A stretch of 64,000 nt of DNA from Agarophyton chilense (Eukaryota > Rhodophyta > Florideophyceae > Gracilariales > Gracilariaceae): positions 62,001 to 126,000 of the forward strand of contig JARGXX010000068.1 in assembly GCA_030374765.1 (NCBI GenBank), written 5' to 3'. The position numbers and the translations under genes were made by a program. This document shows, piece by piece, positions 1 to 64,000 of the stretch. The first letter of the stretch is position 1. Each line of letters opens with the position of its first letter. The notes under the pieces were generated by a model. The model worked only from the letters and a program-made list of their open reading frames with translations. It had not been told where the DNA came from and did not search any database.

Positions 1-3000
1 GTTGTTGTTCAATCGCAACGCCTACAAGATCTGGCCCAGCCGCGCATCCAACAATGCCCGACACCGAACAAGCCACTCCAATTGCGGGTCGCGTTCCACT
101 GCATCCACCATTCCGGCTCGGGTCGTCATAAACCTTCCCACTCCTACATTCCGATCCGTCCCGTTTACCGCCGATCTGGCGTTGATAATCGGGTTCCATC
201 TTACGCGGTTCGATTCAATCCGCAAGTTGGGCTGCTGCTTGAAGTTGTCTTCAAAACATTGCAAGGTTTTCACAGACACATCCCCACCATTCAAACATTT
301 TGGAGCACCCTCATCGGTTGCAAACGATTCCAAAATGCAGAACCCTTGCTGTTGCAGCTCCCTGCGCATTTCACCGAAGAAATCCGACGCCAACTCATCC
401 CGCTCCATGGCAGCCATCCACAGGCGCTCCTCTTCACTTTTTGGATTGCCACTCGTCGGTATCAACTGTCCAAACACCGGTACCTTGGTAGATTCCAGCG
501 CCGCATGCTTCTCCTTCGCGGCGTGCCAAAACACCAGATGGTGGACCAGCTTCAGCTCTTCCACCGTCAGGCATTTAGCTCGGTGCTTGGAAGCCATATG
601 GATGGAGTCCAGCCATAGATGCACGTGTTGAATCACGTTAACATCCTTTGGCAACATGCTCGGCGGCACATTTGCCCAATTACACCATGCCGGCGATGAA
701 GCCCCTTTGTAGGTTTCTGGCAGCTTCATCCATTGCGGCGGTCCATCGGGAGGGTTAGAGTCGTCAAGTGGGCGCTCAATGTCAGCATCTCCCATCGAAC
801 CCCCCCCTCCCACCCCCCCACCCTGCTGCACTCCTTCACCCACTGCATCGTCCGTAACGAATGCCTCATTCCGCTCGCCGTCTAAGAAGTTCTCGGCGCG
901 GATTCCCAGGTTCTACAGCAGTTCAAACAGAGTACTTCTCCGCAACTGCTTCATCCGCTGCAACAACTCCCTTTCCTGTGCCAGTTGGGTTCTCTTCGAC
1001 CGGCGACTGGGTGGAGACAGTCTCATGTCAGGAGCTTTTCGCTTCATACCCTTTGCAGGCCCAGCCGGCACCTCTTCCACCCTTGGAACAGATCTTTTGC
1101 CTTTGCCCTTACGCGTCTTCACCCTTCGACGCGACTCGTTGTAGTTCATGTCATCGTCCAAGTCCAACACAGCCACCTCCGGCGACGGCGCCACAGTCTT
1201 CACCTTCGCCTGTCCCGGAGCGCTCCGACTTTGATGCTGCCCCGAAGGCTCGCTGGAGACCCTGTCCCTACTTCTCTCCTCACTCCCTACTTCAAACAAC
1301 CCCTCCATCCTGTCCGTCACTTCCTTCATTTTGCGCTCCAGCTTCCTTTCCCACTGCCGGTCGCTCCCGGAGTTCTTCATCTTCGACACAATCATCACGA
1401 GGAAGTTCTGCACGGTGGACGTTTCCACTCCGCCAATGCTCATTTGGGTGTCGAGCACGGCGGCAACCGTCACGTCCTTCTTCTCTGCCACTTGTCGGCA
1501 AAAGAAGTACACCTGCAGCGCAAACTTGAAAAAGTAATACCGCATATCCTCGAACCGGCCCCTTCTCCCCCCTTCGAAACCCCCGCGGGTACCCAGTAAA
1601 GCCTTCACACACTCCACGCAAAACAAAAAACCGCCTTCATCGAGTGTGTACAACCGGTCGTCCGACAAATGCGACAGACCCAGCTTCGGCGCCTCTTTCC
1701 ACACCTTCTCAAAGTTGCTCAGCAACTCCGGGCTCCTTACAAGAGCAAGGGCAATGTCGGCGTAGCGCCGAAGATGCGTCGTTTCCAATGTGCCGAGTAG
1801 CATAAACTCTTGCATCGCTACTGCCACCGCATATGGCGTCAGTGACTTGACCTTCACTTTGTCATCCAACACTGACGCCATTATGAACGACACGGTGGTG
1901 TGCACGCTGTCTGCAAACGACATCGCCAACACGTTGCTTGCCATGATGTTCAGCTTACAACCGATGCTCAACCGCTCCTTCCTTGTGAGGTCCTTGCCGT
2001 CCGGTCGCAACCACAGAACGACGTCCAGCACTTGGGTCATGCTTTTCCACCTCTCGGACGTGTTCCTCAGGTCTTGGTACACCACCAAACGATGAAGCCC
2101 ATCCACCAACAGACACTCACAGGTAATTGAATTGCCTTGAAGAACCTCATCCAGTGATCTGCCGCCGAGCATGATCGCAACGCTCACTCGCCCAACCACC
2201 CTAAAACACCTTGCTGCTCCATCATAACCTTCAAATTCTCCCTGGTCTGTCCATTCAATGTCCGCACTTGATGCTCCCCGTAGCGAATTCTGCCGATATC
2301 CACCGTAGCATTCACCTGCCTATAGTGGTTCAGCTCACTCTCGCTATCGGTGGGCATCGCAACAGCCTGTTTCGGAGGCTCCAATGCTTGTGACAATAAA
2401 CGGGTGTTCGACGGGCCCGACCTCATACCCGTGAAAATGACGTCCTCATCCACCTCCACTGCCTTGGCGGCCGAAGTACCAACTTCAATTGTTCCGCCCG
2501 GTGGCGTACGAGGGCGTAGCTTTGCTGCGCGTGAAACGGATGTGCCCCTGCGGGGCGGTGGTTGAGACCTCAGACGAGGTGGCCGAGTGCGTCGAATTGT
2601 ACCGGGAGAAACGGTGGCAACAGGAGCCCCAGCAGCAGTTGCACTCGAACCAGATGCATTCGAGCGCTGCGATGCGCGCCCTTGGCGGCTCTGGGACCTC
2701 TTCCTACGACCTCCCGTTCGGCGCGCTGTTGGTGGACGCGGTTGTACGTCGGTAGTACCCTTCGACGGGGGTGGGGTCTTTGTCCTCCTCTTTCCGACCG
2801 CATGAGCGGATTCATCTGAATCCACCTCAACCACATCCCCTGTTGTTTCCACCGCTTCCATCATACCGAGGTTTCACGAATTTAATGAATTCGGTGACAC
2901 CCCACCCAGTGTTGCAGGCGGCTCTTCCACACCACCAAATCGGTACGGGTACCTAATGTCGTCAAATCTCGGCAGGACCTTAACACTGCGAACTTTCAAC

Positions 3001-3188
3001 AAATCCTCACCTTCAGCCTCCAAGCTCTTTAGGCTAGATCCATGCATATCCCTCGACAATTCTTCCTCCTTTCTACCAGGCATCAACATAGCCGTTACGA
3101 CGCGCTGGCGGTTTCCCCCTTCGCCTTCCGCCAAAAGAAACACGACGGCGGCTGCCTTCATCTTTTGATGTTTTCCACGCGATGGCAT
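1..3188 (-). pseudogene. ParB-like module protein, decayed, cut by window edge
   Basis: A single long minus-strand gene can be followed from an ATG at 3186-3188 to the left edge, so its end is outside the window. The N-terminal third is basic and rich in Ser, Pro and Arg, and looks disordered. At about 2291-2187 the translation holds GEHQVRTL followed by a short helix ending in a Gly-rich turn. At 2106-2086 it holds VDGLHRL. This pair (a QxR element, then a (V/I)DGxHR element) is the signature layout of the ParB/sulfiredoxin-like fold. Known family members bind DNA or nucleotides and are usually bacterial or phage proteins. After about 300 unassigned residues the C-terminal part contains GFCILESF, which loosely recalls the start of phytanoyl-CoA-type dioxygenases, but no HxD motif is visible before the edge, so I do not assign it. 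The frame carries a few in-frame stops and one frame change. It is divergent from the methyltransferase gene at 4983. Confidence 0.55.
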
Positions 3189-3621
3189 TGCGATACACAC
3201 AGTATGAACCGGGGAGATGCGCGCAGAAGAGCGTGACAAGAACAATATGAGACGGGCGAATGAAGGCGGAACACAAAGCCAAATACCGCAGATCCCAAGC
3301 TCAGGCCCGCGGAGAGATGATTCAAGTAGAAGTGCGGACTTGATGCGAAGTTTGATGGCGCCCGCTTGATCTGTTTACACAACAAGACAGGGGCTGCAGT
3401 TTAGGAAAGGGACGGAATGTGAGGGCGGGGGAAACGGGTGTAAACGGGTGAACTATGACTCCGTCCTTTCCGTGAAAAACTGAAAAGGGCTCCTAGTGGT
3501 TGCGTAGTGGCAACCTGAACCCTAACGACGCGTGACATGCCTCACGGTAATCGCCATCTGTTCCAAAGAAAAACGCTGCACAGACACAAAGTTTTACAAT
3601 TTTTTGGGGGGTTGTGTGTGG

Positions 3622-3770
3622 CAATTTGCCTGCGGGCACTTTTGGTCAACTGCGAATTACGGCTCATAATTTGCACCCCGAAAGTGGGAAACAATAATGC
3701 AAATCAACAATCACGGTGCAAACTATGAGCCGTAATCCGAAGTTGAAATTTATTGCCTGCAGGCAATCCA
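3622..3770. repeat. Palindromic 149-bp element, copy 1
   Basis: The element has two arms of about 50 bases in inverted orientation: GCCTGCGGGCACTTTTGGTC at the left and its imperfect complement at the right, meeting around TTACGGCTCATAATTTGCACC and its inverse. About 40 bases lie between the arms. A second copy lies at 4395-4543 in the same orientation. It could be a MITE or an operator or origin-like palindrome. It ends about 435 bp upstream of the start codon of the ParB-like gene. Confidence 0.75.
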
Positions 3771-4394
3771 AATCGCACTTTTTGACTACGTCTGCCCACA
3801 TCCTACAACACGCCCTTGGGCCCCCCAGACCCCATATTTGGCCTTCGCCCACACGCCTTTCCCTACATTTGCGCCACATTACTAAACTTTCACCAACCAC
3901 CTAATATCTCACACAAGCCACTTTAGACCCATCTCAAGCGTGATTGCACAGTGGAAACCCCATTGTTGTTTCAATGCGTCACTTCATCCGCGCACAACAG
4001 TTCTTCTCCACTAATCCATGTCACAACAAATAAACGTTCAACTTTTCGACTTCAACCAAGTACTCTAAAAAACCAAACCTTCTCACCACTCTCCTGTCTA
4101 TGCAGCTGCTACTAGTTCTCGATACCCGACCAAAACATGTTATTCCACAAACATGTCTGCCGGCACCCTTTACGCGAGCTCATTCACCATTCGCATTCGA
4201 CACTATTCGCATGCGGTAATCTAAGGTTGGCCGCCGCTAGAAAAGACATTCATCCCCAAGCGGTTCGACAACCTTCGTCAACGCCGGTATAAAGCCGTAA
4301 GAGGGAGACATAGGCATGAAAATCGGTTATATACAGCAGTTTTGGCCTGGGTACTGCGCTTGGTAGGAGAAAAACGAGTTTGTTTACATTGTGT

Positions 4395-4543
4395 GAAATT
4401 GCCTGCGAGCACTTTTGGTCAACTGCAAATTACGGCTCATAATTTGTACCCCGAAAGTGCGAAAAAATATTGCAAATCAACAATCACGGTGCAAATTATG
4501 AGCCGTCATTCGCAGTTGAAATTTATTGCCTGCAAACAATCCC
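4395..4543. repeat. Palindromic 149-bp element, copy 2
   Basis: This copy is about 90% alike to 3622-3770 by eye and has the same inverted arms (GCCTGCGAGCACTTTTGGTC, then ATTACGGCTCATAATTTG and its inverse GCAAATTATGAGCCG). It lies 440 bp upstream of the methyltransferase-SET start codon, almost the same distance as copy 1 from the opposite gene. Flanking similarity fades within a few tens of bases. Confidence 0.75.
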
Positions 4544-4982
4544 TTTTTTGCTCCCCCAAACTGCATCTCACCTAAACCGACCCCAACCATATTTGAGCTG
4601 TCGGCTATCGCTCTTCTGCTGTCCTCTCCGCTTTACAACACTCCCCTTTCGAAATTTGGTGGTTGTTTCAGCGGTTTTTTTGTTTTGGTTTCTTGCGGCC
4701 GCTGCGGTATCGAGTTACGTTCAAGAACTGCTTTGACGTAAACGCACCCGCTAAAGCCCAAGACCTCACCATTGCGCAAACCCCTAAGCGGCCCCGCTCT
4801 TTGAACCAAACGAACCCACGACCCCTTCAATCAAGACGCCCGTGCACAATTGCCGCCCCCAAATTCCCCTCCAAACGAACAAGTCTCTCTTTGTTCAATC
4901 ACTCCCGCTTCTCCCTCTCTATCTCTGCCCCCCGCCTTCTCCACCGAAAGTTCGAATATCTCTCCAAATTCCGACTTGCAAG

Positions 4983-7900
4983 ATGGTCACCACCGAAGAT
5001 GTCATTGATTTGTTCTTGCCTCTGCGCGACGCGTACTCCCGCACGCGCTCCGACGATCCCAACGCCCGCGCGCTCCAGTACCTGGACTTGGTCTAATTCG
5101 CAGTTCAGAACCGAGGCTCTGTGCCGGCTGCAGAGGACGTTTGCTCCTTGTTCGTGCCATTTGAAAAGCACGTCAAGTACACCAACACCGAGATACAACA
5201 CAACCTCCTCAAAAACAAATACTTCACTCAAGTGTACCTCATGGCCAGATGTGTGGACCTCGACGATGGTTGCGACGACCGGCGTCTCAGGGACTTGTAA
5301 TAGCTCTACCTCCAAATACAAGCTTCAAGCACTACTTCTGAGCAGCATCCGTCTTCTTCTGTTGGTAATGCTACCACCCGTGCAAGTGCTCGTTCTTCCA
5401 AAGCGCCTACAAATCGCCCCCGCCCCAGCCACCAGGTCGATTTGCTCATTCCGAAAACGGCTCTCTTGTCGTCGTTCCTCAAATCGCGCATTCTGCCTCC
5501 GCAGTCGCAAACTTCCGAGGACAGTCGCTCACGCTTCTCCACTACCGTTGAGGCATCTCGTTTTGAAATGGTTTTGCTCCTGTCCATGGTTTACACTCTC
5601 AAACGTGAGAGAGTCAGATCGTGCCAGACCAAGAAACAACGCCTCAATAACGGCGTTGCAACCGCGGCCTCTTTGTTAACTTCGTTGCAAACCTTTAACC
5701 ACGAAACGTGCAACCGAATTTCGTTTGTCGTGCACAAGCTTGTGAGCTCTTGGAATGTGTTCTGCCGCCATCTTGGGTATGACTCACTGGAGCACATGCT
5801 CGCTCCGTTCATCTTGTTCGACAGCAACACCCTAATTTACCACGCTCTTGAACGCTGAGAGGACGGCTACTTCTCGTTATCGCAAACTACCACATTTTCC
5901 AAGGAGGCATAGCCTTCCAAAATCGAATCTCAAGTGGACAGCGTCGCCTGGTTCCACTCCGAAGAAGTTGACCACAATCTACGCGTGCTAGCAACGGAGT
6001 TTTTGAACGACGTTCTTCGCCTGCCGTTCAACGATTTCCTATACGAAATGGATGAAACCGCTCGCTGGCAATCTTTGACGAAGTTCGAGTATAACTAGAC
6101 CGTCGACGTGTACCCTCACCGCTTCACGACGTTCGGTCTGCCACTTTGGACCCCGATTCGAATGGCCATGGTCGGCTCTATTCAGGGCCAACCCCTCAAC
6201 CCAGTCGTGGAGATAGCCAAAAAGGAAGCCGAGTTGGTGGACATCACTATGAATGAATCACAGCAGCAACCTCTGCATGAACCGGGAGCGCCTCTACCGT
6301 CGTCATCGGAACGCACCAAAGCCGCTGGTCCCTCCCCTCCTCCTCAACCCCCAAATCTTCCGTACAACTTCAACGAAACTCCCGTCCTCCCGCCGCACTC
6401 CTTCACCCAAACTACCACTCTGAACTCTCTACAAGAGGCGGAGGACGAAATGGAAAAGCACATTCGCCTCTACGGTGTCGATTTCAAAGAATTCGTACAG
6501 GTTGACATTATCAAACGAACCACCGCCTCATCTCCAGTCGGAGCAGTGCAACTGGTCCTCACCGACCCGCCTTACAACATTCTTTTCTTAGCTGGCCGCC
6601 ACAACAGCAACTATGACGCCATTTCCCAAGACGATGGGAAGCGCACAGCGCAAATTATTGGCGAGCTGTTGTGCCCTGGCGGCCACTTTATTCTGTTTTG
6701 CTCCATTCGCCAGATCAGGCCGTGGTTGCCGTGCTTCAAGAGCGTTTCCGAGTCCCAAACTGCGCTGTTCAAGGTAGACCCTGTGCCGTTTTCGTCCGCG
6801 CCACCTCCCATCCAACTGGGGGCCACCACGGGCTGCGAACGTCGCCGTTGCCATTCAGCGAGTACGCCATTCACGGCATCAAATCGGGGCTCACACACGA
6901 CGAAAACCTGTCTCGCGTAAACCTCGTCACTTACAACTACGTTCCATCTCGAACCCCGGCTTACAAGAACGTGATTGAAAACGTGCCGGGACTAGCCGCT
7001 GGCGAAACCCTGCGTTGGAATCGCCTGCATTCTGCCAACAACATTAACAACGCCGTCACTGAAAAAGTACGCCTGGAGCAGAAGAGTCGTGCTCTCTTCA
7101 AGGAACTCATAAGCCGCTATTCTCAGCCTGGCGACATGGTGGTGGATTTATTTGCCGGAACGGGTTCCACCGCTTTGGCGTGCATGGAGCTCCCAGGTCA
7201 CAGACGCTTTCTGGGGTGCGAGAAAGACGCAGTATGTTACGCTCACGCAAAACACAATGCAGTCGTTCACTTTATCAAAACCATATTACAGAAGAGCACC
7301 GACATTGAGGTACCGCACCTCCTCATCGCCAAGTTCAATCGCCTAGTTCGCTCACTACCGAACAAGGACCTGCGATCGAAATACCTCTGGACCGCTCCTC
7401 CCGGTCTGCCACAGTACCAAATTTTTCCTGCCCCCCTCGCTTCCTTTCTATGCAACTTGTGGAAAGGTCGTGAGTTTGCAGCCGTTTGCCGCACAAAACC
7501 AGTGCATGAATGGCCGCGAGAAAAACAGGGCCTTCTTACTCAGATCGATGCCGCTATGCTACTTTCCATCGAAGGGTATGCCCATGGAGGGTATACCAAA
7601 AAGTCCGACATCCGACACCCCCTGGCGGGAGACGGTGTCTTTGCCACACGCCAGTTTAATGAAGGCGACACCGTGTGCTACTTTTATGGAACCCTCGTCT
7701 ACCACGACCTCTCCAAACGCTCCGCCACACAGTCTTCGTATGCCAACGGTTTGCTCGCCGTCACGGTAGAGGGCTTCGACTCCATTTCCATCGAAATCCG
7801 AGTGACAGGTCCGGACTTTGTCAGACTGCCCACCCCGGGAGACCGCTGAACCCACTCCATTTGGATCACGGCTGCCCCGTTCTGTGTTGTCGGAATCATC

Positions 7901-8175
7901 AATAATGCCCAATACCGCCCAGAAGACCTCGACATTCAGGCCTTACGAGACAAGGTACTCCCAAACCCTTGCACACCAAATGTAGTAGCGCGCCTTTCGT
8001 CTACTTTGAAAAACTCAAAGTCAGGAATCCAAGACTACCACCTCATCACAATAGTGGCCACCCGAACTATTGAGCGAGAAGAAGAAGTTCTAATCGACTA
8101 TGGCAACGACTATGATCAATGGCTCAGGGTTCCAAAACCAAAAACATACACATTTCATGTCAATCTGGTGGATTA
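4983..8175 (+). pseudogene. Beta-class DNA amino-methyltransferase fused to SET domain, decayed
   Basis: The frame starts with MVTTEDVIDLF at 4983 and can be followed to a stop at 8173-8175, about 1,060 codons. The first 500 residues are an unassigned helical region with a low-complexity Pro/Ser linker. The methyltransferase follows: motif IV DPPYN at 6564-6578, then motif I DLFAGTGST at 7145-7171, with C-E-x-D-x-x-C-Y behind it. Motif IV before motif I is the order of beta-class N6-adenine/N4-cytosine DNA methyltransferases (CcrM/RsrI-like). A SET domain comes next: GDGVFATRQF at 7628-7657, YFYGTLVY, an IINN element where SET proteins have the INH core, and a closing ATRTIEREEEVLIDYG around 8065-8110. 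Known SET proteins methylate lysines. About half a dozen stops and one frame change interrupt the gene, so it is dead as it stands. The target base and the role are inference. Confidence 0.75.
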
Positions 8176-9154
8176 GTTGTTTCTTTTCATTCTCAGTAAA
8201 ACACCACTAAAAACTAAACCTTCTCTCCTGAGAACAACCTCGCACAAACTCTTTTCCGTCATTCGTTTTGAAAACAGAAAACCTATAACCTTCTTCTCCG
8301 GCCCCTACTGCCACGTCCCGCACCATCTCACTTCTTTTGCTAAACACCATCATCACGTTACACAGTGCGCAAACTGTAAAACATAGCACCCCTCCTACCC
8401 ACATCACACAGAGCACCATTTTTCAAAAATCCACGATCAATCATGTCGCATATGCATATATGAGCTCAACCGCGGTGCAGCACCGCTTGTGCTCAAACTG
8501 ATACGTGTGTACGATACGCCACCACCGCCACTAGTTAGCCGTTCCGAAAACGTCATGCTTCATAACAAGTTGCCACATTGCCGCACAACATCCGTTGGCG
8601 CACCCGATCGCGCGCCAGCTCGTTCTAAACCTCCGTCCATTTACACAGAAATACGAACCCACCCTGAAAACTTCTGCCCTCCACCAACCCGACTTGACCA
8701 CCGCGCAGCCCCATCTCTTCTCTGCGCTGCCCTTTTTTCCCGTCCTGCTCCCCCCCTACACGCAAACCACACCCCTTACACAAAAACACTCTCCTCAATG
8801 GGGCGGAAGCCAGTGAGCTTCATTGTGACACAATCCTCCCCACAACCACACAATCATACACTGGGAATGAATGACCTGCAAGACCACATAGTATCGTGTT
8901 GCTTCCCTTTTACAGTATGCCGTTTGCTCGAGGCAGCCGCACGCGCCCTCCCCCCCCCCTCCACAAAGACCAAACCGCCTTTCTCCAATTACCCTTGCCC
9001 CACCTATTTTCTACTTATACTGCTATACCGGCAGTGAACCCGTCTATTTTTCTGTTGCTCCCGAACTCTTTTGTGGTTTTTTGTGCGTGTGTTTCTTTGG
9101 GTCTTCAATAACAATCCTCGCAAGCGTCTTCTTCTCTATCTTACTCGTTGAGTT
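8176..9154. other. Intergenic, pyrimidine-rich, no gene seen
   Basis: I see no supported gene in these 980 bases. The plus strand is very G-poor. A short perfect hairpin, CGGTGCAGCACCG, lies near 8474 next to a run of overlapping ATGCATAT-type palindromes. The last 150 bases before 9155 are CT-rich and probably hold the helicase leader. Confidence 0.5.
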
Positions 9155-12100
9155 ATGTCGCAAAACAGCTTATCCTCCGCCAGCGAACATGGCTTGCACG
9201 TGTTCATCCCCTCTTCGGTGCACAGCTCACCGAGGGCTGCGGTGAACATCTCACCGTCCACTCCCCCTAATCCTTTGCTCCCCCCACCCCCTCCGCCTCT
9301 GACGCGTGACGCCCATGCTGAACCCCACTCCGACCTACCCGATTCCGACGCGAATGTAGCCAAAGATTCTTCCTCTTTTATCATGGCTCTCGGTACCATT
9401 GTGAATATGGGTATTCATTCTATTGGTTTCTTTCCGTTGTGTGTCAACTGCCAGTGTGGGCTGCGGTCTGCCCGCGCAATCCAACATCACCTGCGCAAAA
9501 AGCACTTTATCCCTTTGGAAATTGCACGTCCCATTTCAATGGCTATCCTGCACGAGGTGCACACCTTGCGCAACAACTCTACCGTTGCCCCCGCGTGGCA
9601 AAAGTATCGCCCCCAACACAATGCCCAATTTCTGTCCGAGCCCTCTACGTTCCTCACGCCCCTGACACACATTGCCATTCAAAATTGCTATCAGTGCCCA
9701 CTATGCAAATTCTGTTACCTCGACCCCGTTCGTCTGCAAGCGCATCTGATCGAATGCCACAACATGTCGCCTGCGGTTTCCCAGCTGCACCTTGACCGTA
9801 CCGTCTCGTTGGGCCGTATTGCCTTGTAGACAGTGTACGGCGGCGTTCGTCGCCGTTTATTCCCCGTTACCAATGCTCAACCCGTAGGCTTCTTGTCCAA
9901 AACTTTCCAGATTCCGCAGGCGCCTGCAGCACGGCCTGAGACACCCCTGGCGCAGCCTGTTTCTCTCCCACCAGCCCACCGTTCAGTGGCAACGACTGCC
10001 AATTGCATCGAGCCCCTGCTTCAACACATTAATCACTTTTTACAAAAGTTCAACAACGGCACTCCTCGTTCGCAATCAGACCCTTTGCTTCGTCACCACT
10101 CGGAGAAAATTCTTTCATCACCTTTTCCAAGTATGACATCGTTCTTCAATCGCTTCATTTTCATATGGATGTGGCGGCTCAACTATCCAGAAGTGGAACA
10201 ACGCCCACATCCGCTGAAAGAACCATCACCCACCACATCTTCGACTACCTCTCTCAGGTGAACATTTTGGTTAGTAAGACCTCCCTGGCTTTCTTGAACC
10301 TCCTCAACAAGCGCACTGACACAGCTTTTAAAACTGTCTCCACTGAAACCCTCAAGCGTTACGCTTCAAACATTTCCCGTTTGCTTGTGTTTACTCACAG
10401 GACAAGGGCAAACCTCCCTCATCTCGTACCCGACTCAGAACTCATGTAACGCTACACTACTTTCGTGTTGGATGCCGTTCGCATGTCGTCCTCCGGTGAG
10501 ATCCCCGCCCCGTTTCCTTCATCCCAATATGGCCCAGCGGTCCATAGCGCGCTCAAGCCCTTCATGCTTCAATCTTTAGCGCCATACCAGTCATTACATC
10601 TCCTCTGCGTTCACAACTTCATTGCTTGCGCAAGCGTGATGAGCACCGATCCCAACCCGCCTATCGCTGCCCCCTTGCCGTCTGACCGCACACCTGAGCC
10701 TTACGACACGTTCATTTCTCACGACCCCAGCAATACCTCCTTTCGTTTTGCCGCCGCCTCGGATGTGACGCACCTCCTCGCCGCTCTTCAATATGACATC
10801 TGTGCCTGCGCCATACACCAACTGAACATGCTATCTAATTATTCTCCCCTGTTGCAAACCACCCCCCCTGCTTCCGAACGCACACTTCACGTTCAAGTAC
10901 GCATGTGTACCATCGAAGCTGCAATCGACGCTGATTCCAACAGCGCACTTTCGTTTGTCAGAAAGACCCTCACGCTTGCAATGTCCATATCCTCTCGCGA
11001 GGAGATGTTCGCTTCTTTCCAAAACGTGATGTTCACGCGTCCTGCGGCATAGTGCGTGAAATTCACCTCGCCCTCTCAGAAGTCAGCTCTTTGGTTTTTA
11101 CTCTACACAAAGAAATACAACATACTCTTCACAACGACCTGCTTTTTGGCCACGCTCTGCCAACCGGTTTCACAAACGCGCTACACTCACTTCAGTACGA
11201 CTCCTTCAACAAAAGCCCAGGCTTTTCTTTCCTTACCAACCTCAACAACCGCCCGTTTATCGAACAAAACATGGCTTTCGTTTTCACTTGTCTCACATCT
11301 TCCATGCCCCACAACTCCAACACCGACCACACTCCGTTTCTTCCGCAACGCAAGCCCAACAGTACCTTTCCCCGCCCACAACTGCCCACAACCGACATTT
11401 TGGGCACCGATATGTTCACGCATGCGTTGTCGAGATGGCTCTTGTGAGCGCAGAAAATCCAGGAGCGCCTGTTGGTTGCGCTACCCCGTTCGTCGGGCTC
11501 TCCTGCGCACGGCAAAGAGATTGAGACATACCGTATCCATAACGACCAACACTTTCAACGTTGTCTCGTGCTCATCGACAAATCACCTGTCCTCATTTGC
11601 CATTTAATGAAAACGCGAGACAGCAAACGGGCCGCCACTCCGATTGCTCGCTTTCCCGATGCCAAAACATCCCGTCTTCTGCTCATGTACTTGACTCTCA
11701 TACGTCCGTTTGAAGCATATATCGTCCGCCGGCTGCACGGGGAAACCCGTTTCCTGCATTGGAAAATGCTGTTCGCCAACTGCGGAATTCCGTATGCCGC
11801 AAACACCATCCGCTCGATTATCAGCTCTCACTTTGGCCAACGCAATTTCGCGATATCCTTCAATGACTATAGAAACTTCACCGTGGGAATGAGCAACACA
11901 GTTTCCAATGTCACCGCATCTTCTGTAGCCGATCACATCTTGGAAGAGCTATTGTCTACCGCCCATGGCCAGGAGGGCCACTCTGCGCACAACGCCGCTT
12001 TTCTTTACGCTCATACATCATATGACGTATCCGGTTTGCAGAACTCTCAGCTTTCCAAATATCGCGAGTGGTCCAGCAAATGGCACCAGTATCTCGGTCT

Positions 12101-14586
12101 TCTTCTTCATGCTCCCCTCACCCAACAACAACAAAAACAACAACACAGAAAACGCCTGGTTACTGAAACAGTTCTACCTACACCTGAACCAAAGTGCTCC
12201 ATCCATACATCGCAATTAACCCTGTCCCCTCCCACTGACCGCTTTGTGATCCCCCATTCTCAAATCAACCTAAACCTGGCGGCCTCTCATCCTTTCAATC
12301 CACATCCGCCTGCTTTTATGGCAGCCGCCATACCGCGCGATGGAGCTTCTCTCTTACAACAACCGCTTGTGACCTACGAACACAATACATCAGAAATGCT
12401 CCGAGCACTAAGACAGGCACTCTCCAACGACTCTGCTTTGTTCAAATCCCACCAACTTTTTTTGAACACAGCGGCCATGTACAACAGGCTTTCCAACATG
12501 CTACTAATTCAGCCGACTGGATCTGGAAAAACACTATCTCTTCTGCTCTCCGTCTTAATGGAAAAGGGCAAATACTCCACCGTTCTCATCACCCCTCTCA
12601 CAGCTTTGCTCAGTGAATACGAACTGCGCGCTCAGCTCTTCAGCCTTCGTGCTTCTCGTACACCCACCCCTCCCGGATCGCACTCCTTTGCCGACATTTA
12701 CATCTTTTCCGCCGAAAGACTTTCTCTTCCTTCTTTCACAGAGTTCACCACGCTACTGATGGCCGCCGACCGCCTCGCCCGCATTGCCATCGATGAATGT
12801 CACTTGTTTCTTTTATGGCAACACTTTCGCCCGTGCTTGGCCAACCCCCATAACTGCTTCGGCCACATTCCCACAAAGATCCGTCGCTTGCTTTTAAGCG
12901 CGACAGAGCCGCCGCGCGACCGCTTTCTTCTTCTGTCTCAGCTGCACATCCCGAACGATCATGTATACGCTTCTTCGACTGCAGGAAACAATATTTCTTT
13001 TGTCTTGTATCACCTAAGCTCAGCCCCCAACACTTCACGTGCCACACGCTTTTGCGCCGCTCATGGCCACTTTCAGGATGTGTTCGGATACTTTCTTTAG
13101 CTTGGCGTCTCAATTTTGCAAGAGCATGTGGCTCGATTGCTTCACTCGTCGGCTGACACAACACTAGCTCGCGTTCTTATATTCTCGTTAACGCGCCCGG
13201 CTGCCGAAGCTGTCCATGAAGCTCTCGACGCTTCGCGTTCTTCTTTCGGTGCCCTTAAACAATTCACTACTGTCACAGTTCTCCTGTACTATTCTGGTCT
13301 CTTCGATGTTGGTAAACGACGGGCGCACAGCCTTTGGAACTCTCCGCCTTCTTCCAGCGCCCCCACAACCAACCACATTCTATTTATGGTTTGCACCTCT
13401 TCTTTTGGTACGGGCATCGGATTTCCCAACGTTCGCCTGGTTTTCAGCTTTGGTGGAGTAGCGAGCCTTTGCAACCTCGCGCAACAGGCCGGCAGGGCCG
13501 GCCTCGATGGAAACCCATCCACTTGCGTCACCATTTATTTCCAGCCCTACTTCAAACTGGCAGCGGAAACCCTTTCTTCGTCCTCATCCAACACAAATGC
13601 GTTTGAGGAGGCCAATCGCATTTACAACCAAGCACTTTCCACGCAGCGTTTGTTGGAAGCGCAGCAATGGGTCAAATGCAAATCTGTTTGTCGAAGGAAC
13701 GCACTCTATTTTCACATGGACGGAAAAGAACCAGGCATCTGTCTCTTCTCCCCTTCGGTTCTTAATTGCGATATTTGCAATAGCATCGCAGCTGTCTCCC
13801 CCTCTCCCACCCCGGAACGAAGCTCCGTTTCCGCCACCCTTTCTGCCTCTCAGCACACCGAATCCATTTCATCGTCACCCAGCGCTTCCCCACAAACACC
13901 CACGCCGTCAAAAAACGCTCCCAATCAATCAAACAGAACATCCTGAAACAACAAAACCACCAACAACAACAGCGGCCCAACACAAAGCCCCAAACCCCAC
14001 GCCAGTCGTCCGCCACGACCTCCCACCTCCACTCCATCGCAGTTGCTGACAACCATGCATCCATCCGCTGCGATCCAATCCCCCACTGTCGCTTCTTCTC
14101 AATCTCAGTCGCACTCCGCCACCTTCTTTTACACCTTGGAACGAAAAACACCGCAACAAATCGTGTCACACTTCGAGGAGCTCTCCAGCCGACTTGCCCT
14201 TCTCTGTGTGCCGTGCTGGCTGCACGGAAAAACGCAAGTGCATTTGACGGACAATCATGCATGCCCCCATTCCCGTCAACGATGCTTCAGATGCTTTTCG
14301 CCGCACCATATATCGCGCAACTGCAGGTTCGATAAATCACCTCAAGAAACCTGCTACCGATGCGATCTCGGATTCTGCAAGGGACTCAAAACTCATTCTC
14401 AACGGCATTCTTTTGGAACAAGACACTGCATCTTCATTTCGCTCTATCAACTGGCACTTGTGGCTAACGTGCTCCGAAACTCGCTCTGATATTGCACTCC
14501 ACCGCTTTGAAGGCCGCATGCAATCCAAGTTCAACTCCATTTCCCATTTCCTCCCAAGATTCCTCACCCCCCCCCCCTTGAAATAG
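9155..14586 (+). pseudogene. Zinc-finger RecQ-type helicase, telomere-linked-like, decayed
   Basis: The frame begins MSQNSLSSASEHG at 9155 and can be followed to about 14586, roughly 1,800 codons. Two zinc fingers lie near the N-terminus: CVNCQCGLRSARAIQHHLRK and CPLCKFCYLDPVRLQAHLIE. The middle 800 residues are unassigned. The helicase core has motif I QPTGSGKT (about 12510), motif II DECH (12792-12803) followed by a W-x-x-FRP element as in RecQ, and motif VI QQAGRAGLDG (about 13482-13511). A Cys/His-rich tail follows at 14200-14380 (CVPCWLHGK, CFRCFSPHH, CYRCDLGF). Two C2H2 fingers, a RecQ core and a Cys-rich tail together match, from memory, the large fungal telomere-linked and DUF3505-type RecQ proteins. 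Several stops and about three frame changes show it is decayed. Behind it lies a telomere-like satellite. Confidence 0.7.
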
Positions 14587-15100
14587 ACGACATTTTTCAT
14601 AATTGGTTAACACACAACAACCACTTTGCCGTACCCAACATTCTACTCCTTGAAGCTTGGTGGAACTCAACCACAACACTCATTTAAGCACGAATTGAGA
14701 TTCGCACCCGGTACATTAAACACCCATTCTTCTTTCTCTCTTTTGCCTTCAACTCTCTTCCTTGCCACAAAAAAACACATTTCCTCCTCTTTATACTGAA
14801 ATATAACCCCAAACACCCCATATCCGACCGTTACATTACACCCATTCCAACAACAAGCGTTATTCATACGAATTTATCTCCAGCTCAACCTCAGCCCCGA
14901 AAAATCATAACGCCGCCTCTAAAACAGAGTGTAACGATACAACCCCCACTCTACATCAGTCACACCCATAAAGCCCAGTACACTTATCGAATGCAGGTCG
15001 CTCAACACAGAACTTTATCCAACCACCGCAGATATCGAGTACACCCTCAAACAATCTGTACACCACGCATCCATAATATACTGGGACTTGACGTCTCGAC
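14587..15100. other. G-poor spacer, no gene seen
   Basis: This 500-base stretch continues the C-rich, G-poor composition of the island. It has no open frame I can support and no clear repeats. It leads into the telomere-like satellite. Confidence 0.5.
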
Positions 15101-15420
15101 TGCAAACCCTTAAAACCCCTAAAAACCACTAGAACTACATAATAAAAAAGCTTCCGCTAAAACTCCTAAAGCCCTCCACCCCCTCAACGATGTGTTTCTC
15201 TCCGTAAATACGAAATCGCATAAAGGTAAAGCTTCCCCTAAAACCCCTAAAACCCTAAACCCCTAAACCTCTAAAACCTCTAAAACCCCTAAAACCTCTA
15301 AGCAATGTTTTCCTCTCCGTAAATACAAAATCCCATAAATGTAAAGCTTCCCCTAAAACCACTAAACCCCTAAACCTCTGAAACCTGTAAAAGCCCCTAG
15401 CCAATGGTTTCCTCTACGAA
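15100..15420. repeat. Satellite with degenerate telomere-like tracts
   Basis: Three diverged units begin with AAAGCTTCC near 15149, 15227 and 15344. Each continues into runs of CCCCTAAA, CCCTAAA and CCTCTAAAA and then a non-telomeric tail (TTTCCTCTCCGTAAATAC). The C-rich CCCTAAA-type tract resembles plant and algal telomere repeats (TTTAGGG, TTTTAGGG) but is degenerate. The orientation, C-rich on the plus strand, is that of a left chromosome end. An AT/C-rich subtelomeric satellite with no telomere history is the alternative. Confidence 0.6.
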
Positions 15421-16018
15421 AACGTAAACTTCCGTAGGCCCTGACTGATAGCTACTTTATGGCGATGGCACTGCTGGACAAACCTTAAGGTCATAATACC
15501 CTACCTGGCATCGTTAAGCATACTTCATCCCTACATCACTAAACGCACTGCACGCTTCTTCTTTAGCTGAGAGTGTGGCGCCAGCACTCCCCTGACCTAC
15601 TACTCACCACATTCAAACTACATTAAACTTGGCAGTACCAACGAATATCGACCCTCAGTGTTGCCGTATATGAAAACCATCCTAAAACCAAGCGCAAACG
15701 CACCATTTTTAGGCTCTAAGACGACCCCAAAAACGCGCATACAAAACGCCTGACAATGTGCCAACTGCCTCCACGAAATCGCCACAGAACCAAGCGCAAA
15801 TGCATACCTTAACCCATTCTTTTGATAAAATTTTCGCAGATTATCCAGCTTACAACACATCTCGGCTGTGCAGCGGAGATGTGGCTGTAACCAAGCGCCT
15901 TTGAGTGCCACACTCGACGCACGCCTCCACGTTGTGTAGCAAAAATGTTACAATAAAGCATGTGCAAACGCAGGATTTGGCGGACAGCCCAGCGCGTGAA
16001 ATTTTTATGATTTTTTCA
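15421..16018. other. Spacer with recurring ACCAAGCGC motif
   Basis: No gene is supported. The motif AACCAAGCGC recurs near 15689, 15791 and 15892, and the same word is the arm of the hairpins in the repeats that follow. A minus-strand open frame at 15618-15911 has no recognisable protein character. Confidence 0.4.
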
Positions 16019-16430
16019 AAAGCAAAAATTGCGAAAATGGGTGCTGCGCGCCAACACCTGGCAAGTCGCGCGCTACGTTACCCGAACGAAGCGCCTGAGC
16101 GCAATAAGCCATGATTTTTTGAGCGTGCCAATGTGGCATACTCGCTCTCGAGCACAACGTTTAGCATCCAGGGGGTCAAAATTGCACATACGTCAAATGC
16201 AGCGCGTGGCGCATGGTATATGTAATTACCAAGCTCTGCTGACAACCGCGTTTGACCAAGCGCCAGCCCACACTTACAACCTGTAATATATTTATAGGCG
16301 GTCAAAATCGCACATACGTCGAATGCAGCCCGTGGCGCTTGGTGTATGTAATTACCAAGCGCTACTGACAACCGCGTTTTACCAAGCGCCAGCCCATACT
16401 TACAACCTGTAATATATGTAGGTTACATAA
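16019..16430. repeat. Hairpin-bearing repeat A, with tandem part
   Basis: A unit with the perfect hairpin GCGCTTGGT...ACCAAGCGC and the tail CTTACAACCTGTAATATAT occurs at 16175-16300 and again at 16301-16426 (period 126). The preceding 16019-16174 segment recurs in part at 17660-17736, and the 16090-16290 segment recurs at 18424-18640, just before the Penelope-like frames. I infer that these are leader or pseudo-LTR sequences of that retroelement family. Confidence 0.65.
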
Positions 16431-17659
16431 TGATTGTTTTTGATCGTCGTTTCAAATATACAACGTTTTAACTGAAGTACATTTCAATTCGTTGTCCTGA
16501 AGGAGCATTGACCAGAGTGCATGCGCGGTATACGGAATACCTACGCTTGATTTAGCCAAGAAGACAGCGAACCTAAATACTCGGTGCTAGAACAGCGAAG
16601 AACATCAACCTTTACTTCTACGGATATAAAATGTGCCTGATCAAAATGAAGGACAGATTACTCCCTTTCGAAGCGGTTAAACGAATAATTCAAAACTGGA
16701 TATGAATACATTTACATCGTTTCGAAACGGAGGATATAATACTCCATTTCGAAATGGAAAAACGAAAGGGCGTTTCAAGTGGAACACACAATTCTCCATT
16801 TGAAGATGGAGCACCGAGTACTCCATTAAGGAACTCTGCGGAGGAGTATATGTTCAAAATACCATTCCTACTTAGCTTGCGTGTGACTCTAAAGATGATT
16901 TCATCGCAGGCGAAAAGGTGTATCGCACGCAGGAGTTCGTTGTCAATTTGTAGCTGAAAAGCGTGAAGGTCCGAGGTGCTGTACTTCATAGTACCGTAGG
17001 CTGTAATTCTCAAGATGGTTTTATTGCATGCCGCAGAGGTTTTGCGGTTCGCCTGCTCTTCAATGTATTTTAATCTCGGTACTGAAATAATTACAGTTGT
17101 ACTCTAGTGCAACTAACGCCGTCGTTTCATTCTGTTGGAGTCCGTACTGCGGTCCAATATTTCTACTTAGCTCACCCATGGCGTATCAGATCAGTGCTGG
17201 AATGATTAAAGGAATCGTGCAGTGCAGACAACTTCTCTTTCATTACACAACCGTTGATTACGGGCCTTATCATTTGATTCATCGATGTCAGCTGCGTTAA
17301 AGTAGGAATCATTCGTGGAGTGCAAGAATAAATGGGTACCGCCAAACCTTTGATTCCTATGCACACGAAGGGGTCTTAATTCGAAGAGTGAAGACAAACA
17401 CACGTAAGGGATTCAATGGGTTTGGATGTCCAAATCAAAAAGCTTTGATTCTAGCCCGGCCATCCAGCGCGTCGTTGGCGGCGCTGACCGTGCCAAAAAA
17501 TTGTAATTCTATTTAGAATCAAAGGTGTTCCAGCCAAGGTGTCAAAACCGCACATACGCCAGTTCTGCACTAGAATCAATGGTAGCTGACAGTGGCCATT
17601 AACTTCCTTACATTAATGTACGTACACAAAAACATTGATTCCGTCACGAAGATACTTAT
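16431..17659. other. Spacer with cluster of short hairpins
   Basis: No gene is supported. Between 16660 and 16850 several short palindromes follow each other, each opening with TACTCC or CTCC: CGTTTCGAAACG, CCATTTCGAAATGG and CTCCATTTGAAGATGGAG. The rest is unique-looking sequence without coding signal. Confidence 0.4.
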
Positions 17660-17736
17660 AGGACAAATTGCGAAAATGGGTGCTGCGCACCAACATCTGG
17701 CAATTCGCGCGCTACGTTACACGAACGAAGCGCCTG
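17660..17736. repeat. Partial copy of repeat A
   Basis: About 77 bases match 16019-16096 closely, including GCGAAAATGGGTGCTGCGC and CGAACGAAGCGCCTGA. The match stops sharply, so this is a truncated copy. Confidence 0.7.
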
Positions 17737-17777
17737 AATGTTGGCTGTTGACCCTGTGCTGTCACTGAAAACCAAAA

Positions 17778-18209
17778 GTGCAGGGCAGCATAGGCTTTTT
17801 TGGACGGTGCCTCTGTAAAAGCGCATATTCGTGTCAGTCGGATCTCAACGTGAACTCGGGCTGTGATTGGCTACTGCAAATGTGCACATGCAATGTGGTG
17901 TGTACAAGTGGTATGGAACTATTGGGTGTGTCTGTAAGACACGTCTGTACGTGGTCTACTTGTACTAATGTGCACGCTGTTCAGGATGTCCAGCTGGTGT
18001 ACTATGTACACATCTCACAAGGTGTAACGAATGTACTTGGAGAAGAGACGTGTCATGTGTATTACAGGAGACCTGGTGTACTGTACTGGAACGTGAGTGT
18101 GTATGGAGGCGGATTGCAAATAGTGTATGTTGGAATATTGAATTTGTGCACACGTCAGTATAAGTATAGGCTGTGCACTGTTGTATTACCTTGTTGTGCG
18201 CCGCAATGA
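17778..18209. other. GTAC/GTGTAC-rich stretch
   Basis: The stretch is rich in GTGTAC, TGTAC and GTGCAC words, with more than ten GTAC or GTGCAC sites in about 350 bases. The plus-strand open frame over it (143 codons) gives a Cys/Val-rich protein like nothing I know. I think the frame is a product of the biased composition. Confidence 0.35.
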
Positions 18210-18324
18210 ACTTTGACTAGGGTTAATGTCGTGCTTGAATATGATTGGTGGTATTAAGAGTCCCTGATTTGTAGTCTAGGGTTTACTTTGGGTTGGAGTA
18301 TAGATGGCTGACATTTTGGAGTAG

Positions 18325-18332
18325 TATATAAG
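18325..18332 (+). promoter_or_regulatory. Possible TATA box upstream of Penelope-like element
   Basis: TATATAAG lies about 330 bases before the first retroelement frame and just before a pyrimidine-rich stretch (18385-18420). The spacing would suit transcription that starts at the edge of the repeat A copy at 18424. There is no other support. Confidence 0.3.
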
Positions 18333-18423
18333 TGAAAGTTTGAGCGCCTCCAAGTAAATCCAAGCTAGAGCTGGCGAACTTCCTTTTCATCCCCTCAACC
18401 TTTTCTTCAGCCTTTCCTTATCC

Positions 18424-18640
18424 AACACTGAACGCAATTAGCCACGATTTTTTTAGCGTGCCAATGTGTCATACGCGCTCTCCAGCACAACGTTTTCCCT
18501 CCAGGGGGTCAAAATCACACATACGTCGAAAGCAGCGCGTGGCGCTTGGTGTATGAAATTACCAAGCACTACTGACGACCGCTTTTTACCAAGCGCCAGC
18601 CCACACTTACAACCTGTAATATATATATAAAACACCATCC
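18424..18640 (+). repeat. Repeat A copy, leader of Penelope-like element
   Basis: This copy matches 16090-16290, including GTGCCAATGTG, CAGGGGGTCAAAAT, the ACCAAGC hairpin and the ACCTGTAATATAT end. It sits directly before the retroelement open frames, which suggests it is the 5' region of the element. Confidence 0.65.
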
Positions 18641-18663
18641 CGAAGGCAATCGCTCTGCCACGG

Positions 18664-19179
18664 ATGCCGCTGGTTCCGGTATCACAAGCTGAAGAATTCT
18701 GCACGAAGTTCAAATCTCTGTCCCAGTCTTTTGTTGAAGATACACTGGAACTTCTCATCCAAGCACGAGGCAAAGATCTTAAAGCCCTCGGGAATGAAAG
18801 AAAAGAGCATTTGGATCAAGCCGCGGAAAAAGTACAGGAGTCCTTGCATGGGTCGTTTACCCTGTCAACAATGATAACACGGCCACAAGTTCAAACCCTC
18901 CTGCACCGCTATAAGGAAGATCCTTCGAAGACATTGAAGAACTCCCGGTTTCAGTCTGAACGATTGAGTTCCTTTGGTCACTACGTCAACACCGAGAAGA
19001 AAAATGCCCAACTCCTGAAGAAATCAGCAGAATATGATGATGAAGAGGTGGCCCCAACCGCGGGGGTCTATCAGCTGCGGAAAAAGTTGAAGGCCCTCCG
19101 AGAAGATGTGAAGTCGATGAAGATGAAGACGAAGCAGAAGAAGAACCCCCCCCCCCCCCAAAGCCCAGAAAACCCCTAA
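18664..19179 (+). mobile_element. Penelope-like element, first open frame
   Basis: The 171-codon frame encodes a helical, Lys/Glu-rich protein that ends in a very basic Lys/Pro tail over a poly-C run (about 19147-19160). It sits in the same orientation and directly upstream of the Penelope-type reverse transcriptase, where such elements carry an N-terminal coiled or nucleic-acid-binding part. Sequence from 19180 to 19525 carries further fragments in this style, including FEVKKVLSVGGGF, which fits the region just before the first RT motif. I do not recognise a domain in the frame itself. Confidence 0.5.
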
Positions 19180-19525
19180 ACTGCCTCAGGGGGGATCAAA
19201 CGCGGGGGGGAGAACGAAGAAAACCAAAGGCCAACGGAAGTATACAAAAAAGGCAAGCACGGCGCCGCCGAACGGGGCGCCAAGCAAAATTAACCCGTTT
19301 CAGGCCTAGAAAACCCCGATCCCTCGAGCCTAAGTAACTGAAGTACAACCCCCCTATCGAAATTAATGATAAAGACGTACCTTTCGAAGTCAAGAAAGTA
19401 CTGTCTGTTGGGGGAGGATTTCTGCTCAGGACGCCACTCAAAATCTGTCTTCGAGACACAGTAGATCAACTACTAAATGCTTTAGGATCTGGATTCAGGA
19501 GGATCAAAACCTCGGTCTCACGTTA

Positions 19526-20440
19526 ATGAGCCGAAAGCTCTATGACGATCTGGTTAGTATAGAAATCCAAGAGGGTGTATTCTCTGAGGTCAGCTCCTTC
19601 CCCCTTGAAGGGCTCTTCAATAACCTCGATGGTATCTTACAAAACAGCCGGAAACCCAGACACTATCAGAAGGATCATATGCGGTATTCTCTTAATGCCA
19701 CAGATCCAGCCTCCTTCTACGTACTGCCGAAAATCCACAAGCCAACAGTCAAATCTAGACCTATAACTGCCTCCCACTGTTACATTACGGGGGCTTTCTT
19801 TAGAGAATTGAGTATCTTCCTCAACAAAGAACTTCTCAAGATCCCAGCGATATCAGTGAATAAATGGCAGACTGTTCGGATATTGGAACAAATGCATCAA
19901 ACTTACGATTGTGTGTTCTTGACATACGACTTAAAAAGATGCTACCCCAACATGGACTTGGAGGATGCGATTCAAGTGTTAACCCGAGAACTTCCGCACA
20001 TCTATACGGCTAACGACGCATTCTGGTCACAAGTACTACGATTCATCATGTACAACAACTTTGTTACAGATGGAAACGGGGTTCATAGACAGATGGAGGG
20101 AACAGCAACAGGGACAGTCGTTGCCCCTGCCCTTGCCAATCTCTATCTGTTGTATAAGTTCCAACGGATTTTCCTGGACTCAGTCAGCAGTGTCATCATC
20201 AACCGCCGGTATATTGACGACGGCCTAGTGGTTCTGCGATCCAAAAAGGCTGCTGAGAAGCTAATGAAAAGGCTGAAAAACAGTTCAAACCTATGCCTGA
20301 CATGGTATGTCAGCGACAGGAACGCTATCTACCTGGATCTAACGATAAAAAAAGGACGCCGGTGTTTCTTTGAAAGCATTGTGAATATAAAAGAATACAC
20401 CAAGCCTATATCCAAGTTCTTGTACCTCCATGGGGGCTGA
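19526..20440 (+). mobile_element. Penelope-like reverse transcriptase, 3' truncated
   Basis: The 304-codon frame has the Penelope-like RT signature in order: FYVLPKIHKPTVKSRPI (about residue 65), LTYDLKRCYPNMD (motif with the first Asp), GTATGTVVAPALANLYLL (motif 4), RRYIDDGLVVL (catalytic box), and AIYLDLTIKK near the thumb. The LPKIHK...RPI block separates Penelope-like RTs from LINE and LTR RTs. The frame ends at FLYLHGG, where family members continue through the thumb and often into a GIY-YIG endonuclease. Here the sequence passes straight into the 140-bp hairpin array. Whether the family is endonuclease-minus or this copy is merely truncated cannot be told from one copy. Confidence 0.8.
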
Positions 20441-20472
20441 GCCCAAACTCACCTCAAGCACTCGGACGAAGC
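20431..20472. repeat. Left remnant of 140-bp hairpin array
   Basis: These 42 bases (core GGGCTGAGCCC, then CACTCGGACGAAGC) match one quarter of the array unit at 29050-29395. The Ty3 element between them split one array. Confidence 0.75.
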
Positions 20473-20918
20473 TGTGAAAGAGCGGTGATAGCGGTTGAGC
20501 CCTGTAAGAAGGCGGGCCCTGAAGGATCTTGCAGGTGACACGTGTACGGGTCGACCTCAGGTGGACTCATGTAGATTATTATTTTAATTTAATTAGTGTT
20601 ACAGAGTAACACTACAGTGCCAGGGAGATCTCAGCGTCTCGCTAGTACTATTTATTTGGCTCAAGTGACGTTTCTCCCTTAGAGTACGGTAGGCACCGTT
20701 AGGATACTAAATAACCCCCTTTGGTATATTAGTTCAACCCTTTGGTCTTCAAGCCATCGTTTCCGTAGCTCCAACCTGTAGGACTACGCAGTAAACGCCA
20801 GCACATTGGACCAAGTACTCTGGGAGTGCCGCCGTCAAGGATTCGAACCTTAGGACCCGCTCAATCACGCTACTACTGGTCGATACCCGTACGCTGACCC
20901 ACCAGTGATTGCGTTACA
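20473..20918 (+). repeat. 5' LTR of Ty3 element 1
   Basis: The LTR is 446 bp, TGTGAAAGAGCGG...GCGTTACA. Its last 90 bases hold an antisense tRNA-like stretch with a box-B match (GGTTCGAATCC on the minus strand). Confidence 0.92.
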
Positions 20919-20921
20919 TTT

Positions 20922-20937
20922 TGGTCTCCCGACTTAG
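20922..20937 (+). other. Primer-binding site of Ty3 element 1
   Basis: TGGTCTCCCGACTTAG starts three bases after the 5' LTR and begins with TGG, as expected for pairing with a tRNA 3' CCA end. Ty3 element 2 has nearly the same site (TGGCCTCCCGACTTAGA on the minus strand at 38241-38257), so both families use the same tRNA. I cannot name that tRNA. Confidence 0.65.
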
Positions 20938-21121
20938 AAAGCTCAAGGAATAATTGAACGGACCACTGTAAAGAAGAATTATCCAGATTCTAACCTTTGG
21001 TTTAATTCCCCAACGGACCAGAAGTACAGAAGCAACCGCCATTATCGATGCAGGAAACACACCCAACCGACCCAACCATAGCACTCCTACGGCAGGACAA
21101 AGTGCGACTGCAACGCCAGCG

Positions 21122-23191
21122 ATGTCGCCTGACCCTCAGGTTCATACCGCTAGCGACCGCAGGAGCACAAGGAGCCAGACGCAAGAAGTACTGACCCCAC
21201 TGGATAACCCTGAAAGGATTCGCCGAGAAGCCACGATGGCAGCGCGTTTACGAAAACGCCTCACCAGGGCCACCTCTCGGCGAGGGACACCTCAGGGAGA
21301 AACCCCCCAGACCGAAGGAATTGGAGAAAACCTGCCCGCAGGTCTCGCCAACCTTCTCTGGCTCCCTCTCCGTGAGCTCTGCTCAACCCACATGGATTCC
21401 ATTTTGGACGTGCGACTCGATACGGCGATCGCTGACAATACCGATTACGTCATCGCGCAAATCCTCCGTAGGGTATTGGAGTCTGACTTATTCGTAGGCT
21501 TTCTCTTAAGGGCCGTTCAAGGAGCTGTCACTCGCCAGGCAGGCATGCATTTTGGTCCCTAGGACCACCCCACCAAAAATTAACCATCTGGTCTCCATAT
21601 GACAACCCCCTGCCAAACCCCCAGGAACGGCAGAATTATCCGCCCCTCACCGGGAATACCATCAGGAAAAACCCCACGGTGGGCCAATCTAGGAGCAGAA
21701 GAGAAGCTCCGCGTCTAGAAGAGGGTCCGTTTGTCCCACCCGACGGATTATACGAGGTACAGTGAACTCAGGGCTCCATCGGATCTGATAGAGAGATCGA
21801 TCCTTTAGGTCCATACTCCGCTGGAAAGAATAAAAGAAGCAACCGTAGGAGAAAGAAGAACAGAAGAAGCAAAAGAAGGGACGAATCAGACACGAGTGAT
21901 TCCGAATCGGCCTCGACCGAAACAACCCGCTCAGAAGTAGATTAGGCTGCGGTTTGAGGCCTCAGACCACTGACGACCACTAACGAACTTTTCCTTAAGG
22001 TTTTAGACTACCGGAACTACTGGCTGGCCGACAGGTCCGCGAAATATTCTGGTTCGGTGGCTCGCAGAGTCACCAAATGAGCCAAACGGATGCAACCAAC
22101 CATTACGGACAAGTTCGCCGGTTTCGATCCCATTGCTGTCCTTAGGTTTCTCAGTTTGTTTCGTACTTCCTGCGATCAGAACGGTGTGCACGAGGGCGCC
22201 ACTCTGTACCTTTTCCCATTTTTCCTTACAGGACCGGCGCGTGACCGAGTGGTTTCGATGATATCTGGCACAACTGACCTCGTGGATGCTCAAGACCGTG
22301 AGCTGCTCACGTCATACTCTCAGGTTGTTCAATACCTTTGGGAAATTTACTCCACGGATGACGTTATAATGGATGCCCAGCAGGAAGTAATACCCTTAAG
22401 GCCGAGCTCCAACATGACTGAGTCGGCTTTCGCAGACGACCTATGAAAGAAGGCTTACCGATGTGGAAACGTGTTCTCCGAAGGACGGCTTAAACGTCAC
22501 TTTGTCACGGCTTTGCTCCCTGCCATTCGGATACATGTGAGCAATTACCACACGGAAAACCCGCAATACTCCTTCCGAAGGCTCGTTACCTACGCCAAGG
22601 GTTATGGAAAAACCTACAGGAACTTCAGGCGCAACGCTGATATAACCAGAGGAAACGCAACTGCATTTCGTAAACCCAATCAAGCCCATTTGGTTAGCTC
22701 CACGGAGTCGGACATGGATGCTTCAATCCATTACACCGATTCGGGAGGCGTCCTCGTCGTCAATTTCAGTACTTCTCCGTCCGGGATTCCATCGATTACC
22801 TCCCGGGAAGCTACCGCGACCACATGACCACCCACACCCAAGTATTCTCCCTTTTCGCCCCGCAAGGACGTTTATGTTCGCTCCCCAAGGGCCTGCTTCC
22901 TCTGCCTTTCAGTGACCCAACCTTGTGACTGTACAAGGTATCTACCTGAGGACGCACGAAAAAACGCTCCTAGCCCTAGGGGAAGAGAACTACCGGGTGC
23001 GGAGATCCGAAGGAATGTATAACAGAACACAGCAACGAACCACAGGGACCCCTGGAAGCTCACGTTATGTCAGGACTCCGGACACTCCGATCAAAACCCC
23101 ACAGGTCCACTCCAATGTAGATCTTACGGACGACCCCGTGGAAGAACCCTATCCTCAGGAAAAAACCGAAACCCCCTCGGAAAACTCCTAG
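21122..23191 (+). pseudogene. Gag region of Ty3 element 1 (fossil)
   Basis: Open stretches at 21122-21562, 22090-22446 and 22471-22827 encode a Gag-like protein. The middle piece shows the retrotransposon-gag pattern (FDPIAVLRFLSLF, FLTGPARDR), which is also seen in Ty3 element 2 at about 36,900. A Pro/Thr-rich tail follows. The region is broken. Confidence 0.6.
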
Positions 23192-23409
23192 AGAAACAAC
23201 TCGAGGAAAATACTCCCTCACTAAGCCCCTGCCTCAACCAATTTCACGGTCATGAGCCAAAGAGCTCTTCACCTCCCAATACAAACCACCCACGATGGAC
23301 GACTCAAGATGAACCACAATTGGGACACAGTAACGACCCCGTCTGTATCCTCAAAAAAGACAACTACAAAGTTCGAGTATCCGTAGGACTTCGTTCCTAC
23401 ATCTCTTGA

Positions 23410-25693
23410 GTGACCACAGCTGTATTAGACACAGGCTCTGGTCCCATCTTAGTCCATCCTAAGCTGCTCCCGTTGGGTTGGCAAGATTTCGTTCAGGCAA
23501 GGAAGACCCTAAGGATCACCGATGCGTCTCGTAGACCAGTGGAAATTAAAGGGATAGTACCAGTTTACCTCCAGGCAGGACAATTCAAAATCCGCACCTG
23601 GTTTCTTCTATGTCCTAACTTGAAGACCGAGGCAATTCTAGGGACCTCCTTTATCGACCGATACATTGAGGCCATTTATCCAGGCCTTAGGAAAGTCGCA
23701 TTCTACCGCGCACCTTCCATCTCCATAACTGGTTCCACTCCAGGGCCAGAAGCTAACGGCAAACGAGCGGCTGTCTCCGAAAACACGAAGTCCAATATGG
23801 TTCGCCTACCAAAGGCCATAACGATACCCCCGATGACCCAAATCGCTGTATTGGTCCACTCCCAGCCCTCAGGTCTCGTAGCGATTCAAAACCACCCGAA
23901 AAGAGTTCTGAAGCACCTTACCTTTATGGCCAATGGAGTAATGGACATCCACCCCAACAGGTCCTTATTGGTCACAATCAGCAACTTTTGATATAAACCA
24001 GTGCAGTTACCTAAAGGTACAGTGATTGGTATCACTCTACCCGCTCCCATGGCAATTATGGAGGCCCAAATGGTTAACCTTTAGAAGCCAACTCCCGACA
24101 AGGACGTTGACTCTTGGGAGGGGACGGTCGCTATCGGCGCAGAATTCGAATCCTGTAGGCCCCAGGTACTTGATCTCCTCAGGGAATACCAGACCATGTG
24201 GCCAGGTAGATTGGGCACAATCAGAGCCATTACACACCGTATTGACCTTCAGGATGATGCTAGACCACAGTTCTAGCACCCATACCGTACCGGCCTTAAA
24301 GGTAGGGAAATTGGTGCCGACCAGATGGAAAAGATGCGCAAAGCTCAAGTCATAGAGCCGGCGCCTCCAAACCAATCCAAACGGGAGAGTCCTCTTGTCC
24401 TCGTGGGAAAAAAGATGGCTCCATCAGGTCCTGTGTCGACTACAGGAAGATGACCGCAGAAACAAAGAGGGACTCATACCCGATACCCCGCATGGAAGAC
24501 TGTCTGGATTCCTTAGGCGAAGCTGCCGTATTTTCCGCACTGAACGCTAACTCGAGATATTGGCAAAATCCATTTGGGCGAAGACGCGAGAACGCTGACA
24601 ACCTTTACCACCCATGAAGGTCTGTTCAGATTTACTCGCATGCCCTTTCGTTTGAAGAATGCACCAGCCACGTTCCAATGGGTAATGAACATTATACTGT
24701 CCAGAGTCAAATGGAAGTTCGCCCTGGTCTACTTGGACGACGTTATAATCTTCTCACGGACCGTAAAGATACACTTTCGCCACGTGAAAAAGGTGCTAAC
24801 AATTCTACAGGACGCTGGATTAACACTGAAACTCCGCAAATGCGCTTCCTTCCAAACCTCAGTGGACTATCTCGGTCACATCGTCCTCCCAGGAAGCTAA
24901 AGGGGGCTACACGGAATCCAAATGCGATTCGCCAGGCTAAGTCTCCTAGGACCCACGAGGAACTACGATCATTCGTTGGCTTGTGCACGTCTATCGACGG
25001 TACGTCCAAGGGTTTGCCAAGATCTCGGCCCCTCTCCACGCGATGCTGAAGAAGCGAACAACTTCGGAGTTCGAAGCCCTTACGGACGACCAGTACGAGG
25101 CATTTCAGACCCTAAAGGACCAATTGTTGAACCCATCTGTATTGGCTCTATCAAAACCCAATAGGCCATTTCTCTTGGACACAGATGCCTCTGATGTCCC
25201 AGTAGGTTGTGCACTGCTACAGGAACAGGAATCACCGAAGGCCTATCGACCTATTGGTTACTGGAGCAGAACGCTCACCAGCGCCGAGCGAAACTACTGT
25301 ACGACCGAAAAGGAATTTCTAGCCATTGTATGTTCCGTATTGACACTCCGTCCATACCTCCAGGGAACCAGGTTTACTATTAGGACAGACCATGACTCAC
25401 CCCGCTTGCTACTCAATATGACCGATGCATCGAGTCGCCTCGCTAGGTGGCGCCTCAGGCTGTTAGATTATGACTACGAGATAACCTATAGGCCAGGCAT
25501 CAAGCACCAGGCAGGAGCTGCCTTGTCGCGAATCATTACCGACGGAACTGATGAAACCCCATTGGACGACCTAATTCCCACCCCCTTTACAGATGATGGA
25601 CCTCAGGACTACACGGAAACAGATGACCTTATGGGTAGGGTGAAATTGGAGGATCCTGAGGTAAAGAAGAACGAAGTATACCTATTAGACTAG
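23410..25693 (+). pseudogene. Protease-RT-RNase H region of Ty3 element 1 (fossil)
   Basis: The aspartic protease shows VLDTGSGPILV near its start. The RT shows LFRFTRMPF and YLDDVIIFSRT around 24,630-24,770. The RNase H shows FLLDTDASDVPVGCALL and FTIRTDHDSPRLL around 25,170-25,400. The order protease-RT-RNase H before integrase is that of Ty3/gypsy. The region is broken in several places. Confidence 0.85.
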
Positions 25694-25739
25694 GAGACAG
25701 TACAGCCCAATTCGGTACGACCTCAGGTTTATGCGATAA

Positions 25740-26441
25740 CCCCGGAGGAAAAAGAGCTCCTCCCTATAACTATTGAAATAATCCTACAGGCGCAGGTCGA
25801 AGACGAATACTGCAAGGAAACAGCCCAATTAGTAGGAACCCCAGGATGCCTGTTCGACTATGACTGATTTGGACTACTATGTCGCCGCTCGCCGCTGGAT
25901 GCCGCACTCCAACGGGTAATACCAACTCCGCTAAGGGCGCGATTACGATACCTCGCCCATTTCACCCGCTTGGCTGGCCATCCTGGAGACCGACGAATGT
26001 ACCAGACCCTAAGATGTCGCCACGGCCTTCTTTTCCCACTGGGTATATCCATATAGCATGCCACTCTACCTCCTTACGGATAACGGCAGCCAGTTTGTAT
26101 CCAAATTCTTTTCACACCTCTGTGCTACCTTAGGTATCAAACATGTGACCACCACGGAGTACCACCCGCAAACCAATGGCGAAGCCGAACGCTTCAACTG
26201 TACCCTTCTGGACCGATTGGCGCACTACGTTTCGGATCGCCAATTGGACTGGGACGAATACGTTGAGCTACTGGCTTGTGCCTACAACACGCAGGTGCAC
26301 GCTTCCACAGGGACAACTCCCATCGACTTAACGCTAACGAGAGCGCCGCTGCCGATAGCAGTTGACCTTCAGGAGTCTTTCATTTCCCAGGACATAACAG
26401 AAGGGATGACTCCTACCCAGGCGAAGCGCTACTCGCGCTGA
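25740..26441 (+). pseudogene. Integrase core of Ty3 element 1 (fossil)
   Basis: The stretch encodes LTDNGSQF, then TTEYHPQTNGEAERFNCTL, the second and third parts of a Ty3-type integrase core. The zinc-binding head before it is poorly preserved. It is broken. Confidence 0.8.
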
Positions 26442-26858
26442 CGCATTGACCGCATTCTCTAATCGGCCAGAACTGTACTAACCAAAGCCCTACGGCGCTA
26501 CGAATGCAATTTCGACAAAGCCGTTTGGAACACACCGACCTTTGGGAAAGGAGATCTGGTTTACCTAGACCGGACACCGAAGGACAGTGAGGAACTTGAG
26601 GACACTACGCGGAAGCTCTTACCCCGCTCTACGGAACCATACAAAGTCCTTCAGGCCAATGACCACACCATCACTTCACTAATTGACGGCCTACAGGACA
26701 CTGTGTCTATTGACTGCGTGGCATGAGCTTCCAGTTCCTCCAGACCACGAACGTCCCAGCCCCCTGGCCCAACGGAAGCACCACGACCTCAGGTCGACAC
26801 TTAAGTCTCCACAAACCCTAAGGCAGTTCCTGAGGACTCGACTCGCCCCACGGACACG

Positions 26859-27137
26859 ATGGTCTATGCCAACTACTATGACCCATCGCTCCCGACGGGC
26901 TCCGATGGATTCCCACCTCTAGACCACACGCTCCTTCCGGAGGATGAACAACAACCGGAATATGTGATTGAGCGCATCATCTCCGCCGGTATCGCAGAAG
27001 ATGGAACTATGCGCTATCGCGTCCACTGGTTCGGCTACACACCTCAGGAAGATACTTTGCAAGAGCCTCTGACAATTCCGGCTAATTTTTTTCGCCCGAT
27101 ATTGGTGCGGAATCAGCCACTCGGAGCGCGGCCCTGA
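26859..27137 (+). pseudogene. Chromodomain at the end of Ty3 element 1 pol
   Basis: The translation reads EYVIERIISAGI, then MRYRVHWFGYTPQEDTLQEP, the aromatic-cage layout of chromodomains found at the C-terminus of chromoviral integrases, which guide insertion to particular chromatin. A 57-bp tandem duplication follows at about 27108-27215. Confidence 0.8.
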
Positions 27138-27527
27138 GGAGGGGTCAACTAATTGGCGCCGAATCAGCCACTTGGAGCGCGGCCTTCAGGAGGGGGCAAC
27201 TAGTGGCCCGAATAACCCAACCATTGGCCTGAATAATCCCAAAACGCCTCCCAAAACGCCTCCCAAAGCGCCTCCCGACACGACGGCTCGCCGGAGCACG
27301 CCTGTTCGTCGTAGCTCCCGCATCAGGGAAAATAGTCAGTCCTGGGGAAGACCCGAGACGCTCTCAATATGGGACGCCGTCTCGGGGCACGCACATTTGA
27401 GATACAAGAAAGACCTTGGCAAAGCACAAGCACTACTTTATTTTACTCACTCTAGTAACTAACAGAGGCCTAACTGCCCTCCAAATGACCTCGAGGTTCA
27501 CGGAAGCGCTTCGACCACCAATAGGAC

Positions 27528-28055
27528 TCACTGGGGCGGCGCAGGAGTAACTCCGTCGTCCTCATTGGAATCTGCAGGAGTGAAACCAGGATTAGGGTCA
27601 CCCCAGGAGCCAACTGGACCACCCGCACCGGCCCCAGCGAGCCGAGCACCACGCTTCTTCGGCGGGGATTCTCCTGAGGAACTATTGTCACCATCGGAAG
27701 CCACTCGGTCGCTCAAATTTAGACCATACCAGCCATCCAAGTCGGCAGTAACCCTCTGGGACATCACCTGCGCATTCTGCTACCGGATATTGACCATGAC
27801 GGTCTTCAGGTCCTGACCCTGTTGGACAATCGTGTCGTAGCGAGCCAAGCGACGCACCCAGGAGTACGTTTCCCTAAGGACTATCGCAATGTCCATGGAG
27901 GCAGTAATACCAACGGGACGGCTGATTGGCATGATGCACTGCCCAGCTTCCCGTTTGTTTGTTCGAAGCCATGCTGCTGCTTCCCACATGTTGGTACGCC
28001 GGTAAATTGAAAGAAAACCCGACGGAAGCGACAAAGTCCGGATGGAGAATGGCAT
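27528..28055 (-). other. Antisense open frames in 3' region of Ty3 element 1
   Basis: Between the chromodomain and the 3' LTR the minus strand carries open stretches at 27780-28055 and 27528-27767. They encode a helical part (LRETYSWVRRLARYDTIVQQ) and an acidic, Ser/Gly/Pro-rich tail with a basic patch (PPKKRG). I recognise no domain. Ty3 element 2 also has an antisense frame in the same place, with the same order of a helical part and a disordered tail. Confidence 0.45.
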
Positions 28056-28603
28056 ATCCGACGGGCTTATAAGGCGATCGCGGCATCACGCGCGACCAAT
28101 AGAGGAATTCCGCGACGGGAAGAAGGAAAGATGAAACCGATTCGGGCAGAATGACTGACGTGACCTTAAATGGACGAAGTGCGCCCCGTGGTTCACGACG
28201 GACGACGCGCGTAGGGTCGCCAAAAGAATACCGAAGGATAGGAAAAGCGGCAAGGAAACCCCCCCCGGTGCGCGTACAGTACCTTAGGTGAACTAATGGC
28301 CAACCTGGCGCGAAGGGTCAGCTCTTACGCACTGGTATCCTCGAGGATGGTAGCGATGCGACGCCCCGTCGCGCCCACTGGTAACGAGAGCAATCAACCC
28401 CCGGGATGGTCATAAGACACCGACATGTCGGGCACGGCACCAATCGTGTCCAGTCCATTAGGACGCTCAGGATCACGACGTTCCGACCCCGAAGGGAAGA
28501 TTGGAGGTTCACCCATAGGTCCAGTTAAAGCCAATCCCCCTGGAGCAGTTATGAAACCATCTGGACTTCGCCGTGACGGTCGAATCCTAAGAAGGGAGAT
28601 ATG

Positions 28604-29049
28604 TGTGAAAGAGCGGTGATAGCGGTTGAGCCCTGTAAGCCGCCGGGCCCTTAAGGATCTTGCAGGTGACACGTGTACGGGTCGAACTCAGGTGGGCTCA
28701 TATAGATTATTATTTTATTTTAATTACCATAATAGATTAACACTACAGTGCCAAGGAGATCTCAGTGCCTCGCTAGTACTATTCATTTGGCTCAAGTGAC
28801 GTTTCTCCCTTAGAGTACGGTTGGCACCGTTAGGATACTAAACAACACCCTTTGGTATATTAGTCCCACCCTTTGGTCTTCAAGCCATCGTTTCTGTAGC
28901 TCCACCCTGTAGGACTACGCAGTAAACGCGAGCACATTGCACCAAGTACTCTGGGAGTGCTGCCGTCAAGAATTCGAAACTGAGGACCCGAACCACGACG
29001 CTACCACCGATCGAGACCCGTACGCTGACTCACCAGTCATTGCGTTACA
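28604..29049 (+). repeat. 3' LTR of Ty3 element 1
   Basis: The LTR is 446 bp, the same length as the 5' LTR, with the same TGTGAAAGAGCGG start and GCGTTACA end. Confidence 0.92.
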
Positions 29050-29395
29050 GGAGCCCAAGTAGTCAAGCAACAGTGGTGCACGGGCTTAGCCCCTGCACCA
29101 CGTAAAGTTTTGGCCGGAGCCCAAAACCGGTAGCAGGCAACACAAAGTGAGGTGTAGGCTGAGCCCAACCTCACTTACAGTGCTCGGGCGAAGCCTAAGT
29201 GCTTAAGGAACAGTGGCGCATTGGCTGAGCCCGTGCACCAAGTATAACTTCGGGCGAAGCCCAAAACTGGTAGCAGTCAACACGAAGTAAGGTGTGGGTT
29301 GAGTCCAACTTCACTTCATGCACTCCGAAGAAGTCCAAGTGCTCAAGAAACAATGGTGCACGGGCTAATTCCTCGCACCACTTATTGGCTTGATT
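29050..29395. repeat. 140-bp tandem array of hairpins
   Basis: The word CA(G/A)TGG(T/C)GCA recurs at 29071, 29211 and 29351, giving an exact 140-bp period. Each unit is built of four successive hairpins whose tips are GGGCTGAGCCC or GGGCGAAGCCC: CAGTGGTGCACGGGC... and its inverse, AAGTTTCGGGC..., AAGTGAGGT...ACCTCACTT (about 29145-29176), and GTGCTCGGGCG... . The left part of the array lies at 20431-20472, right behind the Penelope-like RT. The array may be the 3' end of that element or an independent hairpin satellite. Confidence 0.8.
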
Positions 29396-29642
29396 AAGGA
29401 TTCTAATGTAAACGTTTTGCGTCATATCTGAAGACTGTATCAGTAACAATTTGAACTTATGTCATATGTTGTAGAGTTTGTTAATTGTATTAAGAAAGAT
29501 TACGTTCCGAGAAGATTTATGGGCGAAGTAACTATTGATCGTCAAGAGAAAGAAGAAAGCGTTAGAAAAATGCGAGGTGAGGAGGTTTATGTCGTATGAA
29601 CTATGGTATATCATCAATGTGTGAGAACCTTTAGTGGCGTTC
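29396..29642. other. AT-rich spacer, no gene seen
   Basis: The stretch lies between the hairpin array and the next LTR. It is AT-richer than its neighbours and has no supportable frame. Confidence 0.4.
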
Positions 29643-30250
29643 TGTCGTACAATCACCTTTGGGGTCTGCTACTATCTTGTCTCGGGAGCGTGTTGACGCT
29701 CAACCTTAGAAGGTTGACGGGATAAACCTCGATGGTAACGGGGCACAGTGAAAACCCGCAGAGGCAAACGGCGGGGCAACTAGCCTATACCGTGTAGGTG
29801 AACGATGGTAGGCGTCGACGCGCGGTAAAACCTATGTGGTAGTTGAGAAGCAATGACCAAAAGGTATAGTTGTGACCCAACTTGTGCATGTCTTTATCAG
29901 AATAGGATGGAGGAGGTGCAGTTCCTTATATGCAGTGGACTGCACTCTCCAGATCACCCGAGAGGTGCCAGCAAGGCACGGTCTCTGACCTAGTTCCAGA
30001 GACCTGGCCAGCACTGGCTACAGTCCCAGGTGGCCACTCCATTACTGTACTAAAATAAACATAATTACAGTTACAACTACTAACAATTACGCAAACAGAA
30101 GGTACATGTCAACACTAGACGTGGCTGAAAACACCTAGATGGTAGCTCGCCCGGAGCTGCATGGCCGATGATCCCTCGCATCCACCACCTACAAGGTCAG
30201 TGTAGTATATCGACAACCACAAAGTTCAAACCTTCTGCCACTATGCGACA
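29643..30250 (-). repeat. 3' LTR of Ty3 element 2
   Basis: The LTR is 608 bp, TGTCGTACAATCACC...CGACA as read on the plus strand. A minus-strand purine tract (AGGAAGGGGG) lies directly inside it at about 30253-30262. Confidence 0.92.
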
Positions 30251-30527
30251 GACCCCCTTCCTACCTGTGAGACATGCCCCGTGTCTCCTTCCATAAAACA
30301 ATAAAGGTATAACGAGCGCCAGTGGCCGGGGCATCGAAGAGGTGTCCGCCAGCAGTTGTTCACTGTGCGCGACGCGCGATCCCTCGAGGTTCAGAACTCG
30401 GTGCCATTGTCGTTTGGGGAGTGCGAGCGACGGCGGCGGCGCACGAATTTGGCGACAACCATTCAGGTAGGGACTTTCATGAGGACGATGCAGTGTCAAT
30501 AGCGCGCTCGCGGACGCCTTTTCGGTA

Positions 30528-31375
30528 GTGGGCCCCTGCGTACTTGCGATTCTGCTTCCGCATAAGCCACCGTTTAACCAAGTTGGTATCGCACCTTTCT
30601 CGGTTGCTCAGCCTCGCCACGCCCAATATAATACCGGGGAGCCTCCTGTTCATGAAGCTCCCGCGAGCCCCGAGCCTTATGACGGTACTGTGGAGACACC
30701 AGTTGGTCGTTATGCTGATCACTTGCCGTCCGATCCAGTACCTCAAGGTCGTAAGTCGCCTATCCCTACGGGTGTGACTCCTACTCAACCGATCTCCTCG
30801 CGAGTTGCTGGTCCGGTTCGACCTCTGTTGGCGTGCATTGCTCGTCCTCCGCCTCAACCTATGATGGATTCTCCGGCTGTGGTCGGTTTTCTGGCTCGAA
30901 TTCGCCAGGATTGCGTCACCAAATTTCAGAGGGCTGGGCCTACCTTCGTGGTTGCTGCATCAAAGCTCCTTGAAGGTTTTCTGCCGCGCCATGCGCAATA
31001 CATGAAGGCGCTGAACCAACTTGGTGAGTTTCGGAATCAGTTTCAGTTGGACATGTACTAACTGGCCACCCGTCAGGTTGCCAATCTGGCAAGCGTCTCT
31101 GCTGCTGTGCCATCTGATCCTTTGACAGATCCCCTTCTAAGTGCTAACTTGAACCCCGCGGTTTTTCAACCCGCTCCGGCGGTTCCTCCCGTTCGACCTA
31201 TGTTGGTTTCGACTCCTCTCCAAGGTGGCGGGGCTACTGCTTCTGCGCTACCTCCTATGTAGATGTCTCCTAGCATTCCTGCCAGTTTTCCTTCGTGGGA
31301 ATTCAATAACACGGGTCCTCCCGATCCCAACGCTCCTCAACCGACAGGTCGTTCTACTCCCGGATTCGGGGGCTA
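30528..31375 (+). other. Antisense open frame in 3' region of Ty3 element 2
   Basis: The plus-strand frame opens MGPCVLAILLPH at 30528, is open to 31061, and traces of it continue to about 31375. It encodes a Pro-rich head, a helical middle (MKALNQLGEFRNQFQLDMY near its end) and a Pro/Ala/Ser-rich tail. A second copy of the same protein lies on the minus strand at 62946-63803, so the frame is conserved at the protein level between copies. I recognise no domain. It may be an accessory antisense gene of this Ty3 family or a separate element inserted here. Confidence 0.5.
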
Positions 31376-31605
31376 GAATTTCTGTCGATTCTCCTTTGAG
31401 GATCTTGTGGCGGCCGCCTGCCACTTGACTTCCTTGTTGTCTCCTTCTTCAAGTAAATTGTTGTCTCTTCTTGTCTCTTCTTCTTTTACACTCGGTTGTT
31501 CTATCGTGTCCTCCCTTGTGGGTAGTCTGACACGCATATGCGTCAACCTTCTGCGGAAAACGAAGTCTTCTCTCCCCCTTCATTAGGACTGAGTACCACG
31601 AAGGT

Positions 31606-33216
31606 CTAACGTTGGCCGTCTGCAGGCATCGGCTCCTTGCGACGGCGCCAATATCTGATACGGAAGTTTGGGGGTATTGCGGCTGGGGGTTTGAGAGTGT
31701 CCCCTTCTGTCCCCCAGCCGTACCACCTTACTGAGTACTTCAAACCATTGTAGGTTCGCGTGTGGCCTACCAGACGGTAAACGGGAACTTCCTCTGAGGT
31801 TTGGTCCTGATCTTTTGGGGGAACGCTACCTCGAGGGTTCATATGTTCCCAGTTGGGAGCTTCGTGTGTGGGAGCCGGGTCAGGAGCTCTCGCTGTTACC
31901 GTTTGAGGTTCAATTTCCGTCCCTGTTAGAGGGTTGTAATCCGGATCATCACTTTTAAGGTCATCGTTCACCTCAATTGGGGTGGGGTCCTCGGAGGGTC
32001 GAGTGCGCAGAGCTATCGCTCTGGGCTCTCGGGATGAGGTGCCTGCCTCCATGCGATGTTGAACTGTTTCAGGTGCAACCGTAATACGGTCAATTGATAT
32101 CGTATTCGGTATTCCATCTTGTTCAACCGTAACGGTGTGGTCTGATGCGTTCAATACCTTATAAGATCCCACTGATTTTGGTAGAAGATTCAAATTGATA
32201 TCTCTATCAATAGCTTCACTGTCCGCTTCATCACCCGGTCGTGGTCTTTTACCTGAATGTGGGTTGTCTATGTAGACATATTGTCCCAAAGATACAGAGA
32301 CCACTTTGGCTACCCTACGGTCGTGGGCGGCCTTGTACCGCTTCCGGGCTGCAGTGAGGCGGCTCTCTTCATGTTTGAGAGCCCTCCTCAACCTCACAAG
32401 GGTATTTCGCTTGACCTGGGCAGGGGTCAGTGCGCCAGCTGCAGGGCTGGTGGTATGATCTCCCTGCACTACAATACCTGGTGGTTGTCGCGAAAGAACC
32501 AAATCAAAGGGAGTGGTCTGCATTGACCGGTGTACCTGAAGGATAAAGGAGTAGGTGAGCGGTTGCACCAGCTCATCCCACTCAGTTTGGTGCTTTTTTG
32601 TATATTGTCGTAGCCTTGATACCAAAGTGTGGTTAATGCGCTCGACCTCTCCGTTCGTCTGCGGGTGGAAGGCAGTAGTGTAATAGTGCTTGATACCCGA
32701 GAGGTTACAGACTGCTTCGAAGAACTTCGATGCCAAGTTTGAACCGTTATCGGTAAGTAGGTATGGTGGTGCACCATACGGGTAGACCTAATTGTTGAGG
32801 AACGCGATCCCCAGCGTAATTGACTTCGTCTTCTTTAAAGGTATCGCTCTCGTGAGCTTCGAGAACCTGTCCGTGATCACTAGAATGTGCTCATACCCAG
32901 TCTTGGTCTTGGGAAGTGGTCCTAGAAAATCTATCGCAACAAACTCCAGCGGACCTGCTGTTGGAAACAGCTTGAGGTATTTTCGATGCTTTCGAATACC
33001 ACCGCGGGTATGAACACAGGATTCGCATTGCCATACAAAGGTATAGACATCACGGGCCATATGAGGCCAGTAGAACTGTTGCCTCAAGGTGTAGTACACC
33101 CTGGTGGCACCGGGGTGTCCCGATAGTCGCGGGTAGTGCGCGAGATACAAGATTCTCGGGCGAAGCGCATTCGGAACCACCTTTTGAAGGCTACCATCCA
33201 AGGATGACCATCTCAC
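31606..33216 (-). pseudogene. Integrase and chromodomain of Ty3 element 2 (fossil)
   Basis: The 33216-32788 stretch holds the integrase head and first core part (HPRLSGHPGATRVYYTLRQQ, FVAIDFLGPLPKT). The 32736-31606 stretch holds FHPQTNGEVERINHTL and a C-terminal chromodomain (LKYSVRWYGWGTEGDTLKPP). Broken, but close to full length. Confidence 0.85.
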
Positions 33217-33529
33217 GATGTACTCATTGTGGTCTACATCGAACGGTGAACCTTTGAAACATATTTGGTCAGCCAGGGTTTTGCAGTACGCATCCTGGGC
33301 CTGTTCTCGTAGAAACTACTCTCGGGTTACGGGCATGGCGTTCGTTTCCTCTAGGGCCAGTATCTGCTTTTCCATGTCGGTGTTCCGCAAAGCAACTTTT
33401 TCAGGTAGGTCTCAACATCCTTCTAGGTGTTCGCCGGTACCATTTTGGTTTGATGACACCAAAAAGCAAGGGATATTAACGTCCACAGGTTCTGTCTCTA
33501 ACCCTGAGGTGTTTAAGCGTGACATAGCA

Positions 33530-36064
33530 TCAGCTATGTTGTGCTTGATACCTGGACGGTACTTTACGTACGTCGTATTTAAACTCCGATACTCTCAACC
33601 TCCAACGGGCAAGTCTGCCAGACGCATCTGCGAGTCCGAGGATCCACCTTAGGGCGTCGTGGTCCGTGCGCAACGTAAAGCGCTCACCATAAAGGTATGG
33701 ACGGAGCATCAACATGCTCCACACTTCTGCTAGACATTCCTTCTCGGCTACCGTGAAGTTCTGCTCCGCCTCATTCATATAGCGGCTCCAGTACCCTATA
33801 GGCAATTTGTCTCCGTTGTGCTGCTCATTCATGAGACAACAACCAATTTGGGCATGGGATGCATCGGTATCCAGCGTGTACGGTAGACCTGTTTTCGGTA
33901 ACGCTAAGAATGGCGGCGACAACAGCGCTCGTTTCAATTCCTCAAAGGTATCCATTTCGAAGTTCGATAGATTCTCAAACCGTTCAGGTTCACCTTTTTG
34001 GAGCTTCTTGTTGAGGGGAGCCGCTATTTTCGCGAATCCCTTCACGAAGCGACGATAAACGTTACATAAACCTATAAAAGATCGTACGTCTGTCTGGGAT
34101 CGTGGCAACTTGACCTCCTGTACGGCTCTAATGTTGCTTGGCGCAACCTCTATGGTACCAGGGCCTATGATGTGGCCCAGGTATTCAACCGTTCTGGTAA
34201 AGAAGACGCATTTGTGTAGCTTCAGCGTTACCCCCGCCTCAGCTAGGAGGGTTAGTACGGTGCGTACGTGTGCAAAATGCTCTCTTACAGATCTGGAATA
34301 GATGATTACATCACCGATGTATACCAAGGCGGTTGTCCATTTGACCTTCGAAAGGATGATGTCCAGCGCCCTTTGAAAGGTGGCTAGAGCATTGCGCAAC
34401 CCGAAAGGCATCCGCGTTAAGCGAAACAAACCTGCATAATACGTGAAGGTCATTTTGTCTCGATCTTCCTCACCTACAGGTACCTGCCAATAACCACAAT
34501 TGGCATCCAACGTGGTAAATATCTGCGCATCTCCCATGGACTCGATGCACTCATCCTTTCTAGGTATTGGGTACGAATCCCTGACGGTCACGCTATTGAG
34601 CCTCCTGTAGTCCACACAAAACCTCATACGGTTATACCCTTTCTTCTGAACCAGAACTACGGGACTAGCCCAATCTGAGTTGGCTGGTTCAATTACCCCT
34701 TCTTGGAGCATTTGCTCCACTTCTTTGAGTTCTACTTCTCTCGCCTTCGGACCTGCACGGTGTGGTTGCTGATGAATCGGCTTCGAGTCAGGAAGGAGCT
34801 CGATGCGATGCTGTGTGGCCTTAATTTGGCCCAGATGGCCTGACCACATGGTTCCGAACTCCTCCAGAAGGTCGATAATGCGGCCCCGCAGTTCGCCGTT
34901 TTCTTCATCGATCTGGACTGCATCTTTCCATTTCCTCTCAGGGTCAGGTTCCTCTTCTTTGTCTACCGATGCCTTATCGGTTTGATTTGATTCCAAGTTG
35001 GTATTTATCGATACCTTTGTGGTTGTGGACGCATTTGCGCACCTCCCTTCCTTATCGAAGGCGACCTCGCCGAGATCAGTGTAAGCTACGGTTAAGAACC
35101 CTTGTGATGCCGGTAGTGCGATGCCAACATTGGTATTTTTCGGCAACTTCACGTCGTGACTGCTGAAGTTGCTGAGAAACACCTTAAAGTGTTGATTTGG
35201 GATGTTGTCGAGAATCCCGTTGGCCATCAAGGTGAGGTGTCGATGTGCTAACCTCGGATGGTTTTGTAGTATGACCAGCCCGGGGGTCGCACACGACACC
35301 GGTACCAATATTTGGTGCATTGGAGAGATAACAACCTGTTTGGTAATGCGCACTTTGTTGGAGACCGTTTCGGTGGATATCGTCTTCTTCGGTTTGACGA
35401 ACCATCCCCGTTTGGTTTCCGTTTTACCTAAAATGGCAATTCGTCCCCCGTGACGTAGGGCGACGGTAAGGGAACCAGGAAGAATTGCTTTGACATGTCG
35501 GTCAATGAAGATTGTACATAGTAGGCAGTCTGTTGGTAAACGGTCGACAACAAAGAATTGCAGTCTTACCTTCAGGTGTCCGAGTTGCACCACAGTGGTG
35601 AGCATACATCGAAGGTTTAGTGGGCGCTCATATACTTCCACTAGCGGGTTATTGTCCGGAGGTCGGCTCAAGTTCTGAAGTACCGCCTCAGGTATGACGC
35701 GGGAGTTCAGGACGTTTGGGCCGGCCCCCGTATCCAACACGCAGGTGAACGGAACCGCAAGGCGATCGGGGAAACACATTGAAGCACGTACTTTATAGTT
35801 GTTGTACTTCATATGACAAACCGGAACTGGTTGTGACGTGTTCTCTTCCACCTCCAAGGTTCTCGGTATCGATTGGCCTTCCAATTGCAGGTTGGGTTCG
35901 GCCACCACGCCAACCGTTCGTTGTTTTCCTCCTGTACGGGAGGGGTTGAGGCCAAGTTTGGTGTTTCCTCGATGGTATTGACCTGTACCGGTGTACGGGG
36001 TTGAACCTATATGGTGCTTGCGTTGAAGACTTATAGAGGCGTTGGTGATTCTGCATGCGAGCAT
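33530..36064 (-). pseudogene. Protease-RT-RNase H of Ty3 element 2 (fossil)
   Basis: An 844-codon open stretch carries the protease (VLDTGAGPNVLN), the RT (SDWASPVVLVQKK, FTTLDANCGYWQVP, FRLTRMPFGLRNALATFQ, DVIIYSRS) and RNase H (YTLDTDASHAQIGCCLM, FTLRTDHDALRWIL) in Ty3 order. It is one of the longest uninterrupted retroelement frames in the window. Confidence 0.9.
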
Positions 36065-37957
36065 GAATCAACTGATCTCTCATCCCTGGATGTAAGTTAG
36101 CGCAAATGTTTGCCAAATGGTCTGTCGCGAGACAGAACCAGCAAACGAGGCCTCCAGTTTGGGGGTCTAGCTTTACCATTGAGGGAGGCTTCGAAACCTG
36201 GTTGGTAGGAGCAGTGGCGTAGGATGTGGGTGGCGAGTTATGAGAGCTCGCTCCCTGCATCCTCTGCGAGCTCATCGCACTTGGCGGCGATTGTACCAAG
36301 TTTTGTGTACGCGTTGGCGACCAATTTCCTACCGTCGAAGCTTTCGAGAACCGCCCCTGGGTCGCTACCAAGTGCATAGCGGTCACTGCAGGTACTTCGA
36401 GGTGCGAGCTATCCTCTGAGGTTATGGTATCTTCAATTTCCAAGACCGACCTTTTCGATTTATCCTTCGAGGTTGGAGGCACGGCTGGTCTCTTTCCCAG
36501 CCGAGCGGTATCTCCAAGGCCCTGGGAGTACCGAGCCAGCCCATTGTATTCTACCTTTCGGTTAGTGGCCAGGTAATTGCGTACCTGGGAACGGATCGCT
36601 TTGTCGACATTGTCGGCAAATAAAGACTTTAACCGACAGGTAGTGAACGTATTACCACAACGGGTTGCCAGATTCCACAGCGCGAGCGAAAACTCCGATT
36701 CGGTTTGCCCAGACCTTTGATGGTAAGCGAGGACTTCCACGTAAGCCTCTTGGATAACCTCATCGGTGGCGTATGTTTCCAAAACGAAATTGACCACTTC
36801 TGGGTATGACTCCAGCATCTCTGTGCCATCCTCATCCATCGATAGGGTATTGCCGCGGTGCCTACCCTGCAGCAAGTAGTATGCTTGTCCTTAAATGTAA
36901 AACTGAAATAGCCACATAGCAGGCCCTCGGAAAAACCATTTTGGTCACATGCGAGCTTGAACTTCTGTAGAAACTCAATCACCGCAATAGGATCCGTACC
37001 TGTTAAGGTTGTGTCACCCATTTGGAATCTGAGCTTCTTGTGGTGCTAAGTAATCTTCTGAGCAACCTCTTGGGTGTATTCAGACGACTTGTTGATCACC
37101 TGATGGGTCCTTTAATCAACCGCTTTGGTGAACATATCGTTCAACGGTTGGTGCACCTCCATGTCTATTTCGGTGTCCGACTCAGAGTCGGACGACTCAT
37201 TGTATCGCTTCTTACCTTTTCGGTTCTTTTTCGACGACTTCTTCGTCGACTTGTTCGGTTTCTTCTTCTTCTTACCTTTACGGTCATCATCCGACGATGA
37301 ACTCGTATCGGAACTGGAGTCCGACGAGTCGGGGTCTGAATCATCCCCTCGATTCTTTCCCCTTTTCGTCCTCCGCTTCTTCCCTTTTCGGTTTCTTCGT
37401 CGCTCATCCAACGAGTCAGACGAATCGTCCTTGGGACCACCTCCATGGGTATCCTTTTGAACGAAACCAGTTATTGGTGGCAGATAGATGTCTTGAGGAT
37501 CTACCTTCCCCGGGACCTCTTGACTCTGCTTTGAACCTTGTAGGTACTCACTATCAGTCGGTAAGTGTTTGGAATGGGTGGAATGACCCATTTGGAACCC
37601 TTGTGGTATGCGCTTTGCGATGTTCACCTGTGTAGGTCGGGATTCTGCGAATCCCTCGGAAACCCAAAGGTCTTGCACCGTGAGGTAAACATGCTCCCTA
37701 GCATCTGTAAAAAGATACTGTTTCACCATTTCAGGTATCCTGTCCGATAGCTCTTGAGCTGCTCGGTCAACCACAATACGGGTAAATACATCGACGTCCA
37801 TCGAGGGAGGAACCATCCGGGTATCCGACTTCTCCTTTAAGGGTATTGCATCATCGACCGCGAGGGTGACGAGCGCTTTCGCTCGCTCTTCGAGCTGAGG
37901 CCATAGCTCCTCCACTGGAACCTTAATTGGTAATTCCCTTTGAGGTTCCGTTGCCAT
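35793..37957 (-). pseudogene. Gag region of Ty3 element 2 (fossil)
   Basis: The 37957-37112 stretch encodes a 281-residue N-terminal part ending in an acidic and Lys-rich segment (SDSSSDTSSSSDDDRKGKKK). The 36875-35793 stretch encodes the capsid-like part and a CX2CX4HX4C zinc knuckle (CWFCLATDHLANIC, about 36102-36143). The Asp/Ser-Lys segment is unusual for a Gag. Confidence 0.8.
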
Positions 37958-38240
37958 AGGCGGCGGACCATGTACCTTTACGGTTTTGTTCCGAGAGTGC
38001 CAGAGCAGCTCCTCGGGGTTCTCCAGAATCTATTGAGACGATGGGGCTCCTTTAGAACCTTTATGGCTTGGCGGCGTGCTTGTACTATGCGTATTCCTTT
38101 TAGGTCGTTCCAGTTGTGACCAATAGTGGTATCCTGCATTGCTTTGCGGGATTTCCTGAAACCAAACAGATGCACGAGCGTCTAATCCTTCTCGGAATCT
38201 CGTGTGAACCGTGAAGGTACGACGAAACCTAAAAAAACTT

Positions 38241-38257
38241 TCTAAGTCGGGAGGCCA
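38241..38257 (-). other. Primer-binding site of Ty3 element 2
   Basis: On the minus strand TGGCCTCCCGACTTAGA begins three bases inside the 5' LTR. It differs from the site of element 1 by one base. Confidence 0.65.
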
Positions 38258-38260
38258 AAA

Positions 38261-38869
38261 TGTCGTACAATCACCTCTGGGGTCTGCTACTGTCTTGTCT
38301 CGGGAGCGTGGTGATGCTCAACCTTAGAAGGTAGACGTGATTAACCTCGATGGTAACAGGGTACCGTGAAAACCCGCAGGGGCAAACGGCGGGGCAACTA
38401 GCCTATACCGTGTAGAAGAACGATGGTAGCCGTCGACGCGTGGTAAAACCTATGTGGTAGTTGAGAAACAATGAACCAAAAGGTATAGTTGTGACCCAAG
38501 TGGTGCCTGTCTTTATCAGACTAGGATGGAGGAGGGGCAGTTCTCTATATGCAGTGGACTGCACTCTCCAGATCACCCGGGAGGTGCCAGCAAGGCACGG
38601 TCTCTGACCTAGTGCCAGAGACCTGGCCAGCACTGGCTACAGTGCCAGGTGGCCACTCCACCTCTGTGCTAAAATAAATATAATTACAATTACAATGACT
38701 AACAATTTCTCAACCAAAAGGTACATGTCAACACTACACGTGGCTGACAACACCTAGATGGTAGCTCGCCCGGAGGTGCATGGCCGATGATCCCGCGCAT
38801 CCATCACCTACAAGGTCAGTGTAGTATATCAACAACCTCAAAGGTCAGACCTTCTGCCACTATACGACA
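38261..38869 (-). repeat. 5' LTR of Ty3 element 2
   Basis: The LTR is 609 bp, with the same TGTCGTACAATCACC and CGACA ends as the left LTR. Confidence 0.92.
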
Positions 38870-39240
38870 TTTGGTAGTTAAGATGACCAAACTAAAGAAC
38901 ATTTCTGAATTTATACAAATTTTTCTATCATTTCCCAATAAATAATTTAACATTGCCGTTTAGTAGTCTTACTATCATTCTCTACGTTTGAAATTTTCTG
39001 TAAGATGACAGACACCGTACAAGAAGAGAATCCGTCAGTCACGCTACTGTGGTTTTCTTCTCGACAAATAATCCACCATTCCTGGAAAAGCTACACATTG
39101 ATCGACCGTGACCCGACTTGCAGTAGAGCAACGCGTGCGCGTATAACCGGTTGGGGCACCATTCATATGGCATCCAATATATCGGGGGCCACGTCAACGA
39201 TTTTATGAGTAATATTGGTTTTTAGTATTTTAGACACCTT
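38870..39240. other. AT-rich spacer, no gene seen
   Basis: A plus-strand frame of 67 codons starts at 39005 (MTDTVQEENPSVTLLWF). I see nothing that supports it as a gene. Confidence 0.4.
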
Positions 39241-39399
39241 TGAAGGTATGTTAGTTAAATCTCTACAGTAACACCATAGTGGACGGATGGACGTGCGATG
39301 CTGGCGTTACAGGCATGATACGTGTATAAACCAGGATTGGTTTGCACTACTATAGTCTACACGTGTAGTTCACTGTCTAGAATAGACTTAAGCGATGGC

Positions 39400-39990
39400 T
39401 TCACCGCCATTGCTAGCACCAAGTAAATGGTAACCGATTGCTTGGCTCTAGACTGTGTACCGACGCGAGTCTCCATCTCTTAACGGGAGGAACCACGACC
39501 GGTTGGGCTACGCTATCCCCTCTGGAAGCTCAGGCGTCACTGTACCATTGTTATTGGTGTGCTTCTTTCTTTTGTTGGGTTTCCTTTGTTTAGGACAGTA
39601 CCCCGCCCCTGTACAGGATTGTTTCTACCCGTCCTTGTTTCGCTTATCCAGTGTGGATACCCCTTTCATAGGTCTGTACGCATGGTCGTGCGTCCTATTC
39701 TGCCCTACGTTTTCGCACTACATTTTGCTATTGTCTACGGAATATTCTTGTCCCTGGATCCCCCTTTGATTCTTCCCCTTTTCCTGGGTTCATCACCTTC
39801 ATAGGTATTGCCTGTACCTCTGTGGTCTTACACCCACGCATCAGTGGCAAGAAGGCGCGTTCACTGAGTTACACCTCTTCATGAGAGTGGGACTCGAACA
39901 CCCGAGAGGTATTTCCCCATCTGGGATCGCTCTACACTTGCCACGCCACCGCGTGACGTTGTTTGAGTTGGAAGGCGTGTCAGCCTCTGT
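39400..39990. repeat. LTR-like stretch with tRNA-like segment
   Basis: The start (TTGGCTCTAGACTGTG...GCGAGTCTCC) resembles the inside of the insertion at 56390-57183 (TTGGCTCTAAGTC...GCGAGTCTTCC). The right end has an antisense tRNA-like segment (about 39862-39950) with a box-B-like GTTCGAGTCCC, as in the LTR of Ty3 element 1. I could not find its ends or a target duplication. Confidence 0.35.
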
Positions 39991-40406
39991 GAAGGGCCGT
40001 GTCTACGTGTGGCACGGACACAAACCCTTGCGAGCTAAAACATCGGAACCTGCCTAGCGAGGGACACAGAGAGAAAGACGAAGGACAACGAAGCAAAAGT
40101 AATAACAGAATGGTATGTTTGCCGAAAAGACAAGCATTCAATCTCCTTGCCCAAAAAACAAATACCTACAGCAGGCCTCTTCTAAATAAACAACTGTATT
40201 AAAGAAAACACCGCAGCTCTCAATTGTAATCATTTCCCTAACTATAGTCCCCGAAAAATGAAACGCAACAACAAATGTCAATTACTTTAGCAGTATACCG
40301 AACACCTTGAACAAAATCAAACTCACCTGTCCAATGGTCTTTATTCGTAGTGTAGAACACCTCATTCGGTTCCCTACTGAACCATGTCAATATTACAGGA
40401 AGCAAA
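39991..40406. other. Spacer, no gene seen
   Basis: The sequence is A-rich, with no supportable frame and no repeat that I recognise. Confidence 0.4.
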
Positions 40407-41040
40407 TGTCGTATAGTGGCGGAAGGGCTGACCGTTGAGATTGTCAATATACTACTCTGACCTCGTAGGTGGTAGATGAGAGGAATCATCGGCCATGCAC
40501 CTCCGGGCGAGCTACCATCTAGGTGTTGTCAGCCACGTGTAGTGTTGACATGTACCTTTTGGTTGAGAAATTGTTAGTCATTGTAATTGTAATTATATAT
40601 TTTTTAGCACAGAGGTAGAGTGGCCACCTGGCACTGTAGCCAGTGCTGGACAGGTCGCTGGCACTAGGTCAGAGACCGTGCCTTGCTGGCACCTCCCGAG
40701 TGATCTGGAGAGTGCAGTCCACTGCATATAGAGAACTGCACCTCCTCCACCCTAGTCTGATAAAGACAGGCATCACTTGGGTCACAACTATACCTTTTGG
40801 TTCATTGTTTCTCAACTACCACACAGGCTTTCCCGCGCGTCGACGCCTACCATCGTTCATCTACACGATATAGACTAGTTGCCCCGCCGTTTGCCCCTGC
40901 GGGTTTTCACGGTGCCCTGTTACCATCGAGGTTTATTACGTCTACCTTCTGAGGTTGAGCGTCAACACGCTCCCTACGGTTGAGCGTCACTACGCTCCCG
41001 AGAAAAGAAAGTAGCATACCCCAGAGGTGGTTGTACGACA
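40407..41040 (+). repeat. Solo LTR of Ty3 element 2 family
   Basis: The LTR begins TGTCGTATAGTGG and ends TTGTACGACA, inverted relative to the LTRs of element 2. It is flanked on both sides by GCAAA, a perfect 5-bp target duplication (40402-40406 and 41041-41045). It is longer than the other copies because a 24-bp piece (GTTGAGCGTCA...CGCTCCC) is duplicated near its end. This is the normal outcome of LTR-LTR recombination. Confidence 0.9.
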
Positions 41041-41114
41041 GCAAAGAACCGTATAAACGAGTAATTAAACACCTCGAAATAACAACGCGCACAAATAAAT
41101 GAAGAACTTAGCTC

Positions 41115-42048
41115 CATACTTCATCGATAGTTGGACGCATCTGCTTTGGCATCCAAAACAGCCAAAAGGCTTTTTTATTCTGTGATACAGTTTCAGCAAG
41201 TAAGAAGTCCCAATTACTTCCCAAACCTACTCCATTGTTTTCTTCAATTCTTCAACGTTGTCGATATGCTTGTAAGCAAAATGCACATTCCTTTCCATCT
41301 ATTCCCAAACTTTCTCAATTATATTCAGATCTGGGGACTTTGCTGGACATGATAGCGTCCGAAAATTGTGTTCTAACATCCAATTACGAGTATAGTTTAC
41401 CCTATGAATGGAAGCATTGTTTTGCTAAAATAGTTAAGTTGATGATGCTTCAAATACGTTAGCAACAAAAGGCAGTAAGCCGTACTGCAAAGTTTGGCAA
41501 TAGTTTTCAGAATTATGGTTACCATTCGTAAACATAAGCTAAGGTAATCCATGAAATGATATTGCTCTCCAAACCATGACTGAATCTTCACCATGTTGAC
41601 GTGTTGTAAAACGACGCTGTTCCTACCTCAGATCGTGCCAGTAATACGCCAGACCATCTGGACCATCTGAATTAAACTTCTCATCTGAGAACACAAATTA
41701 TATCCAGTAGTGGTCTCTTTTAGTGACATGACGGCGTGTTTATTCCAGGTGGTTATTTTTATGGCTTTCATTCATTTTAGGGGCCTTCAAAACTTTTCTG
41801 TAACGAAGATGAGGTGTGGAACGCAGTATCTGTTGATTGCGTCGAACTCCAACTTGTAAATTAAGAAGAATCTTGAACCGATGGACTCCACGATAAGCAC
41901 TTTGCATGGTATGTCGAAACCTCTCGACCAGTTGGATGGCAGGTGTTCGGTGAGAAGGTGGTACAATTCTCGGATGAGAATATGACTTCAAAGCTGCCCG
42001 GAACGCTGTCGGAGGCTGATAATTAGGATGAGGACGCTTAAAGGGCAA
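41115..42048 (-). pseudogene. Tc1/mariner transposase, dead copy
   Basis: On the minus strand the N-terminal part (42048-41740) shows a helix-turn-helix style sequence (TPHLRYRKVLKAPKM). It is followed by FSDEKFNSDGPDG, holding the first catalytic Asp, and RTLSCPAKSPDLNIIEKVW (about 41320-41380), the third-acidic-residue motif of Tc1-like enzymes. The second motif reads QNNASIH where active enzymes have QDNAxxH, and several stops and frame changes interrupt it. The C-terminus ends near WMPKQMRPTIDEVWS. I did not find inverted ends. Confidence 0.75.
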
Positions 42049-43202
42049 TTATTCGTGCATTACTCGAGCGGCATGTGGTGGATGGGACGCTCACAGCGGA
42101 AGGGCGTCATATTTGCTTACAAGGACGTGTGCTGACTTTGTTAATTGCGGAAGTCGAATGCGATGTGGTGGGGTGGGAGAAGAAGAGCAGAAGCAGGAGC
42201 ATGAGGACGGCGATGGTGAGGCGGCGGTCTAGGCGGAGGGAGGTACCATAACTAATGCTGGCGCACGGTAGCAGCGGTTGTGGGAGATGGTCTCGTCACC
42301 ACTCGAGCCTTTGCGCGATGTTTCGCAACACTGAGGGGTTATTGTAATGGTGGGTCTGTAGAGCTGCTATGCTGGTGTGGTCGGAAGGGTGGGAAAGAAG
42401 ACTGGCAGCAGAGCTGCAAGTTTAAGGGGAAGTGCGTGATTGCCGTGATGACGGTCAAACGCACTCAGGAGCGCACACAGGCGTAATGGAGGAGAACAGC
42501 AGCGCTGCGAGTGTGATGCTTCGTTCCATTCCTCTTTCGCGTACTCTCTTTCTCGTTCTCTGTCCTGCTGTCTCAGCCTGGGATCGATCTCAGCAAAAAG
42601 TGCGTCCACAAGAATATAATCCGCACCTATCTTCTAGGTATAATCAAACCGCTGGGATCAGCTACGAAGGATTTACTAGGTGGTTTTCAGGCTAGTGTCA
42701 GGACTGTTAACCGCGTCGTTGCAAGTTACATGGAAGGGGTGTTTCAGATGTTTCACTTTGAACGACCACATTCCTATCGCCCAACGGCATTTCTTGCTCT
42801 CGCCATCGTATACGTTTCGTTTCCAAAGCAACACGAAGCAAAATCATGCCATCGGTGCTTAAAAACATATAATAAGTCATATTATCATAAAAATGACCGG
42901 AAAAGCGAACAAGCATTGGATTCCATGAACAAAATACCCTGCCCCATCTTCGGTGGGACACAATGAGTGGCCCCAAGAAATCATCAGGATGCAGTTCGGC
43001 GTAGCGAAAGATAAGGTACCAAATTGCACGCACATATCGTACATTATTATACCTATGTACAGGTACGAAGATGTAAACATACATAAATATATATGTGCAC
43101 ATACATGTTACAAATACATGTACATGTGCAAGGATAAAATACTAGAGTTACGAAGGGTGTCCCACATGAAAAATGTCAAAAGCTTGTGCGTCATTGTGCT
43201 GA
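42049..43202. other. Spacer left of host island, no sure gene
   Basis: Several short frames occur on both strands (for example a 131-codon minus-strand frame at 42707-43102), but none has a recognisable domain or a relative in the window. The 42,900-43,200 part probably holds the 3' untranslated region of the AMPK-beta gene. Confidence 0.35.
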
Positions 43203-44153
43203 TCAGCGGATGTTACATGTTACGAACACAGTATTGATAACCTTCCCATAATGACGGGCATTGTGAGAGAAAGAACACACGGGGTCGGATTCAATTGCAC
43301 GAGCAGTGTAGAGATGGTCTACAGTCACATGAGAGAAAAAAGGTCGCTGAGAGCGTTCAGACTGAGGCTGTTTGACAAGACATTGTGCACGGTGGGCATT
43401 TCGCGCTGCAACTGCAATATCAGGACTCATATCATCTGGGAGAGGCTTGAGGTAACGATCTCCCAAGAAAGGAGGAAGAAGTGGTGCATCATCCGGAAAT
43501 TCAATTGTTTCGGCTTGGTTGTAAGATGACACGGGAGACAACGGAGGGGTGTCCGGAAGTGGGGAAGTCATGTCAAACTGAGGGTTTGGACGTGCCACTA
43601 TTACTGAGTTGTTCTTGTTTCCCAGGGAATCAGTACAACTTGGAAGATTAGGGGCACACTGCCATGTTTGGTCAACATAATACTTGAACTGATGCTGTCC
43701 GCAGGGGATATATACAAGGGCGATGTGTTGCTGACCGTTTTTGCTCATAGGCGTTTTCGAAGCCCAGTCGTCCCAATCACCAGCCACGTACACTTCGCAA
43801 CCACCAAAGTTCCATTGAAACATCGTGGGAACAAGATCGTCCTCGTCAAACGCGTCGTCGGAGGCAGTGGTGGCAGCAGAAGCTGACAACACTAGATCAT
43901 TGCACGTGTCTTGCCGCTGAGAACCGCGGGACTGGAGCGCGTCAGTTGTAAGATCTCTGCAATGAGTTCCACAGGCGACTGCGGCATGATTAGTGCAAAT
44001 GGAGGAGGGCTGTTGGCGCTGGTGTACTGAGAGGCGAGCATCAATGCAGGGCGGTGAAGAGGGGTCTGTATTGCTATCAAAGGAGGAACAGGGCGAGGCA
44101 CGAGGGCGGTCGAGGGCTAGGGGGGCATAGTGGCGACTGGAAGAAGCGCCCAT
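43203..44153 (-). CDS. AMPK/SNF1 beta subunit
   Basis: The product is the scaffold and glycogen-sensing subunit of the SNF1/AMPK energy-sensing kinase. It binds the catalytic alpha and gamma subunits in the cytosol and at membranes. From the chosen start the protein is 316 residues. Residues about 108-188 form a CBM48 glycogen-binding domain (MFQWNFGGCEVYVAGDWDDW, then HQFKYYVDQTW). Residues 228-314 form the ASC domain that assembles the complex (PPFLGDRYLKPLP, VTVDHLYTAR, HYGKVINTVFV). I chose the ATG at 44151-44153 because it gives MGASSS, an N-myristoylation start like MGNTSS of animal beta subunits. The open frame extends upstream to 44456 without an ATG of equal merit. The gene lies head-to-tail behind LSm3 on the same strand, 370 bp away. 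Confidence 0.85.
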   Translation of the reverse strand: MGASSSRHYAPLALDRPRASPCSSFDSNTDPSSPPCIDARLSVHQRQQPSSICTNHAAVACGTHCRDLTTDALQSRGSQRQDTCNDLVLSASAATTASDDAFDEDDLVPTMFQWNFGGCEVYVAGDWDDWASKTPMSKNGQQHIALVYIPCGQHQFKYYVDQTWQCAPNLPSCTDSLGNKNNSVIVARPNPQFDMTSPLPDTPPLSPVSSYNQAETIEFPDDAPLLPPFLGDRYLKPLPDDMSPDIAVAARNAHRAQCLVKQPQSERSQRPFFSHVTVDHLYTARAIESDPVCSFSHNARHYGKVINTVFVTCNIR

Positions 44154-44523
44154 TGGGAGGCCACAGGAGCACATGCACGACAACGGAGTAGCGTAGGAGG
44201 GAAAGAGAGGGTACGAGAGTTGGTTCGCAACTTGGGGTGGTGCGCACGCACAGCCGTTGGCGCGCGAGAGTCGTAGAGAGTGCGCGTGCTGGCAAGATAT
44301 CATTTCCCCGGAGATGCCATTTGAGTATGCAGTGCCCCAGAAAACCTCAAGAGTACAGAGAGATATAAGAAGGGCTAAAGGGTTACATGAAAGTGGGACG
44401 CAATGCAGATAACATCTGCGAAAAGTACACTTTTCGTGTGACAACTGATTTACCAAAAACGCCTCCCTGTGGTTTTGTGCTTAAGACGCGCAAGGTGTTT
44501 TTGCTTTCCACTTTGATTTCTGT
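44154..44523. other. Spacer between LSm3 and AMPK beta
   Basis: It holds the LSm3 3' end and the AMPK-beta leader and promoter, and I see no other gene. The AMPK frame stays open through most of it, which could mean a longer N-terminus. Confidence 0.5.
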
Positions 44524-44898
44524 TCAAGATGTTCGCAGCGGTGGTGATATCAGAATAACGCAATCTCCGCGAACAAACAACATCGGAATGAGACGCTTGG
44601 AGGTGTTCAAAAGCTCTTCGAATGTTTCGGGATCTACATCGGTAGTAATAACCGTCTCTTCCACATCTCCCAGAATCATGTTGAGATGTTGATCAAATGC
44701 CTGCTCATTTTTTGAAGAAAATATTAGTCAGCTCCTGCTCATCCTGTTGGACAGGGAAAAGGCTGTGCGAAAGCCCCTCAGCTTACTTACGTGCAGTTTT
44801 CCGCGCAACTCCCGATTGCCTCGCATTTTAACTCTGATCGTTTCGTCTAGAGAAAGTCTAACAAGATCAAGCGGCTGCTCCACAGTCCCAGCAGTCAT
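44524..44898 (-). CDS. LSM3: U6 snRNA-associated protein LSm3, one intron
   Basis: LSm3 is one of the seven proteins of the LSm2-8 ring that binds the U6 snRNA tail in splicing, and of the LSm1-7 ring in mRNA decay. Two exons encode 94 residues: 44898-44791 (36 codons) and 44700-44524 (58 codons and stop). Exon 1 shows [20 protein letters not shown] and RELRGKLH (Sm1). Exon 2 shows [19 protein letters not shown] and [14 protein letters not shown] (Sm2 with the RGD motif). The join falls between codons and restores the family sequence exactly. I placed the start at [10 protein letters not shown], because the family is normally this short. It runs in the same direction as the AMPK-beta gene and diverges from HIS6. 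Confidence 0.93.
44701..44790 (-). other. Spliceosomal intron of LSm3 (90 bp)
   Basis: The 5' site is GTAAGT and the 3' site is GAGCAG. A branch-site-like CTGACTAAT lies about 30 bases before the 3' end. The intron is phase 0. It is the only intron in the host island that I can prove. Confidence 0.9.
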
Positions 44899-45325
44899 TA
44901 GGATATCTAAGAAAATCAATCGTATGCCACTGGCTTGCACCGCCAGAGTCCCTTGAAGTGCACTGTTTTCTGGACGCAAAGTTCAACTAGCACCACAGAG
45001 ACGGAGTCAGAACTTAATGGTGAATGTGCAGCTGGTGTACTCTTCGCAGGCTTGCGCAACTCTACGCAATTCTACGCAGCACTATTCGAACAAAGGAAGG
45101 GCCGGAATTACCATGTTTATTTCTGTGCACGAGGAGGAACCAACGTGTAGAGTACTGTACACGTGCGTGTGTTGGTCCACCGCAAACGATTACGCTTCCT
45201 ACCAGATCTCCGCTAACTAGTCTTTCTCTTTACGAAGGGGAAGGCGCACTTCTGTGCGAGCAAGTTAATCGAGTTATCACATCGCGTGCCGGACCTCCGC
45301 CGTCTGCTCTTTACCCGTGATAGAG
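44899..45325. other. Divergent promoter region of LSm3 and HIS6
   Basis: These 427 bases lie between two divergently transcribed genes. I see no third gene. A CT-rich patch near 45,225 may belong to the HIS6 promoter. Confidence 0.45.
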
Positions 45326-46216
45326 ATGTTACGTCAACCTGGGTTTCTTGGCTTCTTTCCGCTTCACCGCGTGGAATCAAAACAAGTTGTTTCGATGCCG
45401 AACAAGCCAATATTGGTATCCAGAGGAAATATCAATATGCGGGCTATGCGTTTTCGCCCCTGCATTGATATTCATCAAAATCGTGTAAAGCAGATTGTCG
45501 GAGAGACCTTAACACAAAGCGAAACACCGGAAACAAACTTTGAAACAGATTTGTCGCCAGCCCACTTCGCGTCAATGTATCGCGATGATAGGTTGCCAGG
45601 AGGTCATGTGATAATGCTTGGGCCGGGAAATCAAGAAGCAGCCTGTCAAGCGTTAAAAGCATTTCCGGGAGGAATGCATGTTGGTGGGGGGATCCAGCCG
45701 AAAACGTCTGGTTACTTTTTGGACGCCGGAGCTAGTCATGTGATTGTAACCTCATACGTATTTCGCGAGGGTACAATCGCATGGGAGAGAGTAAACGAAA
45801 TGATACGTACCGTTGGGAAGAGCCGTCTCGTCTTAGATGTAAGCTGTCGAGAACGTGATGGTGAATATTTCGTCTGTACCGATAGGTGGCAGAAATGGAC
45901 GGACTTTAGACTTGATGCAAGAAACTTTGAAGAACTGGGGTGTCATTGCGACGAAATCTTGGTGCATGCCGTAGACCTCGAAGGCAAGAAAGCCGGAATT
46001 GATTTGAAACTGATCCGCGCTCTCGCGACATGGGCAACTGTACCAGTCACCTATGCAGGAGGGGTTCAGACCTTCACCGATTTGGAACTCGCCAAGTCAG
46101 AAGGTCGCGGTCTCGTTGATGTGACAATCGGGTCTGCGCTGGACATTTTCGGTGGTCAAATGAAGTACAAGGATGCAGTGCGATGGCAGCGCCTGCAGGA
46201 GAAAACATCTGTCTAA
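45326..46216 (+). CDS. HIS6: Phosphoribosylformimino-AICAR ribotide isomerase (HIS6/HisA)
   Basis: The enzyme performs the Amadori-type isomerisation of ProFAR to PRFAR, the fourth step of histidine synthesis. The fold is a half-repeat TIM barrel. The catalytic Asp pair is visible in FRPCIDIH and ILVHAVDLEG. Phosphate-binding loops are HVGGGI and VTYAGGV, and GSALDIFGG lies near the C-terminus. FRPCIDIHQNRVKQIVGETL, KSRLVLDVSCRERDGEYF and GSALDIFGG place it in the eukaryotic HIS6 group rather than the bacterial HisA group. The core begins at about 45437 (MRAMRFRPC). I started at the upstream ATG at 45326, which adds a 37-residue basic and hydrophobic leader that could be a plastid transit peptide, but the true start is uncertain. 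It converges on squalene synthase. Confidence 0.9.
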   Translation: MLRQPGFLGFFPLHRVESKQVVSMPNKPILVSRGNINMRAMRFRPCIDIHQNRVKQIVGETLTQSETPETNFETDLSPAHFASMYRDDRLPGGHVIMLGPGNQEAACQALKAFPGGMHVGGGIQPKTSGYFLDAGASHVIVTSYVFREGTIAWERVNEMIRTVGKSRLVLDVSCRERDGEYFVCTDRWQKWTDFRLDARNFEELGCHCDEILVHAVDLEGKKAGIDLKLIRALATWATVPVTYAGGVQTFTDLELAKSEGRGLVDVTIGSALDIFGGQMKYKDAVRWQRLQEKTSV

Positions 46217-46712
46217 AGAACATACTATTTACGAACACGACCCAATTGCTTTGAAAGCTTAACGGCATCTGTCCCGAAAAGGAATGACAAGGAGAAATGA
46301 AGTCATGATGAATAGCCAATCGCCTGATTCTTCATCACAGCTCACGAAAGACATGGATGTCCAACGAAGCTGTAGACAAAGAAATCAGCTGGCGCCCTAC
46401 AAACAAATTGGAAACCGATGCCCATTTCAGTATGACCTAGTTCGAACGCCTAGATCTCGAGCACGATCAGCCCAGCCAATTTGAACCATGAAAACAGCCC
46501 CGCCATTTGATAACGCCAATATGCTAATAATGCAGTGCTTCCTTCCAACACCAGCTCGGAATATGTTTCATTCAAGCTGAACTTAGTCGAGAGTTTGTCA
46601 ATGGGGTTGACATTCGAGAGTACAACCATAGTTTTCGAATTGACCGCTCCAAAATCCAAGAGGCTCACAAGATATGATTACAGGAAATAAGACTTCGGGG
46701 AGCGTTTCATTC
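46217..46712. other. Convergent spacer, no gene seen
   Basis: It holds the 3' ends of HIS6 and squalene synthase. A 66-codon frame at 46284 has no supporting feature. Confidence 0.5.
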
Positions 46713-48173
46713 TCAGTCCTCCAATATCACAATTTGCTCTCTGCGACGGACATCGCGATTGGATATTTGCATTCGCCTAACTTCTTCTCGCTGCAATTTT
46801 TGCATGTACGGAAGTAAGAAGAATCCAAACATATATATACATACCAAAAACAAAGATGCAATGGCAAGCATATCACGAGGTTCCATGATGCCACCAGCCG
46901 AGCGCCAAGTGAAAACCGCACCATCGAAGTGCTCTTGGCGCCTTTTCAACACGTAACTGCTTAGACCGCAGAAGAGAATTATGCTGAGCACATTGGGAAT
47001 TATTAGATCTGGGGTAGATGGGACGTGCAGAACGCAAACGTCCAAGACGCAATTAAGAAATTGACGGGTTTTGTCAGCGTTCGGATCATGACTTTCTATT
47101 TTCTGGATAATATCTCGAGCGTATTCGAAGAATATATTATATACAGAATTCATGCTCTTTGTCCGCAGAACCAACTCTGCCGTTTTCGAGCGGCGTATCT
47201 TAACAACGCCTTCAAAGATTTTTCCATTATTGTAGCATTCGGCTAGTGTAGCTATGGCCATGACTTGTGGAATCGCTACGAATTTGAAGATGGTGTCCGT
47301 GCGTACTAGACTCATGTATTCCAGACAATCAGGGACGTGGCTGAGGGCATCCGTCACCATGTGATTTAGTGCGGCGAGCGCAAATTTGCGATTGGTACAG
47401 TCTCGAAAGTCGGAGAGTTCATTCCCGTAGTTACTCCATATTTCTTTCGGCCAGAAGGTGCGCCCTTCGTTAATGTCCTCAAGATAGTCTCGAATGATAT
47501 TGGTTTTTTGCAAGAACAATCCCATAGAATTGCTGAGATCTGTTCGGTCGGAGAATGATAAATCCTCGTAACCAGACTGGGAAAATATATTAGATAGGCC
47601 GTAACCAACCAAGCCGGCAACATAGTGGCAGTACATATCATAGTCCTTGACGGTTTCGCATGACACGTCTTGAATATGCTCTGCCATGCCGCATCCCATG
47701 CGACGGGTAATGTCTCTGATGGTTATCTGGTACTTGGTTTGAAGCGATTTGTAGCAACGGAGAACGCATGGAAATCTTTCGCAGAGTTTCTTCTCGAATC
47801 CTGAACCGAATTCTGAGGATGACCACGATTCGAAAGATTGATCCGAGACACACGAGTCAAGGTTCTTCCAAAAAGTGGAACAGATTTTGTGGCGTACAGC
47901 GGGGTCCTTCGAAGTATCGTCTTCAATGGTATCCAGGGCGCGCAGCACGAGATAAAAGATGCACACTGGATGGCGAAGTTCGGTGTCGAGTTCCATGATG
48001 ACAAGCGCAAAGGAGCGAGATACTGCGCTAAGGGCTGTGTAAGCAAACTTCCAATCATCACTGAGAGCGGCAGTCATCAACGTCTTGGCGGCGGCGGCTT
48101 TGCGCTTGTAGCGAAAGAGCGCGATCAATTCGGTGAGGGAACCCGCAGCCATTACCTCTTCAAGAATTCCCAT
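46713..48173 (-). CDS. Squalene synthase
   Basis: The enzyme couples two farnesyl diphosphates to presqualene diphosphate and reduces this with NADPH to squalene, the first committed step of sterol synthesis, at the ER membrane. The protein is 486 residues. Residues 51-60 read VSRSFALVIM. The first Asp-rich motif is LRALDTIEDD (ends at 86). CHYVAGLVG is at 182-190. The second Asp-rich motif is RDYLEDINEGR (228-238). A C-terminal membrane anchor lies at about 435-457 (LAIASLFLVCIYMFGFFLL), followed by a basic tail. The start gives MGILEEV, in line with the plant enzymes. The frame is uninterrupted and intronless. It diverges from the small gene at 48874. Confidence 0.95.
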   Translation of the reverse strand: MGILEEVMAAGSLTELIALFRYKRKAAAAKTLMTAALSDDWKFAYTALSAVSRSFALVIMELDTELRHPVCIFYLVLRALDTIEDDTSKDPAVRHKICSTFWKNLDSCVSDQSFESWSSSEFGSGFEKKLCERFPCVLRCYKSLQTKYQITIRDITRRMGCGMAEHIQDVSCETVKDYDMYCHYVAGLVGYGLSNIFSQSGYEDLSFSDRTDLSNSMGLFLQKTNIIRDYLEDINEGRTFWPKEIWSNYGNELSDFRDCTNRKFALAALNHMVTDALSHVPDCLEYMSLVRTDTIFKFVAIPQVMAIATLAECYNNGKIFEGVVKIRRSKTAELVLRTKSMNSVYNIFFEYARDIIQKIESHDPNADKTRQFLNCVLDVCVLHVPSTPDLIIPNVLSIILFCGLSSYVLKRRQEHFDGAVFTWRSAGGIMEPRDMLAIASLFLVCIYMFGFFLLPYMQKLQREEVRRMQISNRDVRRREQIVILED

Positions 48174-48873
48174 GATGATGTTAAGGGCGAATTAAGGAGC
48201 CTTCTGCCGTCGAAAAGGCAGACTTGGTGGGAGTGACCAGGCGTGCGTAGGGGGACAGGGGACGGCAAAAGCCGTTAAAAGAAGCAAGAAAAGCGTCAAT
48301 ATCTTGGTGGCGTCTTGTGGCTGAACGAGGTGAGGAAGTGGTTTGTGGCACGGTGCTCATTTGTGTCACCCAGTGGCATTCGCAACGTGAAATTCGCTTT
48401 CGGATATTTCACCCTCCGTTCTTGTGTCATTCGTTTGGTGTCCACCTTTGCTAGGTTGCTAGAGCAATAAAACCCCTTGGTAGAAAACTCCATGTGATGT
48501 AACTACAATCATGCAATATGCCATGACACCATCCTGATGTCAGCACTGCTGTGATCTGCCCAGCTCTGTAATGCTCATCACACGCCAGAATGCACACGTA
48601 CTTTTTCTTGTTTTTTTCGCAAAGCATTGTGCCACGTGTCAAAGCTTGAGAATTGTGAAACGTCAGACACATGGCGGCTGCTTCGTGGTTTCGCTCGCTT
48701 GATTTCAGATCTGCTGCGTGATTTGCTAAACCCTCACCACTGGCTGCATCCTGCCTTCGTTGCGAACCGGAACTGGTACTTACGTCTCGTTTGTGCTTCG
48801 GCTGGGCCTACATCATTTTCCTTTCACTTGGCAGCCGTACTTTTTCACGAAGAACCCACCCCGAAAAGAAAAG
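48174..48873. other. Divergent spacer, no sure gene
   Basis: About 700 bases lie between squalene synthase and the next plus-strand gene. Short frames occur on both strands but none has support. It presumably holds both promoters. Confidence 0.45.
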
Positions 48874-49296
48874 ATGCTCGCTATTCCACTCGCCACCACA
48901 ATCTCCTCTCTGCCCATCGCCATAAAGGCCATAGGCGAGCTGCACAAGGCAACCGTGCTCCAATCCAACGCGTTAGCTCGTCAGGGGCTCTCAACGCCCG
49001 ACAAGCGTGGCGAAGATGAGCGTCTCTCTCGTCAACGAGCGGGTGGAATCTCCGGAGGTTTTAAAGAACAGGCCCCAAGCTGGGAGCGTAAGGTACCTTC
49101 ACGCGCCGTTGCGGGCGACATCCGTAAGGATTATGAAGTGGGTGGTTTAGGAAACGCCACTTCGTCTAGGGGAAACTTGGTAGATATTCTTGACAAAGTT
49201 CCAAGGAAGACGCATGGCAATGGAGATTATAAGAAAATTAACCGCCCGCAGCCGAGACGTTTACCCGGCTTTGGTAATCAGTCGTTCGGTCCGTGA
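48874..49296 (+). CDS. Small basic protein of unknown function
   Basis: The frame encodes 140 residues, starting MLAIPLATTISSLPIAIKAI. The first 25 residues are hydrophobic and could be a signal or a membrane-associated helix. The rest is hydrophilic, basic and rich in Gly, Arg and Pro (GGISGGFKEQ, a tail RLPGFGNQSFGP), and probably largely disordered. I recognise no domain. The compact setting between two clear genes and the matching codon use support it as real. An upstream in-frame extension to 48760 lacks an ATG I would favour. Confidence 0.5.
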   Translation: MLAIPLATTISSLPIAIKAIGELHKATVLQSNALARQGLSTPDKRGEDERLSRQRAGGISGGFKEQAPSWERKVPSRAVAGDIRKDYEVGGLGNATSSRGNLVDILDKVPRKTHGNGDYKKINRPQPRRLPGFGNQSFGP

Positions 49297-49706
49297 TTAA
49301 TCTATTTGAGACAACGTTGTGGCAGCATGGGTGTGTTTGCTCGGCTGTTGTCTGGTTAGCGTGTTTGCGGTTACCATACGATTAGACAATTAATGGTCTC
49401 CGACCACAACACACCAATGTGATAACAGTTTTCTGCTTCAGGTCTTTTTCTGTTGCGTCAGCCCTTCACCTTTTAAATTCCAATGTCACAACGCGCATCT
49501 GTTCTTGCAAAAATCCAATGCGAGCGCAAATTCAAGCATTCGAAAGCAAACTGAAAAGAGTAGTAACAGCAGTTGCTTTACAGAGTAATCGTTAAGCGTG
49601 CCAATTAGCTTTATCATCAACGTTCCTGAGACTGAGACTAAGTCCTCGTCCACGCCAACATACCTTGACACAAAAAGGTCTAAAGGAAAGAAAACTGTTG
49701 ACCAAG
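49297..49706. other. Convergent spacer, no gene seen
   Basis: It holds two converging 3' ends. No frame or repeat here can be supported. Confidence 0.5.
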
Positions 49707-50879
49707 TCAGTATCTTCGAGGAGTGCTTCCTATTGAAGCTGGCGTCTTTGAATTTGCGCTGTTCACATATTGCAATGGTGAAACGCTGGTTCGATTAAAC
49801 CCTGGCGTGGTGGCAGAAGAAGACGGAGAAAATCCATACTTGTCCACACCAACTGGTGTTTCAATCTCCTTATTCTGTTGCCAATTTGACAACAAAAAAA
49901 CCAGCACCGCACCGGTGCACACTGAAAGAATGCAAAGAGTGAGCGTTCCAACCCAAGTCTGGCCTTCATTGGAGCTACTCGGTACCGGTCTGTAAACGAC
50001 ATCAGCATCCTTCTTACCAAACGAGAAAGTGGAAGCACCTCTCTTCATCTTAGTCTGCAGAGAATCAATTGATTTCTGAAGAGTGCTCTTCTCCACCGCA
50101 AGAGATTCTTTGCTCTTTAATGCCTCTCGTAACCTTCGTTCGAGTTCCTCAGACTGCCGTTTCAGGCCCTGCACAGCGGCGTTCTGATAGCCCCCAGCAA
50201 AATCTCTCTCCGCATCCCTGATGATATTGGTAAGCGATTCAATCTCACCAAGCCATTCCGCAGAGCCATGATGAGATTCAGACACCATACTTTCAATACG
50301 TTTCAAAAGTTGGGTGCGCTCATTGACAACAACATGAAGGCTTTGCAGTCTTTCGGCAACCAGTTCATACTTGTGAGTCTCATTGGCCACTGCATTCGCC
50401 CAGTGCAACTTATCCCGAAGTTCTCTAGTCTCAATCTCTAAACCATCGCGTCTGGATCTTTCCGTCTTGATCTCCGTCTGCAGGCCAGTGTTCGCCTCCT
50501 GCAGCTTGACTACAGTCAATTTCAACGCCTCTGTATCCTTGAGATGGGAGTTAAGCTCCTCCTGCAATTCAGTGATTTTGTTTTGCGCCTTCTGTTTCTC
50601 AGCGCGAAACTTTTCAACCACCTCTCCGCAGCGATCTTGACCCAGCATGTCGGCGATCTTCCACACCTCAACTAGCGTGGAATGAATCTCATTTTTTGCG
50701 CGTGTGGCATCGTCCGACACAGAGTCAAGACGCGAGATGAGATCACTGACTTTTCCCTGTGCGGTGTCGAGCTTATTTTTGATAGCTATGGTCTCACTGG
50801 ATTTGGTGATCACCTGTTCACCGCTGGCGGTGAGCAGCACAATTGAGCAGAGCAAAAGGGGAGCGAACAAGCGCGTCAT
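49707..50879 (-). CDS. Secretory coiled-coil membrane protein
   Basis: The frame encodes 390 residues from the ATG at 50877-50879. It opens with a good signal peptide (MTRLFAPLLLCSIVLLTASG). About 270 residues of near-continuous heptad-like coiled coil follow (for example KITELQEELNSHLKDTEALK). A single membrane span lies at about 310-333 (GTLTLCILSVCTGAVLVFLL), and a 57-residue Ser/Thr/Pro-rich tail closes it. This predicts a type I protein with the coiled coil in the lumen or outside and a short cytosolic tail. A long coiled coil next to one C-terminal membrane span recalls Golgi or nuclear-envelope tethers, but those keep the coil on the cytosolic side, so I give no name. A start further upstream would bury the signal peptide. 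Confidence 0.75.
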   Translation of the reverse strand: MTRLFAPLLLCSIVLLTASGEQVITKSSETIAIKNKLDTAQGKVSDLISRLDSVSDDATRAKNEIHSTLVEVWKIADMLGQDRCGEVVEKFRAEKQKAQNKITELQEELNSHLKDTEALKLTVVKLQEANTGLQTEIKTERSRRDGLEIETRELRDKLHWANAVANETHKYELVAERLQSLHVVVNERTQLLKRIESMVSESHHGSAEWLGEIESLTNIIRDAERDFAGGYQNAAVQGLKRQSEELERRLREALKSKESLAVEKSTLQKSIDSLQTKMKRGASTFSFGKKDADVVYRPVPSSSNEGQTWVGTLTLCILSVCTGAVLVFLLSNWQQNKEIETPVGVDKYGFSPSSSATTPGFNRTSVSPLQYVNSANSKTPASIGSTPRRY

Positions 50880-52336
50880 GGTGCTGGGAAGCATATTTTG
50901 GCGAGAAGAGAAGAAAGGGCGGTTGGAAAGTTGGAGTAAGCACGTGAGGTATGCAACAAAGGTTAACAAGGCGCAAGCTGTTTAAGTAGCGCAGCAAGAA
51001 TGTATCAGCCCGGAAAAAGGACGTAGTGGTCCGTCCACCGTTCTTAACAAACGGAAGTCAGAAAGACTGCCACGCACGTTGGCGCCAAGCAGGCGGCCAC
51101 TGCAATGAGAGGGGCACGCAGCAAGAGCGACAGAATTCGACTGGCGGGGCTGGAGGGGATGCTCAACTGGAACGTGATGACTTTAGCATGTACGTAGGTG
51201 CGCTCCGCTTGAGCGTTTCTGTAGGCTTTCAATTGTGGTTTTAAAATTTTGAGTCCCAGCGTAGCCACGTGTAATTCTAACGCTGAGGCGTTTGATGTCT
51301 ATTTTAGCGAACCCCCCGTTTCATACGGAATGAAGAGCGAAAGGCAGGCCTTACCAACGGTACGAAAGGTACCAACGGTAGATTGTCTCCCGGATCCCAT
51401 GGTTTCGTGGGGTGTCGATAGATGCTGTAGATTGTCTTCGGGTAGCGACGGTGTTTTGCTAATGTGCGCGACAGCACCTTGAGATTCTCTACCGATGGTC
51501 TCTCTACGTGGATGAAAGGGTTGGAGTAATTTACCCAGGGAGGAAACTGTGATGCGCAACAACTGAACACAACATGGCGAAATCACTAGAGCAAAGCCGC
51601 CGTCGAAGCGATATCGGCAGTTGAGGGTGTAGCAGTATCATAAAAAATGCTAGATCTGTGACACACCTCCGTCGCATGGGCGCATGTTTCTGATTGTCTG
51701 CCGAAGCTCCGAGACTAAGCGGTCCCATATTGTGCTGCCTTTCGTTTTGGATCAGACGTGCTCAAATCATCATTTCTGATATGATTTTCAACATGTAGGC
51801 TTAACCCACGTTATTCACACCATACGCATCGCCGTCAGTAGAGTTTTCTTAGTAGAAAAGTGTTCAAGCCCCTTGAATATCCATCACAAACAAGACGTAG
51901 ACGTTTATAGGAATTGGCTCAAACAGGTCCTGTTTCAAACCATTAAACGCAATGGGTTCCCTGCGCGTCGCACGCCGGATACGCCATGCCGCATGATGTG
52001 CAGGATGCAGTAAAGGCTCTCTCGAAACGCATCCGAAGAGTTGCGTATCGGGAATGAGGCCAGAGTGGTGAAAATATCCTCCTTGTTGCTGCTTCTATCT
52101 AGCCACAGGCGTTTCCTTTCAACTACATGCAAGAAACCATTCTCATGGTTCCGCTGTGCACGTGGCCACGTATGGCGCTCGCGCGTCCTCGGTGCCCCAA
52201 GCGGAAGATTTGATGGCAAACGTCGGCGCGGAGTGGCCGCCGGGACGTGTGCATGCTGCTACAGCAACACACAGGGACCATACACCTCCGTTGCAACGAG
52301 CGGCGGAATGCAAAGTGAGTGCGGACGCAGGGCGAA
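50880..52336. other. Long divergent spacer, no sure gene
   Basis: These 1.46 kb lie between the coiled-coil protein and PAM16. Small frames on both strands (for example 51299-51586 minus and 52041-52490 plus) show no protein character that I trust. No tRNA, repeat or retroelement part was recognised. Confidence 0.4.
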
Positions 52337-52747
52337 ATGGCAAGTCGACTCATCGCGCAAATCCTCCTCATGGGCGGCACATACGTCGCCCGAGCTTTCG
52401 TTCAGGCGTACCAACAAGCGCTGGTTAACAGCGCGCGCTCCGGCGGAACGTCGGCGTCCGCATCGCGCGCTGCGCTCAGGGGTCGCATGAGTGCCGACGA
52501 GGCATCCAAGATTCTGGGCGTGTCACGCAATGCTGGACTGAAGGAAATTCATGGCCGGTATGACCGCCTGTTTCATGCGAATGATACGTCGAAGGGCGGC
52601 AGCATGTATTTGCAGGCCAAGATCCATTTTGCTAAGGTGGAAATGGAACGGCTGGCGCTTGAGCGCGGAGAGCGACTTCCGGAAGAGGACAACAAGCACT
52701 CAGACGGTTGCGGTCGCAATGACCCAGACTCGGGCGAATCACGCTAA
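52337..52747 (+). CDS. PAM16: Mitochondrial import motor subunit PAM16/TIM16
   Basis: PAM16 pairs with the J-protein PAM18 at the inner-membrane TIM23 channel and restrains its stimulation of mtHsp70. The frame encodes 136 residues. Residues 1-30 (MASRLIAQILLMGGTYVARA) are the hydrophobic, amphipathic N-terminus typical of the family. Residues 58-110 are the degenerate J domain: MSADEASKILGV, then YDRLFHANDTSKGGSMYLQ, where true J proteins have HPD and PAM16 does not. The tail is acidic and polar. I chose the ATG at 52337 because MASRLIAQI matches the family start; an upstream in-frame codon adds six residues only. It lies in tandem with the tetraspanin-like gene, 726 bp apart. Confidence 0.92.
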   Translation: MASRLIAQILLMGGTYVARAFVQAYQQALVNSARSGGTSASASRAALRGRMSADEASKILGVSRNAGLKEIHGRYDRLFHANDTSKGGSMYLQAKIHFAKVEMERLALERGERLPEEDNKHSDGCGRNDPDSGESR

Positions 52748-53473
52748 TGCGGGCCATTTGAAGTATAAGATGCAACCTTTGGCTGTCGAAGAAGGACGAC
52801 GGGTATCGGCCTAAAGGCCGCACACTTTGGCCAGCAGTGCGGCGTTCATTACAGCTATTGTAATGCACAAGGTCATGTGTAGTGTTACGTCGCTCGCATC
52901 AACGCGGCAGGGGCTGCAATCATTGGAGGGAAACGGCGGCGCCCGTGCATGCATGGCGCTTTCGGACACCAAAGCCGGGTGGCGATCTGTTTGTACCCTT
53001 CGTCACACAAAAGCTTCGTAATGTCGCCGTTTCGACCACTCAACTCCTGTCATTGGTGTGAAGGGGCTGGAGGATGTCTGCCGCGGCTATTCCCCGCTGC
53101 CGTCCTTTTTCTTGATTGGTTTGTGGTCTCCGAATCCAGGACGTTAGAAAAGCAGCCCTTGCTGGCGTCTGTCGTCACTGACTGTTGCGGCCATCCATGT
53201 GCGCATGTTCGCAGGTCGCGGCGCTATTTAAGCGGTCCCTGATGTAGGATTTGTCACAGACACGGCCCCTTCTTCAGCACGCCCCTGCTCGGTTTCGTTT
53301 TCGTGCGCTTTGTAAAGCCTTCGTGTATTACTCACTATCGTTCCTCTTGTGAGTCGTGCCATTCCACTGTCGGCTCCTTGCTGAGTTTCATCCATTCCGT
53401 CTTTAGGCGTTTTATTAAGTTCCGTATTTCTGCCAGAGCGTGAATTAGTTTTTCGTTGACCTCCCCGCTCGCA
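52748..53473. other. Spacer between PAM16 and tetraspanin-like gene
   Basis: No gene is supported. It holds the PAM16 3' end and the promoter and leader of the next gene. Confidence 0.5.
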
Positions 53474-54157
53474 ATGGCAAAGCACGAGAGGAATCGAGCC
53501 ATTCGCATATACCATGGCTTTGTGTCTATTCTGTTGTTGCTCGGCGGCGGCGCGTTGTTGGGCTTGGGCATTTGGCTGGAGGTCTCTGAGAACAGTACCC
53601 CACTTGGGCTTGATTACAACCAAGACTCATACTTTGATGTTGTGGTCCACACTGGCTTGGCTTCAATGATCGCGGGAGGTTTCCTTCTCCTCGCAGCGCT
53701 CGCGTCCATTATTTCGCTCTCAAGAAAATGTATCGGAGTTACGTTCCGCGTGATATACATAATCATGGCCATTGTAATTGCAATTGTTCTCGTTGGAACT
53801 TGCGTCATCTCTGCGCTCGTTGTCGATAGAAAGGACGATGAGGGCACTAAAAATATCCTACAGGCGGCGTGGGAAGCGACTGTCAATCGTGATAAGGATG
53901 TGGTGTGCAGAATAGAAGACCGTCTCGAATGTCGTGGCTTCTTTGACAATCAATGTATAAACTGCATTACTGGCCTGGAGGACAACTGTGTGGAGGAGGT
54001 CGCTTGTGCTAGCTGCTCGACTGAAGCAACTGGCCTGCCCGGTTGTTACAATAAGATTAGTAGGCTGGTGAATCGGATATTCCTACCTGTTGCCATTGTG
54101 GCGGCAGTTCTGGCACTCCTGCTGATAGTGGACTTTCTGCTCACATGCTGCTTGTAA
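53474..54157 (+). CDS. Tetraspanin-like four-span membrane protein
   Basis: The frame encodes 227 residues from MAKHERNRAI. Four membrane spans are visible: about 14-36 (FVSILLLLGGGALLGLGIWL), 57-83, 90-116 (VIYIIMAIVIAIVLVGTCVI) and 201-224 (VAIVAAVLALLLIVDFLLTC). The loop between spans 3 and 4 is about 85 residues and holds nine cysteines (LECRGF, QCINCITG, EEVACASCST, PGCYN), as expected of a large disulphide-bonded extracellular loop. The classical CCG triplet is not exact (ECRG). Such proteins organise membrane microdomains. A Cys-pair tail (LTCC) after the last span is a likely palmitoylation site. Confidence 0.7.
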   Translation: MAKHERNRAIRIYHGFVSILLLLGGGALLGLGIWLEVSENSTPLGLDYNQDSYFDVVVHTGLASMIAGGFLLLAALASIISLSRKCIGVTFRVIYIIMAIVIAIVLVGTCVISALVVDRKDDEGTKNILQAAWEATVNRDKDVVCRIEDRLECRGFFDNQCINCITGLEDNCVEEVACASCSTEATGLPGCYNKISRLVNRIFLPVAIVAAVLALLLIVDFLLTCCL

Positions 54158-55210
54158 GGGTGCTCATAATAAATAATCTGGTCGCGTCGTTGCAGCCGTA
54201 ATTGGTTATTGGTTAACGAAATATCGGCCTGTGTCCTTCGCATCGGGTGCCATTCCGCGTCGCTCACTCTTTCGAGGAGTAACTCGGCGAGGTTTTGACA
54301 AGCACTCTGCATTCTCTCTTCCATCACATGGCCTTCACGTTGGTTTCTCTGTGAAGTTGTGTGTCACACTGTGCAGGCATCTGGCTTTCTTTACACATCA
54401 CATGACCTGTCCTTCGAGTGCACTGTCCCAAACTCCACTATGAATCATCCTCCTTTCCAACCATCTCATGGCTGCACTTCGCCAAGTCCGCCCTTCATCA
54501 GGACCATGAAAACTGGCATGCCCTTTTCGTTCGTGCATACCGCTGCACTAGTCTCCTACCTTTTCAACCCGTTCGTGACCTTTTGAGAACCCTCGAAAGT
54601 GGGCAGTAGTTGAGACACATTCCTCTTCGAGCCTGCGCGATGTGTACTTCAGACACAACTTTCCTCGAACATGTGCTATTTCTAGTTTCCGATGCATTTT
54701 CGAACATGGTTCCAACGCCAGCGTTCTCTGGCTGCGTACAGCAATAGATCCATTTGTATATCAGTCACCGATTAACAATCTGTAGCCGTGTGTCGCTATC
54801 TGGCCTCAACATGTAGGGTGAACAGGACATCAAGTTTTATAATTTGTTCTCGACCGATCTAACGCTCCCCTGAAACGAATATCCTGTGTTCCTCTTCGTT
54901 GTATTCCACCTTCACTCGACCTTAAGGCCCGTTCTACGAGTTATTAAGTGTGAACATCTGGATTTATGAAAGCCAATCTTTTTTAAAATTCAAACCACAA
55001 CCCCATTCTATGGGTTTGCAATTAAAGGCTGCAAAATTCTTGCCCGGAGAGAATGCAACGCTCCACATCAGCGGCAGCACCATGTGTTCGTCCGATACTT
55101 ACCCTCTGCATCGCCAGAGCGCCCTGTAAAGCTCATTATCTCGTTCTCTCCGCTTCCGATCTCGACGAGACCTCCCTCGCACTTTTCGGCAACAACTTTC
55201 TCATGATTCT
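54158..55210. other. Spacer right of host island, no gene seen
   Basis: This is about 1 kb with only short unsupported frames. It marks the change from the host island back to repeat-rich sequence. Confidence 0.45.
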
Positions 55211-55560
55211 GTGAAACAACCCCATCAACTTTCGTGCAGTGAAAAACCTGTATTGTACGTTGTTCTGGCCGCCGTCTGTGTAGAAGTCAAACATAAATTG
55301 GGTCCTCTCCGCGTCGTTCTCCACAGACCACAATTTGAAGTTCGGGCACATATACAAACATTACCGGATACGTTGTTCCGTCGAATGTACCGCGTGTCTA
55401 AATTGCAATTTCAGAGTCTCACGACCCTCGTTCAAGAAAAACTTTCTCGGCATCAGCAACAAAATAGGTCTGTGGCGGGATAAGTTCCGGTTGTAGTGAG
55501 GCTATTTGTCACTCTTCGGTTTTCAGCACACCGTTTCTTCCCTGTAACATCGTTTCCGTA
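55211..55560 (+). pseudogene. Possible PIF/Harbinger transposase remnant
   Basis: The translation has FRRMYRVSKLQFQSLTTLVQ, then a short spacer and PVVVRLFVTLRFSA. This order (F-R-x-x-(F/Y)-R-[hydrophobic]-F-x-x-L, then a basic stretch and LRFxA) is that of the N-terminal part of Harbinger-like transposases and their host relatives. There is no DDE part behind it and an in-frame stop interrupts it, so it would be a truncated remnant. The call is tentative. Confidence 0.35.
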
Positions 55561-55639
55561 CCGATGAACATCACGACGTCAACCCACCTACTCTTGGAAA
55601 TTCGTGTTATCTTCGTATAAACGTTACCGACAAGCGGTA

Positions 55640-55961
55640 AGATTGTCAAGCAGACGATTGGGAATTTCACGGCACTATTTGATATCAGCTATGCTTCCAA
55701 GGCTGGCAAGCTTTCGTGCGCGAATAAGCATACTATCTCCATCGAAAAGCCCGGGAAGAAAGCTTTCGCGCAGAACGATGTCCGCTCTACTAATTGGCAG
55801 AACCTCTTCCATGTTCCGCTTCTCGGAAATGCATTCAATGAGGGTGACGCTATCGGTTTGAAGAATAACTTGACTTCAAGTGAGTATTCACCAAGTCCTG
55901 AAGTGAAGAACCTCCAAGTCGATCATTCCGAGTCGCAGGAGCATGGATCTAATAGTTGAAA
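55640..55961 (+). other. Unexplained 107-codon open stretch
   Basis: The plus strand reads on without a stop from about 55640 to 55961, with a balanced, protein-like composition (GNFTALFDISYASKAGKL, NWQNLFHVPLLGNAFNEGD). It has no ATG near its start and overlaps the edge of the minus-strand Ty3 fossil. I recognise no family. It may be chance. Confidence 0.25.
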
Positions 55962-56240
55962 CCGGATGGCCTGGAAGAAGGCGCATTTGCGGTGTTTCAG
56001 TGTTACTCTCGCGTCCTGCAGGATTCTTAGCACCTTCATCACGTGGCGAAGGTGTTCCGTTACGGTCAGTGAGAAGATTATAACGTCATCCAAATAGACC
56101 AAGGAGAACTTCCATTTCATTCTAGACAGTATCATGTTTTTTACCCGTTGGAAAGTGGCTGGTGCATTCTTCAAACCAAAAGGCATGAGAGTAAATCTGA
56201 ACAGACCTTCATGGGTTGGAAAGGTTGTCAGCGTTCTCGT
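55940..56240 (-). mobile_element. Ty3 element 1 relative, RT part left of copia (fossil)
   Basis: On the minus strand RTLTTFPTHEGLFRFTLMPF and LVYLDDVIIFSLT match the RT of Ty3 element 1 (24,600-24,770). The sequence breaks off exactly where the copia element starts and resumes at 62085. The fossil is broken and fragmentary. Confidence 0.85.
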
Positions 56241-57335
56241 ATTAATATGACGACCGGTCATATTTGAATGGCTTTGTAATTCTTGTTGTCGGGCTGCTTA
56301 ATGATGCAACCTTCTGCTTGTCTTACTATTTTACATGGCACCGGTTTATGTCTCTCGGGTGCTGTAGTTTGTATCTCTTTGCTTCGTATTGAAGTGCAAC
56401 TTTCGTGAGGGCCGTTTTCCAGGACTTGGTTGTTTTTCCGCCTCGGGCGATACTTGTGAGATCTATGAGTAATACCGCAACTAGCGGGCTGGCGTAGCCA
56501 GGTGTATACGCGTTGTACGCGAATTGCACCGGCGGCCGTGCGCCGTGGCCCCGATTCGGGTGTGACTTACCCACGTGTACCACGGGTGGCCCAGGACAGG
56601 TTGGCACAGCATAGCTGGATATTTCTCTATTTATTTAGCTTTATTACACTAGGTTAGGGAGCTCTCTACAGTAGTCTACACTATATAGTGCCAGGGCGAT
56701 CTCGCTTTGACACTCAGTAAACCTCCCCAACCAGGGTTCTTGGCTCTAAGTCTTTTTCCGCTTTCGCGAGTCTTCCAAACTCTACGGAGGTGAAGCCGCG
56801 TTACTAACGGTAGACTTATCCACCCTGCGTCAACAGGAGACTCACCGCTGTTAGCGTGTATATCTTTCATACCACTGCCGTGTTCTCGCCCCAGTATTGG
56901 GTTTGCTACCTATTTCTTTTGGCTCCCGTGGCCCATGCCCCCGATCGCCCCCACTGGGTGGTCCCCCCTTTATCAATTGCCCACTCCCGTGGAATACAGC
57001 TCATACCTGGTCTGCTCCCTTCTAGCATCTCGCACTCTCCCCGCTTGGCGTGCCGGTGAACCTCGGCCTTACACCCCGACTTTGTCGTGTTCACTCCGGA
57101 GAGGCTCCGTCGCCGTGCTACCCTCCTTGGAGGAAGACTCGGACATCTTCGTGGGTTTCCGCCGCCCTTGGCGTTGCACTATACGTATTTATTGTTGTTT
57201 GCTACTTAAGGTCTATCCGAGTCTTGATTGTAAAACCACGGGATAACGCGCTCTCGTGCTTGTGTGTACTTTGTTTTACACCTTGTTTGTGTTATCGACG
57301 TGTATCGATTTCAAATTACAGCCCAACTATTCCTA
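56241..57335 (+). repeat. 5' LTR of copia element, with inner insertion
   Basis: The outer parts match the 3' LTR (TAATATGACG...CCGGTCATA at the start, CAACTATTCCTA at the end). Without the 794-bp insertion and its duplicated pentamer it is about 296 bp, close to the 3' LTR. Confidence 0.85.
56390..57183. mobile_element. 794-bp insertion inside the copia 5' LTR
   Basis: The insertion is flanked by CGTAT on both sides (56385-56389 and 57184-57188), and the 3' LTR lacks it. Its ends share an inverted octamer (AGTGCAAC...GTTGCACT). The inside resembles LTR sequence: CACTATATAGTGCCAGGGCG is like a stretch in the Ty3 element 1 LTR, and TTGGCTCTAAGTC is like 39.45 kb. A solo LTR of another family is the likeliest reading, but the ends are not a clean TG...CA. 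Confidence 0.75.
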
Positions 57336-57338
57336 GTT

Positions 57339-58913
57339 ATGGGCCCAGCGACCCAGTCAAACCTGCCGTCAAGGCCTAAATTCTCTTGGGATGCAAGATC
57401 ACCTCCTTGGACCGACGGCAAAGGTGACCAAGAAGAATTTCGCGATGCTGTTCGTTTATGGCAAATGCTCCACAATGCACTACCCGACTCTAACAGCAAT
57501 AAAATTCCTACTACTCTTCAAGCTATTTGTCTAAAGTCTCAACTGTTCGGACGTGCCAAAGACCTTTGTTCTGGAATTACGGACCAGCAGTTGACTGCAG
57601 ATGGAGCTGTACAACTGTTAGTTGGAAATGTCTATCAAAGAGATTCCTTGACTGTTGTTAGTGAAGCATATCGTGCTTTCAACGCTCTCTGGAATACTCG
57701 TCGTGGAAATACTGAAAGTATGAAGAGCTTTGAGTCTAGGTTCTCTGCACAGGTTGCAGAATTCAACTCCATTTCCACAACGACGAAGCTTCCGGAATGT
57801 ATCACAGCTCTCATGCTGCTATCTAATTCTTCGATTGATGACTCACAGCGAGTATCAGTACTAGCAGCAGCTGCACCAGCTGCTGAGAACTTAAATGCAC
57901 AGTCATCTAATGATGAATTCCTGAGTGCAATAACATACCAGTCTGTATCGTCTGTCATCAAGCAGTGTGACAAGTCTGCACCTGCAATAGGTTCTATGGA
58001 TGCCCTTACTGCTAGTTCTGCTGTAACTACGAGTCATGGGAAAGGGCGCTACAATGGAAACAATATTACAATGAAGTTTCCTTGTGACAAGTGTGGAAAG
58101 TATGGTCATTGGAAAAGGAAAAATAAACCTGATGGATCCTTACCATCACACGTGAAGTCGTTTGACGCACCTCAGAACGGAAACTCACGAAATGCTCGTG
58201 ACGGATCTTCATCTACCTCGGCCTATGCATCTACCGGTTTCGATAAGGGTAAGAAGAAAAGTATTTCTTTTAACATGGCTACAGTTTCCGGATCTTCAGC
58301 ATCATTGCCTGCATTAGCTCAACCTGGACCGTTAGTTGATGACGGAGCACCTTACTCGGCAATTGGACAGGTCGAAATGAACCTTCTCATCGGAAATGCT
58401 GGACTTCAGACCAATAGGAAGCTGGATAAAATACCTAAGGCCCTCAATGGCCACACACACTGGCAGTATGGTACAGGAAAACATGCCAGTCCAGCTCGTC
58501 GCATTTTAGGATCCACTGTGCTCACAGCAAATTCTGACAGGGGACGTTCTGTCAACATAACACATCTAGTCCTTGATGGCTCATCGCAGTGGGTAATTGG
58601 CAGAAGTGTTACAAGGAAGGCCAACATAGAGCACCTTGAAAGAAATGCTCTAGCATTTGTCATAGATGGAACTGTCGACCATATCTCCATGGTTGACCAC
58701 GAGTTCTTAAGCTATGTACCACTGGATAGTTTCATCGAAAAGGAAAAGGGTACATCAACTTTGTCATGTCTAAGTGCTGTAACTTTAGACAAGATGCGAT
58801 GGAAGGAACTTAAGAAGGTAATCGATAAAGTTCACAAGCATTATGTGGACACGCAAGCTTTACGGATTATAAGCTTCTTTTGGAAAGGAACAACCTTTGG
58901 AATGAAACAATAG
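57339..58913 (+). CDS. Copia Gag and protease part (fossil)
   Basis: The frame starts MGPATQSNLPSRPKFSWDAR right behind the 5' LTR. It carries a UBN2-like Gag (WTDGKGDQEEFRDAVRLWQM), a CX2CX4HX4-type knuckle (CDKCGKYGHWKRK), and the protease box LVDDGAPYSAIG at about residue 335. It is long and well kept. Confidence 0.85.
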   Translation: MGPATQSNLPSRPKFSWDARSPPWTDGKGDQEEFRDAVRLWQMLHNALPDSNSNKIPTTLQAICLKSQLFGRAKDLCSGITDQQLTADGAVQLLVGNVYQRDSLTVVSEAYRAFNALWNTRRGNTESMKSFESRFSAQVAEFNSISTTTKLPECITALMLLSNSSIDDSQRVSVLAAAAPAAENLNAQSSNDEFLSAITYQSVSSVIKQCDKSAPAIGSMDALTASSAVTTSHGKGRYNGNNITMKFPCDKCGKYGHWKRKNKPDGSLPSHVKSFDAPQNGNSRNARDGSSSTSAYASTGFDKGKKKSISFNMATVSGSSASLPALAQPGPLVDDGAPYSAIGQVEMNLLIGNAGLQTNRKLDKIPKALNGHTHWQYGTGKHASPARRILGSTVLTANSDRGRSVNITHLVLDGSSQWVIGRSVTRKANIEHLERNALAFVIDGTVDHISMVDHEFLSYVPLDSFIEKEKGTSTLSCLSAVTLDKMRWKELKKVIDKVHKHYVDTQALRIISFFWKGTTFGMKQ

Positions 58914-61775
58914 CCTCCTATGTTGCAAGAATCATGGAAGGGTGCACAGCTTGTCGTTGCACTGCTGTACCGCAGCCTAATAGGAAGGTCTCGATCAGCT
59001 CTTTATCAAAGAGTTTCAACGAAGTCTTGTGCGTGGATCACTTTAATCTGGTTGAAATTCTCCTCATGCACTGCATGGATCTCATTTCGAGATATTCAAC
59101 GGCATACATTGTTTCTTCTACCAAGCTTTATGATGCAGTACTTGGATTTGAGGCCAGTTGGGTCAGTCAGTTCTGGTATCCTGATTCAATTCAAGCGGAT
59201 AAGGCTTTCCAAATGAGCGAGTTCAAAGCTTACGCTGACAAGATGGGTATTCAGATTCGTTCAGTTCCCCCTGGACGACACTCAAAGAACCCAATCGATT
59301 CTAAACACAACATAATTCGCAGTATATATCTGCGACTGAAGGAAGCTGCTGGCTCAGAATTTGACTCTAAGCTTGCTGCACACAAGGCGGTTTCTATATC
59401 AAATGATTTGTATGGTAATGACACTATGTCTGCTTTCGAATTAGCAAAAGGTTTCACCAACCCCGTTGCTTCTAGACCCCAGGATGGTACTGTACCTGAT
59501 GATGTTTTAGAAGCCCGTGAAAGGATGCAAGCTCGCCGTAAGTTAGCTCTTATTCTGCGATCAAAAGCAGTTCAAGAGTTACCTATTTCTGTTGGTGACC
59601 TTGTTGAGGTCTTCCAGAAGAAAGAGCACGAAAAGAGGGGCAAATGGTCAGTTGCTAAACCAATCCTATCTATCAATTACGATGCCCGCTCTGTCACTGT
59701 TTCTGAAAAGCCAGGACGCCAATTGCCTGTCGCTGTCGAAGACATTCGCCCTGCCATACCAAATAAGAGCCTTGCGCAATATGTGCAAGATGGTATTGAC
59801 GAATTAGATGAGCTCCTTCACGAAAAATGTTATGGTGCCACGGATCATGATGTAAATGGCGCTGTAGACTCCTCTTATGAGGTTGAAGAACCTGTTGACG
59901 ATGATTTTTCAACCGAGACCTCGAAGTCAGAACCTGCACTTGGTAACAGAATCTCTGTTTTTTGGCCACTGGAAGGTCAGTTCTACGATGGTATCGTGCA
60001 CTCTACAGCAGACGACGGACACCGAGAGATCCACTATGATGATGGTGACACAGAATGTCTAGATATGACAAAGGAACATTGGAAATTTGCAAGTGCACTT
60101 CCTGCAAATGCTGGTAAAGTTTCAAGTGGTTTGGAGGTTACTAGTATTGAAAGCTCTGTGATATCATCGATGCTAGACCACTTTGGTAACAAACCTTTTC
60201 TCATTCACCAGGCACAAGGATTTGATCAGTTTCCTCTTGTCAATGCTTACAGAACGGGGGAGGAGACATTCCTGAAGACTGTGCGACCTCTGCCTAAGAG
60301 TAAGGTTCCATCTGCGTCTAATATTATAAACAGTCATACACTGTACAATTTGAAAAAGAATGATGATGGTTCATTGAAGCTTAAAGCTCGCATAGCACCT
60401 CACGGTAATGAAGACGATTTAAAGGACTCTCTAAGCAAAGACTGCAGCACATGGCCTCCTACAGGACTACGGATCCTCGAGTCCATATCTTCTCTCTTTG
60501 GGTGGACCCTGTACAAGGCTGACGTCAAGGCAGCATTTCTACAGACTGGAACAGCTCAGCGTGATGTGTACGTCAGACCACCGAGAGAGAGTGAGATGAA
60601 GGCGTCTCACCTTTGGCTTCTCTTAACTGCGGCGTATGGCTTGGTTAATGCTAACGCCAAGTGGCAAAATCAGTCTGACCAAGTAATGTGTGATATTGGA
60701 CTCACGCAATCCACGCATGTTCCCCAGCTATTTTTCCAAAAGGAGAATGGAAAGCTTGTGCTAATCGTCGCGAAGATTGTCGACGACTTGAAGGCAGCAG
60801 GTGTAGGTGTCCGGGCTATGGTTTTTCTAGACAAGTTCAACAAAAAGTTTAAGTTTGGTGATGTTAACCATGGACCTGGAAAACTTCGCTTCTTTGGTAT
60901 TAATACAACCCAGAACAGTGACTTTACCATAGAAACTGATGCAAATGATGAGATTGATGGTGTTAGCGAATATCCCCTCTCTAGACACCGCCGAAAGGAG
61001 TATGAAGAGCCGGTGAATAAGATAGAGAACTCAGCATTTTCGTCTATCAAAAGCTCGCTTGGATGGATAGGAACAGCTGCCTCTCCGTTTTGTTCATTCT
61101 ACTCTAGCTATCTCCAGCAAAAGGCACCGGAAACTAAAGTGTGTCATTTGGTTGAGCAGGTTAACATCCTCAGAAAGCTCAAGAAGCTTGGCACCACAAT
61201 TTCATATCCAAGACCAACGGACAAATTGGAGCGAGAACTTTCTGTTCTTGTATTTTCTGATGCGTCAAGGATAGATTATGTTGGTCAGTTAGGAGTGCTT
61301 ACTGGCCTTTTTGGTAGGAGAGATGAAGAGTAACGCAATTTATCATCCTATTTCTTGGATTTCTCACAAGTCTAAGAGGCCAGTGAAGAGTGTGCCAGCG
61401 GCAGAGATATTGGCTGCTAGTGAGGGAATTGACGAAGGAAAGGTAATTGCCAGTGCTTACTCCCAGTTGTTGGACATGGATATCCGTATGAGACTCTGCG
61501 TAGATTCAAAGGATTTATTCACTTCGCTGTCAACTCAGAAAAACTCTATCGATAAGTCTATCAGGGGTGACGTTGGATGTATCAGGTATGAGTTTCAGAC
61601 TGGTGCTGTAGAGAAGATATCCTGGATACCTGGAAGCACTAATCTGTCCGACCCTCTGACAAAGAAAGACAGTAGTCTTACGGACGCCCTGCAACTGACA
61701 CTCTTCACAGGTCGACTATCCATCGACCTAGACAGTGTCTCGGAAACAAAAAGTTCAGAGAATAACTTCGGCTGA
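58880..61775 (+). CDS. Copia integrase, Tudor-like module, RT and RNase H (fossil)
   Basis: The frames at 58880-61333 and 61311-61775 cover the integrase head and core (CTACRCTAVPQPNRK, VDHFNLVEILL, HSKNPIDSKHNIIR), a Tudor-like module at about 59938-60090 (RISVFWPLEGQFYDGIVHS, IHYDDGDTECL), the copia RT (TLYKADVKAAFLQTGTAQRD), and RNase H (VFSDASRIDYVG, CVDSKDLFTSL, ISWIPGSTNLSDPLTK). Integrase before RT fixes it as Ty1/copia. Confidence 0.88.
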
Positions 61776-61791
61776 AAGGGGAGGAATACTA

Positions 61792-62084
61792 ATATGACGG
61801 CCGGTCATACTTGAATGGCTTTGTAATTCTTGTTGTCGGGCTGCTTAATGATGCAACCTTCTGCTTGTCTTACTATTTTACATGGCACCGGTTTATGTCT
61901 CTCGGGTGCTGTAGTTTGTATCTCTATGCTTCGTATGTATTGTTGTTTGCTACTTAAGGTCTATCCGAGTCTTGATTGTAAAACCACGGGATAACGCGCT
62001 CTCGTGCTTGTATGTACTTTGTTCTACACCTTGTTTGTGTTATCGACGTGTATCGATTTCAGGTTACAGCCCAACTATTCCTAT
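61792..62084 (+). repeat. 3' LTR of copia element
   Basis: The LTR is about 293 bp and matches the outer parts of the 5' LTR with few differences by eye. It lacks the inner insertion, which shows the LTR before that event. Confidence 0.88.
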
Positions 62085-62975
62085 CTCGTGTCTTTGGCCA
62101 AAGGGATTTGCCAATATCCCGAGTTAGCGTCCAGTGTGGTAAATAAGACAGCTTCGCCTAAGAAATCTAGACAGTCGTCCATGCGGGGCATTGGGTATGA
62201 ATCTTTCTTGTTTACTGCGTTCAGCTTCCTGTAGTTGACAGAGAACCTGACGGAGCCATTTTTCTTCGCCACGGGGACAAGGGGAGTTGCCCGTTCGGAT
62301 TGGTTTGGAGGCTCCGGCTCTATGACTTGAGCTTTGCGCATCTTGTCCATCTGGTCGGCGACAATTTCCCTAGTTTTAAGGATGGTACGGTACGGGTGCT
62401 AGAAATTTGGTCTAGCCTTATTTTGAAAGTCAATGCGGTGTTTAGTGGCTCTAATTGTGCCCAATCTATCTGACCACATGGCCCGGTAATCCCTGACGAG
62501 ATCAAGTACCTGGGTCCTATAGGATTCGAATTCTGCGCCGATGGCGACCGTCCCCTCCCAAGAGTCGACGTCATCTTCGGGAGTTGGCGTCGCAAGTTTA
62601 TCCATTTGGGCCTCCATAATGGCCACGGGCGCGAGTAGGGTGATACCAATCACTGTTCTTTTAGAAAACTGCATGGGTTCATCTCGGAAGTTGCTGGCTG
62701 TGACCAAAAAGGACCTGTTTGGGGTGATGTCCATTACTCCATTGGCCATCAAGCTAAGGTGCTTTAGAACCGTTTTAGGGTGGTTCTAAATCGTTACAAG
62801 ATTTGAGGACTGGTAATGGAGCGATACAGCGATTTGGGTCCTCGGGGGTATCGTTATGGTCTTTGACAGGCGAACCTTATTGACTTTGTGTTTTCGGAGA
62901 CAACAGCTCGTTTGCGGTTAGCTTCTGGCCCTGTGGCGGAACCAGTTATGGAGATGAAAGGTGCACGGTGAGGGA
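62085..62975 (-). mobile_element. Ty3 element 1 relative, protease-RT part right of copia (fossil)
   Basis: The minus-strand stretch encodes FSVNYRKLNAVNKKDSYPMP and LFTTLDANSGYWQIPL (RT), and further up MANGVMDITPNRSFLVT (as at 23,930 in element 1). The match ends near 62975, where the sequence changes to the 62946-64000 repeat. It is broken. Confidence 0.85.
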
Positions 62976-64000
62976 GGACACGAAAGAACAACCAAATGTA
63001 ACAGTAGAGGACACAAAAAGAGACAACAATTTACGTTGAGAAGGACCTGTCGGTATAGGAGCAATGGAATCAGGAGAATCCGTGTTGTTTACCATCCACG
63101 AAGGAAAACTTGCATAAATGCTAGGAGCCATCGACCTAGGAGATAGAGAAGGAGCGGTAGCCCCGCCACTGGGGAGAAAAGTCGAAACCAAAAGAGAATG
63201 AACGAAAGGAACCGCCGGACTGGGTTGCAAAAACGCCAGGTTCAAGTTAGCACCTAGAAGGGGATCTGTCAAAAGATCAGATGGCGCAGCAGCAGAGACG
63301 CTTGCCAGATTGGCACCCTGACGGGTGGCCAGTTGGTACATGTCCAACTGGAACTGATTCCGGAACTCACCACGTTGGTTCAGCACCTTCATGTATTGCG
63401 CATGGCGCGGCAGCAAACCTTCAAGGAGTGTTAATGCAGCAACCACGGAGGTAGGCCCAGCCCCCTGAAAGTTGGTGACGCAAGACTGGCGAGCTCGAGC
63501 CAGCAAACCAACTACTGCCGAAGAATCCATCATAGGTTGAGGTGGAGGACGAGAAATACCCGCCAAGAGAGGTTGAACCGGACCAGCAACCTGCGAGGAG
63601 CTCGGTTGAGTAGGAGTCACACCCGTAGGGTTAGGCGACTTACAACCTTGATATAAGTGCTCGGAAGGGAAGGGACCAGGCGGGACGGCGCGCGCAGGGA
63701 CCCATGAAGAAAATGAAGTTTGAGCAACCGAGAAAGGTGCGATACAAACTTGGTTGAACGGTGGGCTATGAGGAAGCAGAATCGCAAGCACGCAGGGGCC
63801 CACTACCGAAAAGGTGTCCGCGAGCGCGCTATTGAAACTGCATCGTCCCCATGACAGTCCCTACGTGAATGGTTGTCTCTCAATTCGTGCGCCGCCGTCG
63901 TCGCTCGCACTCTCCAACCGACACTGGCACTGAGTTCTAAACCTCAAGGGATCGCGCTTGGCGCACAGTGAGCAACCGCCTGTGGATACCACTCCAATGC
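62946..64000 (-). repeat. Second copy of the Ty3 element 2 antisense-frame region
   Basis: The minus strand carries an open stretch (63803-62946) that opens MGPCVLAILLPH like the frame at 30528, with the same LLPRHAQYMK and FRNQFQLDMYQLATRQ blocks. Nucleotide similarity to 30,300-31,513 runs over the whole stretch and continues off the window. It ends at the junction with the Ty3 fossil near 62975. Confidence 0.7.

Follow-up and report, generated by a model that had tools for sequence, protein, structure and literature searches.

A decayed copy of a candidate chromosome-end element with RecQ helicase and methyltransferase-SET genes in the red alga Agarophyton chilense

Background

Three large broken genes, one on the minus strand followed by two on the plus strand, occupy the start of a 64,000-nucleotide stretch of Agarophyton chilense DNA (the window) and raise the question of whether they are ordinary host genes that happen to lie together or what is left of a single unit. 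An earlier note made from the sequence of the window had placed them within positions 1..14586 and had suspected that a DNA-modifying element, mobile or subtelomeric, had left them behind. Here we follow these genes through the assembly, the contigs of which are given as C-numbers, C68 being the contig that holds the window.

Results

A decayed copy of a three-gene element lies in the window

C96 carries these three genes intact and in matching order, and the window aligns with C96:3534-19820 at 92.3% identity over 16.3 kb. We refer to the shared unit as F1. The decayed window copy (1..16294, plus strand) is now internal and longer than the earlier note had proposed; it starts 775 bp before the window (C68:61226-62000), with the left edge matching C96:2759, and its 3' end falls at about 16294. 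This left edge adjoins an unrelated retroelement-like region, with neither telomere repeats nor the 3' end of another unit. The fixed 3' end of F1 (16273..16297, plus strand) abuts a truncated F1 copy at the site corresponding to C96:19699; in all, two truncated plus-strand units with the same 3' end lie downstream, one strongly 5'-truncated (16298..16420) and one both 5'-truncated and interrupted (17665..18627, with pieces at 17665-17737 and 18428-18627). A degenerate telomere-like C-rich tract lies inside the F1 3' region (15105..15399, plus strand), and beyond the truncated units sequence identity reveals a relic of sequence that adjoins telomere arrays on C68 and C76 (19246..20433, plus strand; 68-74% identity to C68:1078-3545 and 72% to C76:95-500).

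Gene 1 (1..3188, minus strand), the methyltransferase-SET gene (4983..8176, plus strand) and the RecQ helicase gene (9155..14682, plus strand, ends approximate) correspond to intact C96 frames of 1316, 1141 and 1880 aa respectively, the start codons of the first two having been set by eye. The window genes retain 92-95% nucleotide identity to the C96 copy and carry one, one and five frameshifting indels together with four, eight and six in-frame stops, in the same order. Apart from the three genes and frames overlapping them the C96 copy contains no frame of at least 250 aa. The palindromes that the earlier note saw between the divergent genes correspond to a real 773-bp repeat, recovered by sequence comparison at about 3623..4543, which is partly self-inverted (inverted matches of 74-79%); in many copies the distance between gene 1 and the methyltransferase gene varies by about multiples of the length of this repeat.

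Predicted products of the three genes

The initial assignment of a beta-class DNA methyltransferase with a SET domain is borne out by open pieces of the window, which match N6_N4_Mtase (E 1.1e-11) and SET (E 1e-4). PF01555 (N6_N4_Mtase) matches residues 505-742 of an interior copy with an E value of 3.3e-18, the residues D511-P512-P513 and D708...G712-T713 are invariant in 14 methyltransferase sequences, and the motif order, DPPY and then FAGT, is that of the beta class; the DPPY motif suggests N6-adenine, rather than N4-cytosine, as the putative target. The SET match scores 23.4 bits in an intact interior copy, against a cut-off of 22.4, and reaches 35.3 bits in the window stretch 7628-8104, which is interrupted by one TGA. 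As judged from these profiles the protein unites a DNA methyltransferase of bacterial type with a methyltransferase of histone type. Relatives of the methyltransferase are also present in Chondrus and Pyropia.

A zinc-finger RecQ helicase had likewise been named, and open pieces of the window match OrsD (E 5.7e-6), DEAD (E 5.1e-11) and Helicase_C (E 2.7e-5). The intact 1880-aa frame matches PF12013 (OrsD), PF00270 (DEAD) and PF00271 (Helicase_C) as well as RecQ models, and so combines the OrsD/zinc-finger region with the RecQ core that characterises telomere-linked helicases. The suggested likeness to the fungal members of this group holds; Metarhizium tlh3 is among the matches, at 25% identity.

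The ParB-like module proposed for gene 1 was not confirmed, as nothing credible was returned by Pfam, NCBIfam, PHROGs or PDB sequence searches, and neither a protein search nor a scan of viral contigs recovered relatives. A 429-residue stretch is 94-95% identical across most near-intact copies. The sole functional leads are a DG[HL]HR stretch and an HTD...HAG...R stretch, the latter pattern being conserved between two aligned copies; a double-stranded beta-helix of the 2OG-Fe(II)/TET-JBP dioxygenase type gave no profile match in the C-terminal part. Structure prediction gave unusable models both from a single sequence cut at residue 1136, by which the last motif was lost (mean pLDDT 32.4), and from three sequences (mean pLDDT 31.8).

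F1 is repeated at contig ends with a preserved gene order

From the 86 SET matches in the genome we retained 72, sorted manually into 33 chromosome-end and 39 interior copies, and set aside 14, made up of presumed host SET genes and three unclear matches. Throughout this work a contig end stands in for a chromosome end. The RecQ gene lies 3.79-3.82 kb downstream in 31 of the 33 chromosome-end copies, the spacing, compiled by hand, being exactly 3813 bp in 22, and gene 1 is also found within 14 kb in 17 of the 33. That the genes stay together elsewhere, that open copies exist and that copies share an outer end were all expected of a single unit. If instead ordinary host genes had been grouped by chance and had decayed in place then broken copies would be expected, and all three window copies are broken; however the preserved order and spacing in 31 of 33 copies, together with the open frames and common outer end elsewhere, speak against this explanation, and copy number and co-occurrence refute it.

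For RecQ we used 52 of 90 matches, the other 38 being shorter fragments and more distant matches that include a second family, F2. The distance to a contig end is no more than 65 kb for 49 of the 52; 43 of these 49 read inward, the remaining six being on contigs shorter than 60 kb. RecQ tandems of fixed period are present on C10 (5216 bp) and C76 (5902 bp).

A related gene pair is carried by a Plavaka transposon

The divergent pair of gene 1 and the methyltransferase-SET gene also occurs in the interior of the genome within a Plavaka DNA transposon of about 18.7 kb, identified by its transposase (PF18759; 72.2 bits against a cut-off of 26.3, E 5.7e-20). This element has 32-bp inverted repeats on C86, with ends shared by a copy on C10; CT is found on both flanks in C86, a possible target duplication of the 2-3 bp kind, and none is recognisable in C10. 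The existence of this pair would fit a reading of F1 as a degraded Plavaka insertion, as would a Plavaka match 10.2 kb downstream of the right-end F1 copy on C95, although that match lies beyond the F1 3' end. Against this, a Plavaka match lies within 9 kb downstream in 34 of the 39 interior copies and in none of the 33 chromosome-end copies, the intact F1 copy contains no transposase, the ends of the two elements differ and gene 1 is only 42% identical between them, so that a degraded insertion is refuted for the window copy. Common descent of the two gene pairs remains.

F1 has one fixed 3' end that points away from the contig end

The F1 3' end, ...UAUAUAUAG(R), gave 142 matches at up to two mismatches and the reversed control gave none. 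We considered 100 of the 142, of which 16 were excluded for lying on contigs shorter than 100 kb or of no known length. The matches listed on contigs no shorter than 100 kb number 84; of these, 83 are no further than 100 kb from a contig end and 83 point inward, the sole exception (C4:1108904) being both interior and reversed. Because the first bases of some contigs already belong to F1, part of this end bias may come from breaks of the assembly at the repeat. The 5' side is variable and in the cases read adjoins either telomere repeats or the 3' end of another copy, giving head-to-tail arrays with 5' truncation. Telomere arrays meet F1 at different points in two cases, C95:2132 and C68:4278. 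The telomere repeat, CCCCTAAA(A), is found at five contig starts; repeats were at the tip in five of 20 contig ends read and in none of 20 contig starts in another set. The anatomy of F1 is well supported, and the earlier suspicion of a mobile or subtelomeric element is borne out by a multicopy chromosome-end element with these genes, whose telomere link, fixed 3' end and related pair in a Plavaka transposon lay beyond the view of the earlier note.

The F2 RecQ family has its own fixed end, ...UAGUAGUAG(R), with 18 matches, one of which finishes in T. All 16 that lie on contigs of known length point inward, the same orientation as F1. Two further candidates, F3 and F4, were dropped as they proved to be edges of an 840-bp satellite.

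Helitrons end in CTRR and insert between A and T. A one-ended rolling-circle mode of DNA transposition, of the Helitron or IS91 type, would account for a fixed 3' end with a variable 5' side, for a short target preference and for an encoded helicase. The CTRR end and A/T target are however absent from F1, no Rep/HUH domain was found in the scanned F1 proteins and pieces, and this mode gives no reason for the inward pointing of 83 of 84 ends among the matches listed or for the joining of 5' sides to telomere arrays; we regard it as improbable.

F1 joins its targets at AGR

We read 69 junctions, of which 20 had no unbroken counterpart among the available sequences and the other 49 fell on 32 sites, tabulated by hand. 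In 29 of the 32 cases the unbroken target already has the two bases of the join (GG or GA), and in 23 of these 29 they are preceded by A, giving a preference for AGR; of the other three sites, two depart from the pattern and one is ambiguous, and two of the fitting sites sit in a short repeat where upstream bases are shared. Further out target and element show no consistent agreement (3, 8 and 12 of 29). Since the element's T is matched at target position -2 in only 3 of 29, further annealing is not favoured, and the sites would be equally well explained if cutting or priming simply preferred AGR.

The same data bear on whether F1 is an ordinary subtelomeric duplicated block, comparable to yeast Y' or to the telomere-linked helicase regions of fungi, that has moved between chromosome ends by recombination or break-induced replication alone. 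Identical junctions are shared by several ends (for example L109/L115/L128 and L100/L126), 322-bp spacings recur on C4, C68 and C90, RecQ tandems have fixed periods and near-identical copies exist, all as such a block would predict. Since many of the junctions are seen at several ends, arrays are very likely also being copied by recombination. Duplication alone nevertheless leaves unexplained why a single fixed 3' end is found at 32 different target sites, why 29 of 32 follow the AGR rule and why F2 has its own fixed end in the same orientation, and we consider it an unlikely account of the whole.

A reverse transcriptase was not found in F1

No reverse transcriptase was found in the scanned F1 proteins and pieces, nor was one of the Athena type found in F1. 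F1 has the arrays, single orientation, 5' truncation and fixed 3' end of a telomeric non-LTR retrotransposon, contig ends being taken for chromosome ends, and lacks a detected reverse transcriptase. In the genome as a whole one telomerase-type match was recovered (C73:520546). A reverse transcriptase search was dominated by other retroelements, with 150 of 3134 candidates scored. Thirteen LINE-type endonuclease matches were also seen and are noted as a lead, LINE-type elements being present on C7, C130, C131 and C75.

Discussion

Taken together, we consider it probable that F1 is a chromosome-end element whose copies are made from the 3' end onto exposed or eroded chromosome ends. We infer RNA-templated attachment with a polymerase acting in trans. 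An exposed or eroded end would receive a new F1 copy, copied starting at the 3' end of the element; the chromosome 3' terminus (complement ...YC) would pair with the last bases of an F1 RNA and prime synthesis, with attachment at targets that already carry (A)G-G or (A)G-A. Given that F1 yielded no reverse transcriptase, the polymerase would be supplied from outside the element, either by telomerase or by another retroelement, as with HeT-A. Terminal loss would then trim the 5' side of F1, telomerase would re-cap the end, and recombination among ends would duplicate whole arrays. The probable task of the RecQ protein is to open or process the chromosome end, and the methyltransferase-SET and gene 1 proteins, which are related to the pair in the Plavaka transposon, probably mark or unmark the DNA and chromatin of the element.

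A bolder proposal, which we advance tentatively, is that F1 and F2 may form a new class of helicase-encoding, polymerase-less end units copied from an AGR-primed fixed 3' end, perhaps by telomerase, in a host that keeps its telomere repeats, and that F1 may have captured from a Plavaka transposon, or donated to it, a methyltransferase-SET cassette controlling end chromatin. That a DNA transposon carries a related gene pair suggests an epigenetic cassette that is portable.

HeT-A elements are 5'-truncated, have a fixed 3' end toward the centromere and encode no polymerase of their own. F1 resembles them in its end arrays, single orientation, 5' truncation and fixed 3' end; unlike HeT-A it codes for a RecQ helicase together with a methyltransferase-SET protein, has a 3' end that does not consist of oligo(A) and joins at AGR, and sits in a genome with both telomere repeats and a telomerase gene. 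According to the available part of a review, HeT-A, TART and TAHRE of Drosophila form one-orientation head-to-tail arrays at chromosome ends, and the GilT and GilM elements of Giardia form such arrays between subtelomere and telomere repeats, with 5' truncations and long 3' regions (PMC5537684); F1 shares the arrays, truncations and long 3' regions with the latter, which are non-LTR retrotransposons whereas F1 yielded no reverse transcriptase. The same portion describes the Athena elements, or Terminons, of bdelloid rotifers as large multi-gene telomere-attached Penelope-like units which are often 5'-truncated and carry extra genes, always hold a reverse transcriptase and in most Athena copies bear telomere repeats at the 3' end (PMC5537684). 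F1 is likewise a multi-gene, 5'-truncated end unit, but has no reverse transcriptase that we could find and its 3' end joins chromosomal DNA.

Fungal Plavaka transposons with accessory epigenetic genes carry TET/JBP in the available sections of PMC12730594. The interior element described here resembles them in its Plavaka transposase, inverted repeats and added chromatin- and DNA-modifying genes, and differs from those reported there in that the cargo is the methyltransferase-SET protein with its gene 1 partner.

Helicase genes are repeated in full and truncated form at fungal chromosome ends (TLH regions), and these telomere-linked RecQ genes are termed host genes in the accessible text of PMC12857005. 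Metarhizium tlh3 and other fungal proteins share the OrsD, DEAD and Helicase_C arrangement with the F1 RecQ protein, although identity to tlh3 in the helicase core is only about 25%, and F1 differs by its added methyltransferase-SET and third genes and by a fixed 3' end that follows a junction rule, neither being described for TLH regions in that text. The units that contain the helicase genes reported here have a fixed end, a single orientation and a rule for their junctions, the marks of a chromosome-lengthening mobile element. This reading would offer a testable route by which telomere-linked helicases spread, and a possible connection of telomerase and transposition with a bacterial-type DNA methyltransferase that is fused to one of histone type.

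An intact copy of the three-gene unit

The open frames found at 1-14586 of the window agree with the three-gene layout claimed there in the earlier note; the second gene has N6_N4 DNA methyltransferase and SET matches and the third OrsD, DEAD and Helicase_C (all Pfam), which bears out the proposed methyltransferase-SET and helicase, and the gene-1 pieces gave no Pfam match. Across the genome (G000, 79.76 Mb in 135 contigs, the window being C68:62001-126000) the SET profile matched 86 places, the window helicase piece 90 and the gene-1 piece 96. The copies fall mainly into two groups. Those near contig ends mostly have 84-95% identity to the window and long open frames, and the interior group comprises many gene-1 relatives, mostly at 33-43% identity, paired with a MTase-SET gene (frames up to 1043 aa) and with no helicase match nearby.

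The note had called for copies with open frames, and in C96:1-20000 all three genes are open: gene 1 at C96:2820-6767 on the minus strand (1316 aa), MTase-SET at C96:8278-11700 (1141 aa) and the RecQ helicase at C96:12574-18213 (1880 aa), both on the plus strand. The genes of this element, F1, also stay together, with a helicase 3789-3820 bp downstream in 31 of the 33 chromosome-end MTase-SET copies (exactly 3813 bp in 22 chromosome-end copies) and a divergent gene 1 within 14 kb in 17 of the 33. The palindromes described in the divergent layout are 773-bp palindromic repeats, present between the divergent genes and on the far side of gene 1 as well; the spacing of gene 1 and the MTase differs in many copies by rough multiples of this repeat length.

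The window copy has 92.3% identity to the intact copy across 16.3 kb, with 7 frameshifting indels and 18 in-frame stops in the three genes together. We read the dN/dS values between the two (0.48, 0.39 and 0.59 for the three genes in turn) as those of an old, formerly constrained copy. Its outer edge (C68:61226) adjoins a retroelement-like region, with neither telomere repeats nor another unit, which counts against a simple model of attachment to chromosome ends; the edge possibly reflects a later insertion or rearrangement. A short way to the left, C68:56181-59147 (L097:1181-4147 in the extracted stretch) holds retroelement-like frames with RT-like and protease-like stretches by eye.

Location at chromosome ends

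Among 500-base stretches read at 20 contig ends, five (C95, C76, C68, C1 and C93) open with the telomere repeat CCCCTAAA(A), which was found neither at the other 15 nor at 20 further contig starts. As most tips read without telomere repeats, contig ends were used in place of chromosome ends. On C95 the telomere array ends at 2127 and 773-bp repeats start at 2132, running into gene 1. C68 begins with a telomere array (1-1077), 2.5 kb of other sequence and a second array (3546-4275), which at C68:4278 joins an F1 copy cut within the helicase gene. The segment between these arrays recurs near the C76 telomere and, decayed, at window 19246-20433.

A contig end is no more than 65 kb away for 49 of 52 helicase copies, and 43 of the 49 read inward, away from it. 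The other six of the 49 sit on contigs shorter than 60 kb, among them C76; because C76 opens with telomere repeats, its three helicase copies can be said to read away from the telomere as well. Two further copies, including that of the window, lie 73 kb from an end, both inward, and one on C4 lies 659 kb inside in the opposite direction.

A fixed 3' end and its junctions

A common outer end had also been sought, and F1 copies share one fixed 3' end: the right-hand edges on C96, C95, C10, C68 and in the window all finish at ...CACTTACAACCTGTAATATATATAG or a close variant. This end occurs at 142 genome places (at most 2 mismatches; reversed control 0). Positions and orientations were taken from the 100 listed of these places, and of the 84 listed ends on contigs of 100 kb or more, 83 sit no further than 100 kb from a contig end; the number pointing inward is likewise 83. 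The window carries three (16294, 16420 and 18627). Some ends are only a few hundred bases apart and mark head-to-tail arrays of 5'-truncated units. The ends often land in an 840-bp subtelomeric satellite (L091:3277-4100 and L160:1054-1843 in extracted stretches; C95:23996-34096, for example), of which one 21-base stretch has 119 genome matches. Window 26216-26368 and 32399-32545 have 80% and 92% identity to DNA adjoining F1 3' ends on C88 and C92; parts of the window interior are duplicated near other contig ends, at which F1 attached.

A second family, F2, has helicases with 32-41% identity to that of F1, likewise near contig ends (15 rows; 14 of 14 inward on contigs of known length). Two F2 copies have ...CCAACCTGATCCTAGTAGTAGG in common and differ beyond it; this end occurs 18 times, inward in 16 of 16 cases on contigs of known length, and one F2 end joins truncated F1 DNA at GG.

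We examined 69 junctions and found an unbroken counterpart of the downstream DNA for 49, representing 32 distinct sites. The two joined bases (GG, or GA for copies ending GA) pre-exist in the target at 29 of the 32 (binomial p 5e-32 at 1/16), the exceptions being one ambiguous site (C68, C96:19084) and two misfits (in extracted stretches L133 and L145). The preceding target base is A, as in the element, at 23 of the 29, and further out the target agrees at 3, 8 and 12 of 29, an inconsistent pattern. Since the target bases are already present at the join, the element supplies ...TATATAT(A), and (A)GR comes from the target. No C or T stands last in any of the 100 listed F1 ends, and 1 of the 18 F2 ends finishes in T. 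With an RNA ending in GG as template, a primer C or T could each pair (G-C, G-T), which may be why C and T are missing from the listed F1 ends, the one F2 end running counter to this. Some junctions recur, so arrays have very likely also been copied by recombination between ends.

An interior transposon with a related gene pair

Seven interior copies have flanks 97-100% alike past both genes, which suggests recent activity. Interior units on C86 and C10 have both ends in common and different surroundings; the element (C86:960196-978925, about 18.7 kb, with 32-bp inverted repeats and the same ends in the C10 copy) encodes a Plavaka transposase (E 5.7e-20; frame of 1148 aa), two more plus-strand frames of 396 and 537 aa, and a divergent gene-1/MTase-SET pair separated by palindromic repeats. 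A Plavaka match lies within 9 kb downstream of 34 of 39 interior MTase-SET copies versus 0 of 33 chromosome-end copies, and a divergent gene-1 relative lies within 9 kb of 34 of the 39. The copy at the right end of C95 has a Plavaka match 10.2 kb downstream, past the F1 3' end. As the pair is found in both F1 and the Plavaka element, we regard it as one divergent cassette in two kinds of element.

Encoded proteins

The closest PDB entries to the MTase are DpnA and CcrM. Many of 102 MTase-SET relatives have a SET match, and 3 of the 102 have species names (Chondrus crispus and Pyropia yezoensis), which makes a red algal source likely for this DNA. The F1 helicase is RecQ-like, and the suggested resemblance to fungal telomere-linked helicases holds, its homologs including fungal OrsD-RecQ proteins, one named tlh3 (Metarhizium robertsii). 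For gene 1, neither searches with sequence profiles nor two structure predictions yielded a usable identification; its DGHHR/DGLHR stretch is reminiscent of ParB/Srx-type folds and its HTD...HAG...R stretch of 2OG dioxygenases.

Possible source of a polymerase and comparison with known elements

Apart from its three genes, intact F1 has frames of at least 250 aa only where they overlap those genes, and therefore an F1 polymerase, if any, must work in trans. A single telomerase match occurs in the genome (Telomerase_RBD, C73:520546-520944), within a 1158-aa open frame. The LINE-type endonuclease (PF14529) has 13 matches, including C7:13972-76895, C130:8257, C131:2148 and C75:1756873 and 1763338, and 10 of the 13 are no more than 80 kb from a contig end (the length of C130 being unknown); near ends they are on the plus strand at contig starts and on the minus strand at the right end of C75. 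Such LINE-type elements are a possible source of reverse transcriptase in trans.

In titles and abstract openings of open-licence literature on red algal telomere repeats and subtelomeric RecQ genes, telomeric RecQ and Penelope elements, telomere-linked helicases, Plavaka, terminons, and adenine methyltransferases with SET in red algae or transposons, no such element or cassette was described, and the available part of PMC12636532 has nothing on subtelomeric RecQ. According to the portions available of the following papers, fungal Plavaka elements carry TET/JBP and other transposons SET genes (PMC12730594), rotifers captured a bacterial-type N4-cytosine methyltransferase (PMC8885841), Fusarium has full and truncated telomere-linked helicase regions adjoining retrotransposons (PMC12857005), and Cyanidioschyzon has eight subtelomeric element types of up to 20 kb, 'helicase' being absent from the main text available (PMC1955436). 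HeT-A/TART, Terminon and Giardia Gil elements are described (in the part available of PMC5537684) as showing, in various combinations, three traits at chromosome ends: one shared orientation, units arrayed head to tail, and truncated 5' sides. F1 resembles these elements in its orientation, its arrays and its 5' truncation at ends.
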